Shown one piece after another: positions 1-64,000 of a stretch of DNA of 64,000 bases. Source of the DNA: Owenia fusiformis. Lineage: Eukaryota; Annelida; Polychaeta; Sabellida; Oweniidae. How positions within the stretch are numbered: the stretch's first letter is position 1; each line of letters starts with the position of its first letter. The notes beneath the pieces were generated by a model. It had not been told where the DNA came from and did not search any database. It saw nothing but the letters and a program-made list of their open reading frames with translations. The stretch spans positions 9,265,278 to 9,329,277 of the forward strand of contig CAIIXF020000008.1 in assembly GCA_903813345.2 (NCBI GenBank), given 5' to 3'. Both the position numbers and the translations under genes were made by a program.

Positions 1-518
1 ATAACATTTATAGACATATCTGTTTAATATATGAAAGTTCTATAATTCAGGTTAAGCAAGCATTGTGTTTGTTATATGTGAATGCCATTTGAAGTGAATA
101 ACCTTACTGACTAACAATGAATGACCAGGTCTTTGTTGTTTCTTGGTCATTGTTTACTTTATTCAAAGGATGTGTTATAAAATCACCATAAATCACATTA
201 TAAGGAAATATACTATTTCTTTAGTGATGTCCATTTAAAGTAGAAATGCAAATGTTTTCTGATTAATTATTTCAAGGACTAAAAATAGAACCATAATTCA
301 TCGAGGAAGAGACGCACGTATGTTATTTTATATATGCATTGTAAGTGTTTCATGGACATATGTAAATAAATGATATTTTGCCTAATGTTTTTTCATATTT
401 TATTGCCATCGTTTGTTTGCTGCCTCCAAGAAGGGGCTTTATATATCAGGCCAATTTGATTCTGGATTCCCTTTCTTTGCTTGATACGTCCTCTGGATAG
501 TACGTTGTACAACAGGAG
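1..518. other. Upstream region of VWA gene A
   Basis: No coding sequence is supported here. The stretch is AT-rich and ends in the presumed core promoter of the first VWA gene. I see no recognisable repeat apart from short A/T runs. Confidence 0.5.
438..447 (+). promoter_or_regulatory. TATA-like box upstream of VWA gene A
   Basis: TTTATATATC lies about 75 bases before the first ATG (519) of gene A. This leaves room for a start site near 470 and a short 5' leader. Inferred from motif and spacing only. Confidence 0.4.
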
Positions 519-3500
519 ATGTTACTATGGATATATACAACGGTATTTATTTGTGCGGTATTTAATACAGGTAGGTGTACATCTTTTACTTCTGATTCAA
601 AAAAGGATGATCCTTATAGTAATAAATGATGAAATTATACTTGACCTTTAAAGGATTGGTATCGATATGGAGAACTGAATTCAACAACGTTTTTCTCTTA
701 AACCAAGCATTTGAATACAAAGTTTCAGCATGGGTACAGTTTTTGTCACCCCTTACCTTTTAAACAGGCCACATTACCTTTTTTGAAGCTCTTTGCAGTG
801 TTTTTATTACTAAACACCAAAACATTGCGCCATGCAGATTTAGTATTGCAGACGTTCGCAAAACGTTTTCAAATTTTATATTCTCTTTTTAATCTTAAGA
901 ACATAATTTTTACCAAAATCAATTGATGTCATACTTAAAATGCAGTTATGTGGTAAAAAGCAGAAAATATATATTACTAAAAGTTGTTTTTAGAAAGCAA
1001 CCTTGTGTTACCCCAATTTAGAGGGAAATGCCCCTGTTACAATCAAAAATGAAATATATTTCCTTAATAAGGGAAGTTATTACTTTCAAACGATATATTC
1101 ATTTATGTTCATTTTGTGACGGAGTACCAGACAACGACACTATTGGCTTTTAATGTAAGAATCTTTCCATTAAAGGATCTCATTTTTCCTTCACATGTTT
1201 TTCTTTTCCAGTCGTTATCGACGCCGCTCAGAAGAAGAATAAATTTAATCTACGGGCGTTCAAACGAGCTCCTCCTAGGAGACAGAACGACCCAGGCCCA
1301 GGTAAGTTGTAAGGTTATGAGTTAGAAGAATAAAGAAACCTCAACACTTTGCGTGTGTATATAGGAAGAAAAATGCAGTGGACTAAAACGTACTTTCTGT
1401 TCAAATATACAACATTGGTTATGAGCATATCATCATTCCAGAAGTAGTGACATATCATTACAGTCTCCACTTTTTGAGGACGGTGTTCGGTGCTAATGCC
1501 TTGTTCAATTTTGGAGTGTTCCATTGAGTTAAATTCAATTTCAGATGGTCCAGGAGATTGTAGGGCAAGATATCTGAGTGGTAACCCACACACTAACGAT
1601 ACTGTGAGCAAATGCAAGTACTATGAATGTAACGGAGGAGTATACACAAAAGTCAATTGTCAAAATGGATTGGAAGTGTTTGGTGATCTGAGAAAAATGT
1701 GGAAAGAGGACCGGAGCGGTACAGATGTATATCCCTGTGTGAAACACAGTGTGAGCTGTAAGAGAAAAATCGCTGGCGAGGAAAGAGGACAAATACGTAA
1801 GTATGCAGTTTGCAGTTTTCTATGCAGTGTGAGAGGCCATTTATTCGTGAAAACATCAAATGAAATTATCAATCATGCTTGAGAATGATAATTAGTTTTG
1901 ACACTGCAATTACACTACACTACGTGAAATAAGTTTGGAGGAACTCAGGAACTAATCTGTAGCTCCAACAAAAAATACTTTAAGTAAACTCTTTTCCTTT
2001 GTTCTCTATACAGAGAAAGTGTGAGATTTACACAATGGGTCAATAGTAAAACACCAAAACACACCGCCATCTTTCTAACAACTCAACACCTATGACTTAT
2101 CTCAACCTTTACAACGTTTACTTTTTCCTCTATAGCGGACAGGGTAGTAAAAGTGTGTGGAATTGACCTTGTTTGGGCTGTTGACATATCCTGCTCAATC
2201 CACCCAGATAATAAAGAGAAGGTGAAGAAGTTCATCAATAAAGCGGTAAGAAGCATTCCAGTCCGGGCACAATACTCCAGGGTGGGGGCGTTTACCTTTT
2301 CTGACAAGATCTACAACGTAGCATATATGAACCAATACCTTCGACAAGGCCAGGTAAGTTTCTTCAGTAGTGTCCTTATGTTCTCTAGGGTGACCTACAC
2401 CATTAATATTATAGCTGTTTATAAATTAGTTCCTCGTGTCTAGATCGTCATTATCTCTACAAATAAGCATTAGATCAAACTGCGGCATTTCAGGTATATG
2501 TGATTTTGGTAACAGTCAACCATGTAAGGGACTTGTCATTTTATAGAACTATTCCATTTAAATGACTTCACACTCTGTGTTGCTTTTGATTTATATTCAT
2601 AATTTTGATAAACTATCGTTGTTTCTCATTTGAAACGCTGATAGCTTATGAAAGCTCTGGCAGCGATGCGTCTAGAGCCAGACCAATGTGCCACGATGAC
2701 GAATGAAGCACTGAAGGCGGCCAGGGAAATTTATTTCAACGAGGAATTTGGCGCAAGAAGTGGAAGACAAGTAAGCATATGATTTCAGCCATGGTCTCTT
2801 TCTTCTTGCCTGGAATTTATAACTGACCAACTAGTACATTCTGGCTAATATTTTCGATTAATCTCAGCGTTACTAAACGGCCTACTTTTTATTCACATAC
2901 CATGGGGACATACAATGCAATTATAACTCGTGCTATCCTTCGTTTGAAATATAGACACACGCCTCGGAGCAATGTTTTTTCTTCTTCGTCATAGGTTCAA
3001 TTTTTGATTGGCTCTGACTCAAGAACCATCCGAAAGTTGGATTTTAATCCTAGGATTTTTCAATTTCATAAAAATGTCATCATGAAACAAACATTAGAGA
3101 CTTACAGTAGATATTATCATACAATTGTATAATTGAAAATAAACAGCAAATTTGCATGTTTTAAACGAATTGCTGATTTAGATCATATAATTTTTCGCAT
3201 CATGGCCTCTCTGTGTCATCATTATAGCAGTATTGTGCCCCAGGGGTCTGTTTTGGAACCCCTACTATTTCTAATTAATATTAACCACTTATCCGACAAT
3301 TCTCTACTTGAACTGTTTACTTGAGTTTGAACCTTACTCAATTCAAAGGAAAGCATATTTTCTATTGAATGGAGATAAGAAATTTGGACATTGAAACAAA
3401 TAAAAAAACTGATTGAAATCACTGCTCACTATACTTTTCAAGCTATACAAAGTCTGGGACATGGTAATTTTTAACATTAGATTTTGATACCATCACTTAG

Positions 3501-4059
3501 GTCCGGGGAACAAGCAAACCAAACAACAACAAAAAAAGAAAAAATCTTCTCTGAACATTTTGTGTATTTCTAAATATCAATTTTTTATTTATCAACATTG
3601 TTCCAATTGCCGATAATGTTGTCTTGTCAACAATGGCAATTTGTACATATGTAATCTATTGATTTGTAGAAATAAATGTGAAGTAAGCCTACGTAAAAGA
3701 ATTATAGCAGCATTGGAAGATTACTAGTATGAAAACGTAATATCCCTTTTTTCTTTGATTATTTACAGAAGGCACTAATAGTATTGTCTGATGGGTTCAC
3801 ATATCCAAAAAAGTTCCAGGAGGATACGTTTCATCAAGCAAAACTTAACCACAAGAGGGGCATACAAACGTTTGTGGTTGGCTTACCGAACGATAAACTA
3901 GCTCAACAGAACGCAGGGGATAAAAATGCTGCATTTGCAGGCATGGTTGAATGGAACGCCATTGCTTCTAAACCTGAAAATGTTAAAACAATGCGATCAT
4001 TCGATGAACTATTCGATGTTGTTTCGGACATAATAAAAGCTGCATGTTTTGAATTATGA
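519..4059 (+). CDS. Secreted six-cysteine plus VWA domain protein, gene A
   Basis: Six exons: 519-570, 1212-1301, 1545-1796, 2136-2353, 2645-2770, 3769-4059, giving 342 residues. All introns are GT-AG and frames join cleanly (phases 1,1,1,0,0). Residues 1-17 form a hydrophobic signal peptide. Residues 18-47 are a basic, proline-containing linker. Residues 48-131 carry six cysteines spaced like a diverged chitin-binding type 2 (peritrophin) domain. Residues 132-342 form a VWA domain with the metal-site motifs DISCS, TMTNEAL and LSDG. Secretion and a matrix or adhesion role are inferred; VWA plus chitin-binding combinations are known in molluscan shell-matrix proteins, but this order (Cys domain then VWA) is not one I can name. 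It is the first of three tandem paralogues. No transmembrane segment is visible. Confidence 0.85.
648..930 (+). repeat. Truncated copy of a TIR element in gene A intron 1
   Basis: The segment from 648 (TTGGTATCGATATGG followed by AACTGAATTCAACAA) matches the terminal repeat of the element at about 27575-28110. Only one end is recognisable, so this looks like a truncated copy. The right boundary is approximate. Confidence 0.45.
1436..1510 (+). repeat. Dispersed MITE-like repeat (TGTCACCACC family), deleted copy
   Basis: Shares the core 'tagtgacatat...ttacagtctcca' and 'gacggtgttcgg' with copies near 24.7, 41.98 and 48.42 kb, but lacks the central third. Lies in gene A intron 2, directly before exon 3. 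Confidence 0.5.
3226..3320 (+). mobile_element. Non-LTR reverse transcriptase remnant
   Basis: The + frame reads VPQGSVLEPLLFLIN, close to the canonical VPQGSVLGPLLFLIYIND block of LINE reverse transcriptases, and stops soon after. It sits in gene A intron 5. A short, decayed fragment with no recognisable ends. Confidence 0.65.
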
Positions 4060-4558
4060 AATGATTTCCAAAAGTATACAGATCCAACGTTTAAACAATT
4101 CAGATTCTCTTTTAATTTTGCAATTGTAAAAGCCTTCTAGGAAAACTCAAAAACAGTAAAATGAGCTCTGTATCAACATTCACAGAATATGTCAATATTT
4201 GTAAACCCCCGCAAGAGTGACGCATTATTATGAAAAAATGTCTTTCCATGACATCAGAAAACCCAATTACTTTTACACGAGAGAGGATTAAATAAAACTC
4301 GAATCCGAAAGTAAGTTATTGTTTCGTCCACCATCGGACGCGGATTTATTAAATGGATATATAAGTTAATTATCGAAACATTGAACTCTTTACATAGGCT
4401 GCATGACATACACTATAAATAAATATTTGAAATGTCCAATGTATTTTCACGGATTAGATACAATGGGTCATTAAAATCACACTGCTAAGCCTTATATCTA
4501 CAATGGTCAGTTCTTCTGAGAGATATACAGATTATTGACAAAAGTTGTTCGTGTTAAT
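4060..4558. other. Intergenic spacer between VWA genes A and B
   Basis: Half a kilobase with no ORF of note. It should hold the 3' end of A and the promoter of B; ACTATAAATAAAT near 4410 and CTTATATC near 4490 are possible TATA elements. No repeat recognised. Confidence 0.4.
4291..4296 (+). terminator. Candidate polyadenylation signal, gene A
   Basis: AATAAA, 232 bases after the stop codon of gene A. Chosen as the first perfect hexamer downstream. Confidence 0.35.
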
Positions 4559-5263
4559 ATGGAGATGTTTTGGATTTACTGGATTGTATTCACATATCTT
4601 TCAAAGTCACTAGGTAAGTGTAGCTAAAGTCAAGGTAGTCATCATTTTGTTGAAAAATCTGAAAATCAAAGTACAAATTACCCAATGATTAATTTAACCC
4701 AGCTCCATGGATATCAGGTTCGATTTCGGGTGGATTAACTTGGCTCAGCTAATTTGAATTATTGAATTATTCTAACAGACAATAATGAATCATATGTATT
4801 CATATAATATTATATTATCATACTTTACATCTCTGTTTTAGAGGCAGCAAAGTTCTTCATTCCAAAGTTACAACTACCAAGAAATCACGACCCTCTTTTA
4901 AACAACAATGACGTTTCAAACCCCGATTTTTCAAGAAGTAAGATACATTAGCTTATGTCACGAGACCTTTTTGAGATATCAGGTATTCTATACTTATAAC
5001 ATAGTTTTTGCACTTAAAACTGTCATTGGATTGCAACCTAAAAAATATAATGGTTTAAATATTAATGATCACATACATCAATATATTGTAACCATGTTTC
5101 TCTTGTAGGATGTGTGTCAAAATATTGGTTTGGGGACCCTTTAACAAACACAACTCATGGAATATGCAACTATTTTGTATGTAATCACGGTATATATACT
5201 AAAACAGCATGCCCAAGTGGACTTAGTGTACTTGGGTCATTAAAAAACCGATGGCATAAAAAG

Positions 5264-5268
5264 AGAAT
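5264..5268. repeat. Left target-site duplication of foldback element
   Basis: AGAAT directly precedes the left inverted-repeat end (AGTGCAGTCAGAATG) and recurs at 9502-9506. Confidence 0.85.
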
Positions 5269-5799
5269 AGTGCAGTCAGAATGTGGGTTTCGGCGTGCGT
5301 TCAGAGGGATTTTATGAGACATAATTTTTCATGTTACTACTATGATTATACATATTTATATGGATTATTAGATCTTAGTTTTTCAGCTTTTAGATTTTGT
5401 GGCCATTTTACCCCCCATGGGCTAAAATTTGGACCCCTACTATAAAATTGGGCAAGAACTCAAAAAATACTCAGTGGAATGTTTCCAAATTACTAAATTA
5501 TATTGGTATAGGCTTACTAAATATATGATAAAAATTTCATGTCACATGGTTAAGTGGTTGCCATGGAAATGGATAAAACATGCCCTTCGAGTGTCAATTT
5601 TCAGGCCAATTTTTCAGGACTGACAGAGTCATTTCATGCATATTTTGTCACCAATGTGTTAGGAAGGGTTAAAATGTAAATAGAAAACTTCTATAATATA
5701 TTAGCAACAATTGCATGTAAAGATCAGTCCACAAAACCTCAGATGTTGGCCTTGTATTGGTCCATGACTTATACAGGGGTCTATTTCATAGACTCGAGC

Positions 5800-6260
5800 T
5801 CCCACATTGGATGGATGCTATAACTTTTGAAATAATGGAGATACAGGTCTCATTTTTTCAAATCTTCATAAATGGTTAGTTTTAAGTATTTTATTATACT
5901 TTGGGAGCTGACATATGATTGGTTGCCATGGTAACCGGGGTTTTAGGGAAATTCTCACCCTTACATTGGATGGATGCTATAACTTTTGAAATAAGGGAGA
6001 TACATGTCTCATTACTTCAGATCTTAGACAATGATTGATTATAAATGTTAAATTAGACTTTGGGAGCTGAAATTTGATTGGTTACCATGGTAACTATAGT
6101 TTTATTGAAATTTGGACCTCAATTGATAAATGGTTTAACATTTGAATTTAAGCAGATACAGATATTATCATTTCAGATCTTAAAAATTAATTAGGTTTGT
6201 GTATTGAATTAGACTTTGTAGCTTAGCATTTACTTGATTGCCATGGTAACCATGTTTCGT
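5800..6260 (+). repeat. About 156-bp tandem units in the left arm, with RFX-like palindromes
   Basis: The phrase 'ttggatggatgctataacttttgaaataa' type segment recurs at about 5809 and 5965, with a third decayed unit at about 6120. Each unit ends in a palindrome such as GGTTGCCATGGTAACC (5931-5946), GGTTACCATGGTAAC (6080-6094) and a variant near 6237. Together with the right-arm copies these form an internal subterminal array. Confidence 0.8.
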
Positions 6261-8509
6261 CGTCATGGTACCCTTAATTTTTTGTTCCATTCTTACCTTC
6301 ATTTGAGAATGTTCAATTCACAACATGTTATACCGAAATGCTCAAAATTGTCATTTTGCTCTTAATTTCAGCAATTTATCCTGTATGTCTGACAGTATAG
6401 CCTCATTACATTCTACTAGTTCTCACACATATTCTGACTCCCAACTTGTTTTACTCATCATTATGGTTTTCATCTTCCACAATTGCCTCTTAATTAAAAA
6501 TATCAACAATTTCTATTGGAAAGAAGGATTCTTTTGACCATTCTTGTGTTAAAGATTTGTCAGGGAATTCACAGTTCATTCATGCAGTGTTGGGCATAAT
6601 GGTAGAGCTGGGTTTAGGCTGGTGGGAATGTGTCCATATATAGGTTTGATAATTTACCCTCTTCAAATGTGAAAAAATGTCAACACCTTCATAAGTGAGG
6701 GCAGCACTGTTCTGTTTTGTTCTGTATCTCATGGGAAACAGCTCATCTCATAATCTATTAGTGGCAGTTTTTTTCTATTTCTGCTATATTTTTGCAGGTG
6801 AACAATTCAACTTTCGACTTTATGGTAGCGGGAATTCCTATATTGTTTCCTATTGAAGAAAATAACTTTAAGAATTGTTTGTCTTCCGTTTCAGTTGATT
6901 TACTTTTCCTTTGTTCAGAAAGGCACTGGAGGAATCTGATATAGCTAATATAGCTTCACACAGGACTTGGTCCTAGGTTTGCAGCTACAGGGGTTGGGTT
7001 GAGCTTCTGACATCTAATGGGACAGAGTTCACATCAGTTGAGCTTCTTAAGGTTGTTTTCTTCATAATAGGAATCAATATAGAAATTCCTGACACAAAAA
7101 AATTCAAAGTTGAATTGTTCACCAGTAAAAGTACAGCAGAATTACAAAACTATATTTGTAACTTACATCAATAGATAACTATATGAGCTGTTTCACATAA
7201 GATACTATTCTCCAAACCAGAACAGTGCTGCCCTCACTTATGGAGGTGTTGACATTTCAACTCTTCCCATCTTTCAAGATTGGTCCTTCACTGCTTTCAT
7301 AGCAGCTAATATAATGGAATGAATTAAATGATGAACTCTTCTTCCTTGTAATGATTGCTCATTATAACATTTGAAGAGGATGGATGATAAAACTTATATT
7401 TGGAAGTGGAAACATTACCCCCTGTCTCCCGGGAGTTCACTGTATATAAACCTTGAGGGGATCCTCAGCTCAGGTGGGGTACTTTTGACATTTGATATGG
7501 CAATGGACCCAAATTTTAGGATCTGGTATGAGAATGCTCTCTAAATTATGACTTGAGAGGTATGGCAATGGTATTTGGGAATGGTCGTGAAAAGTATGTT
7601 GCCCCTCACTTGTTGTACATGTATGGCATTGATCTAGTATATCCTTGATGTGTGGTTGCTTTTGGTTGTTTTCCTTAAAGATCTGCCTTCTCGAGGCATT
7701 AGAAATTTTTGAATGGCCATGTTTTCACATCTGGATATTTGGAATGACACTGTTCCTATATTTGGGCATTTGGTATGGCTTTTGGGCATTATTTTGGTTG
7801 ATATCGGAACACATTCAAATTTGACAGATTGGATGGGAACATATTGATATCTGAGGGTTCAGCCTAGGATCGCAGCCAAATTTTATATTCAGTGAACCCA
7901 TAAGGACCAGTCTTAACCCATTCTGCCAAGTCCAATACTGCATGAATGGACTATATCCCCTGAGGATCCTTATCTCCAGAATGGTCAAAACAATCCTTCA
8001 TTCCAACAGAAATTGATGTTAAGAGGAAATTGTGCTAAATGAAAACAGTAATGATGAGTACAAATGAACAAATTAGGAGTCAGAGCTTTTGTAAGAACTA
8101 GTCGTATGGAATAAGGCAATATTGTCAGACATACATGTATTGTTCACTAGTATTTGATATTTTATGAGCCAAATAATGTTTGCATCTCTAGTATTATTGA
8201 GTCATAAGCATGTAAATCATATAAAATAAAAAAATGATAAAAATTAAGAATAAAATGGTAACTTTGAGCAATTTGGTATTTTATGTCATGTATTGACCTA
8301 TCTAGAATAAAGGTGAATCTGAAAACGAAAACAGCAGTTACCATGACAATGAAACATGGTTACCATGGCAGACAAATAAATCCTAGCTTCCAAAGTCTAA
8401 TACAATACACACATATTATTATTATCTTACATCTGAAAAGATTATATCTTATCTGCCTGTATTTAGGAGTTATAGTGTTCATCAATTGTGGAGGTCTGAA
8501 TTTCAACAA

Positions 8510-8970
8510 AACCCTGATTTCCATGGTAACCAATCAAATTTCAGCTCCCAAAGTCTAAATCAATACTTAAAATCAATCATTGTCAAAAATCTGAAACAAT
8601 AAGACATGAATCTCCCTTATTTCAAAAGTTATAACATCCATCCAATGTCGGGGTCAGGATTTCCTTAAAACCCTGGTTACCATGGCAACCAATCATATAC
8701 CAGCTCCAAACGTATATTAAAATACTCAAAACCAACCATTTATGAATATCTGAAAAAATGAGACCTGTATCTCCCTTATTTCAAAAGTTATAGCATCCAT
8801 CCAATGTGGGGGTCAGAATTTCCTTAAAACCCTGGTTACCATGGCAACCAATCACATGTCAGCTCCCAAAGTATAATAAAATACTTAAAACTAACCATTT
8901 ATGAAGATCTGAAAAAATGAGACCTGTATCTCCATTATTTCAAAAGTTATAGCATCCATCCAATGTGGGA
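8510..8970 (-). repeat. About 160-bp tandem units in the right arm, with RFX-like palindromes
   Basis: Inverted counterpart of the left-arm units: the 'ttatttcaaaagttat' segment recurs at 8618, 8778 and 8938. GGTTACCATGGCAACC is present at 8675-8690 and 8833-8848. Confidence 0.8.
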
Positions 8971-9501
8971 GCTTGAGTCTATGAAATAGACCCCTGTATA
9001 AGTCATGGACCAATACAAGGCCAAAATCTGAGGTTTTGTGGACTGATCTTTACATATAATTGTTGTTAATATATTATAGAAGTTTTCTATTTACATTTTA
9101 ACCCTTCCTAACACATTGGTGACAAAATATGCATGAAATGACTCTGTCAGTCCTGAAAAATAGGCCTGAAAATTGACACCCGAAGGGCATGTTTTATCCA
9201 TTTCCATGGTAACCACTTGACCATGTGACATGAAATTTTTATCATATATTCAATTAGCCTATACCAATATAACTTAGTAATTTGCAAACATTCCACTGAG
9301 TATTTTTTGAGTTCTTGCCCAATCTTATAGTAGGGGTCCAAATTTTAGCCCATGGGGGGTAAAATGGCCACAAAATCTAAAAGCTGAAAAACTGAGATCT
9401 AATAATCCATAAAAATATGTATAATCATAGTAGTAACATGAAAAATTATGTCTCATAAAATCCCTCTGAACGCACGCTGAAACCCTCATTCTGACTGCAC
9501 T

Positions 9502-9506
9502 AGAAT
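9502..9506. repeat. Right target-site duplication of foldback element
   Basis: AGAAT, after which the coding frame of gene B exon 3 resumes (GGGCTTAGAGG). Confidence 0.85.
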
Positions 9507-12059
9507 GGGCTTAGAGGAAATGCCCTGTAAGAAACCACACCAGAAATGTAGGACGCGGATAGCTGCGGGTAGTGGCAACGAAACAGACGGACGGGAAGGC
9601 GTGTTGTGTACGTATTCATGTGTTTTATGTTATACTGCTTTATACTTTTGCAATTTCGGTTGAAAAGAATAGTTTTTATAAACTTCAGGCGAGGCAGTTG
9701 CCTCTCATGCCTCATAGCTAGCCTCGCCAAAGCACTCAAAGCTTTCATATGATGCAAATGTCCAATTAATCATAGTGAAAATATTAGAGGTCTATAAAAT
9801 ACAATGGTTACTATTTTAAGTTCAAGTCCACTGCACTTTATGCATAAGAATATCAATAGGTGTTAAATTACATGGCATATATAACTTGATATTAAGTACA
9901 ATTGTAATCAATAAAAGTGTATTAATCCAATATTTTCATTTCAGTTACTATAACTGAATCAGCAAATACCATTTTTAGATTTATCTTAATATGCTCCGAT
10001 AGTTTACGTTTTAGATATGATGTATAGTAGAATTATTTTTTTTCAAACTAAAGATATAGCCCTTTGAAAAATGCTTGCCATATCTTACGTGCTCTTTTCA
10101 ATGCTTTTCAAATACTCTAATGTACATAGATGTACGTGTACTTTTAAATTTATTGATATGTTCTTAGCCAGAAAACCTATCAAAGTCTGTGGGATAGATT
10201 TGGTCTGGGCCGTGGATATATCATGTTCTATCGATCCGGACTCAAAGAAGAAAGTTCGGAACTTTATTGTGAAGGCAACAAATAAGATTCCCGTAAGAGC
10301 TCAATATTCGCAAGTTGGAGTCTTGACGTTTTCTGAAAAAGTATATCACGTGGCATATATGAATGAGTTTAAACGTCAGGGTAAGGTAAGAATCTAAAAG
10401 ACCATTGAGATTAGATCAGCTAAATGTTCCTCTATATTGTATCTTTGAATGTCAGATGCTGGAATCACCAGGACATTGCACGCAATATGATGGCATACAT
10501 GGTGCCAAAACCTCTTGCATATCACCAGTCTAATTGTACGCTTTATAGTTCTAACATTTCGTGAATGCCAGTGGACCGATGGGCTGTATAACTCCTTTTA
10601 AAGTGTCCCACTGATAGTCACTACTGAGTACTAATTTATGTTTCTATTTTTCCCTATGTTCTTTCTGATTGTGTAATGATTTCGGGATTTGTTTTCCAAT
10701 AGCTCATGGACCAGATAAAGAAAATGAAACTTGAACCAGATGATTGTGGTACGGTTACTAATGAGGCTCTCTATGAAGCTAGAACCAAGTACTTCTCTGA
10801 AGAGTTGGGTGCTCGAAAGAAGAGAAAAGTAAGTACCTTTATCCAAGACCTTCGCCATTGGTAGTATCCAAAATATGACAGCCCCTTGATAATTCACCAT
10901 ACCGTGTACTACGCCACGATTATACCAGTTTCTTGACAAAACTAGCAAACAGTAAAGCACTAACCCTTCCCGTCAGAAAATATTTTGGATAATCAAATGT
11001 TTAAGTCATGCTAAAACCGCCTCTTCTAATTTCTTGGATAATGTATCAAGGTATTCGACCACGTCAAACGTGAATATTTCAGTAATTCTCCTTAAGGAAC
11101 GGGGTCAACCACATTATAATTCGTTCAATGAACTTCTGTTCGTAAACCATAATCTCACTTCGCCTTGATTATTTACTAATAAAAAATAATGAGATACTAG
11201 TAATTGTTGTGGATATAAATTGATACACTACTACAGATCGATTTACTGAAGATTGTTTGTTTGAATTTGAGCCTGGACTAACAGATCTCAAACTAGATAA
11301 ATAATCAATGAAAATCTCTCATTTGATTCATTGATTTGTCCAATGAATGAAACGATCAAGTAATTTTTTTCTTACTTATGGTGGCAATATGCTTTATTGA
11401 TATAAAATGCTTGACTGGCAGTTTTTCATAATAATTTGCTTTGCTTCAAATGGCGGCCATTTATTTTGGCTCGGCTTGACGGATTTATATGCATAATAGA
11501 GACTTCAAGCTTGCCATGATTTTCACAACCTAAACGTGAACAGAAAATTTAAGCGATGCATTTGTATGGGCGATTGGTCATACGTATAGGTTGGCGTTTC
11601 GATTTTATAGGCAAGCTTAAACTAAATATTTGCTTCTTCGTGGGGCTGCTTCTTTCTAATCTTGCCAATCGTATTTATGATTTCAGAAAGTTCTAATTGT
11701 TCTTTCTGATGGTTTCACATACCCCAGATCCAACATAGAAGATACATTCAAACAAGCTAAAGACGTCCACAAAGCTGGAATAGAAGCATTTGTGTTAGGA
11801 ATGCCAAATGCTAAACTTGTTGAACAAGGAGCCGATAATATTTTTGCCGGGCAAGAAGAATGGGAAGCAATAGCTACTAAACCAGAGAATATCTTTAAAC
11901 TCACATCCTTTGATGATCTTGGCAAAATTATTACTAGAATTATTAAAGAGGCCTGTCTGACAATTGGTATACCAGGCTCCAACTGAGGAAACGACAATGG
12001 AAATCACTATTCTTTCAAGCAAACATATGTGGATACACGTCGTAAATGCATAGAGGGCC

Positions 12060-12308
12060 TTAGAGAAGGCTACACGTTTTAATAGAACTTGTACGTGAGC
12101 CTGTAGAAATATTCTCCTTTAGGGATTAGTCCTTCCCTTGATAGCAATTGCTATCCCAGTTGAGGAAGGTATATGTAAAATAGTTATAATTAGGGCTAGT
12201 CACTAGAAAAAACAATTGAGAGAAGGACAGCAATCCCGGGGGTCATAATTTTACATGTTCACATACACGTTATCGTTCTCTTAAAACGTGTAGCGTTAAC
12301 CTCTCTAA
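12060..12308. repeat. Hairpin MITE in the 3' region of gene B
   Basis: Imperfect inverted arms of roughly 50 bases: the left reads TTAGAGAAGGCTACACGTTT, and the right ends AAACGTGTAGCGTTAACCTC. No ORF. It lies between the gene B stop and its first AATAAA, so it may be transcribed in the 3' UTR. Confidence 0.65.
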
Positions 12309-12375
12309 TTATACGCCCAGTTGTATTTATTGTTGTTATTAGTATTCTGCTGGAAAAGCAATATCTGTTTTTGAT

Positions 12376-12381
12376 AATAAA
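12376..12381 (+). terminator. Candidate polyadenylation signal, gene B
   Basis: AATAAA, the first good hexamer after the gene B stop, about 390 bases away. Confidence 0.3.
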
Positions 12382-12814
12382 ATATTAAATATAAATTGTA
12401 TTTAGTTAGTTATTTTATGAGGTTTTGATTATCCTAGAATAGTCCTAATTAAGTCTTTATAATCTGGTCAAGATTGTCTCAAGCTTACAAGTTAGTCAGG
12501 CATTCAATGCATTTTCAGTGCACGTATTCGTAAAAATGCCTCCAATAAACACCCGAGGATGTATAAATATCAGGAATCTAACAAATATATTGATAATTTT
12601 AAAGGAGCAAGTTCTGAAATATATCATCCGAAAAGAACTCGGTAATTTGTACCTGGATCAGAATTACAGAGACTGCCCTCTAGTGAAAGTCGGAAAAATA
12701 TTAAAAAATAAACTGCAATAGTAAGATTGGTAATGATATCAGTTGGCAGGCTGATAATCTTTGCAGTACAGTTCACGAAACAATCTATGTCAAGCATCAA
12801 TTACATTTGCTCCA

Positions 12815-12930
12815 CGGCTGGCGTACGGCGGCCGTAGCTTAATAATATCAATATAGAAATTCTATATCGTACTGCTTATCCCTATGTTTTATGCTGCATA
12901 TTTCTCTCGATTTTGGGATGCTTTAATAAA
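12815..12930. repeat. Single copy of the 'tactgcttatccctat' repeat family
   Basis: Contains GTACGGCGGCCGTAGCTT and then 'tactgcttatccctatgttt', matching the two tandem units at 15471-15675. Dispersed repeat of unknown class. Confidence 0.6.
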
Positions 12931-15052
12931 TATGACCATGTTCATAATGCCCATCAGAAAGTTAATGTTACATTGATCAACTCAAACAAAATGTAGGTCA
13001 ATTAAGCTTTGGGCATTTTAGGTTACATACTAGTAGCTACTAGGCTATGAATCTTACGTCTTCCGATTATACTATCAGTATATCAAAATATTTTATAACA
13101 TCAGGTTTCACTACTAATTTATAAAGGGATTAAAGGTTAGCTACTTCCAAATTTATTGGAAAAAAGATATTTTGTGGGACCCTTTTGTCATTTTGAAGAA
13201 CAGACAAGGAATGTCATATGAGATTAATCCTTTCTTAAAATACCGTTGCAAATGTAATGTTTACTGGTAGAACTATGAATGAATATCACATCAATTCTTA
13301 TAGCAAAAAAAGTCCAACTCTTTACATTAGTCAACAGTTCCGAAAATTAAGAAAAGCATACAATGATAGATGGGTTGCATTTTTCTGATCTCCCTTTAGC
13401 TAATCGTCACCTGATTTGATGAACTTGAGTGTGCCTTTGAACTATGGCCGATTCGTTTACAACATAGATGTGACATTTCGTCATCCATGATGATCTGTTT
13501 TATTTCATTACGTTTTACTTGTGATATCAAGGAGTTAATGATTTTTCTTATTTATAATCATGCACTTATTTTATAATATAAACGGAATTGTGACCTTTTG
13601 GGTAATAGCTGTGGCGGTTGCGAGGGAGTATTTCAGGATAAGACTTGGTTAACACGCAAAGGACATCGGGACCCACCAAGATAACAAGAAAATCTTTGAA
13701 AATATCTTAATCGGATTCTGGTCTTATTCATTCAAGGTAAGTGAAGTCAACATTGAACCTGGACATGAATTTAGGTGTTAATAGAAGGTGAAGGGGTACC
13801 ATTATGGCTGTACCATTTACTGGACAAGTAAATACTATTGAATACAATAATTACATGCATTAACCGTATAGAAAATGATAAATTAATAAATTAATGTTTC
13901 CATGCACGCATTTGCATGTTTCAGACTGGAAGGTCATTCAGATGTGAAATGTGGCTTCACTGTATTCTTCTGATGAACTTGTTCATGATCAGCCGTAAGT
14001 TGTTTTTTTTGTCTTGCGTACGTATTAGTGAGGTTATCCCTGAGTGTTGCTCCCAATCGTATCCTTGAGGGATAACCCACTTGATATGTTTGTAACCCCT
14101 CCCTTTTGTACTTGCCCACCATAACTCTTCAAACACACACACGAGCAATACCCTACAATGTCACATATTTCATGTCAACCCGTCGCTGTGACACAATGAT
14201 AGACAGACGTCCATTAAGAGAAAGACATTAGGTCACACTGACAGTTGCAATTGTAAATTGAATGGTATATAGAAATAAAAAGCTGGATTATATTGACGCC
14301 TGCAAAATCCAACGATAAGTTATATCTAACTGATTGTTGTTGATCAACTATAGTGTGATCGTTATGTTCTGATATAGTTGGGTGATGATCTTTCATTTGA
14401 ACATCATCATTGCCAGTGGCTATGAAGAATTGACTAAATTGAGATCAATAGGCCAAGAAAACAATGTTTAATATTGAGAATTTCAATTCAAACACTTCAA
14501 GATCCTGTTACTTTACTTTTGTGAAGGCAACCCTCCCAACTGGAACACTACATTCGTATTTTAGAGAGTACCATAAGGTTTCACTTGCACAGGTTTTACC
14601 ACATATATATCTAGCCCGTTCAAGATGCATTGATGATCAATTCATCATCTAATCGTCTTTATTTAATTTGTGATGATTTTCCAGAATGTAAGCGTATGGC
14701 TGGGTTTGGATTTCAACTATTCCCATCGATAGAGGGACCAACGTGTAAGTTCTATTATCCAGCATTGGTTTTTTAATAGCATCTGACGTTAGTTCGAGGC
14801 TAGCCTTTATTAGTTCAACATTTATGAGTACACCCCTGCCCATGTTTGTAATTGAGATACAAGGGCTTCGCGCAAGATCATACATACTAGGTTAGTAATA
14901 AATCCGAGAACCTGAGAACGTTTTGTGGTAAATGTTTCGCATTTCTCGGATCACAAATCAATCGTTTAATACAGTCATACATGTACGTTTATTAAAATAA
15001 GTATATTTTATGAACTGATGAAGAGGGTAATACGTTTTATTTTCATCTGCAG
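12931..15052. other. Intergenic region upstream of VWA gene C visible exons
   Basis: Should contain the signal-peptide and linker exons of gene C, but I could not identify them. A good donor occurs at 13738 (AAG|GTAAGT) after a hydrophobic stretch, but that frame lacks an ATG. ORFs of 60-80 codons here show no family resemblance. Confidence 0.4.
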
Positions 15053-17020
15053 CGTGTCCAGGGAGGAGTAGATTCCTGGCTGGTGTTCCAGGTAACGATT
15101 CAGTTATAGGACCATGTGACTACATAAAGTGTGTATCTGGTCAATTCAAGAGACTTCCTTGTCCTGCAGGCCTAGGCACCAGAAAAAAGTTTATGCAGGC
15201 CTGGGCACAGAATCAGACAGGCGATAACAAATACCCTTGTGTGAAACGAACACCGGCTTGTAATTTAGAACTTGGCCTATCAGATAGTGAGTTTTTTCAT
15301 TGAACATTAGGGTGCACTTTTTGATTTGTTCAATTTTATCCCAGTTTCAGCGATTACCTTCAGTGTAAGCTCGTTTAGGTTCTTTCATTTGAAATTAAAA
15401 GATACTGTGTGAAAATTAACAGCAACTTGTTTTGCTTGGGATTGTTGCTCAATGCCTCAGTCACATTTCCTCTACGGCGGTCGTACGTTGGCCGTAACTT
15501 CCCAAAATCGACATAGAAATCTACTGCTTATCCCTATATTTTATGCTGTATATTTCTCCCTCGATTTTGAGAAGCTACGGCCGCCGTATGGTTGCCGTAA
15601 TTTCACAAAATCGACATGGAAAATCTACTGCTTATCCTTATATGTTATGCTGTATACTTTCCCGATTTTGGTAAGCTACGACCGCCGTATGTTTGCCATA
15701 GATCAAATGTTACTGGGGCATTAGTAGTTGTGTACCTCTGTTTTCAGATCCCGTCAAGATATGTGGGATAGATTTGGTCTGGATTGTGGACATAAGCTGC
15801 TCCATATCCATAGAGGACAAAATGACCGTGAAGAGATTTCTAAAAAGGGCAGTCGCACAACTCCCAGTGCGTGTGCATTTTACAAGAATAGCGATGTTCG
15901 GATTCTCTGAGAAAATCTATCACGTATCGTTTTTGAACGAATATCGACGCCAAGCTAAGGTAACTTCAATCCCCACTGATGCTATTCATTAAGGTGTGGT
16001 TATATTTGGCAACACAAATGAATTTGAACCACACAATGTGATGTATATATAAAGCTGTACTGAGTTCGAGTATGTCCCAATTTTTCTTTCTATGAAAAGT
16101 TTCTCACTTATTTTTTTAACTACTGTCAACCACCCAACTGTATCAGTCAACATGAAAATTTGTAGAACAACCAAAATGTCTCTAAGGAACATTTACTGAA
16201 CATTTCATGGAAAAATATCAATTATTGATAAAGTTAGAGCATATAGTGCATTACTTCTGGGACAACCCTCGTAATCTTCGATCAATTTTGATATGTAATA
16301 CCTTGATATTGAGTATGATCAGTAGTCTAGCCGGAGTATTTCAACTGATACAGAATAAAATAATTGTTGTCCTCAAACAATTTATAGCTGATGGAGGCAA
16401 TCGACGGGATGACGTTAACGCCGACTGAGTGTGCGACATATACCTTTTCAGCCTTGGAGGCGGCCCGAAATGTATACCTTTCCCGGGAATTTGGCAGGAG
16501 AAAGGCTCGCAAGGTAGATTTTAATTACTGATATGTTTACTTGTTCATATTGTTTCAAGCTCGTTTTCTAGATCTAGGTTTGTGATCTGTAACGATTTCC
16601 AACTCTGTTTTGCTGAAATGCGATTACATTGTTTAAAAATCGTTGAACTATCGGCAAAACATTTTGCCAATTCAACTAAGATAAAATGAAAGCATATCAC
16701 TGTTACTTCGTATCCATGTCAGAGAAAATGCCAATTCCATTCTAATATCCTTCCAGGCTGTTGTAATAGTCTTGACTGACGGATTTACGTGGCCACAAGA
16801 GAGGAAGCTAGAGACGCTTGAACAGGCCCGACTTCTGCATAAAACTGGAGTTGAAACGTACGTCGTGGGCCTACCCAATATGAAACGTAACGTCTCGGCT
16901 GGGAAAGATGAATGGGAAGCGATTGCGACCACTCCTGATAAAATATATGACCTCCAATCATTCTCAGAGCTACAGGGTATTATGGATGATATCTCTAGAA
17001 GTGCTTGTTTCATCTTGTAA
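15053..17020 (+). CDS. Six-cysteine plus VWA protein, gene C (5' exons not found)
   Basis: Exons found: 15053-15286, 15748-15959, 16388-16513, 16757-17020, open in frame (phases 1,0,0), 278 residues. The first is the Cys domain, with PCDYIKC and YPCVKRTPAC aligned to the same positions as in genes A and B. The next three form the VWA domain, with DISCS, a Thr-containing TYTFSAL and LTDG retained. The third exon is 126 bases, identical in length to A and B. The first visible exon begins in phase 1, so signal-peptide and linker exons are expected upstream. The C-terminal exon is shorter than in A and B (88 codons against 97 and 100). Sequence differs clearly from A and B, so this is an older duplicate. 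Function inferred as for gene A: secreted metal-dependent adhesion or matrix protein. Confidence 0.8.
15471..15705. repeat. About 102-bp tandem repeat, 2.3 copies
   Basis: Units begin CTACGGCGGTCGTACG (15471), CTACGGCCGCCGTATG (15574) and CTACGACCGCCGTATG (15676), and share 'tactgcttatcc'. In gene C intron 1, just before the VWA exon; related to the single copy near 12.82 kb. Confidence 0.75.
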
Positions 17021-17031
17021 GATTCAGAGAG

Positions 17032-17037
17032 AATAAA
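17032..17037 (+). terminator. Polyadenylation signal, gene C
   Basis: AATAAA only 11 bases after the TAA stop, implying a very short 3' UTR if used. Confidence 0.45.
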
Positions 17038-17688
17038 TAATAAGCATATGGCACCAGCCAGTGTTTGATTTATGTTTGGGGTTGTGTTAATCTCTATTTT
17101 ATCTCTTTGTGGAGTCATTTTTAATTTTGGAACAATAGCGGCATTGACACTAAGCTCAATTGGTTATTACACGAATGTATTGTCGCCGGGAGTTCGGTCG
17201 CCTATGCGCTCTTACAAGTGTGGTAATACCAGGCCAAAAAATAGTCCACACATACGGTACCATGCATAGCCAATTAATTCCATTAAGCCCATTAAATTAA
17301 TCAAGATTTGGATGATGATACATGTCATGTACATATTATATGGACATACTTGTTAGACTGTCGTATTTCCACGAGACGTTTGTGAGTCATCCTACGTCCT
17401 CCAAACAAGTTATTTCATATTAGGAAATGGTCTAATAACATCAGACTTACGTTTAAAGACTTAAAGATGAGTATCAGAATGTATATAGATTCGCTCTCTC
17501 TCGGGTTATCGGGAAGGTCCCTTCTCTAGATCTACATATATCATTGGTTTATTACCAAAGATAAGCTACAATGACTATTCGCCCTTATTCGTTAATCCTA
17601 AACCACAGAGAGTTGGCGAACCTTAATCCTTGGAAAAATATTTTTACTTTAAAGTGCAGAGTTCTTACAAAACTATTAAGAAGCTAAA

Positions 17689-17839
17689 CTTGTATTTTGG
17701 AATGCATCTTTCGTCTGTCGGCTGACAGATTAACCTGCTATTTTTTGACAAACTCATTTTAATATAAATACTGAGTTTGCCATAAAAAGTAGCCTAATCC
17801 GGACTGCTTACAGCCACAAGTTGCATTCGAGAATACAAG
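17689..17839. repeat. Hairpin MITE, copy 1
   Basis: Ends are inverted: it begins CTTGTATTTTGGAATGCAT and closes with TTGCATTCGAGAATACAAG. The arms also share the 'tgacaaactcat' / 'actgagtttgccat' segment, so the unit folds on itself. Confidence 0.7.
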
Positions 17840-17844
17840 CTAAC

Positions 17845-18025
17845 CTTGTATTCGTGAATGCAACTAACGCCTGTCGGCTATCGGATTGACCTAGTATTTT
17901 ATGACCAACTCATTAAATATGAACAGAATGGTGGCATGTACTATTCATATTTAAATGAGTTTCCAGTAAAATAGTAGATTAATCCGGTAGCCGACACAGG
18001 CGTTAGTTGCATTCGCGAATACAAA
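17845..18025. repeat. Hairpin MITE, copy 2, adjacent to copy 1
   Basis: Begins CTTGTATTCGTGAATGCAAC and ends GTTGCATTCGCGAATACAAAC-like. Internal arms share CGCCTGTCGGCTA / TAGCCGACACAGGCG. Same family as the neighbouring copy, five bases apart. Confidence 0.75.
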
Positions 18026-18580
18026 CTAAAAGCTAAGTCAAACGAATGCAATGGTTTTGGTATCAAGCTCTCTTTTAATAAACTATTGGTAAGGTGTGTT
18101 GTTTTGAGACTTGTGTTGTGACCCGTTTAAACGACGTTTTGAGTGTGTTTTGTGCATCGTATTATAACATTTTTCTTCTTTCCAAAGTCTACATCTGATC
18201 CAAAGTGTATGCATAAAATTCAAACATTACTTGAAAAATAAACATCTAGTTGAATGAAATCAAAGTTTATCAACGTAGTAAATATCAATTTACGCATGAA
18301 CCTAGTTTACGAGTGCATCAACGCTAGGGTTGTGATAATCTCATTAATAAACCCTGTTTATAATTTTAATTGATTATAGAACGTACTTGAAGGACAGACG
18401 GGGGACAAGGACATAAACTTACGTGAAGAACATCTATAGTTTTTGAAGGGTCTAAAGGGGAGAAATCATTTCACGTATACAGTCTTGTGCGCAGGCCCAA
18501 GAAACTACTGAATTTGAGCATGCAATATAACGGAGGATCGCTTCATACATGAGGAAAGTTTGGTTCCGTGCCACATACTT

Positions 18581-18592
18581 TATTTATATAAC
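18581..18592 (+). promoter_or_regulatory. TATA-like box upstream of the P450 gene
   Basis: TATTTATATAAC about 150 bases before the ATG at 18739. Inferred from motif and position only. Confidence 0.35.
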
Positions 18593-18738
18593 TTGTACCA
18601 AAGACGGCATTGACGTTCTTGTTTCCTGTGGTAGATATCATTACAGGAATAAGTCAGGTTAGACTTATATAGCTCAGCTACATCACATAGATTATTAATA
18701 ATACGTTTGGTGCTAAGTGTAAATATTTCGAAACAAAG

Positions 18739-21700
18739 ATGTCCATTCTGAGCAGCATCCACGAGACTCTTGGAATACCTACCATGCTCATTTTCACTAC
18801 GGTGTTTCTACTCTCTCTGTGGATTGTGACGAGACGCCAGAAGTACTCTAATCTTCCGCCAGGACCCCGGCCTCTCCCTTTCATTGGGAACCTTCTGCTT
18901 CTCATAAAGACACCATCAACATATAAATTATTCCACGAGTTGGCTCAACAGTATGGAGGTATCTTCACTATTTGGTTTGGTTCCCAGTGTACGATTGTGT
19001 TGAGTAATGTCGACACCCTGAGGGAAGCGTTTGTGAAGAACGGTGAGGTTCTCGGCGGACGCCCTAGAGGAAAGACTTCAGAAGAATTAACAGGCTACAA
19101 TGGTAGGCTATTGTTCCAATAAATAATGTAAAGGGTTGCATTTGGTTTAATACTCACCGGTAAGCATACGTTGAGGACATAATATCAGCAATAGCATCAG
19201 TTTTACGGAAAATAATTGTTTGCGAATGTTACATGTTTTCTCCGATCTGAAATATAGGTTTTTCTAGTATATGATGACTAATGACTTTTCCTATAATATA
19301 AAAGAACGATGCCTTGTTTTAGTAAAATGATCCCTTTCAGGTATAACAGCAAATGATGGAGAATCTTGGAGGGTGCTGCGAAAATTCAGTCTTCTAAGCC
19401 TTAGGAATTTTGGAGTCGGCAAAAACTCCATGGAGCTGGAGACCAGAATACAAGACGAAACCAAATGGTTGCAGACAGAGATATCGGGATATAAAGGCGA
19501 GCCATTCGACATTGCTGAGCTTTTTAATAAGGCAGTATCTAATGTAATATGTTCTATATGTTTTGGAGAAAGGTTCGATTATAATGATGGAACATTTAAG
19601 AAACTCTTACATATGCTGGATTTCTTTTTCGCACATGGAGGTCCAAGGACAGGATCCAGGAAAATGGTATGTATTCAGTTAGTACCCACGTGAGGAACCA
19701 CAAATAATATTAAAAGTCCACATGTAAAGTTTGGAAATATATTTTTATCATTCATTGACTATTTGTCATGACTTAAAAGTTGTTGTAGAGATTTGTGGAA
19801 AAAAACTTTTCAAAACAGTTGTCAGCTTTTCAATTCTCAAATATTCAAATTAACAGCCATTTTTCAAATAAAAGTTGAAAATTTTTAATCACCAAATATC
19901 CCACTATACAGTGCAAAAACATTCTTTTTTGAACACCAATGCAACGATTGAACAAAGAACAAACTATTTCAATAATAAAATGTCATTTCTAAACAAATGT
20001 ACCGCTTGTTTTAGCATATTAAAATAGTTTGCAACGTAATTGACATCATCGTGACATCACGGGTGGCAAAGCTGTAAAAAAATGAAAATGCTTTTTCTAT
20101 GTGAATCTTTTCGAAATATGCTTAACTTCAAAATAAACCTATGTTGATTGTCTAACCAAGTTAAAGGAAGAATATATAGTTTTAAATATTATTGTACCAG
20201 TGGTTTCTATGAGAACTAAAATTTGAAATGCATTTTTCTCTGAACCATTTTCATGCATGGATGAATATTTATGAACCAGTTACTTCATTTTTCGGCATAA
20301 AACACATGAGGATGAAAACTATGCATTTTGTGAGTTATTATGATTTTTCGAATGATTATTATGATTTTTCGAACAAAAAGTCACACTTTGATAAAAAAAA
20401 AGGTAAGACTACAATTTAAGCCAACGTGGTTTAAACTTTATATGGGGTCTTTAAGGAATATATTCGAAAATAGGGAAAATACCCATGGTGTCCAAAAACG
20501 TAAATAAGTATTTACCCCTCCAAATTATAGACACTAGTTATAACTTTGTCCCCTACTAGTTTTGTCAAATAGGGAAAATACCCATGGTGTCCAAAAACGT
20601 AAATAAGTATTTACCCCTCCAAATTATAGACACTGTTAAGTTATAACTTTGTCCCCTACTAGTTTTGTGCTAACCTGAGTTAAATTGATTCATATGTAAA
20701 ACAATACTTTATATTCTTTTAGTGGAAACAAGTTGTTGAAAATGATCGAGCTATTAAAAGGTTTGTAAAAGAAAAGATTGAGGAGCATAGGAAGACGTAC
20801 AGCGGTGACACAATTAGAGATTTTGTCGATTTGTACATTCAAGCAGAAGAAAACGAGGAAGATAAGACACACCTAACAGGTAAGTTCACTGAAAAAAATA
20901 ATGATGCGCGCCGTATAATCTAGGTCTACTATACGGGCCTAGCCCAAATCCATGGTTGGCATGGTGGTTACCTCGATGTGGAAAATGGACATTTATCACT
21001 TTAATTACCAATTCTGGTAGATATTCATTGTGTTCATTTGCAAGACTGAATAGTGCAGAAAGAATAAGTCTACACGTTGTATGGGAACATATTATATCTA
21101 ATCTACGATTTTGCTTCAGAGGAGAACGTGTTCCAGCTCATCGTAGACCTTTTCGAGGCAGGGACAGAGACGACCAAGACGTCACTCACTTGGGGGGTTC
21201 TTCATATGACGCAACACCCTCACATACAAGACAAGTGTCATAAGGAATTAGAGATAGTAAGAGAAGGAGACTTGCATCAAGTCTTTCTTTACACCGACTA
21301 AATAAATATACAATTACCAAAATTAACACAGCACACTACAGGGTGACACAAAAAATGACACCCACTTTACGTTGCCACACATTTTATGAGCGTTACAACA
21401 TTTGCTCTAAATGTTGTGACGTCCATTCCTTTGCAGACACACGTGGATTCTGCTCAAAAATGCCACCCAGCTTTGTAACATAACTTTGTAAATATTAATG
21501 ATTTTCGGCTTGTGCTACCAGGTAACTGAAGTCCATTCAATTAATCATAAAATAACATACTGTAGTTGTCGTTGATAAAACCCTTATAAAATTATGTTAC
21601 AAAAGGTGGATGTCATTGTGTGTGTAAGACCCAGTTGTGCCAGCAAAGGAATGGACCCTTTTATTTTGTAACGCTCATAAATGTACACCTAGGTGAGCTA

Positions 21701-23031
21701 GTCATCTGAAACTTCTTGTGGAGTTGCATAATGGAGTATGGTTTTAATGTGCGAAAAGACAAGTAAGAATTTCTCCAGACAAAAAAGTGATGAAACACAT
21801 TAATTGGTGGTGTCATTTTTGTGTCACTTGGGTATTTACATATGGTCGATATTAAAGGGTAATAAAGGTAGGGGAGGGATAATCCCTCTGATCACAACTT
21901 TTTAACACAAGAGTTTTTCTGCAGGTATTTGACAAAGATCACATCCCCTCTGCCGGAGATCGGCTGAAGATGCCTTATACTGAAGCAACCGTGTATGAAC
22001 TACAGAGGTGCGCTAACATAGGTGAGGAAAATCCTAATATTCTGTATCACAAGTATGGGTACTGAGTACTGGTTTTGTATATTAATCAAAGTTTACCACT
22101 TTTGATTTAATTTACTTAAGTAGAATTTATCCTTATATATCACCAATTAATATATACTATACGAGATGCTATCTAAAGAGATTTTGGATATTGAGTTTAT
22201 CCTGATGAATACAGATATATTGACACTGATGCAATATGTGTATAAATATATAAATAACTAGGTGAGATCATACTCATTAGTAATTTGTCTAGCCTACATT
22301 AATTTACCTTATCAATAACAATAACTGACAACACTTTTATATTTTCTATGAACAGCGCCAGTAACAATTCCCCATAGGGCACAAGAGGCGACATCTGTTG
22401 GAGGCTACATCATACCGGCAGAAGCTATGATTTTTGGAAATCTCTTCTCAGTTCATATGGATAAAGAATACTGGGAAAATCCTTCAGCATTTAATCCCGA
22501 CAGATGGATTAAAAATGGCATGGTCATAAAACATGAGAATTTCATGCCATTTGGAATTGGTAAGTCAAGACATGGAATAGGGTTCATTGTCTTAATAAAA
22601 ATAATTTCATGCAGCATGTGAACTGTTTCTAACTATATTCTGCTACATTAATGACATGGTTAGTTATACAAACCTTAATATTTCCCCATATCAATTCAAA
22701 ATATCAATGTTTTGAATAATTTATATGAGAGAAGACTTTAATTTTTCATTTTTTTCTTCTCGAAGAATAAGTTTTAAATTTGGAAAAATTGCAAAAACAA
22801 TTCAGGCTTGGTTAAACTTATCTTGACATCATGTATGTGATTATAGGTCGTAGGATATGTTTGGGAAAAGACCTAGCAAAGATGGAACTGATTATCATGT
22901 TTAGTGCCCTAATGCAAAGGTTCTCATTCAAATTACCTGATGGCGCTGTTGCAGATATGGAAGGAGTACAGGGAATGACCTTGACACCTAAACCCTTTAA
23001 AGTGTGTGCTATCGATAAATACCTTTCATAA
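18739..23031 (+). CDS. Cytochrome P450, CYP2 clan
   Basis: Seven exons: 18739-19102, 19341-19666, 20723-20879, 21120-21256, 21925-22021, 22356-22559, 22847-23031, giving 489 residues, the usual CYP2 length. An N-terminal hydrophobic anchor (about residues 12-30) is followed by the proline-rich hinge LPPGPRPLPFIGN. The oxygen-activation motif AGTETT lies near residue 296. ExxR is ELQR near 353, the PERF-like segment is FNPDRW, and the haem loop is FGIGRRICLG with the ligand Cys near 433, split by the last intron. Expected ER-membrane monooxygenase using reductase-supplied electrons; substrate unknown. Starts at the only Met preceding the anchor. The F-G region between exons 2 and 3 is about a dozen residues shorter than I would expect. 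Confidence 0.92.
20468..20669. repeat. Two-copy tandem duplication of about 99 bp
   Basis: Near-identical units at 20468-20566 and 20567-20669, each containing 'aaatagggaaaatacccatg' and ending 'ctactagttttgt'. The second has a small insertion (GTTAA) near its end. In P450 intron 2. Confidence 0.9.
21339..21833. repeat. MITE-like element with inverted ends in P450 intron 4
   Basis: The left end reads GGGTGACACAAAAAATGACA. The right end, GGTGTCATTTTTGTGTCACTT, is its approximate reverse complement. Internal sequence also has inverted patches (AACATAACTTTGTAA / TTATGTTACAAAAGGTGG). No ORF. Target duplication not resolved. Confidence 0.65.
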
Positions 23032-23035
23032 AAGC

Positions 23036-23041
23036 AATAAA
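23036..23041 (+). terminator. Polyadenylation signal, P450 gene
   Basis: AATAAA begins 5 bases after the stop codon; another possible hexamer follows further downstream. Confidence 0.4.
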
Positions 23042-24895
23042 GTTAATATCAATGATGCAAAATATCGCTACACACAAATGAATTAGTTTTGTGGATTTTA
23101 TTAGGTTTAAGTAATATCATATTTATCTATCAGCTGAAATCAGAATGATAAAAAAATTCACATTTTCTCCCAAATAAACAAGAATAATTGATGAAAGTGA
23201 AGCACTACACTGATTCTGATTTATATTGATCAATAACTTATTTTAATTTATCTTTAATTGCAAGGCTTTAAGCTATTAAACATTGTTTTCACAGTTTTCC
23301 TGGCCTATTTCCAGATCCTGGATATGTTTCTGATAGTGTAAATTGCTTTGTCAAAAATGTGTTATATGTCATAATAATGCACTGGTGAAAATTGGAAATA
23401 AATATAATTTAAACATGTTTCTAATATATTCCATGTTGGGTTGGATGTAAAGCCAAAAAATACTAGACATGTGCCATTTTAAGTGTGTTTCTTTTTTCTT
23501 TGAAGATCCTCAATTCATTGACTACTGAGAGTGAGAATCCCAGTTAAGAGTTTTTAAAAATCCATTACTTTACAAAGTTTGCAATTTTTGACACACATCT
23601 TAACATGGTTTTTTAAAATTTCTAAGTTGACATTTTGTGTAAAGGACCAATGAGAATGAACCAGTTCAAAATCTTGAGAAAATAAAAAATCTGCAAGAGA
23701 AAAGGAAGGGGGTGCTATATTGTACAGAACAAATTACTGCTGGGATTAAGACTGAGCATTTTCTTCACATACCTGGTATGCACACCCGGGTATGCACAGT
23801 GAGGCAAAGTTTGGGTTTACATGTTGTACATGCGTCTGTAGAGACAAATAAATAATCACTTAATAACATGATATAATTATTTCATTTTCACCCCTTTATA
23901 TTTCCAATATGACCGTACACCCTCATCTACAGTATACAACCATGTTACATATTTTTCTCTACAATTAGAGTAAAACCTGTCTAAAGTGACTGGGACTTTC
24001 TAAATGTTCTCACAATGAGGGAATCACATTATACTTGGAGGAAGTGTAAGATGTCACTGTTTAGTTTTTGTGACTGAAATTCCATACAAAATTTCCCTGC
24101 TCATCACCCTTATTTCCTGATATTGAGAGAATAAAAGGTCAGTGAGGCAAATTAGAAGGTGGTGTAAAATTACTACCGAAGTTGATTTTGAACTTTGATA
24201 TCCAGACATGACTTCAAAATCACCAAAAAGTCGAGTGACATTCTGCATTTCCTCCAAGCTTAGGAAGTTTCATTTGGAAGCCAATGGGATATTCAAGATG
24301 ACACTGAACTGGACACATTTTATTATTAAAGTGTTCCATTTAGAAAGATGTTCAAATAAGCACAGTATTATATTAAATGTGCCACTGTGAATTTTAAGCG
24401 ACTAGACTGTGTTCAACTGTCGATATAATACAATATTTCATATTATATGTGAGGGATAGACTGAGTTTCGATGTATGAACTTGAATTTAGTGCCATGTCA
24501 CATATAAGTACATAGGACAATTCAGGTTTGGACTGATCATTCCCCAAACATCATGATGTCATCACATAGCTTAGGCTGATCATTAATACCGTTTAATCAT
24601 GCTATTTTAGGTTCCACACTGTTTAATTTGTTCAGAAATTGGAAGACAATACGTACATGTACAGTACAAGGCATTAACATGCAAAGTGTCACCACCTGGC
24701 ATTTGTTACAGACGCCGAATGCCGAACACCAACTACCAAACACCAACTGCTGTTCACAAACAAGTTGGAGACTATAACAATATGTGACAAGTTCTGGTAG
24801 TGACATAAAATACAGTGTATCAGATGTATATGTGATTGAAAAAGAGGCTTCAGATCAAACAAAGACTGCTAGTTTGAAATAAATATACATGTAAT
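23042..24895. other. Intergenic region between convergent P450 and GCC1
   Basis: No supported coding sequence; short ORFs have no family features. Contains one MITE copy (24648-24806). The 3' UTR of GCC1 presumably ends in its upper part. Confidence 0.5.
24648..24806 (-). repeat. Dispersed MITE-like repeat (TGTCACCACC family)
   Basis: Minus-strand copy, bounded by GTGTCACCACCTGGC and GGTAGTGACATAAAAT, which are short inverted ends. Inner core (CTATAACAATATGTGAC) shared with the copies at 26.85, 34.6, 41.98, 46.4 and 48.4 kb. Confidence 0.75.
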
Positions 24896-24904
24896 ATCAT
24901 ATTG

Positions 24905-25330
24905 AATGATTTTGATGAGTTAACTGAATATCCCCACTTCCACACTTTATACTCATGTACTGCTCTCTCCTCTTTAGGGCTGAATTGTAATGATTTTGAT
25001 GATTTACATTGAATATCCCCACCATCATACTATATACTCATGTACTGCTCTCTCCTCTTTTGGGCTGAATTGTAATGATTTTGATGACTTACATTGAATA
25101 TCCCCACCATCATACTATATATTCATGTACTGCTCTCTCCTCTTTTGGGCTGAATTGTAATGATTTTGATGATTTACATTGAATATCCCCACCATCGTAC
25201 TATATACTCATGTACTGCTCTTTCCTCTTTTGGGCTGAATTGTAATGATTTTGATGATTTACATTGAATATCCCCACCATCGTACTATATACTCATGTAC
25301 TGCTCTCTCCTCTTTTGGGCTGAATTGTAA
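24905..25330 (-). repeat. 85-bp tandem array overlapping the 3' end of the GCC1 coding sequence
   Basis: Five units with starts at about 24896 (diverged), 24981, 25066, 25151 and 25236, exactly 85 bases apart, then a partial unit at 25321. The unit nearest the gene (25236-25320) encodes the last roughly 20 codons and stop of GCC1; the others are downstream copies of the same coding segment. As 85 is not a multiple of three, the copies are not an in-frame extension. Confidence 0.9.
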
Positions 25331-28300
25331 TATGGTTGCGATAGCCCGCAACATTTGTTTTTTCCCAGTCGTTTCTTTACAGACCATGTACTGGTACACT
25401 ACGTTCTTTAAATATTCCAAATTTGCACTTTCCCTAGATTTATTACGTTCTAATTTTCGAATTTCCTCCTTTAAAGAGTCAATATGTTCATTAAGTTTTT
25501 CAGCCTTTGCAACTGAGGAAAGCTGTAAGTCTCTTAGAGCACTTTCTGTGGAATGTTTTTGTTTTCGTAAATTCTGGATTTCCACTTCCCGCCTCGCTTG
25601 TTCCTGGTTAAAATGTAATAATGATACCTCCCCCTGGGAGGGTGTATTATGTGGACTGCGAATGAATAGCTGTGAGACTGAAGAAGATTCTGGAGCAGAT
25701 GCACTATCACTTTCTGAGTCACTTTGAGATGTTGCTCTTTTAAATGTAAACCCAGAAGATATGTCTGTGGTGTATGGTCCAGGACTGTTAGACCTATGTC
25801 GTTTTATTGCCTCGATCTCCCGATCTTTTTCTATAAGTAACGCAATAGTTCTATCTCGATGTTTATGTAACTCTTCCTCTAGTTCACTGGCACGCCCTCT
25901 ATAGTCATTTTCAGCTTGTTTCAGCTCTTCCTCATGACGGTCCTGTATACTTGCAATGCTTTTACGCAAGTCTTCAACAGTTTTTCTATGTGATTTTTCT
26001 TCCTCTTCTGAATTTGTGAGTAAGCCACGGATTCTATCCTTGAGCTCCAGCACTTGGTTACGCAACACATCTGTCTCCTTGGCAACACCAGGATCCTGGA
26101 AAATATTCATAGAGACACTAGAATCAAAAAGTTTAAAATAATAGAAAATGAATGTAATTGATTTGCTTATCTGGTTTAAGATTTAATTGTTTGAATGTTT
26201 TCCAATACTGTCAGGAACTATAATAAAATATATTAAATAAAAATCAACTAAGAAACAAATATATGTAAGTGATGATAAATTAAAAATTCAATTTGTAAAA
26301 TGATTTCCTGAATTCTGTTGAAATGGCTTCATGCCAAGATTACAAAAGTGCCCTCTTATCCCCTTATCCTCTAACAATCCCATCTATCAAAGATCTTACA
26401 TTTTTGGAATAATAAATATATTGAGAAGTTCTCCCACTTTCTATCAGATCACCTACCTTTGTCGTTTTAGTCTTCAGTACAGATTGTGCTCTTAATTTAT
26501 ATTTCTCAAACTCTTCTTTGAGACAGGTATACTCCTCTTGGCAGTGTTTGTGTACATTAGTCTCTTCTACCACACTGATGTCAATTGTCTTGAGTAGCTC
26601 TACAACATAGGAAACAATCATTCAAACAGAATCAACTCTTGTATAACCTCATAAAACAAGAATCAAGAGACTTGGTGCAAGAATATTCTGTCTTGTATTA
26701 AAGTGTATTATATTTGGAGTAATTTAAAAAAAAGACTGGTTATAATTTTCTCTTCATAAAATTATCTACATGTGTCTATTTTTTCTTGAAAATCGCTTAT
26801 GAATATGCAATTCTCATTACAATTGACAAATACAAGTCAATATAAACAAGGCATAAACATGCAAAATGTCACCACCGCCACAAAAACTTTGAATACTATA
26901 ACAATATGTCAATTTGTGTGATGCTGACATAAAAATAATAATTTAAAGTACCTTCAACATTAACTGGTTTCTCCGAGCGCTCATTTGCCAACTTCAACAT
27001 GCCTTTTAACTTGACCATCTTCTCAACTAAAGCTTGTATGTCCAGATTCTTATCATCATCATTTAACAGATCAGGGTCATCAGGAGAGGTATGAGCAGCT
27101 CTGGCTAAAGCTGTATTCTCTAAGTCCAACTGTGTGACACGGTCCCGGAGTTTACTAATCGCAAGCTGATCCTGATAGCGTAATCTCTCATAATTGCCAA
27201 CCACCTCAGAGAGTTCCGAGAGCTTTGATTCCAACCCACACACTCGTTCCTCTCCTTGCTACAATCAATTCAATGAAACAATATGTGTGACATAAATGTA
27301 AGAACTGCAGGGGCCCAGAGTCATTTACATGTAGTTTCAATCTCAGCTATTTAACATGAATAGGAAAATATTATTATACCAAAAATAGCATAATGGGCCC
27401 ATATTTCTATGAATCTATAGGATGCACACTGAACTTATTACATGTAAGAAAATGTTTTTCGGTGTTAAAATTGAAGAAATATTTACATAAATAATGTCAA
27501 TCATCCATTATATTGAAGCAATGATAAAAACACTGGTTTAAAGTTCACATGTATTTTTCAAGAAAAAACAAAAATCATTTCACCTTACAAAGGAGTGGTA
27601 CCGATATGGTGAACTTTTTGAATACACGTTTTTCGTAAACCAGTCATAAAAACATTCTGAAAGTTTTACTCATCGTCAATTTAATGGTCATCATTTGGAT
27701 GGTAACATTATAATTTGAAATATATTTATATACTTTTCCCTATATTGTTTCAGAAAACACATAAGACACGTCTTCTGTTCTTGGTATTTCCTTTGTACAG
27801 CTATAATATTATGAGGTCTGAGAAAATGTTGTTTATGCTATTTTGTTCCAACAAGGTTCGGAAAGACATTTTATTTCATTCTCAAGAATTGGTAGAAAGG
27901 AACAAAAAACAATTGCACTAAAAAACAAAAAATGTTAACAAAAATAGTTATATAAAATATAGAGAAATAATTTTTGCATTAAATTGTTGCCAATCGGTCA
28001 ACATTTCATAAAAGACCGTGTTTTTTTACAGAATGTTTTCAATAATTGGTTTAATTGTTGAATTCAGTTCACCATATCGATACCTATCCTTTTCACCATA
28101 AAATATTTTTCTATGTCTGACATTTGACATTAAAATTCAACAAGTACTGGATCAGAGCATCATACCTCTGCTACAAGTCTCATGCTCTCCTCTGCCTTGT
28201 TAGCTCTCATCTGTTCCTGCTGCACTGCTATACGATGATGGGCCTGAAATACATAAAACACTGTTAATCACCCTAGTGAAATAAAATTAGGAATACAAAT

Positions 28301-31300
28301 TCACAGTGAGATGAAAGAATATAGGGCCCATGATCCTTATGTTCATACGGTGCACTGTAGTGTCTCAAATATAAACTAAGTGTGACTTTCTGACCAAAGT
28401 ATGGCTGCCAAGTAGATCCAATGGGCTTCCTGTGTGAGCCAAAAAACAAGGCATATGGTAAACAATACTAACCAAAGAAACAAAAAATAGACGTCTTTTT
28501 ACCCAGCATTCACCTAAAAGTAATCACTTATAGATTTTCATACTAACTTAAGGAACATCCCTAAGAAATTCAATCCATCAAGCAGTTTGCATGGACAGGA
28601 TAAGATTAAATACTGCCACTTGCCAACCGCCAATCTGGCAACTATATCATACCCTTTTTTAAGTGCATTGTTAGAATAAGTGTTTTAATGATCGAATATT
28701 CTACCTTCATCTCAGCCATTTCAGTTTGTAACTGTAGCAACAATGGTGAAGGTTCAGAAGCTTTCTCTTCAGATTGCTTGAGCCTTCTGCGTACTGTTTC
28801 CATCTCTTCATTCATCTTGTCAATTTTTTCTTGATATTCCACAGCAGGGTCAGGCACATCTTTGTACTCTGATAATTTCTCCTTCAAGGTGTCAACCTGA
28901 ATTCAAAATGTTTCTATATAATTACAGATTAAGCACTTTTAAGATCAACATTTTTGATCAAAAAGTCTTTTTTGAAAGCAGGATATTAGAACACTAGAAC
29001 AGACTATGTTATACATATCATTGGAATCCTTTATATAGCATACAATCCCAAATTTTCCCAAAAGATCTAGTGCACTCTCCATTATGATTTCCCCATGAAC
29101 AAAATGAATCATTCTCCTGTTCCTAATTTATATCAATGATCTACCTGATAACTTAAATACCAAATGTTTTATATATGCAGACGACACGTCACTTTACCAA
29201 TCCTTCACAGCTGAAACAGCAGCTGCTAAGAATAATGAATTACAAGAGGATCTAAATAAAATTCTCTTATGGTCAAATACATGGAAATTAAACTTCAAAG
29301 CTAGTAAAAGTAAAGATATGACTTTTTTTAATCCAAGAAAGCGCGAAATTTTGACCCCAGATCTTTCCCTTGGTAATGACAAGTTACCAAGAGTAAACAA
29401 TCACAAGCACTTGGGGTTGATTTTGGACAAAAATCTCACTTTTGACTATCACATTACTGAACTTGTAGCAAGAATAGATAAACTCGTAAATCCGTTAAAA
29501 GTCTTCAGTAAGAAAATAAGTGGAAAACACCTTGAAACAATTTTTAAGTCTTTTATTATGCCACTCTTTGATTATTGTGATATTCTTTACGGATGTGCAA
29601 ATTTGACAAAACTACAACTTTTAGACCGCCTTTACTATAAAGCTGCACTTATTTGTTCAGGTGCCATGCATGGAACATCAACCACAAAAGTGTTGAATAC
29701 TTTAAATTGGCCCACACTCTCAGATAGACGTCAATATCATAGAGCTACCTTTATGTATAGAGCTCACAACAACTTGCTGCCTTCTTATGTTACTGAGATA
29801 TTTGAACCACTAAAAAGAAATCAAACACATGTACTAAGACACCAACTTGACTATATTTTACCAGTTAAATCCAAATTTTATGAAAGATCTTGTATCTCAA
29901 AAACAATATCAGAATGGAATCTACTGCCATCTGATATAAAGAACTCATCTAGCTTAAGCATATTTAAATCAAGCCTTAAAAGAAATATTTTTAACGAAAC
30001 TGTCATTAACTCATCTGAACTGTCCATCTCAAGAAACCAAGAAATTATATTTATCAGAGTACGATGTGATTTCATTTTCAAGGCTCACCTTTACTCGCAT
30101 AACTTTACCAATGTAAATTCCCCCATCTGCTCATGTGGTATTAACAGTGAAACAACCAGCCATGTGATTTTTCGATGTAACTTGAGATTAACATTCTGGA
30201 CTGAATTAGAAAACCAACTAAAAAATATGAATATACAATACTCCCATAAATATAAGACACAACGTGATAAACTTTCTCTGATCCTCAATGGTGATAAAAC
30301 ATGAAGTAGAGCTGAGAATCTGATTGTTTTAAAGTGCAGTGCCATTTTCTTCGAGCGATGTGTAAATGTCTGAAATCCTCCACAAAACAACTTTTATCTT
30401 ATTGTATCTCATTTATTTTAATCAAATATTATTGATTGAATACATTGTATATTGTAATTGTAGAACGTGGCTTATAATGCTAAAAGCACAGCCACTTACA
30501 CTGTATTATTGTATGTATTCTTTGTACAAATGATTAATTTAATAAAAAAAAAAGAAAAAAAAAAGAATCATTTTTAGGTGTAACATGAAGAATACAATGC
30601 CACATAATACTTTGAAAAATATCTAAGCGTTTGGACCCACATGGGCTGAGGTTAAGGTCAGCAAGGATGTATTGACTTGACATTGGATGTGGTCAATTGA
30701 CTTAACATGTGGATATCATCAGATATACATGGGCTGAGGTTAAGGTCAGCAAGGATGTATTGACTTGACATTGGATGTGGTCAATTGACTTAACATGTGG
30801 ATATCATCAGATATACATGGGCTGAGGTTAAGGTCAGCAAGGATGTATTGACTTGACATTGGATGTGGTCAATTGACTTAACATGTGGATATCATCAGAT
30901 ATACATGGGCTGAGGTTAAGGTCAGCAAGGATGTATTGACTTGACATTGGATGTGGTCAATTGACTTAACATGTGGATATCATCAGATTCCAATGGAGGC
31001 CATTGGTTTCTATTGATATTCACAAAAATATCTAAAATGCACTATGACCTGAATCAATTGCAAATTAAATAATTTCACAATATGACACAAATGGTATATC
31101 ACATCAGATGTGCAAATGTGAAGTTTTTTTCCAACAAAATGGCTATAGAAAAATGATTCAAAAGCAACTTTTACACTTATGAAATGCCATACAACTTTGT
31201 AAATTCAAAGATTATACTGTTATGTTTCATTAAGCAATAACATATTTGGATAAGATGTAAGGATGCATAGGATGCAAATGGATTTTGATAGACACAAAAA

Positions 31301-34300
31301 GACTTCCTTGTTTGGCATCTCTACACCTGTGAACTTTATGATTGAATATTGGCCCTAATAAGTGCTCCATTCATAAATACAGTGCTGAATATAGGTCAAC
31401 AAGATACTAGTTTACATATAAATGCAATAATAAAAGCAGTATATTCGTTTTGTAAAATCAGATGAATTAATCTTTGTTCATGGGGAGATTATAATGGAGA
31501 GCGCACTAGATCCTTTAAATAAACAAATCTTAACATAGAATTGTCTCATTGAGTGAGCATAGCATGCTATTAGAACTTGTTGTTTAGATGAAAATATGTT
31601 GCCTTCGTAAATATTTCTTCTACAAAATCTTAGAATTACCTGTTGTTCAAAACATTCCATTGACATCCACAAAATATTACCTGTTGTTCAAAATATTCTT
31701 TTGACATTCGTTCTGCTGCTACAAGCCTCTGTAGTTCTCTCATCGTAGCCGCATGGTCTATCTGCTCCTTTTCCCTTTCTCGCTGGTGCTGGATCAACTT
31801 GCTCTTAGCCTGAAGAAAATTAGCAATATTAAGCCCAAATATTCTTGTATGCTGCTATACCATATTTACACTACATGTACCTCCTTAATTTGAAACCAAT
31901 TTTGGCTCTAAGATAGTTAAAAGTTATTAAATCAAAATTGCCATATTGACCTTCTTTCAATTCAAAATGGCCACTCAAACAACTTACTTTAGCATTGAAG
32001 GTATAAGAGAAAATGCCAGATGGCATACTTAGGAGACAACATCCATTTAGAGAGAGAATGTGTCATATGGGAAAGTTATGATTCATCAAGAAATTCCAGA
32101 ATCAACTAAACAGAAATTGAGGTAGACTTTATGATTTTATGTTGTTGGGGCAGCCATTTTTGAATCTAGAACTTAAATGACAGCCCTCAGTGGATTTATT
32201 AATATCATTTAATATCAACTATATTTCAAAATTGATGGCTGCAATATATGCAAGAGTTTAACTGCATTAGAAAACTCATAAACAATAGCTGGCTCCATGA
32301 ATTTCTACTAATTACAATTAGTCACCTCATTTGCCATATCCTGTATCTCCATGTTAACATTGTTCTGTGTTGCCAGTTCATTCTCAAGTCTACTCACTTG
32401 CTCCTCGTGAGCTTGCTGAAATATATATAGCAAAACTTGACATTACATGCACACTGCCCAGGCTCTATCAGCCACTATATGATTTTTAGGTTAATTGTTT
32501 TAATCATATTAAACAAACATTAATACAGTACATTACTTTACACAAGATAATTTAAATTTGTAGACTTATTACAAACCATTTTTACAGACTATGTCCGTGT
32601 ATTATTTTATATTTCAAAATGAAATTGTTCAGACTCAGTCACTCAACTCCCTTACAGAAGCATAACTGACATGTGGTGGATCAATTACAATGGACAATAT
32701 TTGAAGAATTTACAAATTACAATTTTGCAGGAAAGATCACATACCCTCATTGTCTTTTTCTCACTTTGATATTTCTTCTCCATGGTTGACTTCTCCTGCA
32801 TCAGAGTGGAGAGGGAGTTTGTCAAAGTTGCCAATTTCTCCTTCAGATGTAGCACCTCTGTTGTCATCTGGTCCACATCTCTGGTAGCTCCTTTTGTCTA
32901 AAATATATTCATTAGGCATGTTAGGGGTGACAAGCTAAAATTAGAATGGGAATTGATATAAATATGGACTCAAAACTTCCTGTATATGCTGTGCATGTTT
33001 CCTAGGCTGAGCAAGATGTTTAAAATGTAGCTACATTTGTTCCATAATTTCTAAATGTTTTCAGTATTACTGTACAGATTTTCTTGCAGTAAAATGTGAA
33101 CTAAACTTTGATTTATTTAGATTCTTTTTTTCAGAGACATTATTTAGTATATGCATTTACGATATACATAATGACAATGACAAAATGAGTAAATATTTCT
33201 TGTGGCTAAAATATTCCATTGCTAACACTGAAATAATACTTCAATAATAAATATGTTGTAAATTATATAAACAAACCAGACTAACGGGACTGAAATAACA
33301 TTTTGCACCACACAATTTTGAATTCCTATTTTAGCATTAATAATTCCTATACCCCAGGAGCCATAAATTTGATCTTAGATTCAACCTGATCCTAAACCTC
33401 CTGGTGTAATCATTACTGAGATCTATTTTCTGACTATAAATTTTTGATCCAAAGATTATTATCTCTCGAGCCAGAAAGCGATGATACGTCTATTGTTAAA
33501 GAGGATGCAAATTAATTGAATAATATGAATAAAAATGAATCTGTTAAAAGGAATCAATTCTTTTAAGAAGAATTGTGATCAATACGCATGATTTAGGACC
33601 ATGTTCAGGACCAGTATCGAATTAAGATCAAATTAATTCCCCAGTGTTGAATCCCTAGACAGTACAATGAAACCCAAGAACAGTATACCCCATTCTCAGA
33701 CTATTACAAGATGTGAAATCAAGTGTGAAAAGTTCAATAATGTATCTGAATTACATGTACAGACATATGGCTTAAGTTGTTACGGTTACAAAATTAAGCA
33801 TCAAGAATATGAATATTTCGATTGAAGATCTTTTCACACTTTAGGTCCATTGTAAATAAGTATAAATGTACAGGGTGTTACAAAAAATATTGGAACATTT
33901 TCAATTTAAAGTAACCTTTTGGCCCTCCCTGTACACATATATTGTTTCTCTGCTACTACCACTTGGACATTACTGCTAATCCCCTATTATGAAACCCCAA
34001 CTGTTTCATAGACAGATCTGAGACAGATGATATATTTTAAAAATTATTGTAAGGAGTAAAACATCATACTTTCATTCTACTAGAAACAGGGTTAAATGTG
34101 TATCTACATGTTTATACAGAATTCCATTCCAAGGTATTGTTTATATAATGGAACCTATTTGTATGATAGACTACAATGAACTATGTACTTGTTTATAAAT
34201 GATGTTCACAAGAATAAAATTCAGAGAAAGGATTACAGATGAAACCTATTCCTAATCAGAACCAGCTGTAGATCCATATACATGGGATGTAGATAGGTAT

Positions 34301-35294
34301 GATTCAAGATAATTTAAAACAATACTAGATACCATCTCATCATCTGGCCTTGCGTCTACATCATCCTTCTGCTCCAATTTTGCAGCATCATTTGATTCCT
34401 TATATATGAGTACATTAATGACATAAGAAAATCCATAAATTTATGTTGTGTCAGGTGTAGTATTAATATTAAGGTAGGTAGAATGTACTTTCTGATTGTC
34501 TACACATGATTTCACTGTGCAAAACCACAATTCACTAATTCTTTTCTGCCTGGCTACCTTAACTACTGACAAAGTGGAGAACATGGACATCAAATTACAT
34601 AGGTCACCACTCATTTATGCAAATGGTTACAAAAGTGTGACGATTTGTTACAGATGTTGACCACCAAATAACTATAACAATAGTGATCATTTTTGGTGGT
34701 GATATAAAAATGTTACCATTGAGCAAGAAACTTACACTGTTATCTTGTAACGGGTGATCCTGATCAGAATCACCACTTGCCTGGTTATCCGGCGAGTCAG
34801 CATTCTGTGGTTGAGAACCTGTGGTCGGAGGAGGAGGTTCAGGTTGGCTCACAGTGAGAGCACTCAATGTCTCCTGCAAGGCTTCTTTCTCTTTAAGTGT
34901 ACCTTTGTAGGCAGCAACCAAATCTAAGACCAAACATGAAGAGATTTATTAACTTGTGGTGACCTTGCAATTTGTCTTTCAGTGAAGGGATTTGGTAACT
35001 CACATTTAAGCATCTCCTTCGGTAAGAACAAATGAAGGGATTTTCGTACTTTTACTGAGGTGTCTCCTTCAGGAAAGAGGGAAGGTCGTTGGAGTGAATC
35101 AGTAATCTGTGATATAAAATTACATACTCTATGGCCTACGGGAATATTTTTAATGAGAACTTACAAATGATAAATATGAAAGGATACTATGAGATACATA
35201 ATAATTTACCTCTTAATCTTTTTTCATAGCGTTCAATCTTCTCTCTCTGTTCCTCAATGGTCTTTACCAACTCACTTCTACTGCTTCGATCCAT
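25259..35294 (-). CDS. GCC1: GRIP and coiled-coil domain protein 1, trans-Golgi golgin
   Basis: Eleven coding exons, 5' to 3': 35294-35210, 34923-34736, 34398-34333, 32897-32745, 32415-32326, 31809-31681, 28896-28705, 28243-28166, 27258-26952, 26599-26457, 26095-25259; 755 residues (vertebrate GCC1 is about 775). The N-terminus (ELVKTIEEQREKIERYEKRL, then LVAAYKGTLKEKEALQETL) matches the GCC1 start. Next come an acidic, proline-rich linker (about 60-115) and a long heptad-rich coiled coil. The C-terminal GRIP domain (about 698-742) has NLEYLKNVVYQYM with the Tyr used for Arl-GTPase binding, and the chain ends RWWGYSM. Expected peripheral protein of the trans-Golgi network, tethering vesicles. 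Three small exons (66, 78, 90 bases) depend on splice calls. A 5' UTR exon ending at 37946 is likely. Confidence 0.92.
26845..26940 (-). repeat. Dispersed MITE-like repeat (TGTCACCACC family), short copy
   Basis: Reads 'gcataaacatgcaaaatgtc' then ACCACC, ending with CTATAACAATATGTCAA; internally deleted relative to the 24.7-kb copy. In a GCC1 intron, ending just before the exon at 26952. Confidence 0.65.
27575..28110. repeat. Non-autonomous element with terminal inverted repeats in a GCC1 intron
   Basis: The left end, AAAGGAGTGGTACCGATATG, is mirrored at the right by CATATCGATACCTATCCTTTT, and the repeats continue inward (GGTGAACT / AGTTCACC). About 530 bases, no ORF of note. A truncated relative lies in gene A intron 1. 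Confidence 0.65.
29114..30564 (+). mobile_element. 5'-truncated non-LTR retrotransposon (LINE) in a GCC1 intron
   Basis: Open from 29117 to the stop at 30302-30304. The reverse transcriptase is entered at LFLIYINDLP, followed by the catalytic FIYADDTSLY, the thumb block KHLGLILDKNLTF and a CR1/Jockey-like C-terminal domain (CDILYGC, then LDRLYYKAALIC). No RNase H. A 3' A-rich tail (30541-30564) and an 8-bp target duplication GAATCATT (29106-29113 and 30565-30572) mark the ends. The open frame suggests a fairly recent insertion. Orientation is opposite to GCC1. The ATG at 29318 is internal, not a true start. Confidence 0.9.
30641..30992. repeat. 88-bp tandem array, four copies
   Basis: Unit starts at 30641, 30729, 30817 and 30905, each beginning ATGGGCTGAGGTTAAGG. 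The copies look identical, implying recent expansion. In the same GCC1 intron as the LINE. Confidence 0.92.
31639..31720 (-). repeat. Short duplication spanning a GCC1 splice donor
   Basis: 'ttacctgttgttcaaaa.att' is present twice about 41 bases apart (near 31637 and 31678). On the minus strand the end of the 31809-31681 exon and its GTAAT donor are duplicated, giving tandem candidate donors. Confidence 0.75.
33869..33936. repeat. Small palindromic element in a GCC1 intron
   Basis: Begins TGTACAGGGTGTTACA and ends GGCCCTCCCTGTACA. Short inverted ends, no other content. Confidence 0.45.
34608..34722 (-). repeat. Dispersed MITE-like repeat (TGTCACCACC family)
   Basis: Shows 'gtcaccactcatttatgcaa' and 'tttgttacagatgttg', then CTATAACAATAGTGA and GGTGGTGATATAAAAATG: the same layout as the 24.7-kb copy. 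Lies immediately downstream of the GCC1 exon ending at 34736. Confidence 0.65.
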
Positions 35295-35394
35295 TTCTTA
35301 CCTAAAACACAATAATATAAGTAACTAGATTGGTAAATTGAACAAAGTTCAATTTAAGACTCCAGATTGATTTCTTGAGTAGGTAGCTGAGTAA

Positions 35395-35575
35395 GTAACT
35401 GAGTAGCAAGCTGAGTAAGTAGATGATTAAGTAATTGAGTGAGTAGCTGAGTAGGTAGCTGAGAAGGAAGCCGAGTAAGCAGCTGAGAAGGTAGCTGAGT
35501 AAGTAGCTGAGTAGGTAGCCGAGAAGTAGGTAGCTAAGGAGGTAGCCGAGTAGGTATGTAGGTAGGTAGGAAAGT
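35395..35575. repeat. Simple repeat of GTAGGTAGCTGA type
   Basis: Interspersed GAGTAGGTAGCTGAGTAAG variants for about 180 bases. In the 5' UTR intron of GCC1. Confidence 0.85.
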
Positions 35576-36870
35576 AGGAATTTTTGACCGAAAGTCGGAT
35601 TGAAATTTGGTTTGCAGATTCAGATTCCTGGGAAAATTCTACCCTTATTTCATAACTCATACATTAAATTTGGAGATTTTTTTATTTTGACCCACTTTTA
35701 GGACGCCATATCTCAAAAATGGGTCAAAATACTTTCTGACATCAAAAGGCTATCACTATCAGCACACTCTTTTCTACCTGTATACAAAATTTTGAAGCAA
35801 ATCCTAAAAGTGTAGTGCCAGAATCGTAAAAATAAGGAAAAACTATGAATTTGACCTAGATTTTGACCTAGGCATTTTGGTGTCCAAATATTGAAACTAG
35901 GTAGCTTTTGAGGTCCCCTTCTTTTATAGGAATTCATTATCTTAAGCTGTACTCAGTCTATATCTCGTATTTTACACTTCTAAAAAATCTTTTTTCCTTG
36001 ACTTTCTATCAGGATACCATCAGATCGATTTTTCTCGAAATTTCAAAACGCCATAACTTCCGAGCGGGAAGTCGGATCGAAATTTGGTTTGCAGATTCGG
36101 ATTCCTGAGAAAATTCTATCCTTAATTCATAACTCATACGTTGAGTTTGGAGAAATTTTTATTTTGACCTACTTTTCGGACACCATATCTCAAAAGTGGG
36201 TCAAAATACTTTCTGACGGCAAAAGGCTAACACTATAAGCACACTCTTGGCTACATGTATACAAAATTTCGAAGAATATAATTAATCTGTAGTGTCAGAA
36301 TTTGACCTAGATTTTGACCTAGGCATTTTGGTGTCCAAATTTTTATGAAAAGAAGGTCTTGAGGTCCCTTTCTTTTATGGGCTTCCATTATGTTTAGCTG
36401 TGCTTAGTCTATATCTCAAACTTACACTTCAAAAAAATATTTTTTCCCATTGAATTAACATGGGGCACCAAATTTAGCGATTTTTGAATTTTCAAAACGC
36501 AATAACTTCTGAACTGGAAGTCAGATCGAAATTTGGTTTTCAGACTCGGAATCCTGAGAAAATTTCCTATAAGACTGATATCCTGGACATTGGATTCGGA
36601 GAACTTTTTTTTGGACCTCGTTTTCGGACACTGATATCTCGAAATCGGTTTGAGATACCAAAAAACTAAATGACCCTGGCTTTTCTCTTTTTTTATGAGG
36701 AACACAATGAAAAAAACCCGGATCAAAAATATTGAAGGACGACCGAGATAATGGGAAAAAGTGACAAAGTACTGGATTTGACCTAGTTCTTGACCTTTGA
36801 CCTAGATAAAAATTTGACCTAATTTCCCATAATCCCAGATACATTCCCTAGTTGATCATGTAAGCAGCTT
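35575..36870. repeat. Three diverged 450-480-bp direct repeats
   Basis: The marker 'gtcggatcgaaatttggttt' occurs at 35594, 36071 and 36520. Units share 'tttgacctaggcattttggt' and 'gggtcaaaatactttctgac'. Small ORFs on both strands inside are not conserved between units. Non-coding tandem repeat. Confidence 0.8.
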
Positions 36871-37319
36871 AAAGTAAGTTCTTCTAGTTGGTGAGAAATC
36901 TTGTAAGGAGGAAGAATAAGAAAAAAATAATAAGAAGAAGAAAACTGGCAAAAGCAATAGACTCCAGATTTTCAATCTGGAGTCTAATTACAAAATAGAA
37001 GGGGAATATGCATCATACATGTACATGTATCAATCATGTGCATCTGCTCTCACACAATTCAATCGTAGGATGAAATTTCCTGGGATTTCATTTCTTAATT
37101 AAAGCATTTCGTCCAGTTCTTGGTACTTGGCAAGAGTTTGAAAAATAGTGTCATCATCTCAGTATTTGGTCCCCATCATCGTCATCTCATTCTCTGGTAC
37201 CCGTCTTCTCAGTTTGAGTGCCGTCATTTTATTTTATGTTACCCCTTAACTTAGTTTTCATATCCTTTTATTCAATTATCCAATCAAATAGTCTACTAAT
37301 GGCCGCCGAATAGCAGTTT

Positions 37320-37425
37320 TAATTTGTGCGGCCAATGTTGACGGACGGACCAACGGACGGACGGACCAACGGACAGACGGACCAACCGACAGACGGATGG
37401 ACCAACGGACAGACGCCTGGTCGAT
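37320..37425. repeat. GACGGACGGACCAAC minisatellite
   Basis: Degenerate tandem units of ACGGAC(G/A)GACGGACCA. Low-complexity, in the GCC1 5' intron. Confidence 0.85.
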
Positions 37426-37945
37426 CCCATAGGCTCTGTGTGAGCCAATAAAGCTAAAGCCAATAAAGGTGGTAGAGCCAATGTAAGAATTTATGACATA
37501 TATGACAGAATCTATTTTTGATAGTGTTGACTGTTGTCATTATTTATGTTCACAACTTTATCTGTGGGTCTGGTACTGGTAGATTATTATTTCAAGATCA
37601 GTCACAGGAAGTTGAACTAGATATTCAAAATATTGTTTCATATCTGATACATAAACAATGACTCACGTGTAAAAATTAAGGCAGGACTGTGGTACTCATT
37701 TCTATGCCATTATCTCGAGCAAGATCTCGTTTTTTAATATAAATCAAATATTTAGAATATTTCTGTTTTTATTTTCCACATCACAATTTTCTCAAGATAT
37801 CTAGATTTACAACTCTAAAACGAATTTCAAAATTTCACCACTTTATGTAGAGTTACATAATCAACACTATATATATACAATTTCAAACAGTACGAAATTC
37901 TATCGAAAAAATGAAATAATGAATAAGAAGCTCAAAGAACTATAC

Positions 37946-38016
37946 CTGTTTGTAATTTCGATTATCTATCAAATCTCAGTTCTAGTGAAACAGACTTCCG
38001 GTTTTCAATTTCCGGT
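37946..38016 (-). promoter_or_regulatory. GCC1 first exon donor and ETS-like promoter sites
   Basis: On the minus strand a candidate non-coding first exon ends ACAAACAG|GTATAG at 37946. Just upstream lie two ETS/GABP-type motifs: CCGGAAGT (38002-37995) and CCGGAA (38016-38011). Paired ETS sites at a TATA-less start are typical of housekeeping genes. Start site inferred near 37990. Confidence 0.5.
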
Positions 38017-38640
38017 GAGCATGTTTTTATTTTTATAACATGTTTTTACATCATTTACTGTGATTTCTGCAGGTGATTTTATATTTATGGCATTGAATGC
38101 ATACTTAGAAAAAAACATTCAGTTTAATTACTTAAAAATATGGTGTAAGAGCTTCTATGTTCTTAATTTTTTACAAAACTCAGAATTTTTTTTTGTAAAG
38201 TGGGAGACAAAAATAAATCTCAACCCAAAAGTTGTCACAATGAGCTAAATTCTAAGTTTCGTGTCTCAAACTCTCCCAAGCGTTAGAAAAATATTTCCCA
38301 TTCACTTTAAGTAGCACAATAAATGAATCCAAAGCTTCTAACCTACAAATGATGGATAAATCCCTACCAAATCGAACGAATGTTTTCATGAATCGCAATG
38401 TTTGTGATCCAAGGAGGATTGACTCCCAGAATGCAACATCAGGTAACCTTAATTACTCATGACAGATTTCAAATGGCGGAACAGCATTTTGAAAGCTTAC
38501 ACGTGCCTTGTTGCATTCTGGGAGCCAATCCACATTGCGGCGTAATCGGGCTCCGAAATCACCTCAACATTTGAAGAGTCAGCATTAACATGTGAATTCC
38601 ACTTCAAATTTTTAAGTTCTTATTTGTCATTATGGACACA
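38017..38640. promoter_or_regulatory. Bidirectional promoter interval between GCC1 and ESF1
   Basis: No coding. An inverted pair of 22-bp sites (38416-38437 and 38510-38531, 21 of 22 matching) carries CTCCCAGAATGCA, which resembles the ZNF143/THAP11 motif, with a CCAAT on the right copy. Between them is AAATGGCGG (38471-38479), YY1-like. Head-to-head gene arrangement supports a shared promoter; factor binding is inferred. Confidence 0.45.
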
Positions 38641-38698
38641 AATTCCACTATATCTGGACTTACTAGAACGGAGAAAATAGAGCACTGAATACACTGAG
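38641..38698 (+). other. Probable ESF1 5' UTR exon (5' limit unknown)
   Basis: A strong donor ACTGAG|GTAAGA at 38698/38699 pairs with the acceptor TTTCAG at 39025, 29 bases before the ESF1 ATG. The 5' boundary given is nominal. Confidence 0.4.
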
Positions 38699-39054
38699 GT
38701 AAGAATTTATTACATGTGCGACAGCATGTAATTTCCATAGCTTTTGTAATTCTTTATGTCCCCCACTGTACAGCTCTAGCTTTGTCAGAGTAAGTAAAAC
38801 CTAGTCTACACTTTGAATCTAAAAAAAAGCAATTGAAGGACCATATTGAAACAGAATATGTAAAAATAGAAAGATTTATACTTGTCCTAACTTTTGAAAC
38901 TTGTGAAAACTTATTTTTTTAAAATATCTAAAATGACTTTAAAATAAATAGTTGATGAATGATAAAAACATATTTTCAAACTTTACATGGAAACTTTAAG
39001 TTGAAAATTCATTTGCTAATTTCAGACATAGTTTCAGCAGAACAGACTAGCAAG

Positions 39055-42000
39055 ATGGAAGAACTAAAGAAAGATGAACGCTTTTGTCACATAGCTAAAG
39101 ATCCTCGCTATTGGAAGATGAAAAAGCAAGAAAGGAAAGTTAAAATTGACAAAAGATTTAATGCTATGTTTGAGGACAAAAGATTCAAGTTAAAGTACAG
39201 TGTTGATAAGAGAGGTAGACCAGTCAATACAACTAGTAATGAAAACCTGAAAAAGTTTTATGAACTTTCTGACTCTGATGTTTCCGATGACAATGACGAG
39301 GAGACTGAAAATGATGAAATTAAGAAAAGTAAAAATAAAAAGGAGAGTAAAATGGACAAAAATGTGAAAAATAAGTTACAATTGGATAACAAAACTAGTA
39401 ACGTAAAACAATCAAATAAAGACACCTCAAAGCATAAAGACAACAGAAGCAGTAAAACAAATATAAACACTTTAAAGCTTAAAGAAAATAGAACCACTCA
39501 TAAACATAATGCAATTAAAGAAACAGAAGATCCAGAATCTGATGAGGATGGTGATGATGAGGAGGATCTGGAGGAAGACATTGATGAATCAGATGTTGAA
39601 GAAAATGGTGAGTCAAATTAAGAACAATTTCAAAATTGTTGCATTTGTAGTCTCGCAATATGCTACAATACTGTCTCCCTTCCCTATACTAAAGATGAAT
39701 TTCCATTATATGCCTACATAACATGTATTAGATGTAAAAGATTAACATCCTGGCATTATTTATTGATGAATAACTTTGATATTGTTGCAGATACAAATAA
39801 AAGAAATGAAATATTAAATGGACGCAGTAAGCGCCCTATAAATGTGGATGCTGATCAGGAAGATTCAGATGAAGAGGGTTCAGAGAGTGAGGGTTCAGGT
39901 AGTGAGCAGTTGGAGAGTGAGGGTTTAGGCAATGAGGGTTCAGGGAGTGAAGGTTCAGACAGTGAAGAATCAAGCAGTGAGACTGATAATGTGGATCTTG
40001 CAAGAGGAGCTGGGAATATTCCAACCAGTGATGAGGAATCAAGTGGAGCTGACTCTGATGAAAATGAAGGTAAGGTGAAGGTCCACACCAACAAATTGAA
40101 TAATAAATAATAAATTAAAACCCCACATAAAGGTCACACTGCTTCATAGTGCTCAGATCAAAATATTTTTGCTACAATTAAATTGACAGAGATGTGATTT
40201 GATTGCAACATGTACACAAACAATTTGATCTTATTGATAATTTATTTGTTGATATATGATTTAAAATCCAACTAAACTATTGTAAAAAGGATGTTTAAGA
40301 ACCAAATCAGATTTTTTATTTTCTAACTTCACCTAAACGTTACCTTGCCTTAAATGGTTGAAGATATTGTTGAACTGTGGTGCCTACGCATGGTATATGG
40401 AGAAATTATCACACTCTAGAGTTTTCATGTCATATAAGTTTGATATTGTTCAAAGCATTACCTCAACTATAAAATGGTTTAATTCGATGAAAACATTGTG
40501 AATGCAGCACTTTGCTGAATGCTTTGATGTAAATGTTGCAATATAGTAAGCTTGTAAATGCTGGTTTGATTATTATTAAGTACAGTATTGTTTTTTATTA
40601 TATACCCAATATGTAAAACTAATCCTGATTGGTCAATACCTAGTCACGTGTTCCGAAATAGATTTACTATTTCCCTTCGAAAGTTATATTCCCTCAAATG
40701 TGATGTCTGCGGCTTCAGGAATAGTACATTTTAGAGGATATTCCCTCGGGGAAATAATTTAACACTATTGCCCTCAATGGCAGTCACTATTTGTATACTA
40801 TTATACTATTTAATCTGGATAATTGTATTTTATACAGGTGTAGATCCCAGGATAGGTGCAGAGAGCAGCTCAGAGGACAGTGAAAGTGACCAAGATGCTA
40901 AAGGTAAGTGAACATAGGCATTAGCATGTCAAAATGAATAAAGGACATGTTCTTTTTATATACTACTTGATGAAAAGTCAGTTTATCTGGATTAAAACTA
41001 ACTGACCTTTGGACTAGCACAAATGTCATATTCTGAAAGGGTCAATATAAGCTAAAGCATTCATTCTTAGGTTCTTTATAGAAAGCTGTCTGAATTGGCA
41101 CTAACCTACATATTTCTAAATGTATTTTTGATATGGTCTTGGAAAGAAACTATTCTATTGGTTTGAAATTATTCTTTTTATTTATAGGGATTTTTGTCAT
41201 TTTTTTTCAAATGTTACCCTTGAATGATTCCTTATTGTTATACAGTAATGTTAATTTAAGTATTAATTTAGATATTTTAGTTTTACTCATTATGGCGTAA
41301 CATTGCCCAATGAAGATTTATCAATATCAATAAATCAAAGGTGTCCAAATGAAATCTTTATAGCAGGTGCTTTATTGCTTCAGATGAAGACTTTGATCAC
41401 AAATGGGGAGAGTTGGACACTGATGCCCGGGAGGCTGTGGAGATCACTAATCGTTTAGCTGTATGCAACATGGACTGGGATAGGATCAAAGCACAGGATT
41501 TACTTGTACTATTTAACTCTTTCAAGTCTGCTGGAGGTGTCATTCTCTCTGTTAAGGTAAAAGCAAGGATCTAAGTAAAAGTTATTTAACATTAAAATAT
41601 ATGATAGTTTAAGTATGAATTATGTATAAAGAAAGCAAATATTTAGCTACATAGTGCAAAAGCCCAAATATTTGCCGACCAAAATTTTTGCATTTAGCAC
41701 TCAAAACTCAGGACGAGAACTTGAACATTGCAGAAATAAAGGCACCTTGAAAAATTGGGCTTTTACATTATACATTGCCCTTCATATGGGGCAATACGTT
41801 GCCATTGTTGCCAAAGTCCTGAAACGTGAAGCCTGCCACTATTGTGTTCTGTAATATTGTAGATATACCCATCAGAGTTTGGTAAGGAACGTATGGCACT
41901 AGAAGAGAAGCAAGGACCCACTGAGCTGGTGGAAGAGAAACTGGCCAGTGACGAGGAGGAGACTCCAGAGGGTAAGATGATATATTGTTTTGTCACCATA

Positions 42001-45000
42001 AGAAGTGGTGCGACATATTGTTATAGTCTCCAACTTTTTGTGGATGGTGTTTGGGGGTTGGTGTTCTGCAGTTGGCATCTGTAACAAATGGCAGGTGACA
42101 TTTTTCATGGTAATGCCTTGTTTAATGTTGTTCCTAGCCTCCAGTTTCTTTAAACATATAAGTTTTCCTTCTTTTCTATGGCTGTTCCTGCATTATTGTT
42201 TAAGATGGTTTTAGTGCATACATTGTTTTGGTGTATACAGTGGAAGGAATGAAAGAGAATAATTGAATTAAGATGTTAAATTGAATTTAAGTAACAAAGC
42301 ACATTTAATTTTGAAATATGCATCTTGGAATATAGTGTCCAACATTGATACAATTAAATAATCCCAAAATTTATTAGAAGCTTGACATTTGTGTACTCTA
42401 GGTGCTGATTACCATCGAGAGAAATTACGTAAATATCAACTCCAGAGATTAAAATACTATTATGCAGTTGTGGAGTGCAACTCCCCAGAGACAGGCAATC
42501 AGATTTATACAGAATGTGATGGGATAGAATATGAGGCCAGCGCTACTAAATTAGATCTTAGGTAAGCACTTTGTCTTATTTACAGCTGTGACATAACTAC
42601 TATTATTTGTTTTGATTACCTTTATACAGAATATACAGTAAAAAACAGAGTTTACAGTATACAATTGTTGACCTCTTCAGAGGTCAACCGGCAAAATTGT
42701 ATACCGAGACTGTAAACTGAGAAACTACTGTTGACAGAGACCGAAGGTCGAGGTCAACAGTAGTTTCAAGGTTTACAGTCGAGGTATATGATTTTGACGG
42801 TTGACCGAATGGAGAGGTCTACAATTGTTTTGTTAGTCAGAAGAAACTAATAATACACATATAGACGACAGTCATCAATCATGGCTTCGTTTTACCTTGG
42901 AATAAATAATAAAATAATTTAGTATTCCCAGGTTTTACAATCTTTTCTCCGAACCACGCCAGCAATAATTTTTTAAGAAAATCTGAAGACAGTGGTAGTT
43001 AAACTCTCTGTTTTCGACACATCACTGCATAGGCCTGCTCACTAGTAAAATATAGCCTAATGTAAAATTTTACGTTTCTATTTGTATTTTTGCTCTACTT
43101 GTCGTCTAGCAAAGTCAAAATATCACTTTCATCAACGTAATGCAAAATGTCCGTCTACCGTGTTTTTTTCTGTAAACATTATGACGTCATATTTCCCATG
43201 ATTCACAAGTGTAGTACAGTAACATGCGCGGTCAATAATATGATCTCCCGTGATGCACAGGTGGGGTACAGGCAAAAATGTTGACCACTAATTGACCAAT
43301 CAGATGTGAGTATTTACACTGAGGTACTAACAATAAAAATTTATGACCTTACTATACAGAAATGGAGACGGTGATTCTTACCAAGTTCATACTCATTGTG
43401 CATACACAACTACCCTTGTAAAACATGGAAAGATTTTTAAGCACTGTTTGTCTGATCAGATTCCCTTGAATGCATTATAATCCGTCTTACAAATAAGTTT
43501 AATGTGGTCATCAATGTTTAAGATCACATTTAGAGGTCAACGGGAAACAATTGTAGCATTTTATTTACAATTTAATAATTGGTCCAAAACACTTTAAATC
43601 ACTACAAAATTTATACAAAATTTATAAATACTTGTCCTGTGTATTAAGGTTCTAGTCATTTAGTAACTGAGTCTTTTTTCTTTTCTGATTGTTTTAGGTT
43701 TATTCCCAATGACATGACTTTTGATGATCCACCCTCAAGTGTAGCTAGTGATATGCCTGACCAGGCAACCTATAAACCTTCAATGTTCTTCACCACTGCA
43801 CTCAACCAGTCTAAGGTAAGTAGGAAGTCCTTGTTGATCTCAATGCATTAAGTTATTATATTCGATTGAAAGGGGACACATCGTTCTTTCCCATTTATGC
43901 CTTTTCCTGTGTTTTTGTATTCCCTATAACATTTCTTTGTAAGAGTTTAATAACACTACTCATTCAGTATGGTGAAATTCAGCACAAGGCCAATTCGTGT
44001 ACAATTTCACCATATTGAATGGCCTATCATGGTTTATTAATTCAAACATAATAAATGAAAATATTGTCTAGAGAATCGGAGATTGAACTCCATGAAATAA
44101 CCAAACTTGGTGTTATTTGCGCAATCCCCAGGTGTGATGTCACAATGTGTTACACAATACATAGATAAGCTGCATTCTGATACTCAATTCGAGAACAGTC
44201 GTGTTTTAATAGGATTTCAGTCTTCATACATGTATTTACAGGTGGCGCTAACCTGGGATGAAACAGACCCTGATCGCAAGCAGGTGCTCAATAAAAAGTT
44301 CACTCCTGATGAACTAGAAGAAATGGATGTGAAAGATTATCTAGCATCTTCTGGATCTGATGATGATAATCAAGGTATGTATAAACTAGGGCTCTCACGG
44401 TTTCATAGTTCCTCGGTTCGGTTCGGTTCACGGTTTTTATCTCCTCAGTTTCGGTTCGGTTTTCGGTTCTTATCGCACGTTAATGTAAAAAATCAAATAA
44501 CTCAAAAAGATGGCGCGATTTCATTATTTATATGAGCAGCCCGGGAGCATGTTTACCTCTGATATAAGTCAGTTTTATTTACAAATTAATCATTAACTTT
44601 GTATTGTATTTTATTTATGCGATGAAAAATAGATGGCGCGATTTCATAATAAATAAGCGGCCCGGGAGCATGTATAACTCTGATCTATTCTATTTCTGCA
44701 GACAGCAAATTTTAACATTTTTTCACACGTACCTTTCTCATATACCATAACGATTTTGCAAAGCCGGCATACCGTTCTTTCCGGGAGAGAAACACCATCT
44801 CTCGTTGGAAATCCAAAATAACCCCAACAGTGGGCCTTGTACGACTTTTAAGCGTTTAGAATGCCGAAATCTTCACCTCTTGTTTCGAGATTCATCTTCC
44901 TCTACTTTAACGAACGGCACTTTTTCTGAATTAACAAACCGTTAAAAAATCGAACATCGGAGTTTTTCGAACCGAACGTACCGACTGAGGCCCAAGAACC

Positions 45001-48000
45001 GCGGAGCACCGCGGTTTCGGTGCACCGTTAGACCCTTAGTATAAACCAGCAATTATAAATAGCACCATATAATCTTAATGAAAAATATATGAAAAAATAG
45101 ATTTGACTTGATCAATATCCAGGGCAACTATGAAGGTCTTGTAAATTCTATTAATAATGAGAGGTACAGGATATTATGTTTATCTCACATTGCCTATTTT
45201 ATACCCAATAACCCCATGATATTACATAATACCAGTCCAGCTAATGGTCATTTCACTGCCTTTTCAATAATTAAGAATAACACAATACAGGTGCAAAAAT
45301 TGCCCCATCCCCCACCCAGTCTGTCTGTCTTAAACTCTAAATAATCCCTCAATGACTACATTACACAGGTGCAGAATATGAAGGTCTTGACAACGACGAC
45401 TCTGACTCCGAGGATGAGGCTGAGAAGATGTCCAAGTACAAAGCACTCTTAGAGGGACTTGAGAAGAAGGACCCTGTTGAGGATGACACTGATGCTGGCA
45501 TGGAGATTACATGGGAACCAGGTAGGCATATCATATACATGTATTTAAATTTAAACATAAGTATTTCAATCTCGTCTTTTTTGGTACGATTCAAGATGGC
45601 TTACAAGTAAAAGGAGAAATCTGACTTTTTAAATTTGAGCTTGCACATTGCATATATCATGACTAGCTGTAATATATTATTTTGTTGTAGGTTTGAAGGA
45701 GACTACAGAAGATCTGGTGAAGAAGAAGTCTAAAGAGAACGAAGGACAGACACCTTGGGAGAAGTACCTTGAGAAAAAGAAAGAAAAGAACATAAAGAAA
45801 AGAGAAGCTAAAGCAAAGGGGAAAAAGAATGAGAGTGAAAATGTGGAAACAGTAAGAGGCTTATACAAACTAGAAATGCAGAGATCCAAGACATGCTCTG
45901 AATAATTCTTAACTGATGAATTCCTAAATTAATTGTTGTTTTCATGGAAATCATATATCACAGTGAAAGAATAACAAACTTAAAATTCCTTTTGGGAATA
46001 CCCTGAATTATGAATAATATCAATCTTTTATAACTTTGAGCCTGTCTATGTTAAAATTCCTCAGATCTTTGACAATTTAAAGCGTAAATTAAAGATTAGA
46101 ATGTGGTAAATGTTTGATAATGCCCATGTACTTATCCCTTGTATCCATACCCCTATTGTTTTAGTGAACAGTTGAATCATTACTTTACATTTTGTTTTAC
46201 AGACTGTATAGATCATAATCATTTTCCGATATATTTATGTAACTGTAGATTGTGGCCCCTGCTGGGAAGGATGATGCCGCTGCATTCAGCGATGATGAAT
46301 TACCTGAAGGTGTTGACATGAATGACTCATACTTCACTGAGGCTCTTAATGAAGGCACAGCTGGACAACCAGCTGCAACCAAAGGTAAGGGAATGTCTGG
46401 GTTCTTTTATTACGTCACTACCACAATTGGTGACATATTTTTATAGTCTCCTATTTCTTTGTGGCACGGTTGATAGTTGATGTTCAGCATCTGTAACAAT
46501 TGACAGGTGGTGACATTTGCATGTTAATGCAGTGTTCGAGTACCACTGTTATGAAAAGTCTTTATCCAAATAGTAATAATATATATATATATATAATACT
46601 AAACTAAACTTTAGGGTATATAAAAAATGATTTTTGCCCTGTATCCCCTTGTTGGCAAAATGGTGAGCCTCCAAGTTTTGCCATCTTGCCATAGTGGGCT
46701 CATACTACTACTATTATAATGTAAGAATCTCATATTGATGCCCTTCAAAACTGCCAATTATAAGCTTCTTAAATGTGTTTATTTTAGATGGTAAGAGAAA
46801 GAAGTACAGGAAAGGCAAGAAACCCAAGGATTCAGATCTCAACCCTAAAGATCAACAGGAACAGGTGGGCAACCAAACATGAATAAGCAATCTGGACCAT
46901 TACTAACACATTTGTTAATACTGTAGCATCTGCTTTCAACAAGTTAATTAATGTACATTAAATTAAATTCACTTAAAAAGAGAGTGGAAAATATTGCAAA
47001 AAGTGATATTAGAATAAGAATTAGATTATATAACATTAAAGGATGTTTATGAAACTTATGTTATTGTATGCCTCATACAAATATTAATTCAAGTTGTATC
47101 ATTTGTGATTTAGGCCGAGATGTCTCTGTTGATGATGGATGAGGATGATGGCAAGCAGCACTTTAACCTAAAGGACATCATGGCTGTTGAGAAGAAAACA
47201 AAAAATAAGAAGAAATTGAGAAAATTGAAGGAAAAACTAAAAGCAGCTGAGGAGGATACTTTTGAGGTAATACTTGTTTGCGTGAAAATGAAAGTGTGTG
47301 TTGTTCCATCATTTGAGAACTATATAAATTGTTAATAATCATAGATATGACATGCACAGACATGGGGACGATATGAGAAATATGGGGTAACTAATCCTTT
47401 AACTGTTAATCCCCACCTTATTCAAATACCATGTCATTTACATATCATTTTGAACTATCTTTAATACCTTTTTCAGTGACACTATTTTTTTTCTTGAAAG
47501 ATTTAATGTGATCTACCATATTTTCAAAGTTTAATATACCCCAACGTTGTTAAATACATTCGAAGTTCATGAATATTACGCATATATTAAAAATAAGAGC
47601 TGATTTAGTGCTAACAAAATGTAACGCATCCATTATGTATCGCTCATCAAGTTTTTCCAATGCCTCCAGAGGATTCAATTCAATTGTTTTTCAATTAAAA
47701 ATAATTTCTGAAATATTGTCCTCGAGATCTTGTTACTGCATAATTTTTTTTAATTGAAGAATGCTAAAAAATGTAACACTCATCATTTTTGATCTCATAA
47801 GGCTACTTGCGCCCTATACTACTCATTGTTTTGTTTCAGTATTTTGACGCCATAATGTGACACTAATTCTCCCCAATTTCTGGCATGTAACAACATATTT
47901 TGATTTTGACTTTTGTTAAAGGACAGAAGCCTGCATTTGTTTATAATAAAATTTGATACCTCTCTGTTTATTGATATTCATTGAACATGTTGAATACATT

Positions 48001-48288
48001 TAATTTCAGTTGTCAGTTGATGACCCACGGTTTTCCGCTGTGTACAATTCCCATTTGTACAACATAGACCCCTCTGCACCAGAGTTCAAGAAAACAAAAG
48101 CCATGGACACTATAGTAAAGGAAAAATTCAAACGTAAGGAAGAGGGCAACAATAAAAACACTGAAGAAAAACCTTCAAAAATACCAAAACTCCAAGAAAA
48201 ACCAGACAATAGTTCAACATTAAGTGCTCTTGTGAAATCTGTCAAGAGTAAGACTGCACAGTTTCAACAAAACAAGAAAAAGAAATAG
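39055..48288 (+). CDS. ESF1: ESF1 nucleolar pre-rRNA processing protein
   Basis: Fourteen coding exons: 39055-39607, 39791-40069, 40838-40903, 41384-41556, 41863-41971, 42402-42561, 43698-43815, 44242-44374, 45369-45521, 45691-45851, 46249-46384, 46788-46864, 47114-47266, 48010-48288; 849 residues, against about 851 in human. The N-terminus has [20 protein letters not shown], typical of ESF1. Acidic Ser/Glu/Asp-rich tracts run to about 310. The conserved core (about 310-530) includes [13 protein letters not shown] and [18 protein letters not shown]. Near 757-800 is the NUC153 block ([18 protein letters not shown]), followed by a Lys-rich tail. ESF1 acts in the nucleolus in 18S rRNA maturation. 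Every junction is GT-AG and keeps frame. Confidence 0.95.
41972..42128 (+). repeat. Dispersed MITE-like repeat (TGTCACCACC family)
   Basis: Runs from the exon 5 donor: 'gtcaccataagaagtggtgc', then ACATATTGTTATAGTCTCCAA, to 'ggcaggtgacatttttcatg' and 'taatgccttgttt'. Near full-length copy, immediately downstream of an ESF1 exon. Confidence 0.75.
42650..42845. repeat. Cluster of hairpins in ESF1 intron 6
   Basis: GTTTACAGT...TTGACCTCT / AGAGGTCAA...ACTGTAAAC (about 42650-42718) folds on itself. GAAACTACTGTTGACA / TGTCAACAGTAGTTTC-like arms follow (about 42720-42770), then another GTTTACAGTCGAGG arm. Consistent with nested MITE copies; class unknown. Confidence 0.65.
44379..44386. repeat. Left 8-bp target duplication of hAT-like element
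   Basis: GTATAAAC, repeated at 45039-45046. Confidence 0.85.
44387..45038. mobile_element. hAT-like non-autonomous element beside the ESF1 exon 8 donor
   Basis: 652 bases flanked by 8-bp direct repeats GTATAAAC. The ends are imperfect inverted repeats (TAGGGCTCTCACGG and, reversed, TAAGGGTCTAACGG). CGGTTCGGTT-rich subterminal regions are mirrored as AACCGAAC at the other end. Contains an internal direct duplication (GATGGCGCGATTTCAT at about 44509 and 44632). 8-bp duplications and TAGGG-type ends are the hAT signature. No transposase. Confidence 0.88.
45039..45046. repeat. Right 8-bp target duplication of hAT-like element
   Basis: GTATAAAC, identical to the left copy. Confidence 0.85.
46404..46545 (+). 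repeat. Dispersed MITE-like repeat (TGTCACCACC family)
   Basis: Contains GTCACTACCACAATTGGTGA, 'tttatagtctcctatttctt', 'gcatctgtaacaattgacag' and GTGGTGACATTTGCATGTTA. In ESF1 intron 11, starting about 20 bases after the exon. Confidence 0.75.
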
Positions 48289-48354
48289 TATTTAATTATT
48301 ATGTATATTGGATGACTCTTACAGAACAGCATGAAGAAGAACTTCTGCTATTAA

Positions 48355-48360
48355 AATAAA
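48355..48360 (+). terminator. Polyadenylation signal, ESF1
   Basis: AATAAA 67 bases after the ESF1 stop codon. Confidence 0.6.
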
Positions 48361-48415
48361 ATTTATAAAAATTAATAATCAGAAAGTATGGTATATTTTT
48401 CTCGACTGATTTATT

Positions 48416-48545
48416 ATGTCCCCTCCAGAAGTGGGGACATATTGTTATAAATCTCCAACTTTTTTGAGCACCGTGTTTGGCAGTAGGTGGTTTGCGTCTG
48501 TAACAAATGGTAGATAGTGACATTTTGAACGTTAATGCCTTATAT
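48416..48545 (+). repeat. Dispersed MITE-like repeat (TGTCACCACC family)
   Basis: Begins ATGTCCCCTCCAGAAGTGG, with 'gacatattgttataaatctc' and 'gcgtctgtaacaaatggtag', ending with GTGACATTTTGAACGTTAAT. Just past the ESF1 polyadenylation signal. Confidence 0.75.
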
Positions 48546-49345
48546 TATTTTTAAATTGGGATATGTTAATCAGATCTTCATACTTGAACCAAGCTATACC
48601 ATCTGAATCGAGGCATTTATATCCATGCTTATCACCTATGCATGATACAAAATGATGCAAAATTCAAAATGATATAAATTAGAATATTCCAAACCAGGAT
48701 GTCAGAATCTCCATGAATAGTGTTTTAGTCAATAGACAATACTAATGACAATTAGCTTCCATGAAAACTGAAAATAGATCTTGAGTTTTAACAAAGCATA
48801 CATATTTATTTGTTATATCTTTCAAAGATTTATTCATTCATCTATATTAAATATCTTTTAAAGATATATTCATACATCTACAATGTTAATTGAATTGTTA
48901 TATCTTTTAAAGATATATTTATTTATTTAAATATTTAATTTAAGGTCTCAAATAACCACAAGTTTTAATAAAAACAAATTGAGAAGATTCAAGATACATC
49001 CAAAATTGTGAAATATGACTAAAATCTTAGTATTAATTTAATGTAACTACACATGTACTCAAATGCCATTATGCAGAACTGTTCATACAAAATATCACTT
49101 TTTAAGTGTAATATAAAATACAAGACAGGGAACCGTAATTGAGAAAAGTTTTTAGAAAGTGCGCTTTATGCATATGTTGGTCTCTCATTTTATGAGAAAT
49201 ACATGTATTGATCGCATAAGGTTCTACTCATGAAGACTTTCCATGCATAATTACATGCTGAGATGAGTATTGTTCGCTAAGTTCCCACTCATAGGCACCT
49301 CGCATTATTTCTGCAATGCGTTTAGTCCATCCATTGTTGCTATGT
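48546..49345. other. Spacer between the convergent ends of ESF1 and TECPR2
   Basis: No gene. Around 48812-48935 three copies of the palindrome ATATCTTT(T/C)AAAGAT occur within imperfect repeats. The TECPR2 3' UTR presumably ends here. Confidence 0.5.
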
Positions 49346-52300
49346 TTAAAGAAGTTCCCAGTCACCATCACTTGGTGACCTTTGCCTTGTTGCTATGGAA
49401 ACTTCTGTATCTTGTTGTTTACCAATGTGAAGATTTGTGTCTCTCTGGTACAACTTTTCATCACTGTCTATACCCCAAAGATTGTTACTAGGTGACACTG
49501 GAAGTAAACACATAGAAATTCTTATTAGGCTATATACTATATAGAAAGTCCAATTAACAACATATGATACGGACTGGAGGACATATATTGAAAGATAGGG
49601 GACCATTCCAACAAAGTTCCTGATTGATTCAGCCATTGCATGGGGATGTTTGTTAACTTTGTCTGAGATTTAAAGCAGCGTTAAATTCAAAAATAGATTG
49701 TGTGCAAGTCTTGGTATTGCTTGATAAAATACCATGCACTGACCAAAATAAGGCGATCCCTGGGATTTCATTTGTGTGGAAATACATTTGGACAATTCAG
49801 TAAATCTCTATCTGACATTTAAAGAGAAATTGCTTTTATATATAAAACTATCAAGTCAACGTAGACATACATTGTGAAAGAATCGTTAGAGAATAATTTT
49901 ATGTACATAATACCTGTAAGTTTGGAAAATCTGCCAGGTATTTTCTTCCAATAATCCCCAGTTTGGTTATAGGGTGAGATACCATATCTGCACAGGATCT
50001 CCCCATCATCATTCAGTGCCCATACACTGTCTTTGCTCACACACAATTGTTTGGCAGTTGTACCTATAAGTATATTACCAGTGGATTACTATTGATAATA
50101 ATTTCCTCTTTGAATTCATTCTTCCTTCCTGATTGTGTCCTCCTTGGGTACATATGGCTTTGATTTGCATTACTATGTGTATATTTCTGAATTCAAAATG
50201 AATGGCAATCTAGACCTCTTTGAAAACTGTCAGGTATTCTTATTTGAAAGTCACAGCATGTTGCACATGTATACTTTATTTACTTACTTATATTACATCT
50301 AATCTCTTATATGAATAAATATCACAAGGTGTGGAGAACATGTACAGCCCTGAGCCTCTACAGATGAATATGATTAATTTACCTGAAACCAGCATCCATT
50401 CTGTCCCGATAGGCATGTGTCCTGTTACATTTAACCTAACATAAACATTGTGTTTCACATCCAATCCCCACACCTACAAACACAACAGTTAACAGATATG
50501 GACCAAATCTGACTAGTAACTGATATTGAAGTTATCAGACAATTAACTTCACAAAATATGGAGGCCAATTTGAATTCAGCGGCCATCTTGAAAATTTCTT
50601 CTTCAATAGAGGTCATTTGTCCTTAGGTAACTAAATCTTCATTCAGTTGGAAAAACTAATGAAAACAACAGGCAAAATAAATGGTTATTTTAATTTTTTA
50701 ACAGAAACATTTGAAAAATTGCTCACAACGTCCGGCAATATTGACATGCAAAGGTATTGTTATTTGCTGCTAATGAAACCAATGCATTGTATTATAATAC
50801 GATAGTCATTACTGCTGTACAATAATGTGTGGAGTATAAGTCCTTTATACTACTATAATATACATATACCTACCATCCAGTCACATGGTCCAGTGACCAC
50901 TTGAAGAAACTGGATCCCCTGTGTATCTACAGGAAGCCATGCCTGAGGGAGACGTCTGCTAGTGGGGGGCTTTACCCCGATACGCTGATACACCATCCCA
51001 GAGTTGTCAACACCCCATACATTCTCAGCCCCGCAACATATGTGGACAAACCAGGCTTCATCTGGAATGAAATGAAAAATTATATTGTATGTATAGCCAT
51101 TAGGCCCCAATGCATTAATTTTATGTTTAACAATATATCTTAAAAGGACTGGGTCATCAGATTCTTCCTTTTTCATTTCATTTGTCCAAATCATATGAAA
51201 CTGAAAGGAAAATCCTAATAAAAGCCATGGGAAAAGATTCATCACGGAGATTTTGAGATGACAATGCTGCTAAATAAACATTTGAATTGCATGGGCCTGA
51301 TCTGTTATCTTTTACAAGGTAGATACTGTACAATTACTCAATGAATAACATTAACCTTTAACTGGTTTGTATCCTAAAATCATGTAAGATTAAAAAATTT
51401 CCCTCAACTAAACCCAACTCCAATAATGATTTCTTGAATCTTCAAAGTGAGCCTCACTAACATCTGACCATACATTATGTTTATCACTAAATGTTTGCAA
51501 ATCATACCTAACTGACTCAAGTCAAGTTTTAACCAGTCTGTTCCAAGTTGACAATGGGGAGCCATGCCAGTTCGGAGGTAGACATCGCCACTTGCTGTGA
51601 GACACCAAAGAGCCTCTGGAGTCGCACTCATACACACAAACAGGTGATTGGTGACTGGGAATGCCACAGAAATATAAACACTAGGCGTGGATGAGCAGAA
51701 AATATCGCCAGTTGATTGTTGTAACCACATCTGCTCGCTAATGGCCGCCACTGTCACCTGCTGCCATCTAGTAGTAGAGGCCATTCCAGGGGGATTCACA
51801 ATTTCCCAATGGTGCCCCATTAAGTTGCCTCTGCATACTGTAAGGATATGTTTAAAGCCCAAACAGAGCCACAGGCCATTTGATCCAGAGGCAGTGAGGC
51901 CACCATGCTGTTGGAGCACAGCAGAGGCTAAGTTACCTAACTGGGTGGGGCCTATCATACTCTTCAGTGAATCTAAGGGTGATGTTTCCTGCATTAAGTA
52001 ACCACCTGTTGACACCTAAAATGCAAATGCATATTCCATCAGTGGAACACATCAACATGTCCAAAATGTACAACCAGGTGCATCATAATGAATTTAAATT
52101 GATTTAGGTCAAAACCGTTTCACAGGCAGTTGTCATAATATATTCTCCAGTAATCCATACCGGGATTTTAAATATATTATGTACGATATTTGGTGAATCC
52201 AAGAAGCAGGATGGATGGTTATCTCTATCCAGCTATCGCTGAGTTTTGTAACATCTATCATGAGCCTACTCCATAAAAGCAAACTTACTTCAGAGGGTAT

Positions 52301-55300
52301 GGGATACATCTGTAATGTACCATCAGTTTGGTTACAGGGTTTATCACTGAGGAAATATTCCATTACATGTTTCCCTCTGGATAAACCCTGTATTGGAAAC
52401 CTTCCAGGACATAACCCTTATATACATGCTGGAAGTATCATGTCAAAAAAATCCACTTGCTGACATTATCCAATGGACTCATGGTGCATAGCACACAGTG
52501 TAACATAATAACATGCCCAGTTCAACTACAAATCTAATCAAGTTCTGTTTACCTGCCAACATTTTCCACTGCCTTGGGGTGTTTCAGAAGTTACCCCTGT
52601 TGTGAACCAGAGCTGCCCACTCAGGTCTAGCAGCCATAAGGTGTTCTTATCCCCAAAGGCTACACTACACACTGACATATCTTTACAACTGAAAATAGAA
52701 AACGTATGAAAATGGGAAAATTCATGTTTCATATGGACTTGGTGGTATAGGAAAATAACTATCAAAACTAATCTCCATTGATATTTTTTATCTCAGCAAG
52801 TGACAGTTCATTATGCACAAGAATTAAAGGTTAAGAATGAGCCTTAAATTGTTTTGGTTGGCTCCACAGGATTTGAATGTCCTTGTGCTCTTCTTTAGTT
52901 AAAGTTCCAGGATTTGGTTGCTACATTTTTCTCAATGCATACATGACAAAAGATCACATAAATGTATAAAACATACCATAGGACATCCTTCCAAGATGTT
53001 CCCTGAAGGCAACCCTTTCTTAAACCATCTCTATATATGAGTTTGTTGGTCCCAGTTATGGCTAGCACAATTCCATTGTAACATGAAATCTGACTGAGGC
53101 CTGCTGGAGCTTCAACTTGATGAGCTCTGTAGCATGGGCGCTCCTTGGATAGGCCTTGCTGCATAAATACAGTGCCATTATTCTTGATATACCTGCAATG
53201 TGATCAATATTATGTAGGAGCTTTCTGTAGTTAGTTGCAAGCACAACATGTAATGTAATTGATTCTTTAACTCGTGTCAGATATACCATATACAGTATAA
53301 TGCAGTACTTGATCAGAGTAATCAAATTTTAGTCAAAGCAATTGAGTTCTTGCTGAGGGGAATGACTCACCATGCAGACCTATCATCCACAGCTATGTAC
53401 TTGACATCTTTGGCAGCTTCTACCCACTTCATTCCAGCAGGGTTGCGAACAGTGATCTTTGTACCTGTATTAGCGAAATCATGATTAGAATATCTATGTT
53501 TGCCATGGCCAGTCCTGTCAAATCCCTCTTAGAATACATTTACAAACATCCACAATGGACATACAGGGTGTTCCAAAGGTTAGGTGCTACCCTTTCCCTA
53601 ATTTACTGCAATAATCGTGATAAAATTTTCATAGAATGACAATTCAATTTTGTGATTAGGATCAGAATATAAAGAATATATTCAGAATGGTTGCTATGGT
53701 AACATTACATCACAGTATCCGAGGCAACAGGTTCAAAATGAAAAATTCATCATAATTAATGCGTAACCATTTACCTGCATAAGCTGACCCCTTATGAAGA
53801 CGCCACACAATAACCCCTGTAGCTGAGACAGCAATCTGTTTAGCTGCGGCATCAACTTTACGCCACTTCAGACCTGGGTTACTCAACATGCTATAATGTA
53901 ACCTCTCACTTTTATCTACACACCACACATGTTTGTTAGACAATGTCAAACTCTGGAGGTTGCTAGGGGCAAGGAACTCTGTCCATGTATCTGACAGCAC
54001 TGGGGTGAACTCCCCACTAGGGGCCTCCTCTGAGCTAGGACTGGAATGTTCGGGGCTGGTGTCTGGAGTTCCCGGTGTACCAGGAGAGAGAGTATATGCA
54101 GACCTCGATTTGAACATTGAGTAAAAATCATCATCCTCTTTTCCAGATGATGTTGATTGCACTTTGTTTTGACTAGATTCTACAACTTGTTGCTTCTTGT
54201 CCTTATCTTCTTGTGATGTGGAATAAATATCAAATTCATCGGATTCTTCAATTGGATTTGGATTGTTACTTTCTAAAATATCCAGACTGTCATTGTTATC
54301 TTGAATGTTGGCTGCTTCAAGTTGCTTATCAATTGGCACATTGTTTGCTGACTGAGTTACTGACGTTGTAACCAAAGGGGTTGAAGTCATAATTGGATCT
54401 GACATCACAGTAGAAGTTGATGTTACAGATGAAGTTGATGTTACGGTAGAATTTGATGTTTCTGTTGGAGCTGATATTGCATTTGGGAATGAATTTGTTC
54501 GAGCAGAGTCTTTCTGGTTCAAGATGGCTTCCTCTTGTGACATGTCTTTTTGTGACACATCTGGTTGAGCTACATCTTCAAATGATGTTCCAGTATCAAC
54601 TTCAGATAGTCCCTCTGGCAAGGACTCTTTTTTATCCTCTGGAATTTCATTCTGCTCATCATTTGATTTTACTTCGTCTTTTTCTTTGTCGGATGTTACT
54701 TGATTAACTTCATTTTTTAACAGATCCTTATCAACTGTTGTTTCAATACTTTCATCTATTCCATCTGTTATTTCTTTCATCCCTTCAGGAGTTTTTACTT
54801 CATCTTTGATTTCATTAGAATCACCATCTTCAGTCTTCTCATTTTGGACATTATCTTCTACTTGGTTTTTCATTGTGTCATCAGAAGTTTTATCCCCTTT
54901 ATTAGTTTTCTGTTTTTTCTTTTTAACCTTGACATGTTTGTATACAATATCATCCATTGGGGAGATATCTATTGCCTCAGTTGAATCACTACCAGGCACT
55001 GCTACTGAGTCACTAGATGTTGTTAACTGGGAATGATTATCACTGGACTGGCTTGTAGGAATCACATCTGGCTGTTGGTGGATAGCAGCAACTGCTTGGA
55101 GACTGCTTGCTGTATTCTCTTCTGGAACTTCCCCAGGCAGAAATGGTTCATGGATTTCAATCTGGAGTAAATCATCAGATGCTAGCTTTATAACTGGTGG
55201 CAAAGGAGCATCGGGTGATATAATCCCATCAGCACTGTCTATCACCATATTTGCCTCCTTGGCCTTACCAAATCTTGCACTTTGAGTTTGAGGTGGTGCC

Positions 55301-58300
55301 TCACCAAGGACTGCACTCATAGTTTCTCCCATTGTCTTTGAGAATAACTGCTTCATACTTTGTGTTGCTTTGGGAAGGGACTCCTTTATTCCCTTTGTTT
55401 TCATATTACCAAATATATTTGCAGGGGAGAAGTTGGATGAGGATTTTGGGGCAAGTTTAGGGGAGCCCCTTGGGGACACCCTGGGGGACTGTCTGGGTGT
55501 ATTATCAAGTTGAAGAATTTTGGATGTTGTTGACAAGTCTTCATGGATTTTTTCTGAAACGATAAAATATCATAAGAAGTTGATAAATGTAGCCAAAGCT
55601 TACAACATTCAGAAAAGGTATTTATAACAAAAAAATGTACACCTAAACTGGGTACCGTAGTTAATTAGTGGATGTACATGCATTTACATTTCATTACAAA
55701 TCATGAATATGTACTACATTGATGCATTTCTTTCTACCCTTCAATAATTTCAATAGCCTATACATAAACATGTACTTCTGAACTGCAAATAATAAGTGAA
55801 AATTATCCTACCTGGCAAATTTTCTGAATCTGGTGAATGAGAAATCCTTATGACAGTTCTTTCATCCACACCTTTTCTTAGAACAAATATTTCATCATTT
55901 ATGGTTGCCACGTCAACAATCTCCCCCATATTACCACGGCAACCAATTATTGTTCCTTCCTCTATATCCAACACATATATTGCACTAGAGTTCCAACTCA
56001 GTAAATGTTTAGAGTTGAATATCATCAATGGCCCATATTGGCCATCTTTAGGTTGAACATCATTTTGTTGGTCAATATCAGGCCATAGAACCATCCCAGG
56101 GCATGTTTCAGATTGTATGAGTTCTTTGAAGACATATGTTGCTTGTACTTGACCCTCTATATTGGCCTTCCAGATTCTGAACCCAGGCCTAGCAGCATAA
56201 ATGATCGAGTTCTCCATCTTACACAGGTCACAGCTGAACACTGAACCATAGTTACCCAAACTGCAGAAAAAGTAAGAAATCAAGCGCGTGCACTAGTATA
56301 TTCTTTGGTCGCTAATTTTTGATATTTAAATTGATTTTCTAATACAAGTATTCTCTGGTAAGAAAAGTTTTCTTACAGTAGTAACATTTACATTGGCTCT
56401 ATAATATTATATTCTCACATTAAGGTAGTTCTGCATTTCCACAAAAAAAGTCTAACACAAAAATTGGAGCAATTCCATTTCAACATTTAATCCCAATATT
56501 TTGATTTTGAACGATGCATTCTTCCATAATGTGTAAATATCCAAATGTGAAGAATAACAGTCAGATCTACCTTAAATAATACATGGCAAATTATATACTA
56601 CACAGTTAAACTTTGTACGTACCCCTTCCTGTCCTTGGTTCCAATCTGTTTAGGCTTCCCAGGTTGCTGTAGGGAGTATACAGCAGCCCTGTGTTTACTA
56701 GAGACCACCAAATGCTGGTGTTTATAGCTTAATTCAACCAAGTCGTGGATTTCATGTATAATTGCTTCAGACTTGCTGGTTCTCTGAGAGTAATCAATGT
56801 CAGTTGATACAACTGTTCCATCACAGTCCCCACTGAAGAGCTTCATTCCATTGACACTCCATTCAAGACATGTAACTGGTACACTGTGAAGTCCATCTAC
56901 ACGAAATAACTGCAACTATAACACAAGCACATTTGAGACATGATTAGATGATGTTGTATGTGAATGTTTGAAGTGGAAGTGCATTTGACAGTCAACCAAA
57001 TTTAAAGAGAGGTTTTATTTGAAGAAAATATAAAGTAAGAGCTAAGGCCACCGTACCAACAACCAACAAGTAATATTTGTCATATTCTATACCTCATCCA
57101 CAAACATGATTAACCAGCAATGCACTATGCGGTTAATAATCAGAGCTACTGAGTGTTCTTTGACCAATTCAATATTTTGAGTTTTGAACAATACAGTTAA
57201 CTCACCTGCATTGACCTTCCAGGTAAGTTAGATGGTAGCTGGAATATCCTCACTGAGCCCCTAGTTGTTCCCGCTGCCACCAAGTGGTCAAGGCTCAACT
57301 GGAGACGCACACATGTTATACTATCATGCTTCACCTGTAATATGAAGAAAATAGTAAAAAGAGAAATATCAAAATTACTAGTTATTAATGAGGGGGAGGG
57401 TGAGAGCCGTCATGTTTACTGCTCACAAGTCACTAGCCTTGAATGAACCCCTTTCCCCTCCCACTCTTTATCAATAACCAGTAACAATCTATTGTTAACG
57501 TCTATAGAAAACAGTACATTTTCATCCCCCATACATTCTCAAGATATATATAGACAATTTCAAAATACAGTATACATGGCATGGTTTTAAGATGTGCATG
57601 ACTGGCCTCACAATATGCAGATATGCTAACACATTATGAAAATGTGCATAAGATAATCTCTGGTTAAGAAAGGCATTGTGTTAATACACCCTACACATAG
57701 AGCGCACGCAATATTACTACGCTGGCTGCATTTGAAGAGACTATCTGGCTATTTCAAACATGTCTAAAGAGAGGTAAGTTTTCATTCCAACATTTTGATT
57801 GTTTTTCAAGCTGTATACCAGCGATTATTGAATTTCTTAAAAGAATGATATTCAAAGTACCTATGTTTGACAGCTTACTATAAAAACGCCGACCTATTGG
57901 CATGTGCTGCTGAGATAAAAACAAATTCCAAAAAAACGCCAAATTATTTCCATTTATTTCTTCCTCTCGATCAACTGCTAAGCTATCAATTATCCAGGTA
58001 AGCTGACAATTGAATGATGATGACCCCATCCACCATCTATGAATGTAATTAGATCCTATAATTGCCCGAATTTGTTACAGTACAAGTCCTAAGTAGAACT
58101 CTGCCGAAAATTTAGGAGAGGACTACGGCGGGTGAGTATTTTATGATTCTAATGCATACTAAAATGTTTTCATTTTATTTCAGACTAGGATTCGAATGTT
58201 ACCAGGTTACTATTGCAACACAAACAGGAGATGTACAAAATTTACAGATATGCTAGTGCTTTCCTTAACTGGTCATGCAACTGTTGTTAGGCCCATATGA

Positions 58301-61300
58301 AGGGACTTGATAGAAGTCCCTTTGACCAATGATTATTGCAAGCTTACTCAGTATTTGAGGATTTTAGGAACTTTAATTTAAGTGTTAGAGTCCCCCTGGA
58401 AAAGTTTGGGATATAAAGCATGTCAGTTTACATCATTTTTAGCTGTGTGAACGTATTGAATTCTCCATCAGTCCGTCCGTCCAGCTGGAAAGAAGCAGCA
58501 GATTATTAAGTGACATCCATCTGTCCGTCCATCCTTCCATCGTCAACAGTTGTGGCACTAAGAGACAAATGCAACATCCATTCATATTTTGTTATGCACA
58601 CAAGTGACATACCCTATACTGTACATGTATGTATATCCAGGATATCTCTTTGGAAATAAGTCACTTAATAATCCGTTTATGTGTATATAGCATCACTGTC
58701 ATCTGAAGGTCCAAGGCCATGGCCAAAGTAAAGAGTTACACTTGAAAAAATGTCATTATTGTTTAAAATGTTAATTACCTGTGCAAAGATTGTTTACAGA
58801 GTTCGACACTTGTATATATATATTGTATTTTATGCACATAAGTAACTTTCTTTGGATAGACCTACATTGCAACCAAATATTTATTGGTAAAATTGCACGA
58901 CATATCAAACACTGCTCAAGATCAAATGCTACCCTCCCAGGTCTACCCTTGTATAAAAGTTCGAAATTTTATAACAATTTGATATTATAGTGAGTTATTC
59001 CACAGTCTATGTGCTTTTGATACACATGAGCACTGGATCTGTGGTCGATATTTGAGCAGTCTATCGCATCTTTCAAGTTGTAGTGTTAATCCCAAGAGGT
59101 TGATATTGACATGCGTAGTCCTCTCATCCAAAAATCTGATCTCGGGATTTCAAATGAAGTTTCCTCAGGAAAAATAATGGTAAAATTCTTCAAAATAACA
59201 TCAATGATGCAAAATATGTTAGGAATGTATAATATACTACTCTCATAATACTTCAGTTAACGTGATAATATGAGGATATTGAGATTCTTTAGTGAAACTT
59301 CGCGGTAACTTCCTGAATTATCAACTTTACATCGTATTTTATTCATTATGAAGGCATACTTTCCTATATTTTTGTCATATTTCTTCAATTAAGTGTATAC
59401 TATATGGTTTGCCACCCATATAAGATACATTAATATCTTAAATAAGTCAGTAGGTGCTTTCAAAAAGTAAACCATGAGAAAGAAGTTGAGAAATAGCCAG
59501 ATAGTCTCTTCAAATGCAGCCAGCGTAGTAATTTGCTCGCGCTCTATGTGTAGGGTGTAATATAAAATATGGAATATGGAATATGGGAGTAGAATGATGA
59601 TTTATATGATCTCAACTTTTTATATGTCTGAACAGTTTGTAAATATTTTTCATTGAATGCTCAAAGTCATCATGCTCTTTGCATTGGTTTTATAGAAACA
59701 TTAGTCTATATAATAGGTTCAATAATAAAAGACTTTCTTCAGTCAAATCTCATGTTCAAAGAAGTGCTTTCAAATATTAACAATGAAGTGCAATATTTGA
59801 GAAATACAAGTAGTTATTACTAACTAAAGATTTACATTTAACTTGTGCATGTAAAGAAAAACTTCATTCAATCTCTTGTGTGAAAACGAAACCGTATCAT
59901 TCAAGAAGGCGCAACAGATAAATGGTAACTATTTTTCCCATATCACTTTTTCTATTCTATAACCCAAATTTTCAAATGACCATAAATCAGTTTTGGGGAG
60001 TAAATGGTGTTAATAATGATGTCAGGTCTTAGACTTGTTTGTTAATAGTCGATTTCTGGTCATATATTTGACGTTATGAATGTTCGTTCATACTGTATGC
60101 TTTACATGCATGTAGAGGCCAAGTATAAAGTTAAAGGCAGAATCTGATCTATAGGGGGTGACAAAATTACAAGCAACATGTATAATTGACCTACCAATCT
60201 GTTCCTTACAATATCAAATACAATATCTCCCAAAAGATTCACAATATGTTATAAATTGGTGAAGTTATTAATGATTCAAAGTGCAAAAATGAGTGAAAAA
60301 TGTTTAAATTCTCCCAAATAATAAGAATGGTAACCATTCTTATAGAAAAATAATACATTATTGTAAAAATCTTTAGTTTTCCTGGAATAAAGTATGCACT
60401 TTTGTGATTTTTAGAAAATAGGCATGACAAGGTATGACATGAGCCAAAAATATTCTAAAATTGTAACAATTTTTTGTTTAGCCTGCTCGCTATCTCTGAT
60501 TCTCTCTTTAACCTATTTCCCATTCTGTATTGCACAATTTGGATATGATACTTCTTTATGGATTTATATTCTATGTAATTGTATTTACAGAAAATGGCTA
60601 CAAAGTATGTAAAAGAAGATGGTCCCCTTACAGATGTGCATAAGCGCACTTTGCAAAAATGTCAGTATGATATAGTTCCAAACCTGGAAGTTAGAGACAT
60701 CATTGCTGTTTGTCATCGAGATGAGATTTTAACAAGTTCAATGATTGAAGAAGTTGAGGCAAAGGAGACAGGTTCTGGGAGATGTAGAGCCTTTCTACAA
60801 AAACTAGAAGCACCTTCTATAAAAGCATTTAATTCCTTTGTTGATGCATTGAAGGAACACTATGACTTTCTGGCAACAATGATTAAAATGCGACTAAGTG
60901 AAGAAGCTCTTGTTCAAGCAAGTATTAATCTGGACCTGGCGTATGATATTGCTCCTATTGACATAGAAACACTAGTACCTGAGGAATTTGAGCATACCAG
61001 AGCTATATTGAAGAAGATAGGGGTCATGACAAAACACCTTATGGTCAGATACAATGTTGAAAGTGAAGCAATCAATGAAGATAAAGAAGATTTAAATTTG
61101 ACAAAGATAACCGAAGGCCTCAAAATCAATACAAAATCTCAGGCAAACCAGATGCCACCGCCAAGTATACATCAGATTCAATTCTCGCCAGACCGAGAAG
61201 GTGGTGCATCAGCATCTATGGATATGACATTGTTGTTAGGAGCTCCTAAACAATGGATCGAAAGGTTCCCTGTGTCATCTTCTCAAATAATATCATCAGT

Positions 61301-63295
61301 CAATAGGAGCATCCTAGATGTCCCAAGAATCAGGGAGAAGTCTACAAATAGATCAGCTCTCCCTTACATTAGATCTATAGCAGAATTATCAAATGGTGAA
61401 CATGTTACTTGTGGGACAGATGCTGGATATAGTCATAAAGCCTTGCTGTATGATGATCAATGGAATGCAGAACAGATACTGGTGGCAGATAAAGCAATGT
61501 GTGTTGCACCTAATGCAGATATTGTGACTGCATCATGTCAAACTTCTGGAAGAGTGATGTTGTTTGACATCAAAGGAGTAAATACTAGAGACAAAATAAA
61601 TAAAACATTACCAACAATAGCTGATCCTGTAGCAATAGCATTCAATCAACAGCAAGAGCTTGTCATTGCAAATGGTGATAAGAAAACAATATCGCATGTT
61701 AATATCACTACAGGAAAAGTAGTAGATACAACTCCTTGTGGAATGTTTAAATTATCATACAGCATTGCTGTAACCAACCAGAACAATATCCTAATTGCAG
61801 ACTGGGGAGATGAATCAGTGAAAACCATCAATAGGCAGGGGGACTTACTAGCCTGCTATAAAGGGGATGGTGACTATACTCTTAAAAGCCCTAGAAGTGT
61901 GTGTGTAGACAGTGCTGGAAATATCATCATAGCTGACTATGGAAAACACCACATTCAGCTTCTCTCCCCTGAAGGCAACTTCAAGAAAATCTTAATGAAC
62001 CAAAGTGATGGATTAGAGAACCCAACTGCAGTAGCTATCAATAGACAGGGGGACATTTTAATTGGTACACTATCCAGGCTACATGAAGTGACATATATGG
62101 CCTAAATTGTATACTATGGCTTGATGAGTATAACTACTACCAAGTGCTTAACAATCACTGTCATTATTCCACCACTGTTGTCAGTATTCCACATAAAAGC
62201 GATGTAAGTTTCAATGTCCCTATTCAATTCCATTTCATTTGATTTACCCCAATAGGAGGCACTTTAGCCGGGATAATAACAAAGGGATTTTTCTAGATAT
62301 GCAGGGTTTATCCCAAGGGAATAACTGTATACAAAACTGACCATACATGTACATAACAGATGTTCTATCTTCCATGGTTTCAAAAGGACAAGTCTCGGTT
62401 TAGAGAACAGTCTCCTGGGCTAATAATTTTTTATGAAAAATATAGAAATATCACCCGAATTAAATTTTGGATATTCAAAAGAGGACATCTCAATTTAATG
62501 AGTTAATGAAAACACAGAATGAAATCCTATGCTAAGGGCTGATGTGAAAAAAAGTCAGTCCATCCCAGTGGCAGGCCATCCAACTGTCCCGCAGTTTGCG
62601 TATTTGTCACGCATTTGCTGGCAAATTTGAAGTCACACCAGTTATTTTGATGTGACAGAATATGTCACACAAATACGCATTTTACCTGATTATTGTCAAG
62701 CAAAAATATTTCTGTAGAAAAACTTCAAAAAAGTGATTGCTGATATGCTGAAAGCTGGCGTGACTTCAATTTCCTCAGCAAATGCATGACAAATACGCAA
62801 ATTGCGGCCTGAATCAGTGTATCTTAATTTTACTCCCAAGATAATCTTGAACTGAAATTAACCTACAAATGCGTAACAATTTTTATAAAACCCTAACATT
62901 GAATACCGATCACAAAATTAGTAGTTTATAAAAACATATTGCCTCTTATTGGGAGTGGCATAAAAATTATTTTACAAAACAAATAATTCATAGAAGTCTT
63001 AACTTACATGTAACATTTAGATGATTTTATTTGTGAGTAGATTGAATTGGTGCAATTACCTGACAATTAAGCCTCTGAAGGGTGATTTTCTTTCTATCAT
63101 ACAGAAATACAATGCCTATATTGCTACCAAGGGCAATATATTCTGCATCAGCATCTATACACAGGAGCTGTATGTCAGTGGTGAACAATCCCTTCTGAGC
63201 TTTATGAGGCAAGAGGTGAAGGAGATGACTGAGAGGGCTGAACTCCTGAAGGAGACCCGGCTTGTGGTGACCTGCTTCATGTCTTCTAGGAGCAG
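49346..63295 (-). CDS. TECPR2: Tectonin beta-propeller repeat protein 2 (N-terminus incomplete)
   Basis: Thirteen exons, 5' to 3': 63295-63060, 57334-57206, 56915-56623, 56260-55812, 55553-53775, 53464-53371, 53192-52977, 52688-52553, 52015-51508, 51061-50874, 50473-50383, 50063-49914, 49497-49346; about 1472 codons open in frame (human 1411). Residues 1-368 resemble the TECPR2 WD40 propeller (YIALGSNIGIVFLYDRKK, LVAAGTTRGSVRIFQL, WSVNGMKLFSGD, YAARPGFRIWKANIEGQVQA). About 369-930 is disordered, Ser/Thr/Glu-rich. Tectonin repeats then follow to the end (LWCLTASGDVYLRTGM, VWGVDNSGMVYQRIG, VWALNDDGEILCRYGI). The chain ends DGDWELL, a W-x-x-L LC3-interacting motif at the extreme C-terminus, where human TECPR2 has its own. 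Role known for the family: autophagosome/ER-exit and lysosome targeting. No Met was found in the first exon; an upstream start exon is missing. Confidence 0.92.
52326..52400. repeat. Hairpin repeat in a TECPR2 intron
   Basis: GGTTACAGGGTTTATCACTG and the inverted AGATAAACCCTGTATTGG-like arm enclose a short loop. Lies between exons 52688-52553 and 52015-51508. Confidence 0.6.
57687..59557. mobile_element. 1.87-kb element with long terminal inverted repeats in a TECPR2 intron
   Basis: The left end, CACCCTACACATAGAGCGC, continues to GACTATCTGGCTATTTC. The right end is its inverted copy (GAAATAGCCAGATAGTC to GCGCTCTATGTGTAGGGTG), about 68 bases with a few mismatches. Flanked by TAATA (57682-57686 and 59558-59562), which could also be read as a TA duplication. 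The interior has no recognisable transposase; the longest ORFs are under 100 codons. Non-autonomous DNA transposon. Confidence 0.85.
59563..60580. other. TECPR2 intron sequence upstream of the CARD-NHL gene
   Basis: AT-rich with no clear coding sequence. Must contain the promoter and an untranslated first exon of the CARD-NHL gene, since an acceptor (ATTTACAG at 60583-60590) precedes its ATG; neither could be placed. Confidence 0.4.
60594..62105 (+). CDS. CARD plus NHL-type beta-propeller protein nested in a TECPR2 intron
   Basis: A single coding exon of 503 residues. The ATG at 60594 is chosen because it follows a splice acceptor (TTTACAG, 60584-60590) and reads MATKYVKEDGPLTDVHKR; the in-frame ATG at 60579 lies in the presumed intron. 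Residues about 14-98 fit a caspase-recruitment domain: LQKCQYDIVPNLEVRDIIAV, then ILTSSMIEEVEAKETGSGRC, then KAFNSFVDALKEHYDFLATM. A helical or flexible linker follows (99-255). About 260-503 is a blade-repeat propeller of NHL/TRIM type with PVAIAFNQQQELVIAN, YSIAVTNQNNILIADWG, PRSVCVDSAGNIIIADYGKH and PTAVAINRQGDILIG. No RING or B-box. Inferred role: death-fold adaptor or sensor in innate immunity or cell-death signalling. It lies wholly within a TECPR2 intron on the opposite strand. Confidence 0.88.
   Translation: MATKYVKEDGPLTDVHKRTLQKCQYDIVPNLEVRDIIAVCHRDEILTSSMIEEVEAKETGSGRCRAFLQKLEAPSIKAFNSFVDALKEHYDFLATMIKMRLSEEALVQASINLDLAYDIAPIDIETLVPEEFEHTRAILKKIGVMTKHLMVRYNVESEAINEDKEDLNLTKITEGLKINTKSQANQMPPPSIHQIQFSPDREGGASASMDMTLLLGAPKQWIERFPVSSSQIISSVNRSILDVPRIREKSTNRSALPYIRSIAELSNGEHVTCGTDAGYSHKALLYDDQWNAEQILVADKAMCVAPNADIVTASCQTSGRVMLFDIKGVNTRDKINKTLPTIADPVAIAFNQQQELVIANGDKKTISHVNITTGKVVDTTPCGMFKLSYSIAVTNQNNILIADWGDESVKTINRQGDLLACYKGDGDYTLKSPRSVCVDSAGNIIIADYGKHHIQLLSPEGNFKKILMNQSDGLENPTAVAINRQGDILIGTLSRLHEVTYMA
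62106..63059. other. TECPR2 intron downstream of the CARD-NHL gene
   Basis: No coding sequence. Holds the 3' UTR of the CARD-NHL gene (no perfect AATAAA found near the stop) and one hairpin repeat at 62590-62808. Confidence 0.45.
62590..62808. repeat. Hairpin MITE
   Basis: Arms of about 52 bases: CGCAGTTTGCGTATTTGTCA at the left and TGACAAATACGCAAATTGCG at the right, continuing inward with GAAGTCACACCAG / CTGGCGTGACTTC. Confidence 0.8.
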
Positions 63296-64000
63296 CTGAA
63301 ATAACATTAGATTAAGTTTTGGATCGATGGGTTGTTTACAATGAAGACAATGATATGTGAAACAAGAGCAAACATGCATCAGCTCTGAATTGCTGTTGAC
63401 TGTATCCAGAAGAGATGCCTTGTTCAAGGTAGAACTTCACTGTTGATCAACTTTTTTTCGACAATTCAGATTTTATTGAAAAGAATTTATGTGAAAGATA
63501 TACTGATGTGAAAATCAGAAAGATTGACTGTTTGGTTATTTCTAGAAAAAAATGCATAATTGATTCAGATTCTCTTTAAAAAATTGTGATCATTCTATGG
63601 GAAACCCAAATTATTTAAAGGGACATTCCTTGCCAGACCATCTCTCTCCTAATTTGGTAGCTATAACCATTATACTTTCCATGTTTAGTAAAACAAGGGA
63701 AAATATTTTGATATGGTCAATATTGATCACTTAAAAATGTAGTGCTCAATTCCAGTAGGCTGCCATCTTTTACATTTTGAATGATCAATATTGATCAATA
63801 TTATTAAAACATTTTCTCATGATTTGCTAAATATGGAAAGCATATGATTATAGGTACCATATCAGAATAGAAATGATCTGGCTAGGAATGTCCCTTAAAA
63901 ATATTTATGAAAATTCACCATCCGGATCTTGAGAAAAAAAACATTGATATCATGAATCAGTGTGAAATATTATTATTCCATTGTACCTGTATATAATACT
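63296..64000. other. Upstream side of the first visible TECPR2 exon
   Basis: Expected to include an intron and perhaps the start-codon exon of TECPR2, but no convincing ATG exon with a donor was found on the minus strand. Contains the MITE at 63616-63897. Confidence 0.4.
63616..63897. repeat. MITE with AGGGACATTCC terminal inverted repeats
   Basis: Left AAGGGACATTCCTTGCCAGA, right TCTGGCTAGGAATGTCCCTT; about 280 bases. Inner inverted segments (TGGTCAATATTGATCA) also pair. Flanks read TTTAA and TTAAAA, so a TTAA or TA target is possible. Confidence 0.75.

What the first reader, a model, noticed from the sequence alone, without database searches (positions are those of the whole stretch)
5264..9506. 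Foldback transposon inserted into a coding exon; the empty site restores the gene
Seen: a 4233-bp inverted-repeat element with AGAAT on both sides. Removing it plus one AGAAT rejoins exon 3 of VWA gene B in frame, brings back two cysteines that both paralogues have at the same place, and gives the same phase-1 donor. Assuming a TA duplication instead produces a stop at once, so the 5-bp duplication is supported by the coding frame. Inference: the gene is disrupted in this haplotype, while its exons downstream remain intact, so the event may be recent or polymorphic.
Basis: partly seen in the sequence, partly recalled or inferred. Interest (0 to 1): 0.8.

Follow-up and report, generated by a model that had tools for sequence, protein, structure and literature searches.

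The report
Foldback transposon splitting a VWA-gene exon
A 4.2-kilobase, hairpin-shaped mobile element without recognisable genes sits in the third exon of an otherwise intact animal gene for a probably secreted von Willebrand A protein; the insertion is well supported but of a known kind, and whether it is recent, variable between individuals or tolerated by exon skipping cannot be told from one sequence.

Summary
A 4,233-bp inverted-repeat element (5269-9501) lies between two copies of AGAAT. Removing it with one AGAAT restores exon 3 of gene B, with the cysteine spacing and 1|1 phases of paralogues A and C; the rejoined six-exon model runs ATG to TGA, 351 codons, without another lesion. The element has no recognised coding capacity and is palindromic almost to its centre: outer 745 bp 96% matched without gaps, inner parts 67-87%, with 159-bp tandem repeats in both arms. 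That is the layout of Drosophila Tetris and Galileo; superfamily unknown. Corrections: the frame excludes a TA duplication but cannot separate 5-bp AGAAT from 3-bp GAA with TA inside the repeat. 'Disrupted' is not 'null': exon 3 is 261 bp with equal phases, so skipping it leaves an in-frame 264-codon VWA protein. 'Recent or polymorphic' is untested; the arms are no clean clock. Simulated neutral decay makes more than about 0.02-0.04 substitutions per site since gene death unlikely. Extra: each repeat unit carries an RFX X-box-like palindrome. New family of a known kind, modest interest.

The parts
5264..5268 (.). Left copy of the target duplication AGAAT (or GAA 5265-5267 if the terminal TA belongs to the inverted repeat); end of the left piece of exon 3 of gene B
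5269..9501 (.). Foldback element, 4,233 bp, no recognised coding capacity, palindromic almost to its centre
   Evidence: no Pfam family better than E 0.1 in the 13 ORFs of 60 aa or more that lie wholly inside it and 2 that cross its ends; no Rfam family
9502..9506 (.). Right copy of AGAAT (GAA 9503-9505 in the 3-bp reading)
5269..6013 (+). Outer left arm, 745 bp, pairs without gaps with 8757-9501 (27 mismatches, K2P 0.037)
8757..9501 (-). Outer right arm
5804..6275 (+). Three 156-159-bp tandem units in the left arm (the innermost diverged, 65% like the first), each with an X-box-like palindrome
8330..8969 (-). Four about 159-bp tandem units in the right arm, each with an X-box-like palindrome
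6119..6874 (+). Inner left arm, collinear with 8492-7044 on the other strand, about 67-87% matched with indels
7044..8492 (-). Inner right arm; interrupted at about 7405-7931 by about 0.5 kb without counterpart in the left arm
4559..4613 (+). Gene B exon 1 (proposed): ATG and hydrophobic signal-like start, phase-1 donor
   Evidence: inferred from ORF and splice signals, no transcript
4842..4937 (+). Gene B exon 2 (proposed), phase 1 at both ends
   Evidence: inferred from ORF and splice signals
5109..5268 (+). Gene B exon 3, left piece (cysteine-rich module)
9507..9607 (+). Gene B exon 3, right piece, phase-1 donor
10168..10385 (+). Gene B exon 4, start of the VWA domain
10703..10828 (+). Gene B exon 5, VWA domain
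11687..11986 (+). Gene B exon 6, end of the VWA domain and TGA
519..4059 (+). Paralogue A, six-exon model, open throughout (342 codons); its exons 1 and 2 are proposed from ORF and splice signals
15053..17020 (+). Paralogue C, the four exons matching exons 3-6, open throughout

Best explanation
A non-autonomous DNA transposon of foldback type, moved in trans by an unknown transposase, inserted into exon 3 of a six-exon gene for a probably secreted VWA protein and duplicated a short target (AGAAT, or GAA with TA inside the repeat). Shown: the element, its palindromic layout, the duplication, the exact in-frame empty site and the absence of other lesions in the gene model. Inferred: mobilisation in trans; a transcript that keeps exon 3 ends at a stop 47-49 bases into the element and would probably be degraded; any remaining product would come from skipping the symmetric exon 3. 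The chromosome sequenced therefore carries a loss-of-function allele or an allele that lacks the cysteine-rich module.
For: Inverted arms and flanking AGAAT. The two halves of exon 3 abut at the same residue of gene A. Joined exon open, cysteine spacing and exon phases as in A and C. Complete model ATG to TGA, 351 codons, with a VWA domain over positions 1-173 of the 174 of the profile, E = 1.1e-25. No coding potential recognised in 15 ORFs, 13 wholly inside the element and 2 across its ends. TA duplication excluded by frame.
Against: No second copy of the element and no sequence of an empty chromosome was seen: no own genome is held and four exact-pattern scans of prokaryote and viral collections found nothing, so mobility rests on one locus. 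The duplication is short and its length ambiguous. No transcripts were available, and exons 1 and 2 rest on ORF and splice signals alone. Three of the element's ORFs have very weak Pfam matches, among them Transposase_24 at E = 0.15 (12.7 bits, cut-off 28.7), which I take as chance.
Confidence: 0.9

Rival explanations
1. The insertion is tolerated because the 261-bp exon 3, phase 1 at both ends, is skipped, giving an in-frame 264-codon VWA protein without the cysteine-rich module; the allele is altered, not dead.
For: Phases 1|1 in A, B and C. The skipped product is open to the normal TGA and keeps the VWA domain, E = 5e-26. Exons 4-6 and their splice sites carry no lesion.
Against: No transcript. 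Lack of lesions is equally expected for a young null allele. The acceptor of exon 3 is intact, so inclusion and a stop may dominate.
Confidence: 0.3
2. The element is spliced out of exon 3 as a new intron, so the full protein is still made.
For: A fair donor-like site lies just inside the left end, 5282 (score 6.7 against 2.8-11.4 for the 10 donors used for the small matrix).
Against: No acceptor in 9200-9607 scores above 4.3, while the 12 acceptors used score 6.0-11.9. The best-scoring of 48 in-frame combinations removes part of the right piece of exon 3 with both of its cysteines. The matrix is small and trained on this window, with one of the 10 donors entered one base off.
Confidence: 0.04
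3. The insertion is old and fixed, and gene B is a pseudogene that happens to look intact.
For: The outer arms differ by K2P 0.037; if they were identical at insertion, each has since collected about 0.019 substitutions per site.
Against: Simulated neutral decay leaves no lesion in the gene in 14.5%, 6.5% or 1.4% of runs at 0.0187 substitutions per site (assumed indel to substitution ratios 0.05, 0.1, 0.2) and in 2.2%, 0.4% or 0.1% at 0.0373. The inner arms differ by about 20%, so the arms need not have been alike at insertion.
Confidence: 0.15

Closest known systems
Tetris foldback transposon of Drosophila virilis (PMC4079207, passages seen)
   Same: Long inverted repeats made of an outer unique part, a variable number of about 220-bp tandem repeats and an inner part; no conserved ORF; no autonomous partner found.
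   Different: Target duplications of 8-10 bp, taken by its authors as a sign of Mutator; here 5 (or 3) bp, units of 159 bp, and pairing almost to the centre. No sequence comparison with Tetris was made.
Galileo, P superfamily (PMC3573991, passages seen)
   Same: Long, internally repetitive inverted repeats; repeat number can differ between the two arms; some copies consist of inverted repeats only.
   Different: 7-bp target duplications; the 7-mers next to the ends here are AGAGAAT and AGAATGG, not a duplication.
IS3EU / GingerRoot (PMC10045372, passages seen)
   Same: TA..TA termini, if the terminal TA here belongs to the repeat.
   Different: Usually 6-bp duplications; here only 3 bp remain in that reading. 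No transposase to compare.
Polinton/Maverick (PMC8097293, passages seen)
   Same: Ends AGT..ACT in the 5-bp reading; inverted repeats of up to 1.4 kb.
   Different: Intact vertebrate Mavericks have (AG)3 or (AGT)2 end motifs, 6-bp duplications and about eight genes; none of these here.
Ginger2/TDD (PMC2836005, passages seen)
   Same: Duplications of 4-5 bp, compatible with AGAAT.
   Different: TGTNR termini and inverted repeats of about 50-300 bp; here (T)AGTGCAG and arms of kilobase length.

Membership tests
Foldback elements (structural class) | Very long inverted repeats that make up most of the element | tested here: met
   Pairing from both ends to about 6874/7044
Foldback elements (structural class) | Tandem repeats inside the inverted repeats | tested here: met
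   159-bp units, three left and four right by alignment; Tandem Repeats Finder counts 1.8 and 3.4 copies
Foldback elements (structural class) | Flanking target duplication | tested here: met
   AGAAT at both ends; exact in-frame empty site
Foldback elements (structural class) | Several dispersed copies in the genome | not testable with these tools
   No own genome held; single copy in the window
Mutator superfamily | Target duplication of 8-10 bp, as used to place Tetris | tested here: not met
   Flanks beyond AGAAT differ: AAAG left, GGGC right; 8-10 bp from PMC4079207. Weakened by PMC10045372, which gives 4-10 bp for IS256 and MuDR taken together, so a Mutator origin is made less likely, not excluded
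P superfamily (Galileo) | 7-bp target duplication | tested here: not met
   AGAGAAT against AGAATGG; 7 bp from PMC3573991
Tc1/mariner (ITm) | TA duplication | tested here: not met
   TA lies at both ends, but the TA empty site puts a stop in the exon
Ginger1/Ginger2 | TGTNR termini | tested here: not met
   Ends are (T)AGTGCAG; pattern from PMC2836005
Ginger2/TDD | Target duplication of 4 or 5 bp | tested here: inconclusive
   Compatible if the duplication is AGAAT, not if it is GAA (lengths)
IS3EU / GingerRoot | TA..TA termini with 6-bp duplication | tested here: not met
   TA..TA possible, but the flanking hexamers AGAGAA and GAATGG differ; features from PMC10045372
Polinton/Maverick derivative | 6-bp duplication and (AG)3 or (AGT)2 ends | tested here: not met
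   5 bp and AGTGCA; features from PMC8097293
Zator (3-bp duplication) | 3-bp duplication and Zator termini | not tested
   3 bp is given for Zator in PMC10045372 and would fit the GAA reading; its termini were not looked up
Any DDE superfamily | Matching transposase in an autonomous partner | not testable with these tools
   15 ORFs of the element and its ends have no Pfam match better than E 0.1; genome not held

The most novel reading that the evidence does not exclude
The element belongs to an undescribed animal foldback family outside Mutator and P (short duplication, repeat units each carrying an RFX X-box-like palindrome), and its insertion into a symmetric exon makes a naturally segregating allele whose product is the VWA protein without its cysteine-rich module, possibly with new RFX-dependent expression.
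Probability: 0.08. Interest if true: 0.5.

Novelty: new member of a known kind. Interest (0 to 1): 0.3.

Why it matters
It is a clean case in which paralogues and the reading frame fix the empty site of a transposon to the base, in an exon whose phases would let the gene survive by skipping. If the allele segregates, it gives a natural knock-out or module-deletion of a VWA gene. The element adds a foldback layout whose ends and short duplication together match none of the families whose features I compared in full (Mutator as used for Tetris, P, Tc1/mariner, Ginger, IS3EU/GingerRoot, Maverick).

Tried and rejected
Tc1/mariner-type TA insertion: rejected, the TA empty site gives a stop. In one search I first computed the TA join with wrong coordinates and got an open frame; one search is the corrected version and replaces it.

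Element as a spliced intron: rejected as unlikely.

Coding element: the 13 ORFs of 60 aa or more that lie wholly inside the element and 2 that cross its ends were scanned, 10 and 5. No Pfam match is better than E = 0.1; three ORFs have matches at E 0.1-0.15 (Myb_DNA-binding, Transposase_24, DUF5056), all far below their cut-offs. No Rfam family at gathering threshold.

Relatives elsewhere: exact patterns of the inverted-repeat end and of the 159-bp unit gave 0 matches in prokaryote genome contigs and viral contigs. These collections are not of animal genomes, so the misses say little. Within the window the element has no second copy: 13 short BLAST matches with E 0.065-0.80, and its 15-bp end occurs exactly only at its own two ends, plus one match with 3 mismatches, 3 in all against 1.9 expected.

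Arm divergence as a clock: rejected, because the inner arms differ far more than the outer ones, as expected if outer arms are homogenised or the arms differed at birth.

Host identity: not determined. Substitution-rate tests on the A, B and C paralogues were not run, as at 44-65% protein identity of the VWA exons they would not date the insertion. A first lesion simulation used exons 3-6 only and is replaced.

Papers: nine searches were answered. The comparison with known superfamilies rests on passages of five papers, not on a search of a repeat library.

Full report
Observation. The window holds AGAAT at 5264-5268 and 9502-9506 around 4,233 bp whose ends are inverted copies of each other. 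The repeat finder gives arms 5268-6118 and 8652-9502, 93% complementary, and a chain of shorter inverted pairs that runs collinearly inwards to 6854-6874 and 7044-7064. A full alignment of the left half with the reverse complement of the right half shows that the element is a palindrome almost throughout: 92-98% identity per 100 bp over the outer 800 bp, then 67-87% with many indels, and 70% over the last, partly unaligned stretch before the centre. The outer 745 bp pair without a gap, 27 mismatches, K2P 0.037. The right arm has an extra 159-bp repeat unit and about 0.5 kb at roughly 7405-7931 with no counterpart.

Tandem repeats. Tandem Repeats Finder reports period 159 in both arms, 1.8 copies left and 3.4 right. 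I aligned seven units, three left and four right. The stretch around GTTGCCATGGTAAC ties for the most conserved 14-base window (mean column conservation 0.94 against 0.80 overall), with another stretch near the start of the unit almost as conserved (0.93). That palindrome fits the RFX X-box consensus (recalled). The window has 34 matches with up to 2 mismatches on both strands against 3.4 expected; 21 of the 34, at 11 places, lie in the element, and 13, at 8 places, lie outside. The copies share descent, so they are not independent; this is a lead only. A role as transposase-binding sites, as suggested for the repeats of Galileo (PMC3573991, passages), is at least as plausible as RFX binding. 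A paper search on X-box, RFX and transposable elements gave a list of 29 papers of which I saw 15 titles and abstract starts, none on such an element.

Coding capacity. Fifteen ORFs of 60-96 codons, 13 wholly inside and 2 across the ends, gave no Pfam hit better than E = 0.1; the three weak ones, at E 0.1-0.15, include Transposase_24, far below its cut-off. No Rfam family was found.

The gene. Exons of three tandem paralogues align piece by piece. For exon 3, the ORF left of the element matches residues 28-79, and the ORF right of it residues 79-116, of the same gene A ORF, so the element sits between neighbouring residues. Joined with one AGAAT, exon 3 is open; all three paralogues have W-x10-PC-x6-C, an acceptor phase of 1 and a donor phase of 1. 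With two proposed upstream exons, gene B reads from ATG to TGA in 351 codons and gene A in 342, each with a nearly complete VWA domain (E = 1.1e-25 and 6.4e-23). The first exons look like signal peptides (by eye). The ORF with the left piece of exon 3 has a sub-threshold CBM_19 match (18.4 bits against a cut-off of 20.1); the A and C exons have none, and no such match was reported for the whole rejoined protein. VWA plus chitin-binding domains recall the molluscan Pif/BMSP shell proteins (PMC11291548, start of abstract in the listing), but the phylum was not established.

Duplication length. Left flank ..AAAGAGAAT|AGTGCA, right flank TGCACT|AGAATGGG. The terminal T and A also pair with each other, so the repeat may be TAGTGC..GCACTA with a GAA duplication. 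Both readings remove 4,238 bp and give the same exon. Only TA gives a different one, with an early stop. Two random 5-mers of the window agree with frequency 0.0017, two random 3-mers with 0.021.

Consequence. Read into the element, the protein ends after 119 residues at TGA 5315-5317; decay of such a message is inferred. Exon 3 is 261 bp with equal phases, and skipping it yields an in-frame 264-codon product with the VWA domain intact. No in-frame splice among 48 that remove the element has two good sites.

Age. With neutral decay since insertion, the chance of seeing no stop, frameshift, splice or start lesion in the rest of the gene is 0.60, 0.46 or 0.33 at 0.005 substitutions per site, 0.36, 0.24 or 0.11 at 0.01, 0.15, 0.07 or 0.01 at 0.0187, and 0.02, 0.004 or 0.001 at 0.0373, for assumed indel ratios of 0.05, 0.1 and 0.2. 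So intactness favours a young or still selected allele but does not show polymorphism. The arms give no independent date, since their inner parts differ about five times more than their outer parts.

Relation to known elements. The layout is that of Tetris (outer domain, about 220-bp repeats, inner domain, no ORF; PMC4079207, passages) and Galileo (PMC3573991, passages). The short duplication argues against P and against Mutator as Tetris was placed there, though PMC10045372 gives 4-10 bp for IS256 and MuDR together (passages), so Mutator is not excluded. Ends or duplication also fail Ginger (PMC2836005; its 4-5-bp duplications alone would fit), IS3EU/GingerRoot (PMC10045372) and Maverick (PMC8097293); Zator, with 3 bp, was not tested. 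I call it a foldback element by structure, superfamily unknown. Presence-absence variation of whole genes within an animal species is known from mussels (PMC7653742, passages), so even a segregating null allele would not be a new kind of event.

Noticed in passing
5557-9213, within the element: X-box-like palindromes (GTTGCCATGGTAAC and variants) at 11 places, four of them perfect matches to the recalled consensus, at least one in each of the seven aligned 159-bp units; 21 of the window's 34 matches.
   Followed up: partly
7405-7931: About 0.5 kb in the right arm without a counterpart on the left; by eye it begins and ends near an inverted GTTCACTG..TATAAA motif, perhaps a nested element (sequence, gap).
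   Followed up: no
30639-30988: Four copies of an 88-bp tandem repeat, 100% identical: very recent expansion or assembly effect.
   Followed up: no
24901-25331: 85-bp tandem repeat, 5.1 copies, 95% matches, overlapping the 3' end of the minus-strand ORF 25262-26182 that codes for a GRIP domain.
   Followed up: no
63608-63906, 17846-18024, 42661-42828, 62589-62807: Four further palindromic stretches of 168-299 bp without BLAST similarity to the element, possibly small inverted-repeat elements.
   Followed up: no
24666-24812, 41983-42121, 46410-46530, 48414-48544: Dispersed repeat of about 120-150 bp in four places, 72-79% identical.
   Followed up: no
60579-62102: Single ORF of 508 codons with a CARD domain and an NHL repeat, a pairing that may mark an immune signalling gene (inference).
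   Followed up: no
29108-30301: Open frame of 398 codons with a weak reverse-transcriptase match, below Pfam's cut-off: probably a retrotransposon remnant.
   Followed up: no
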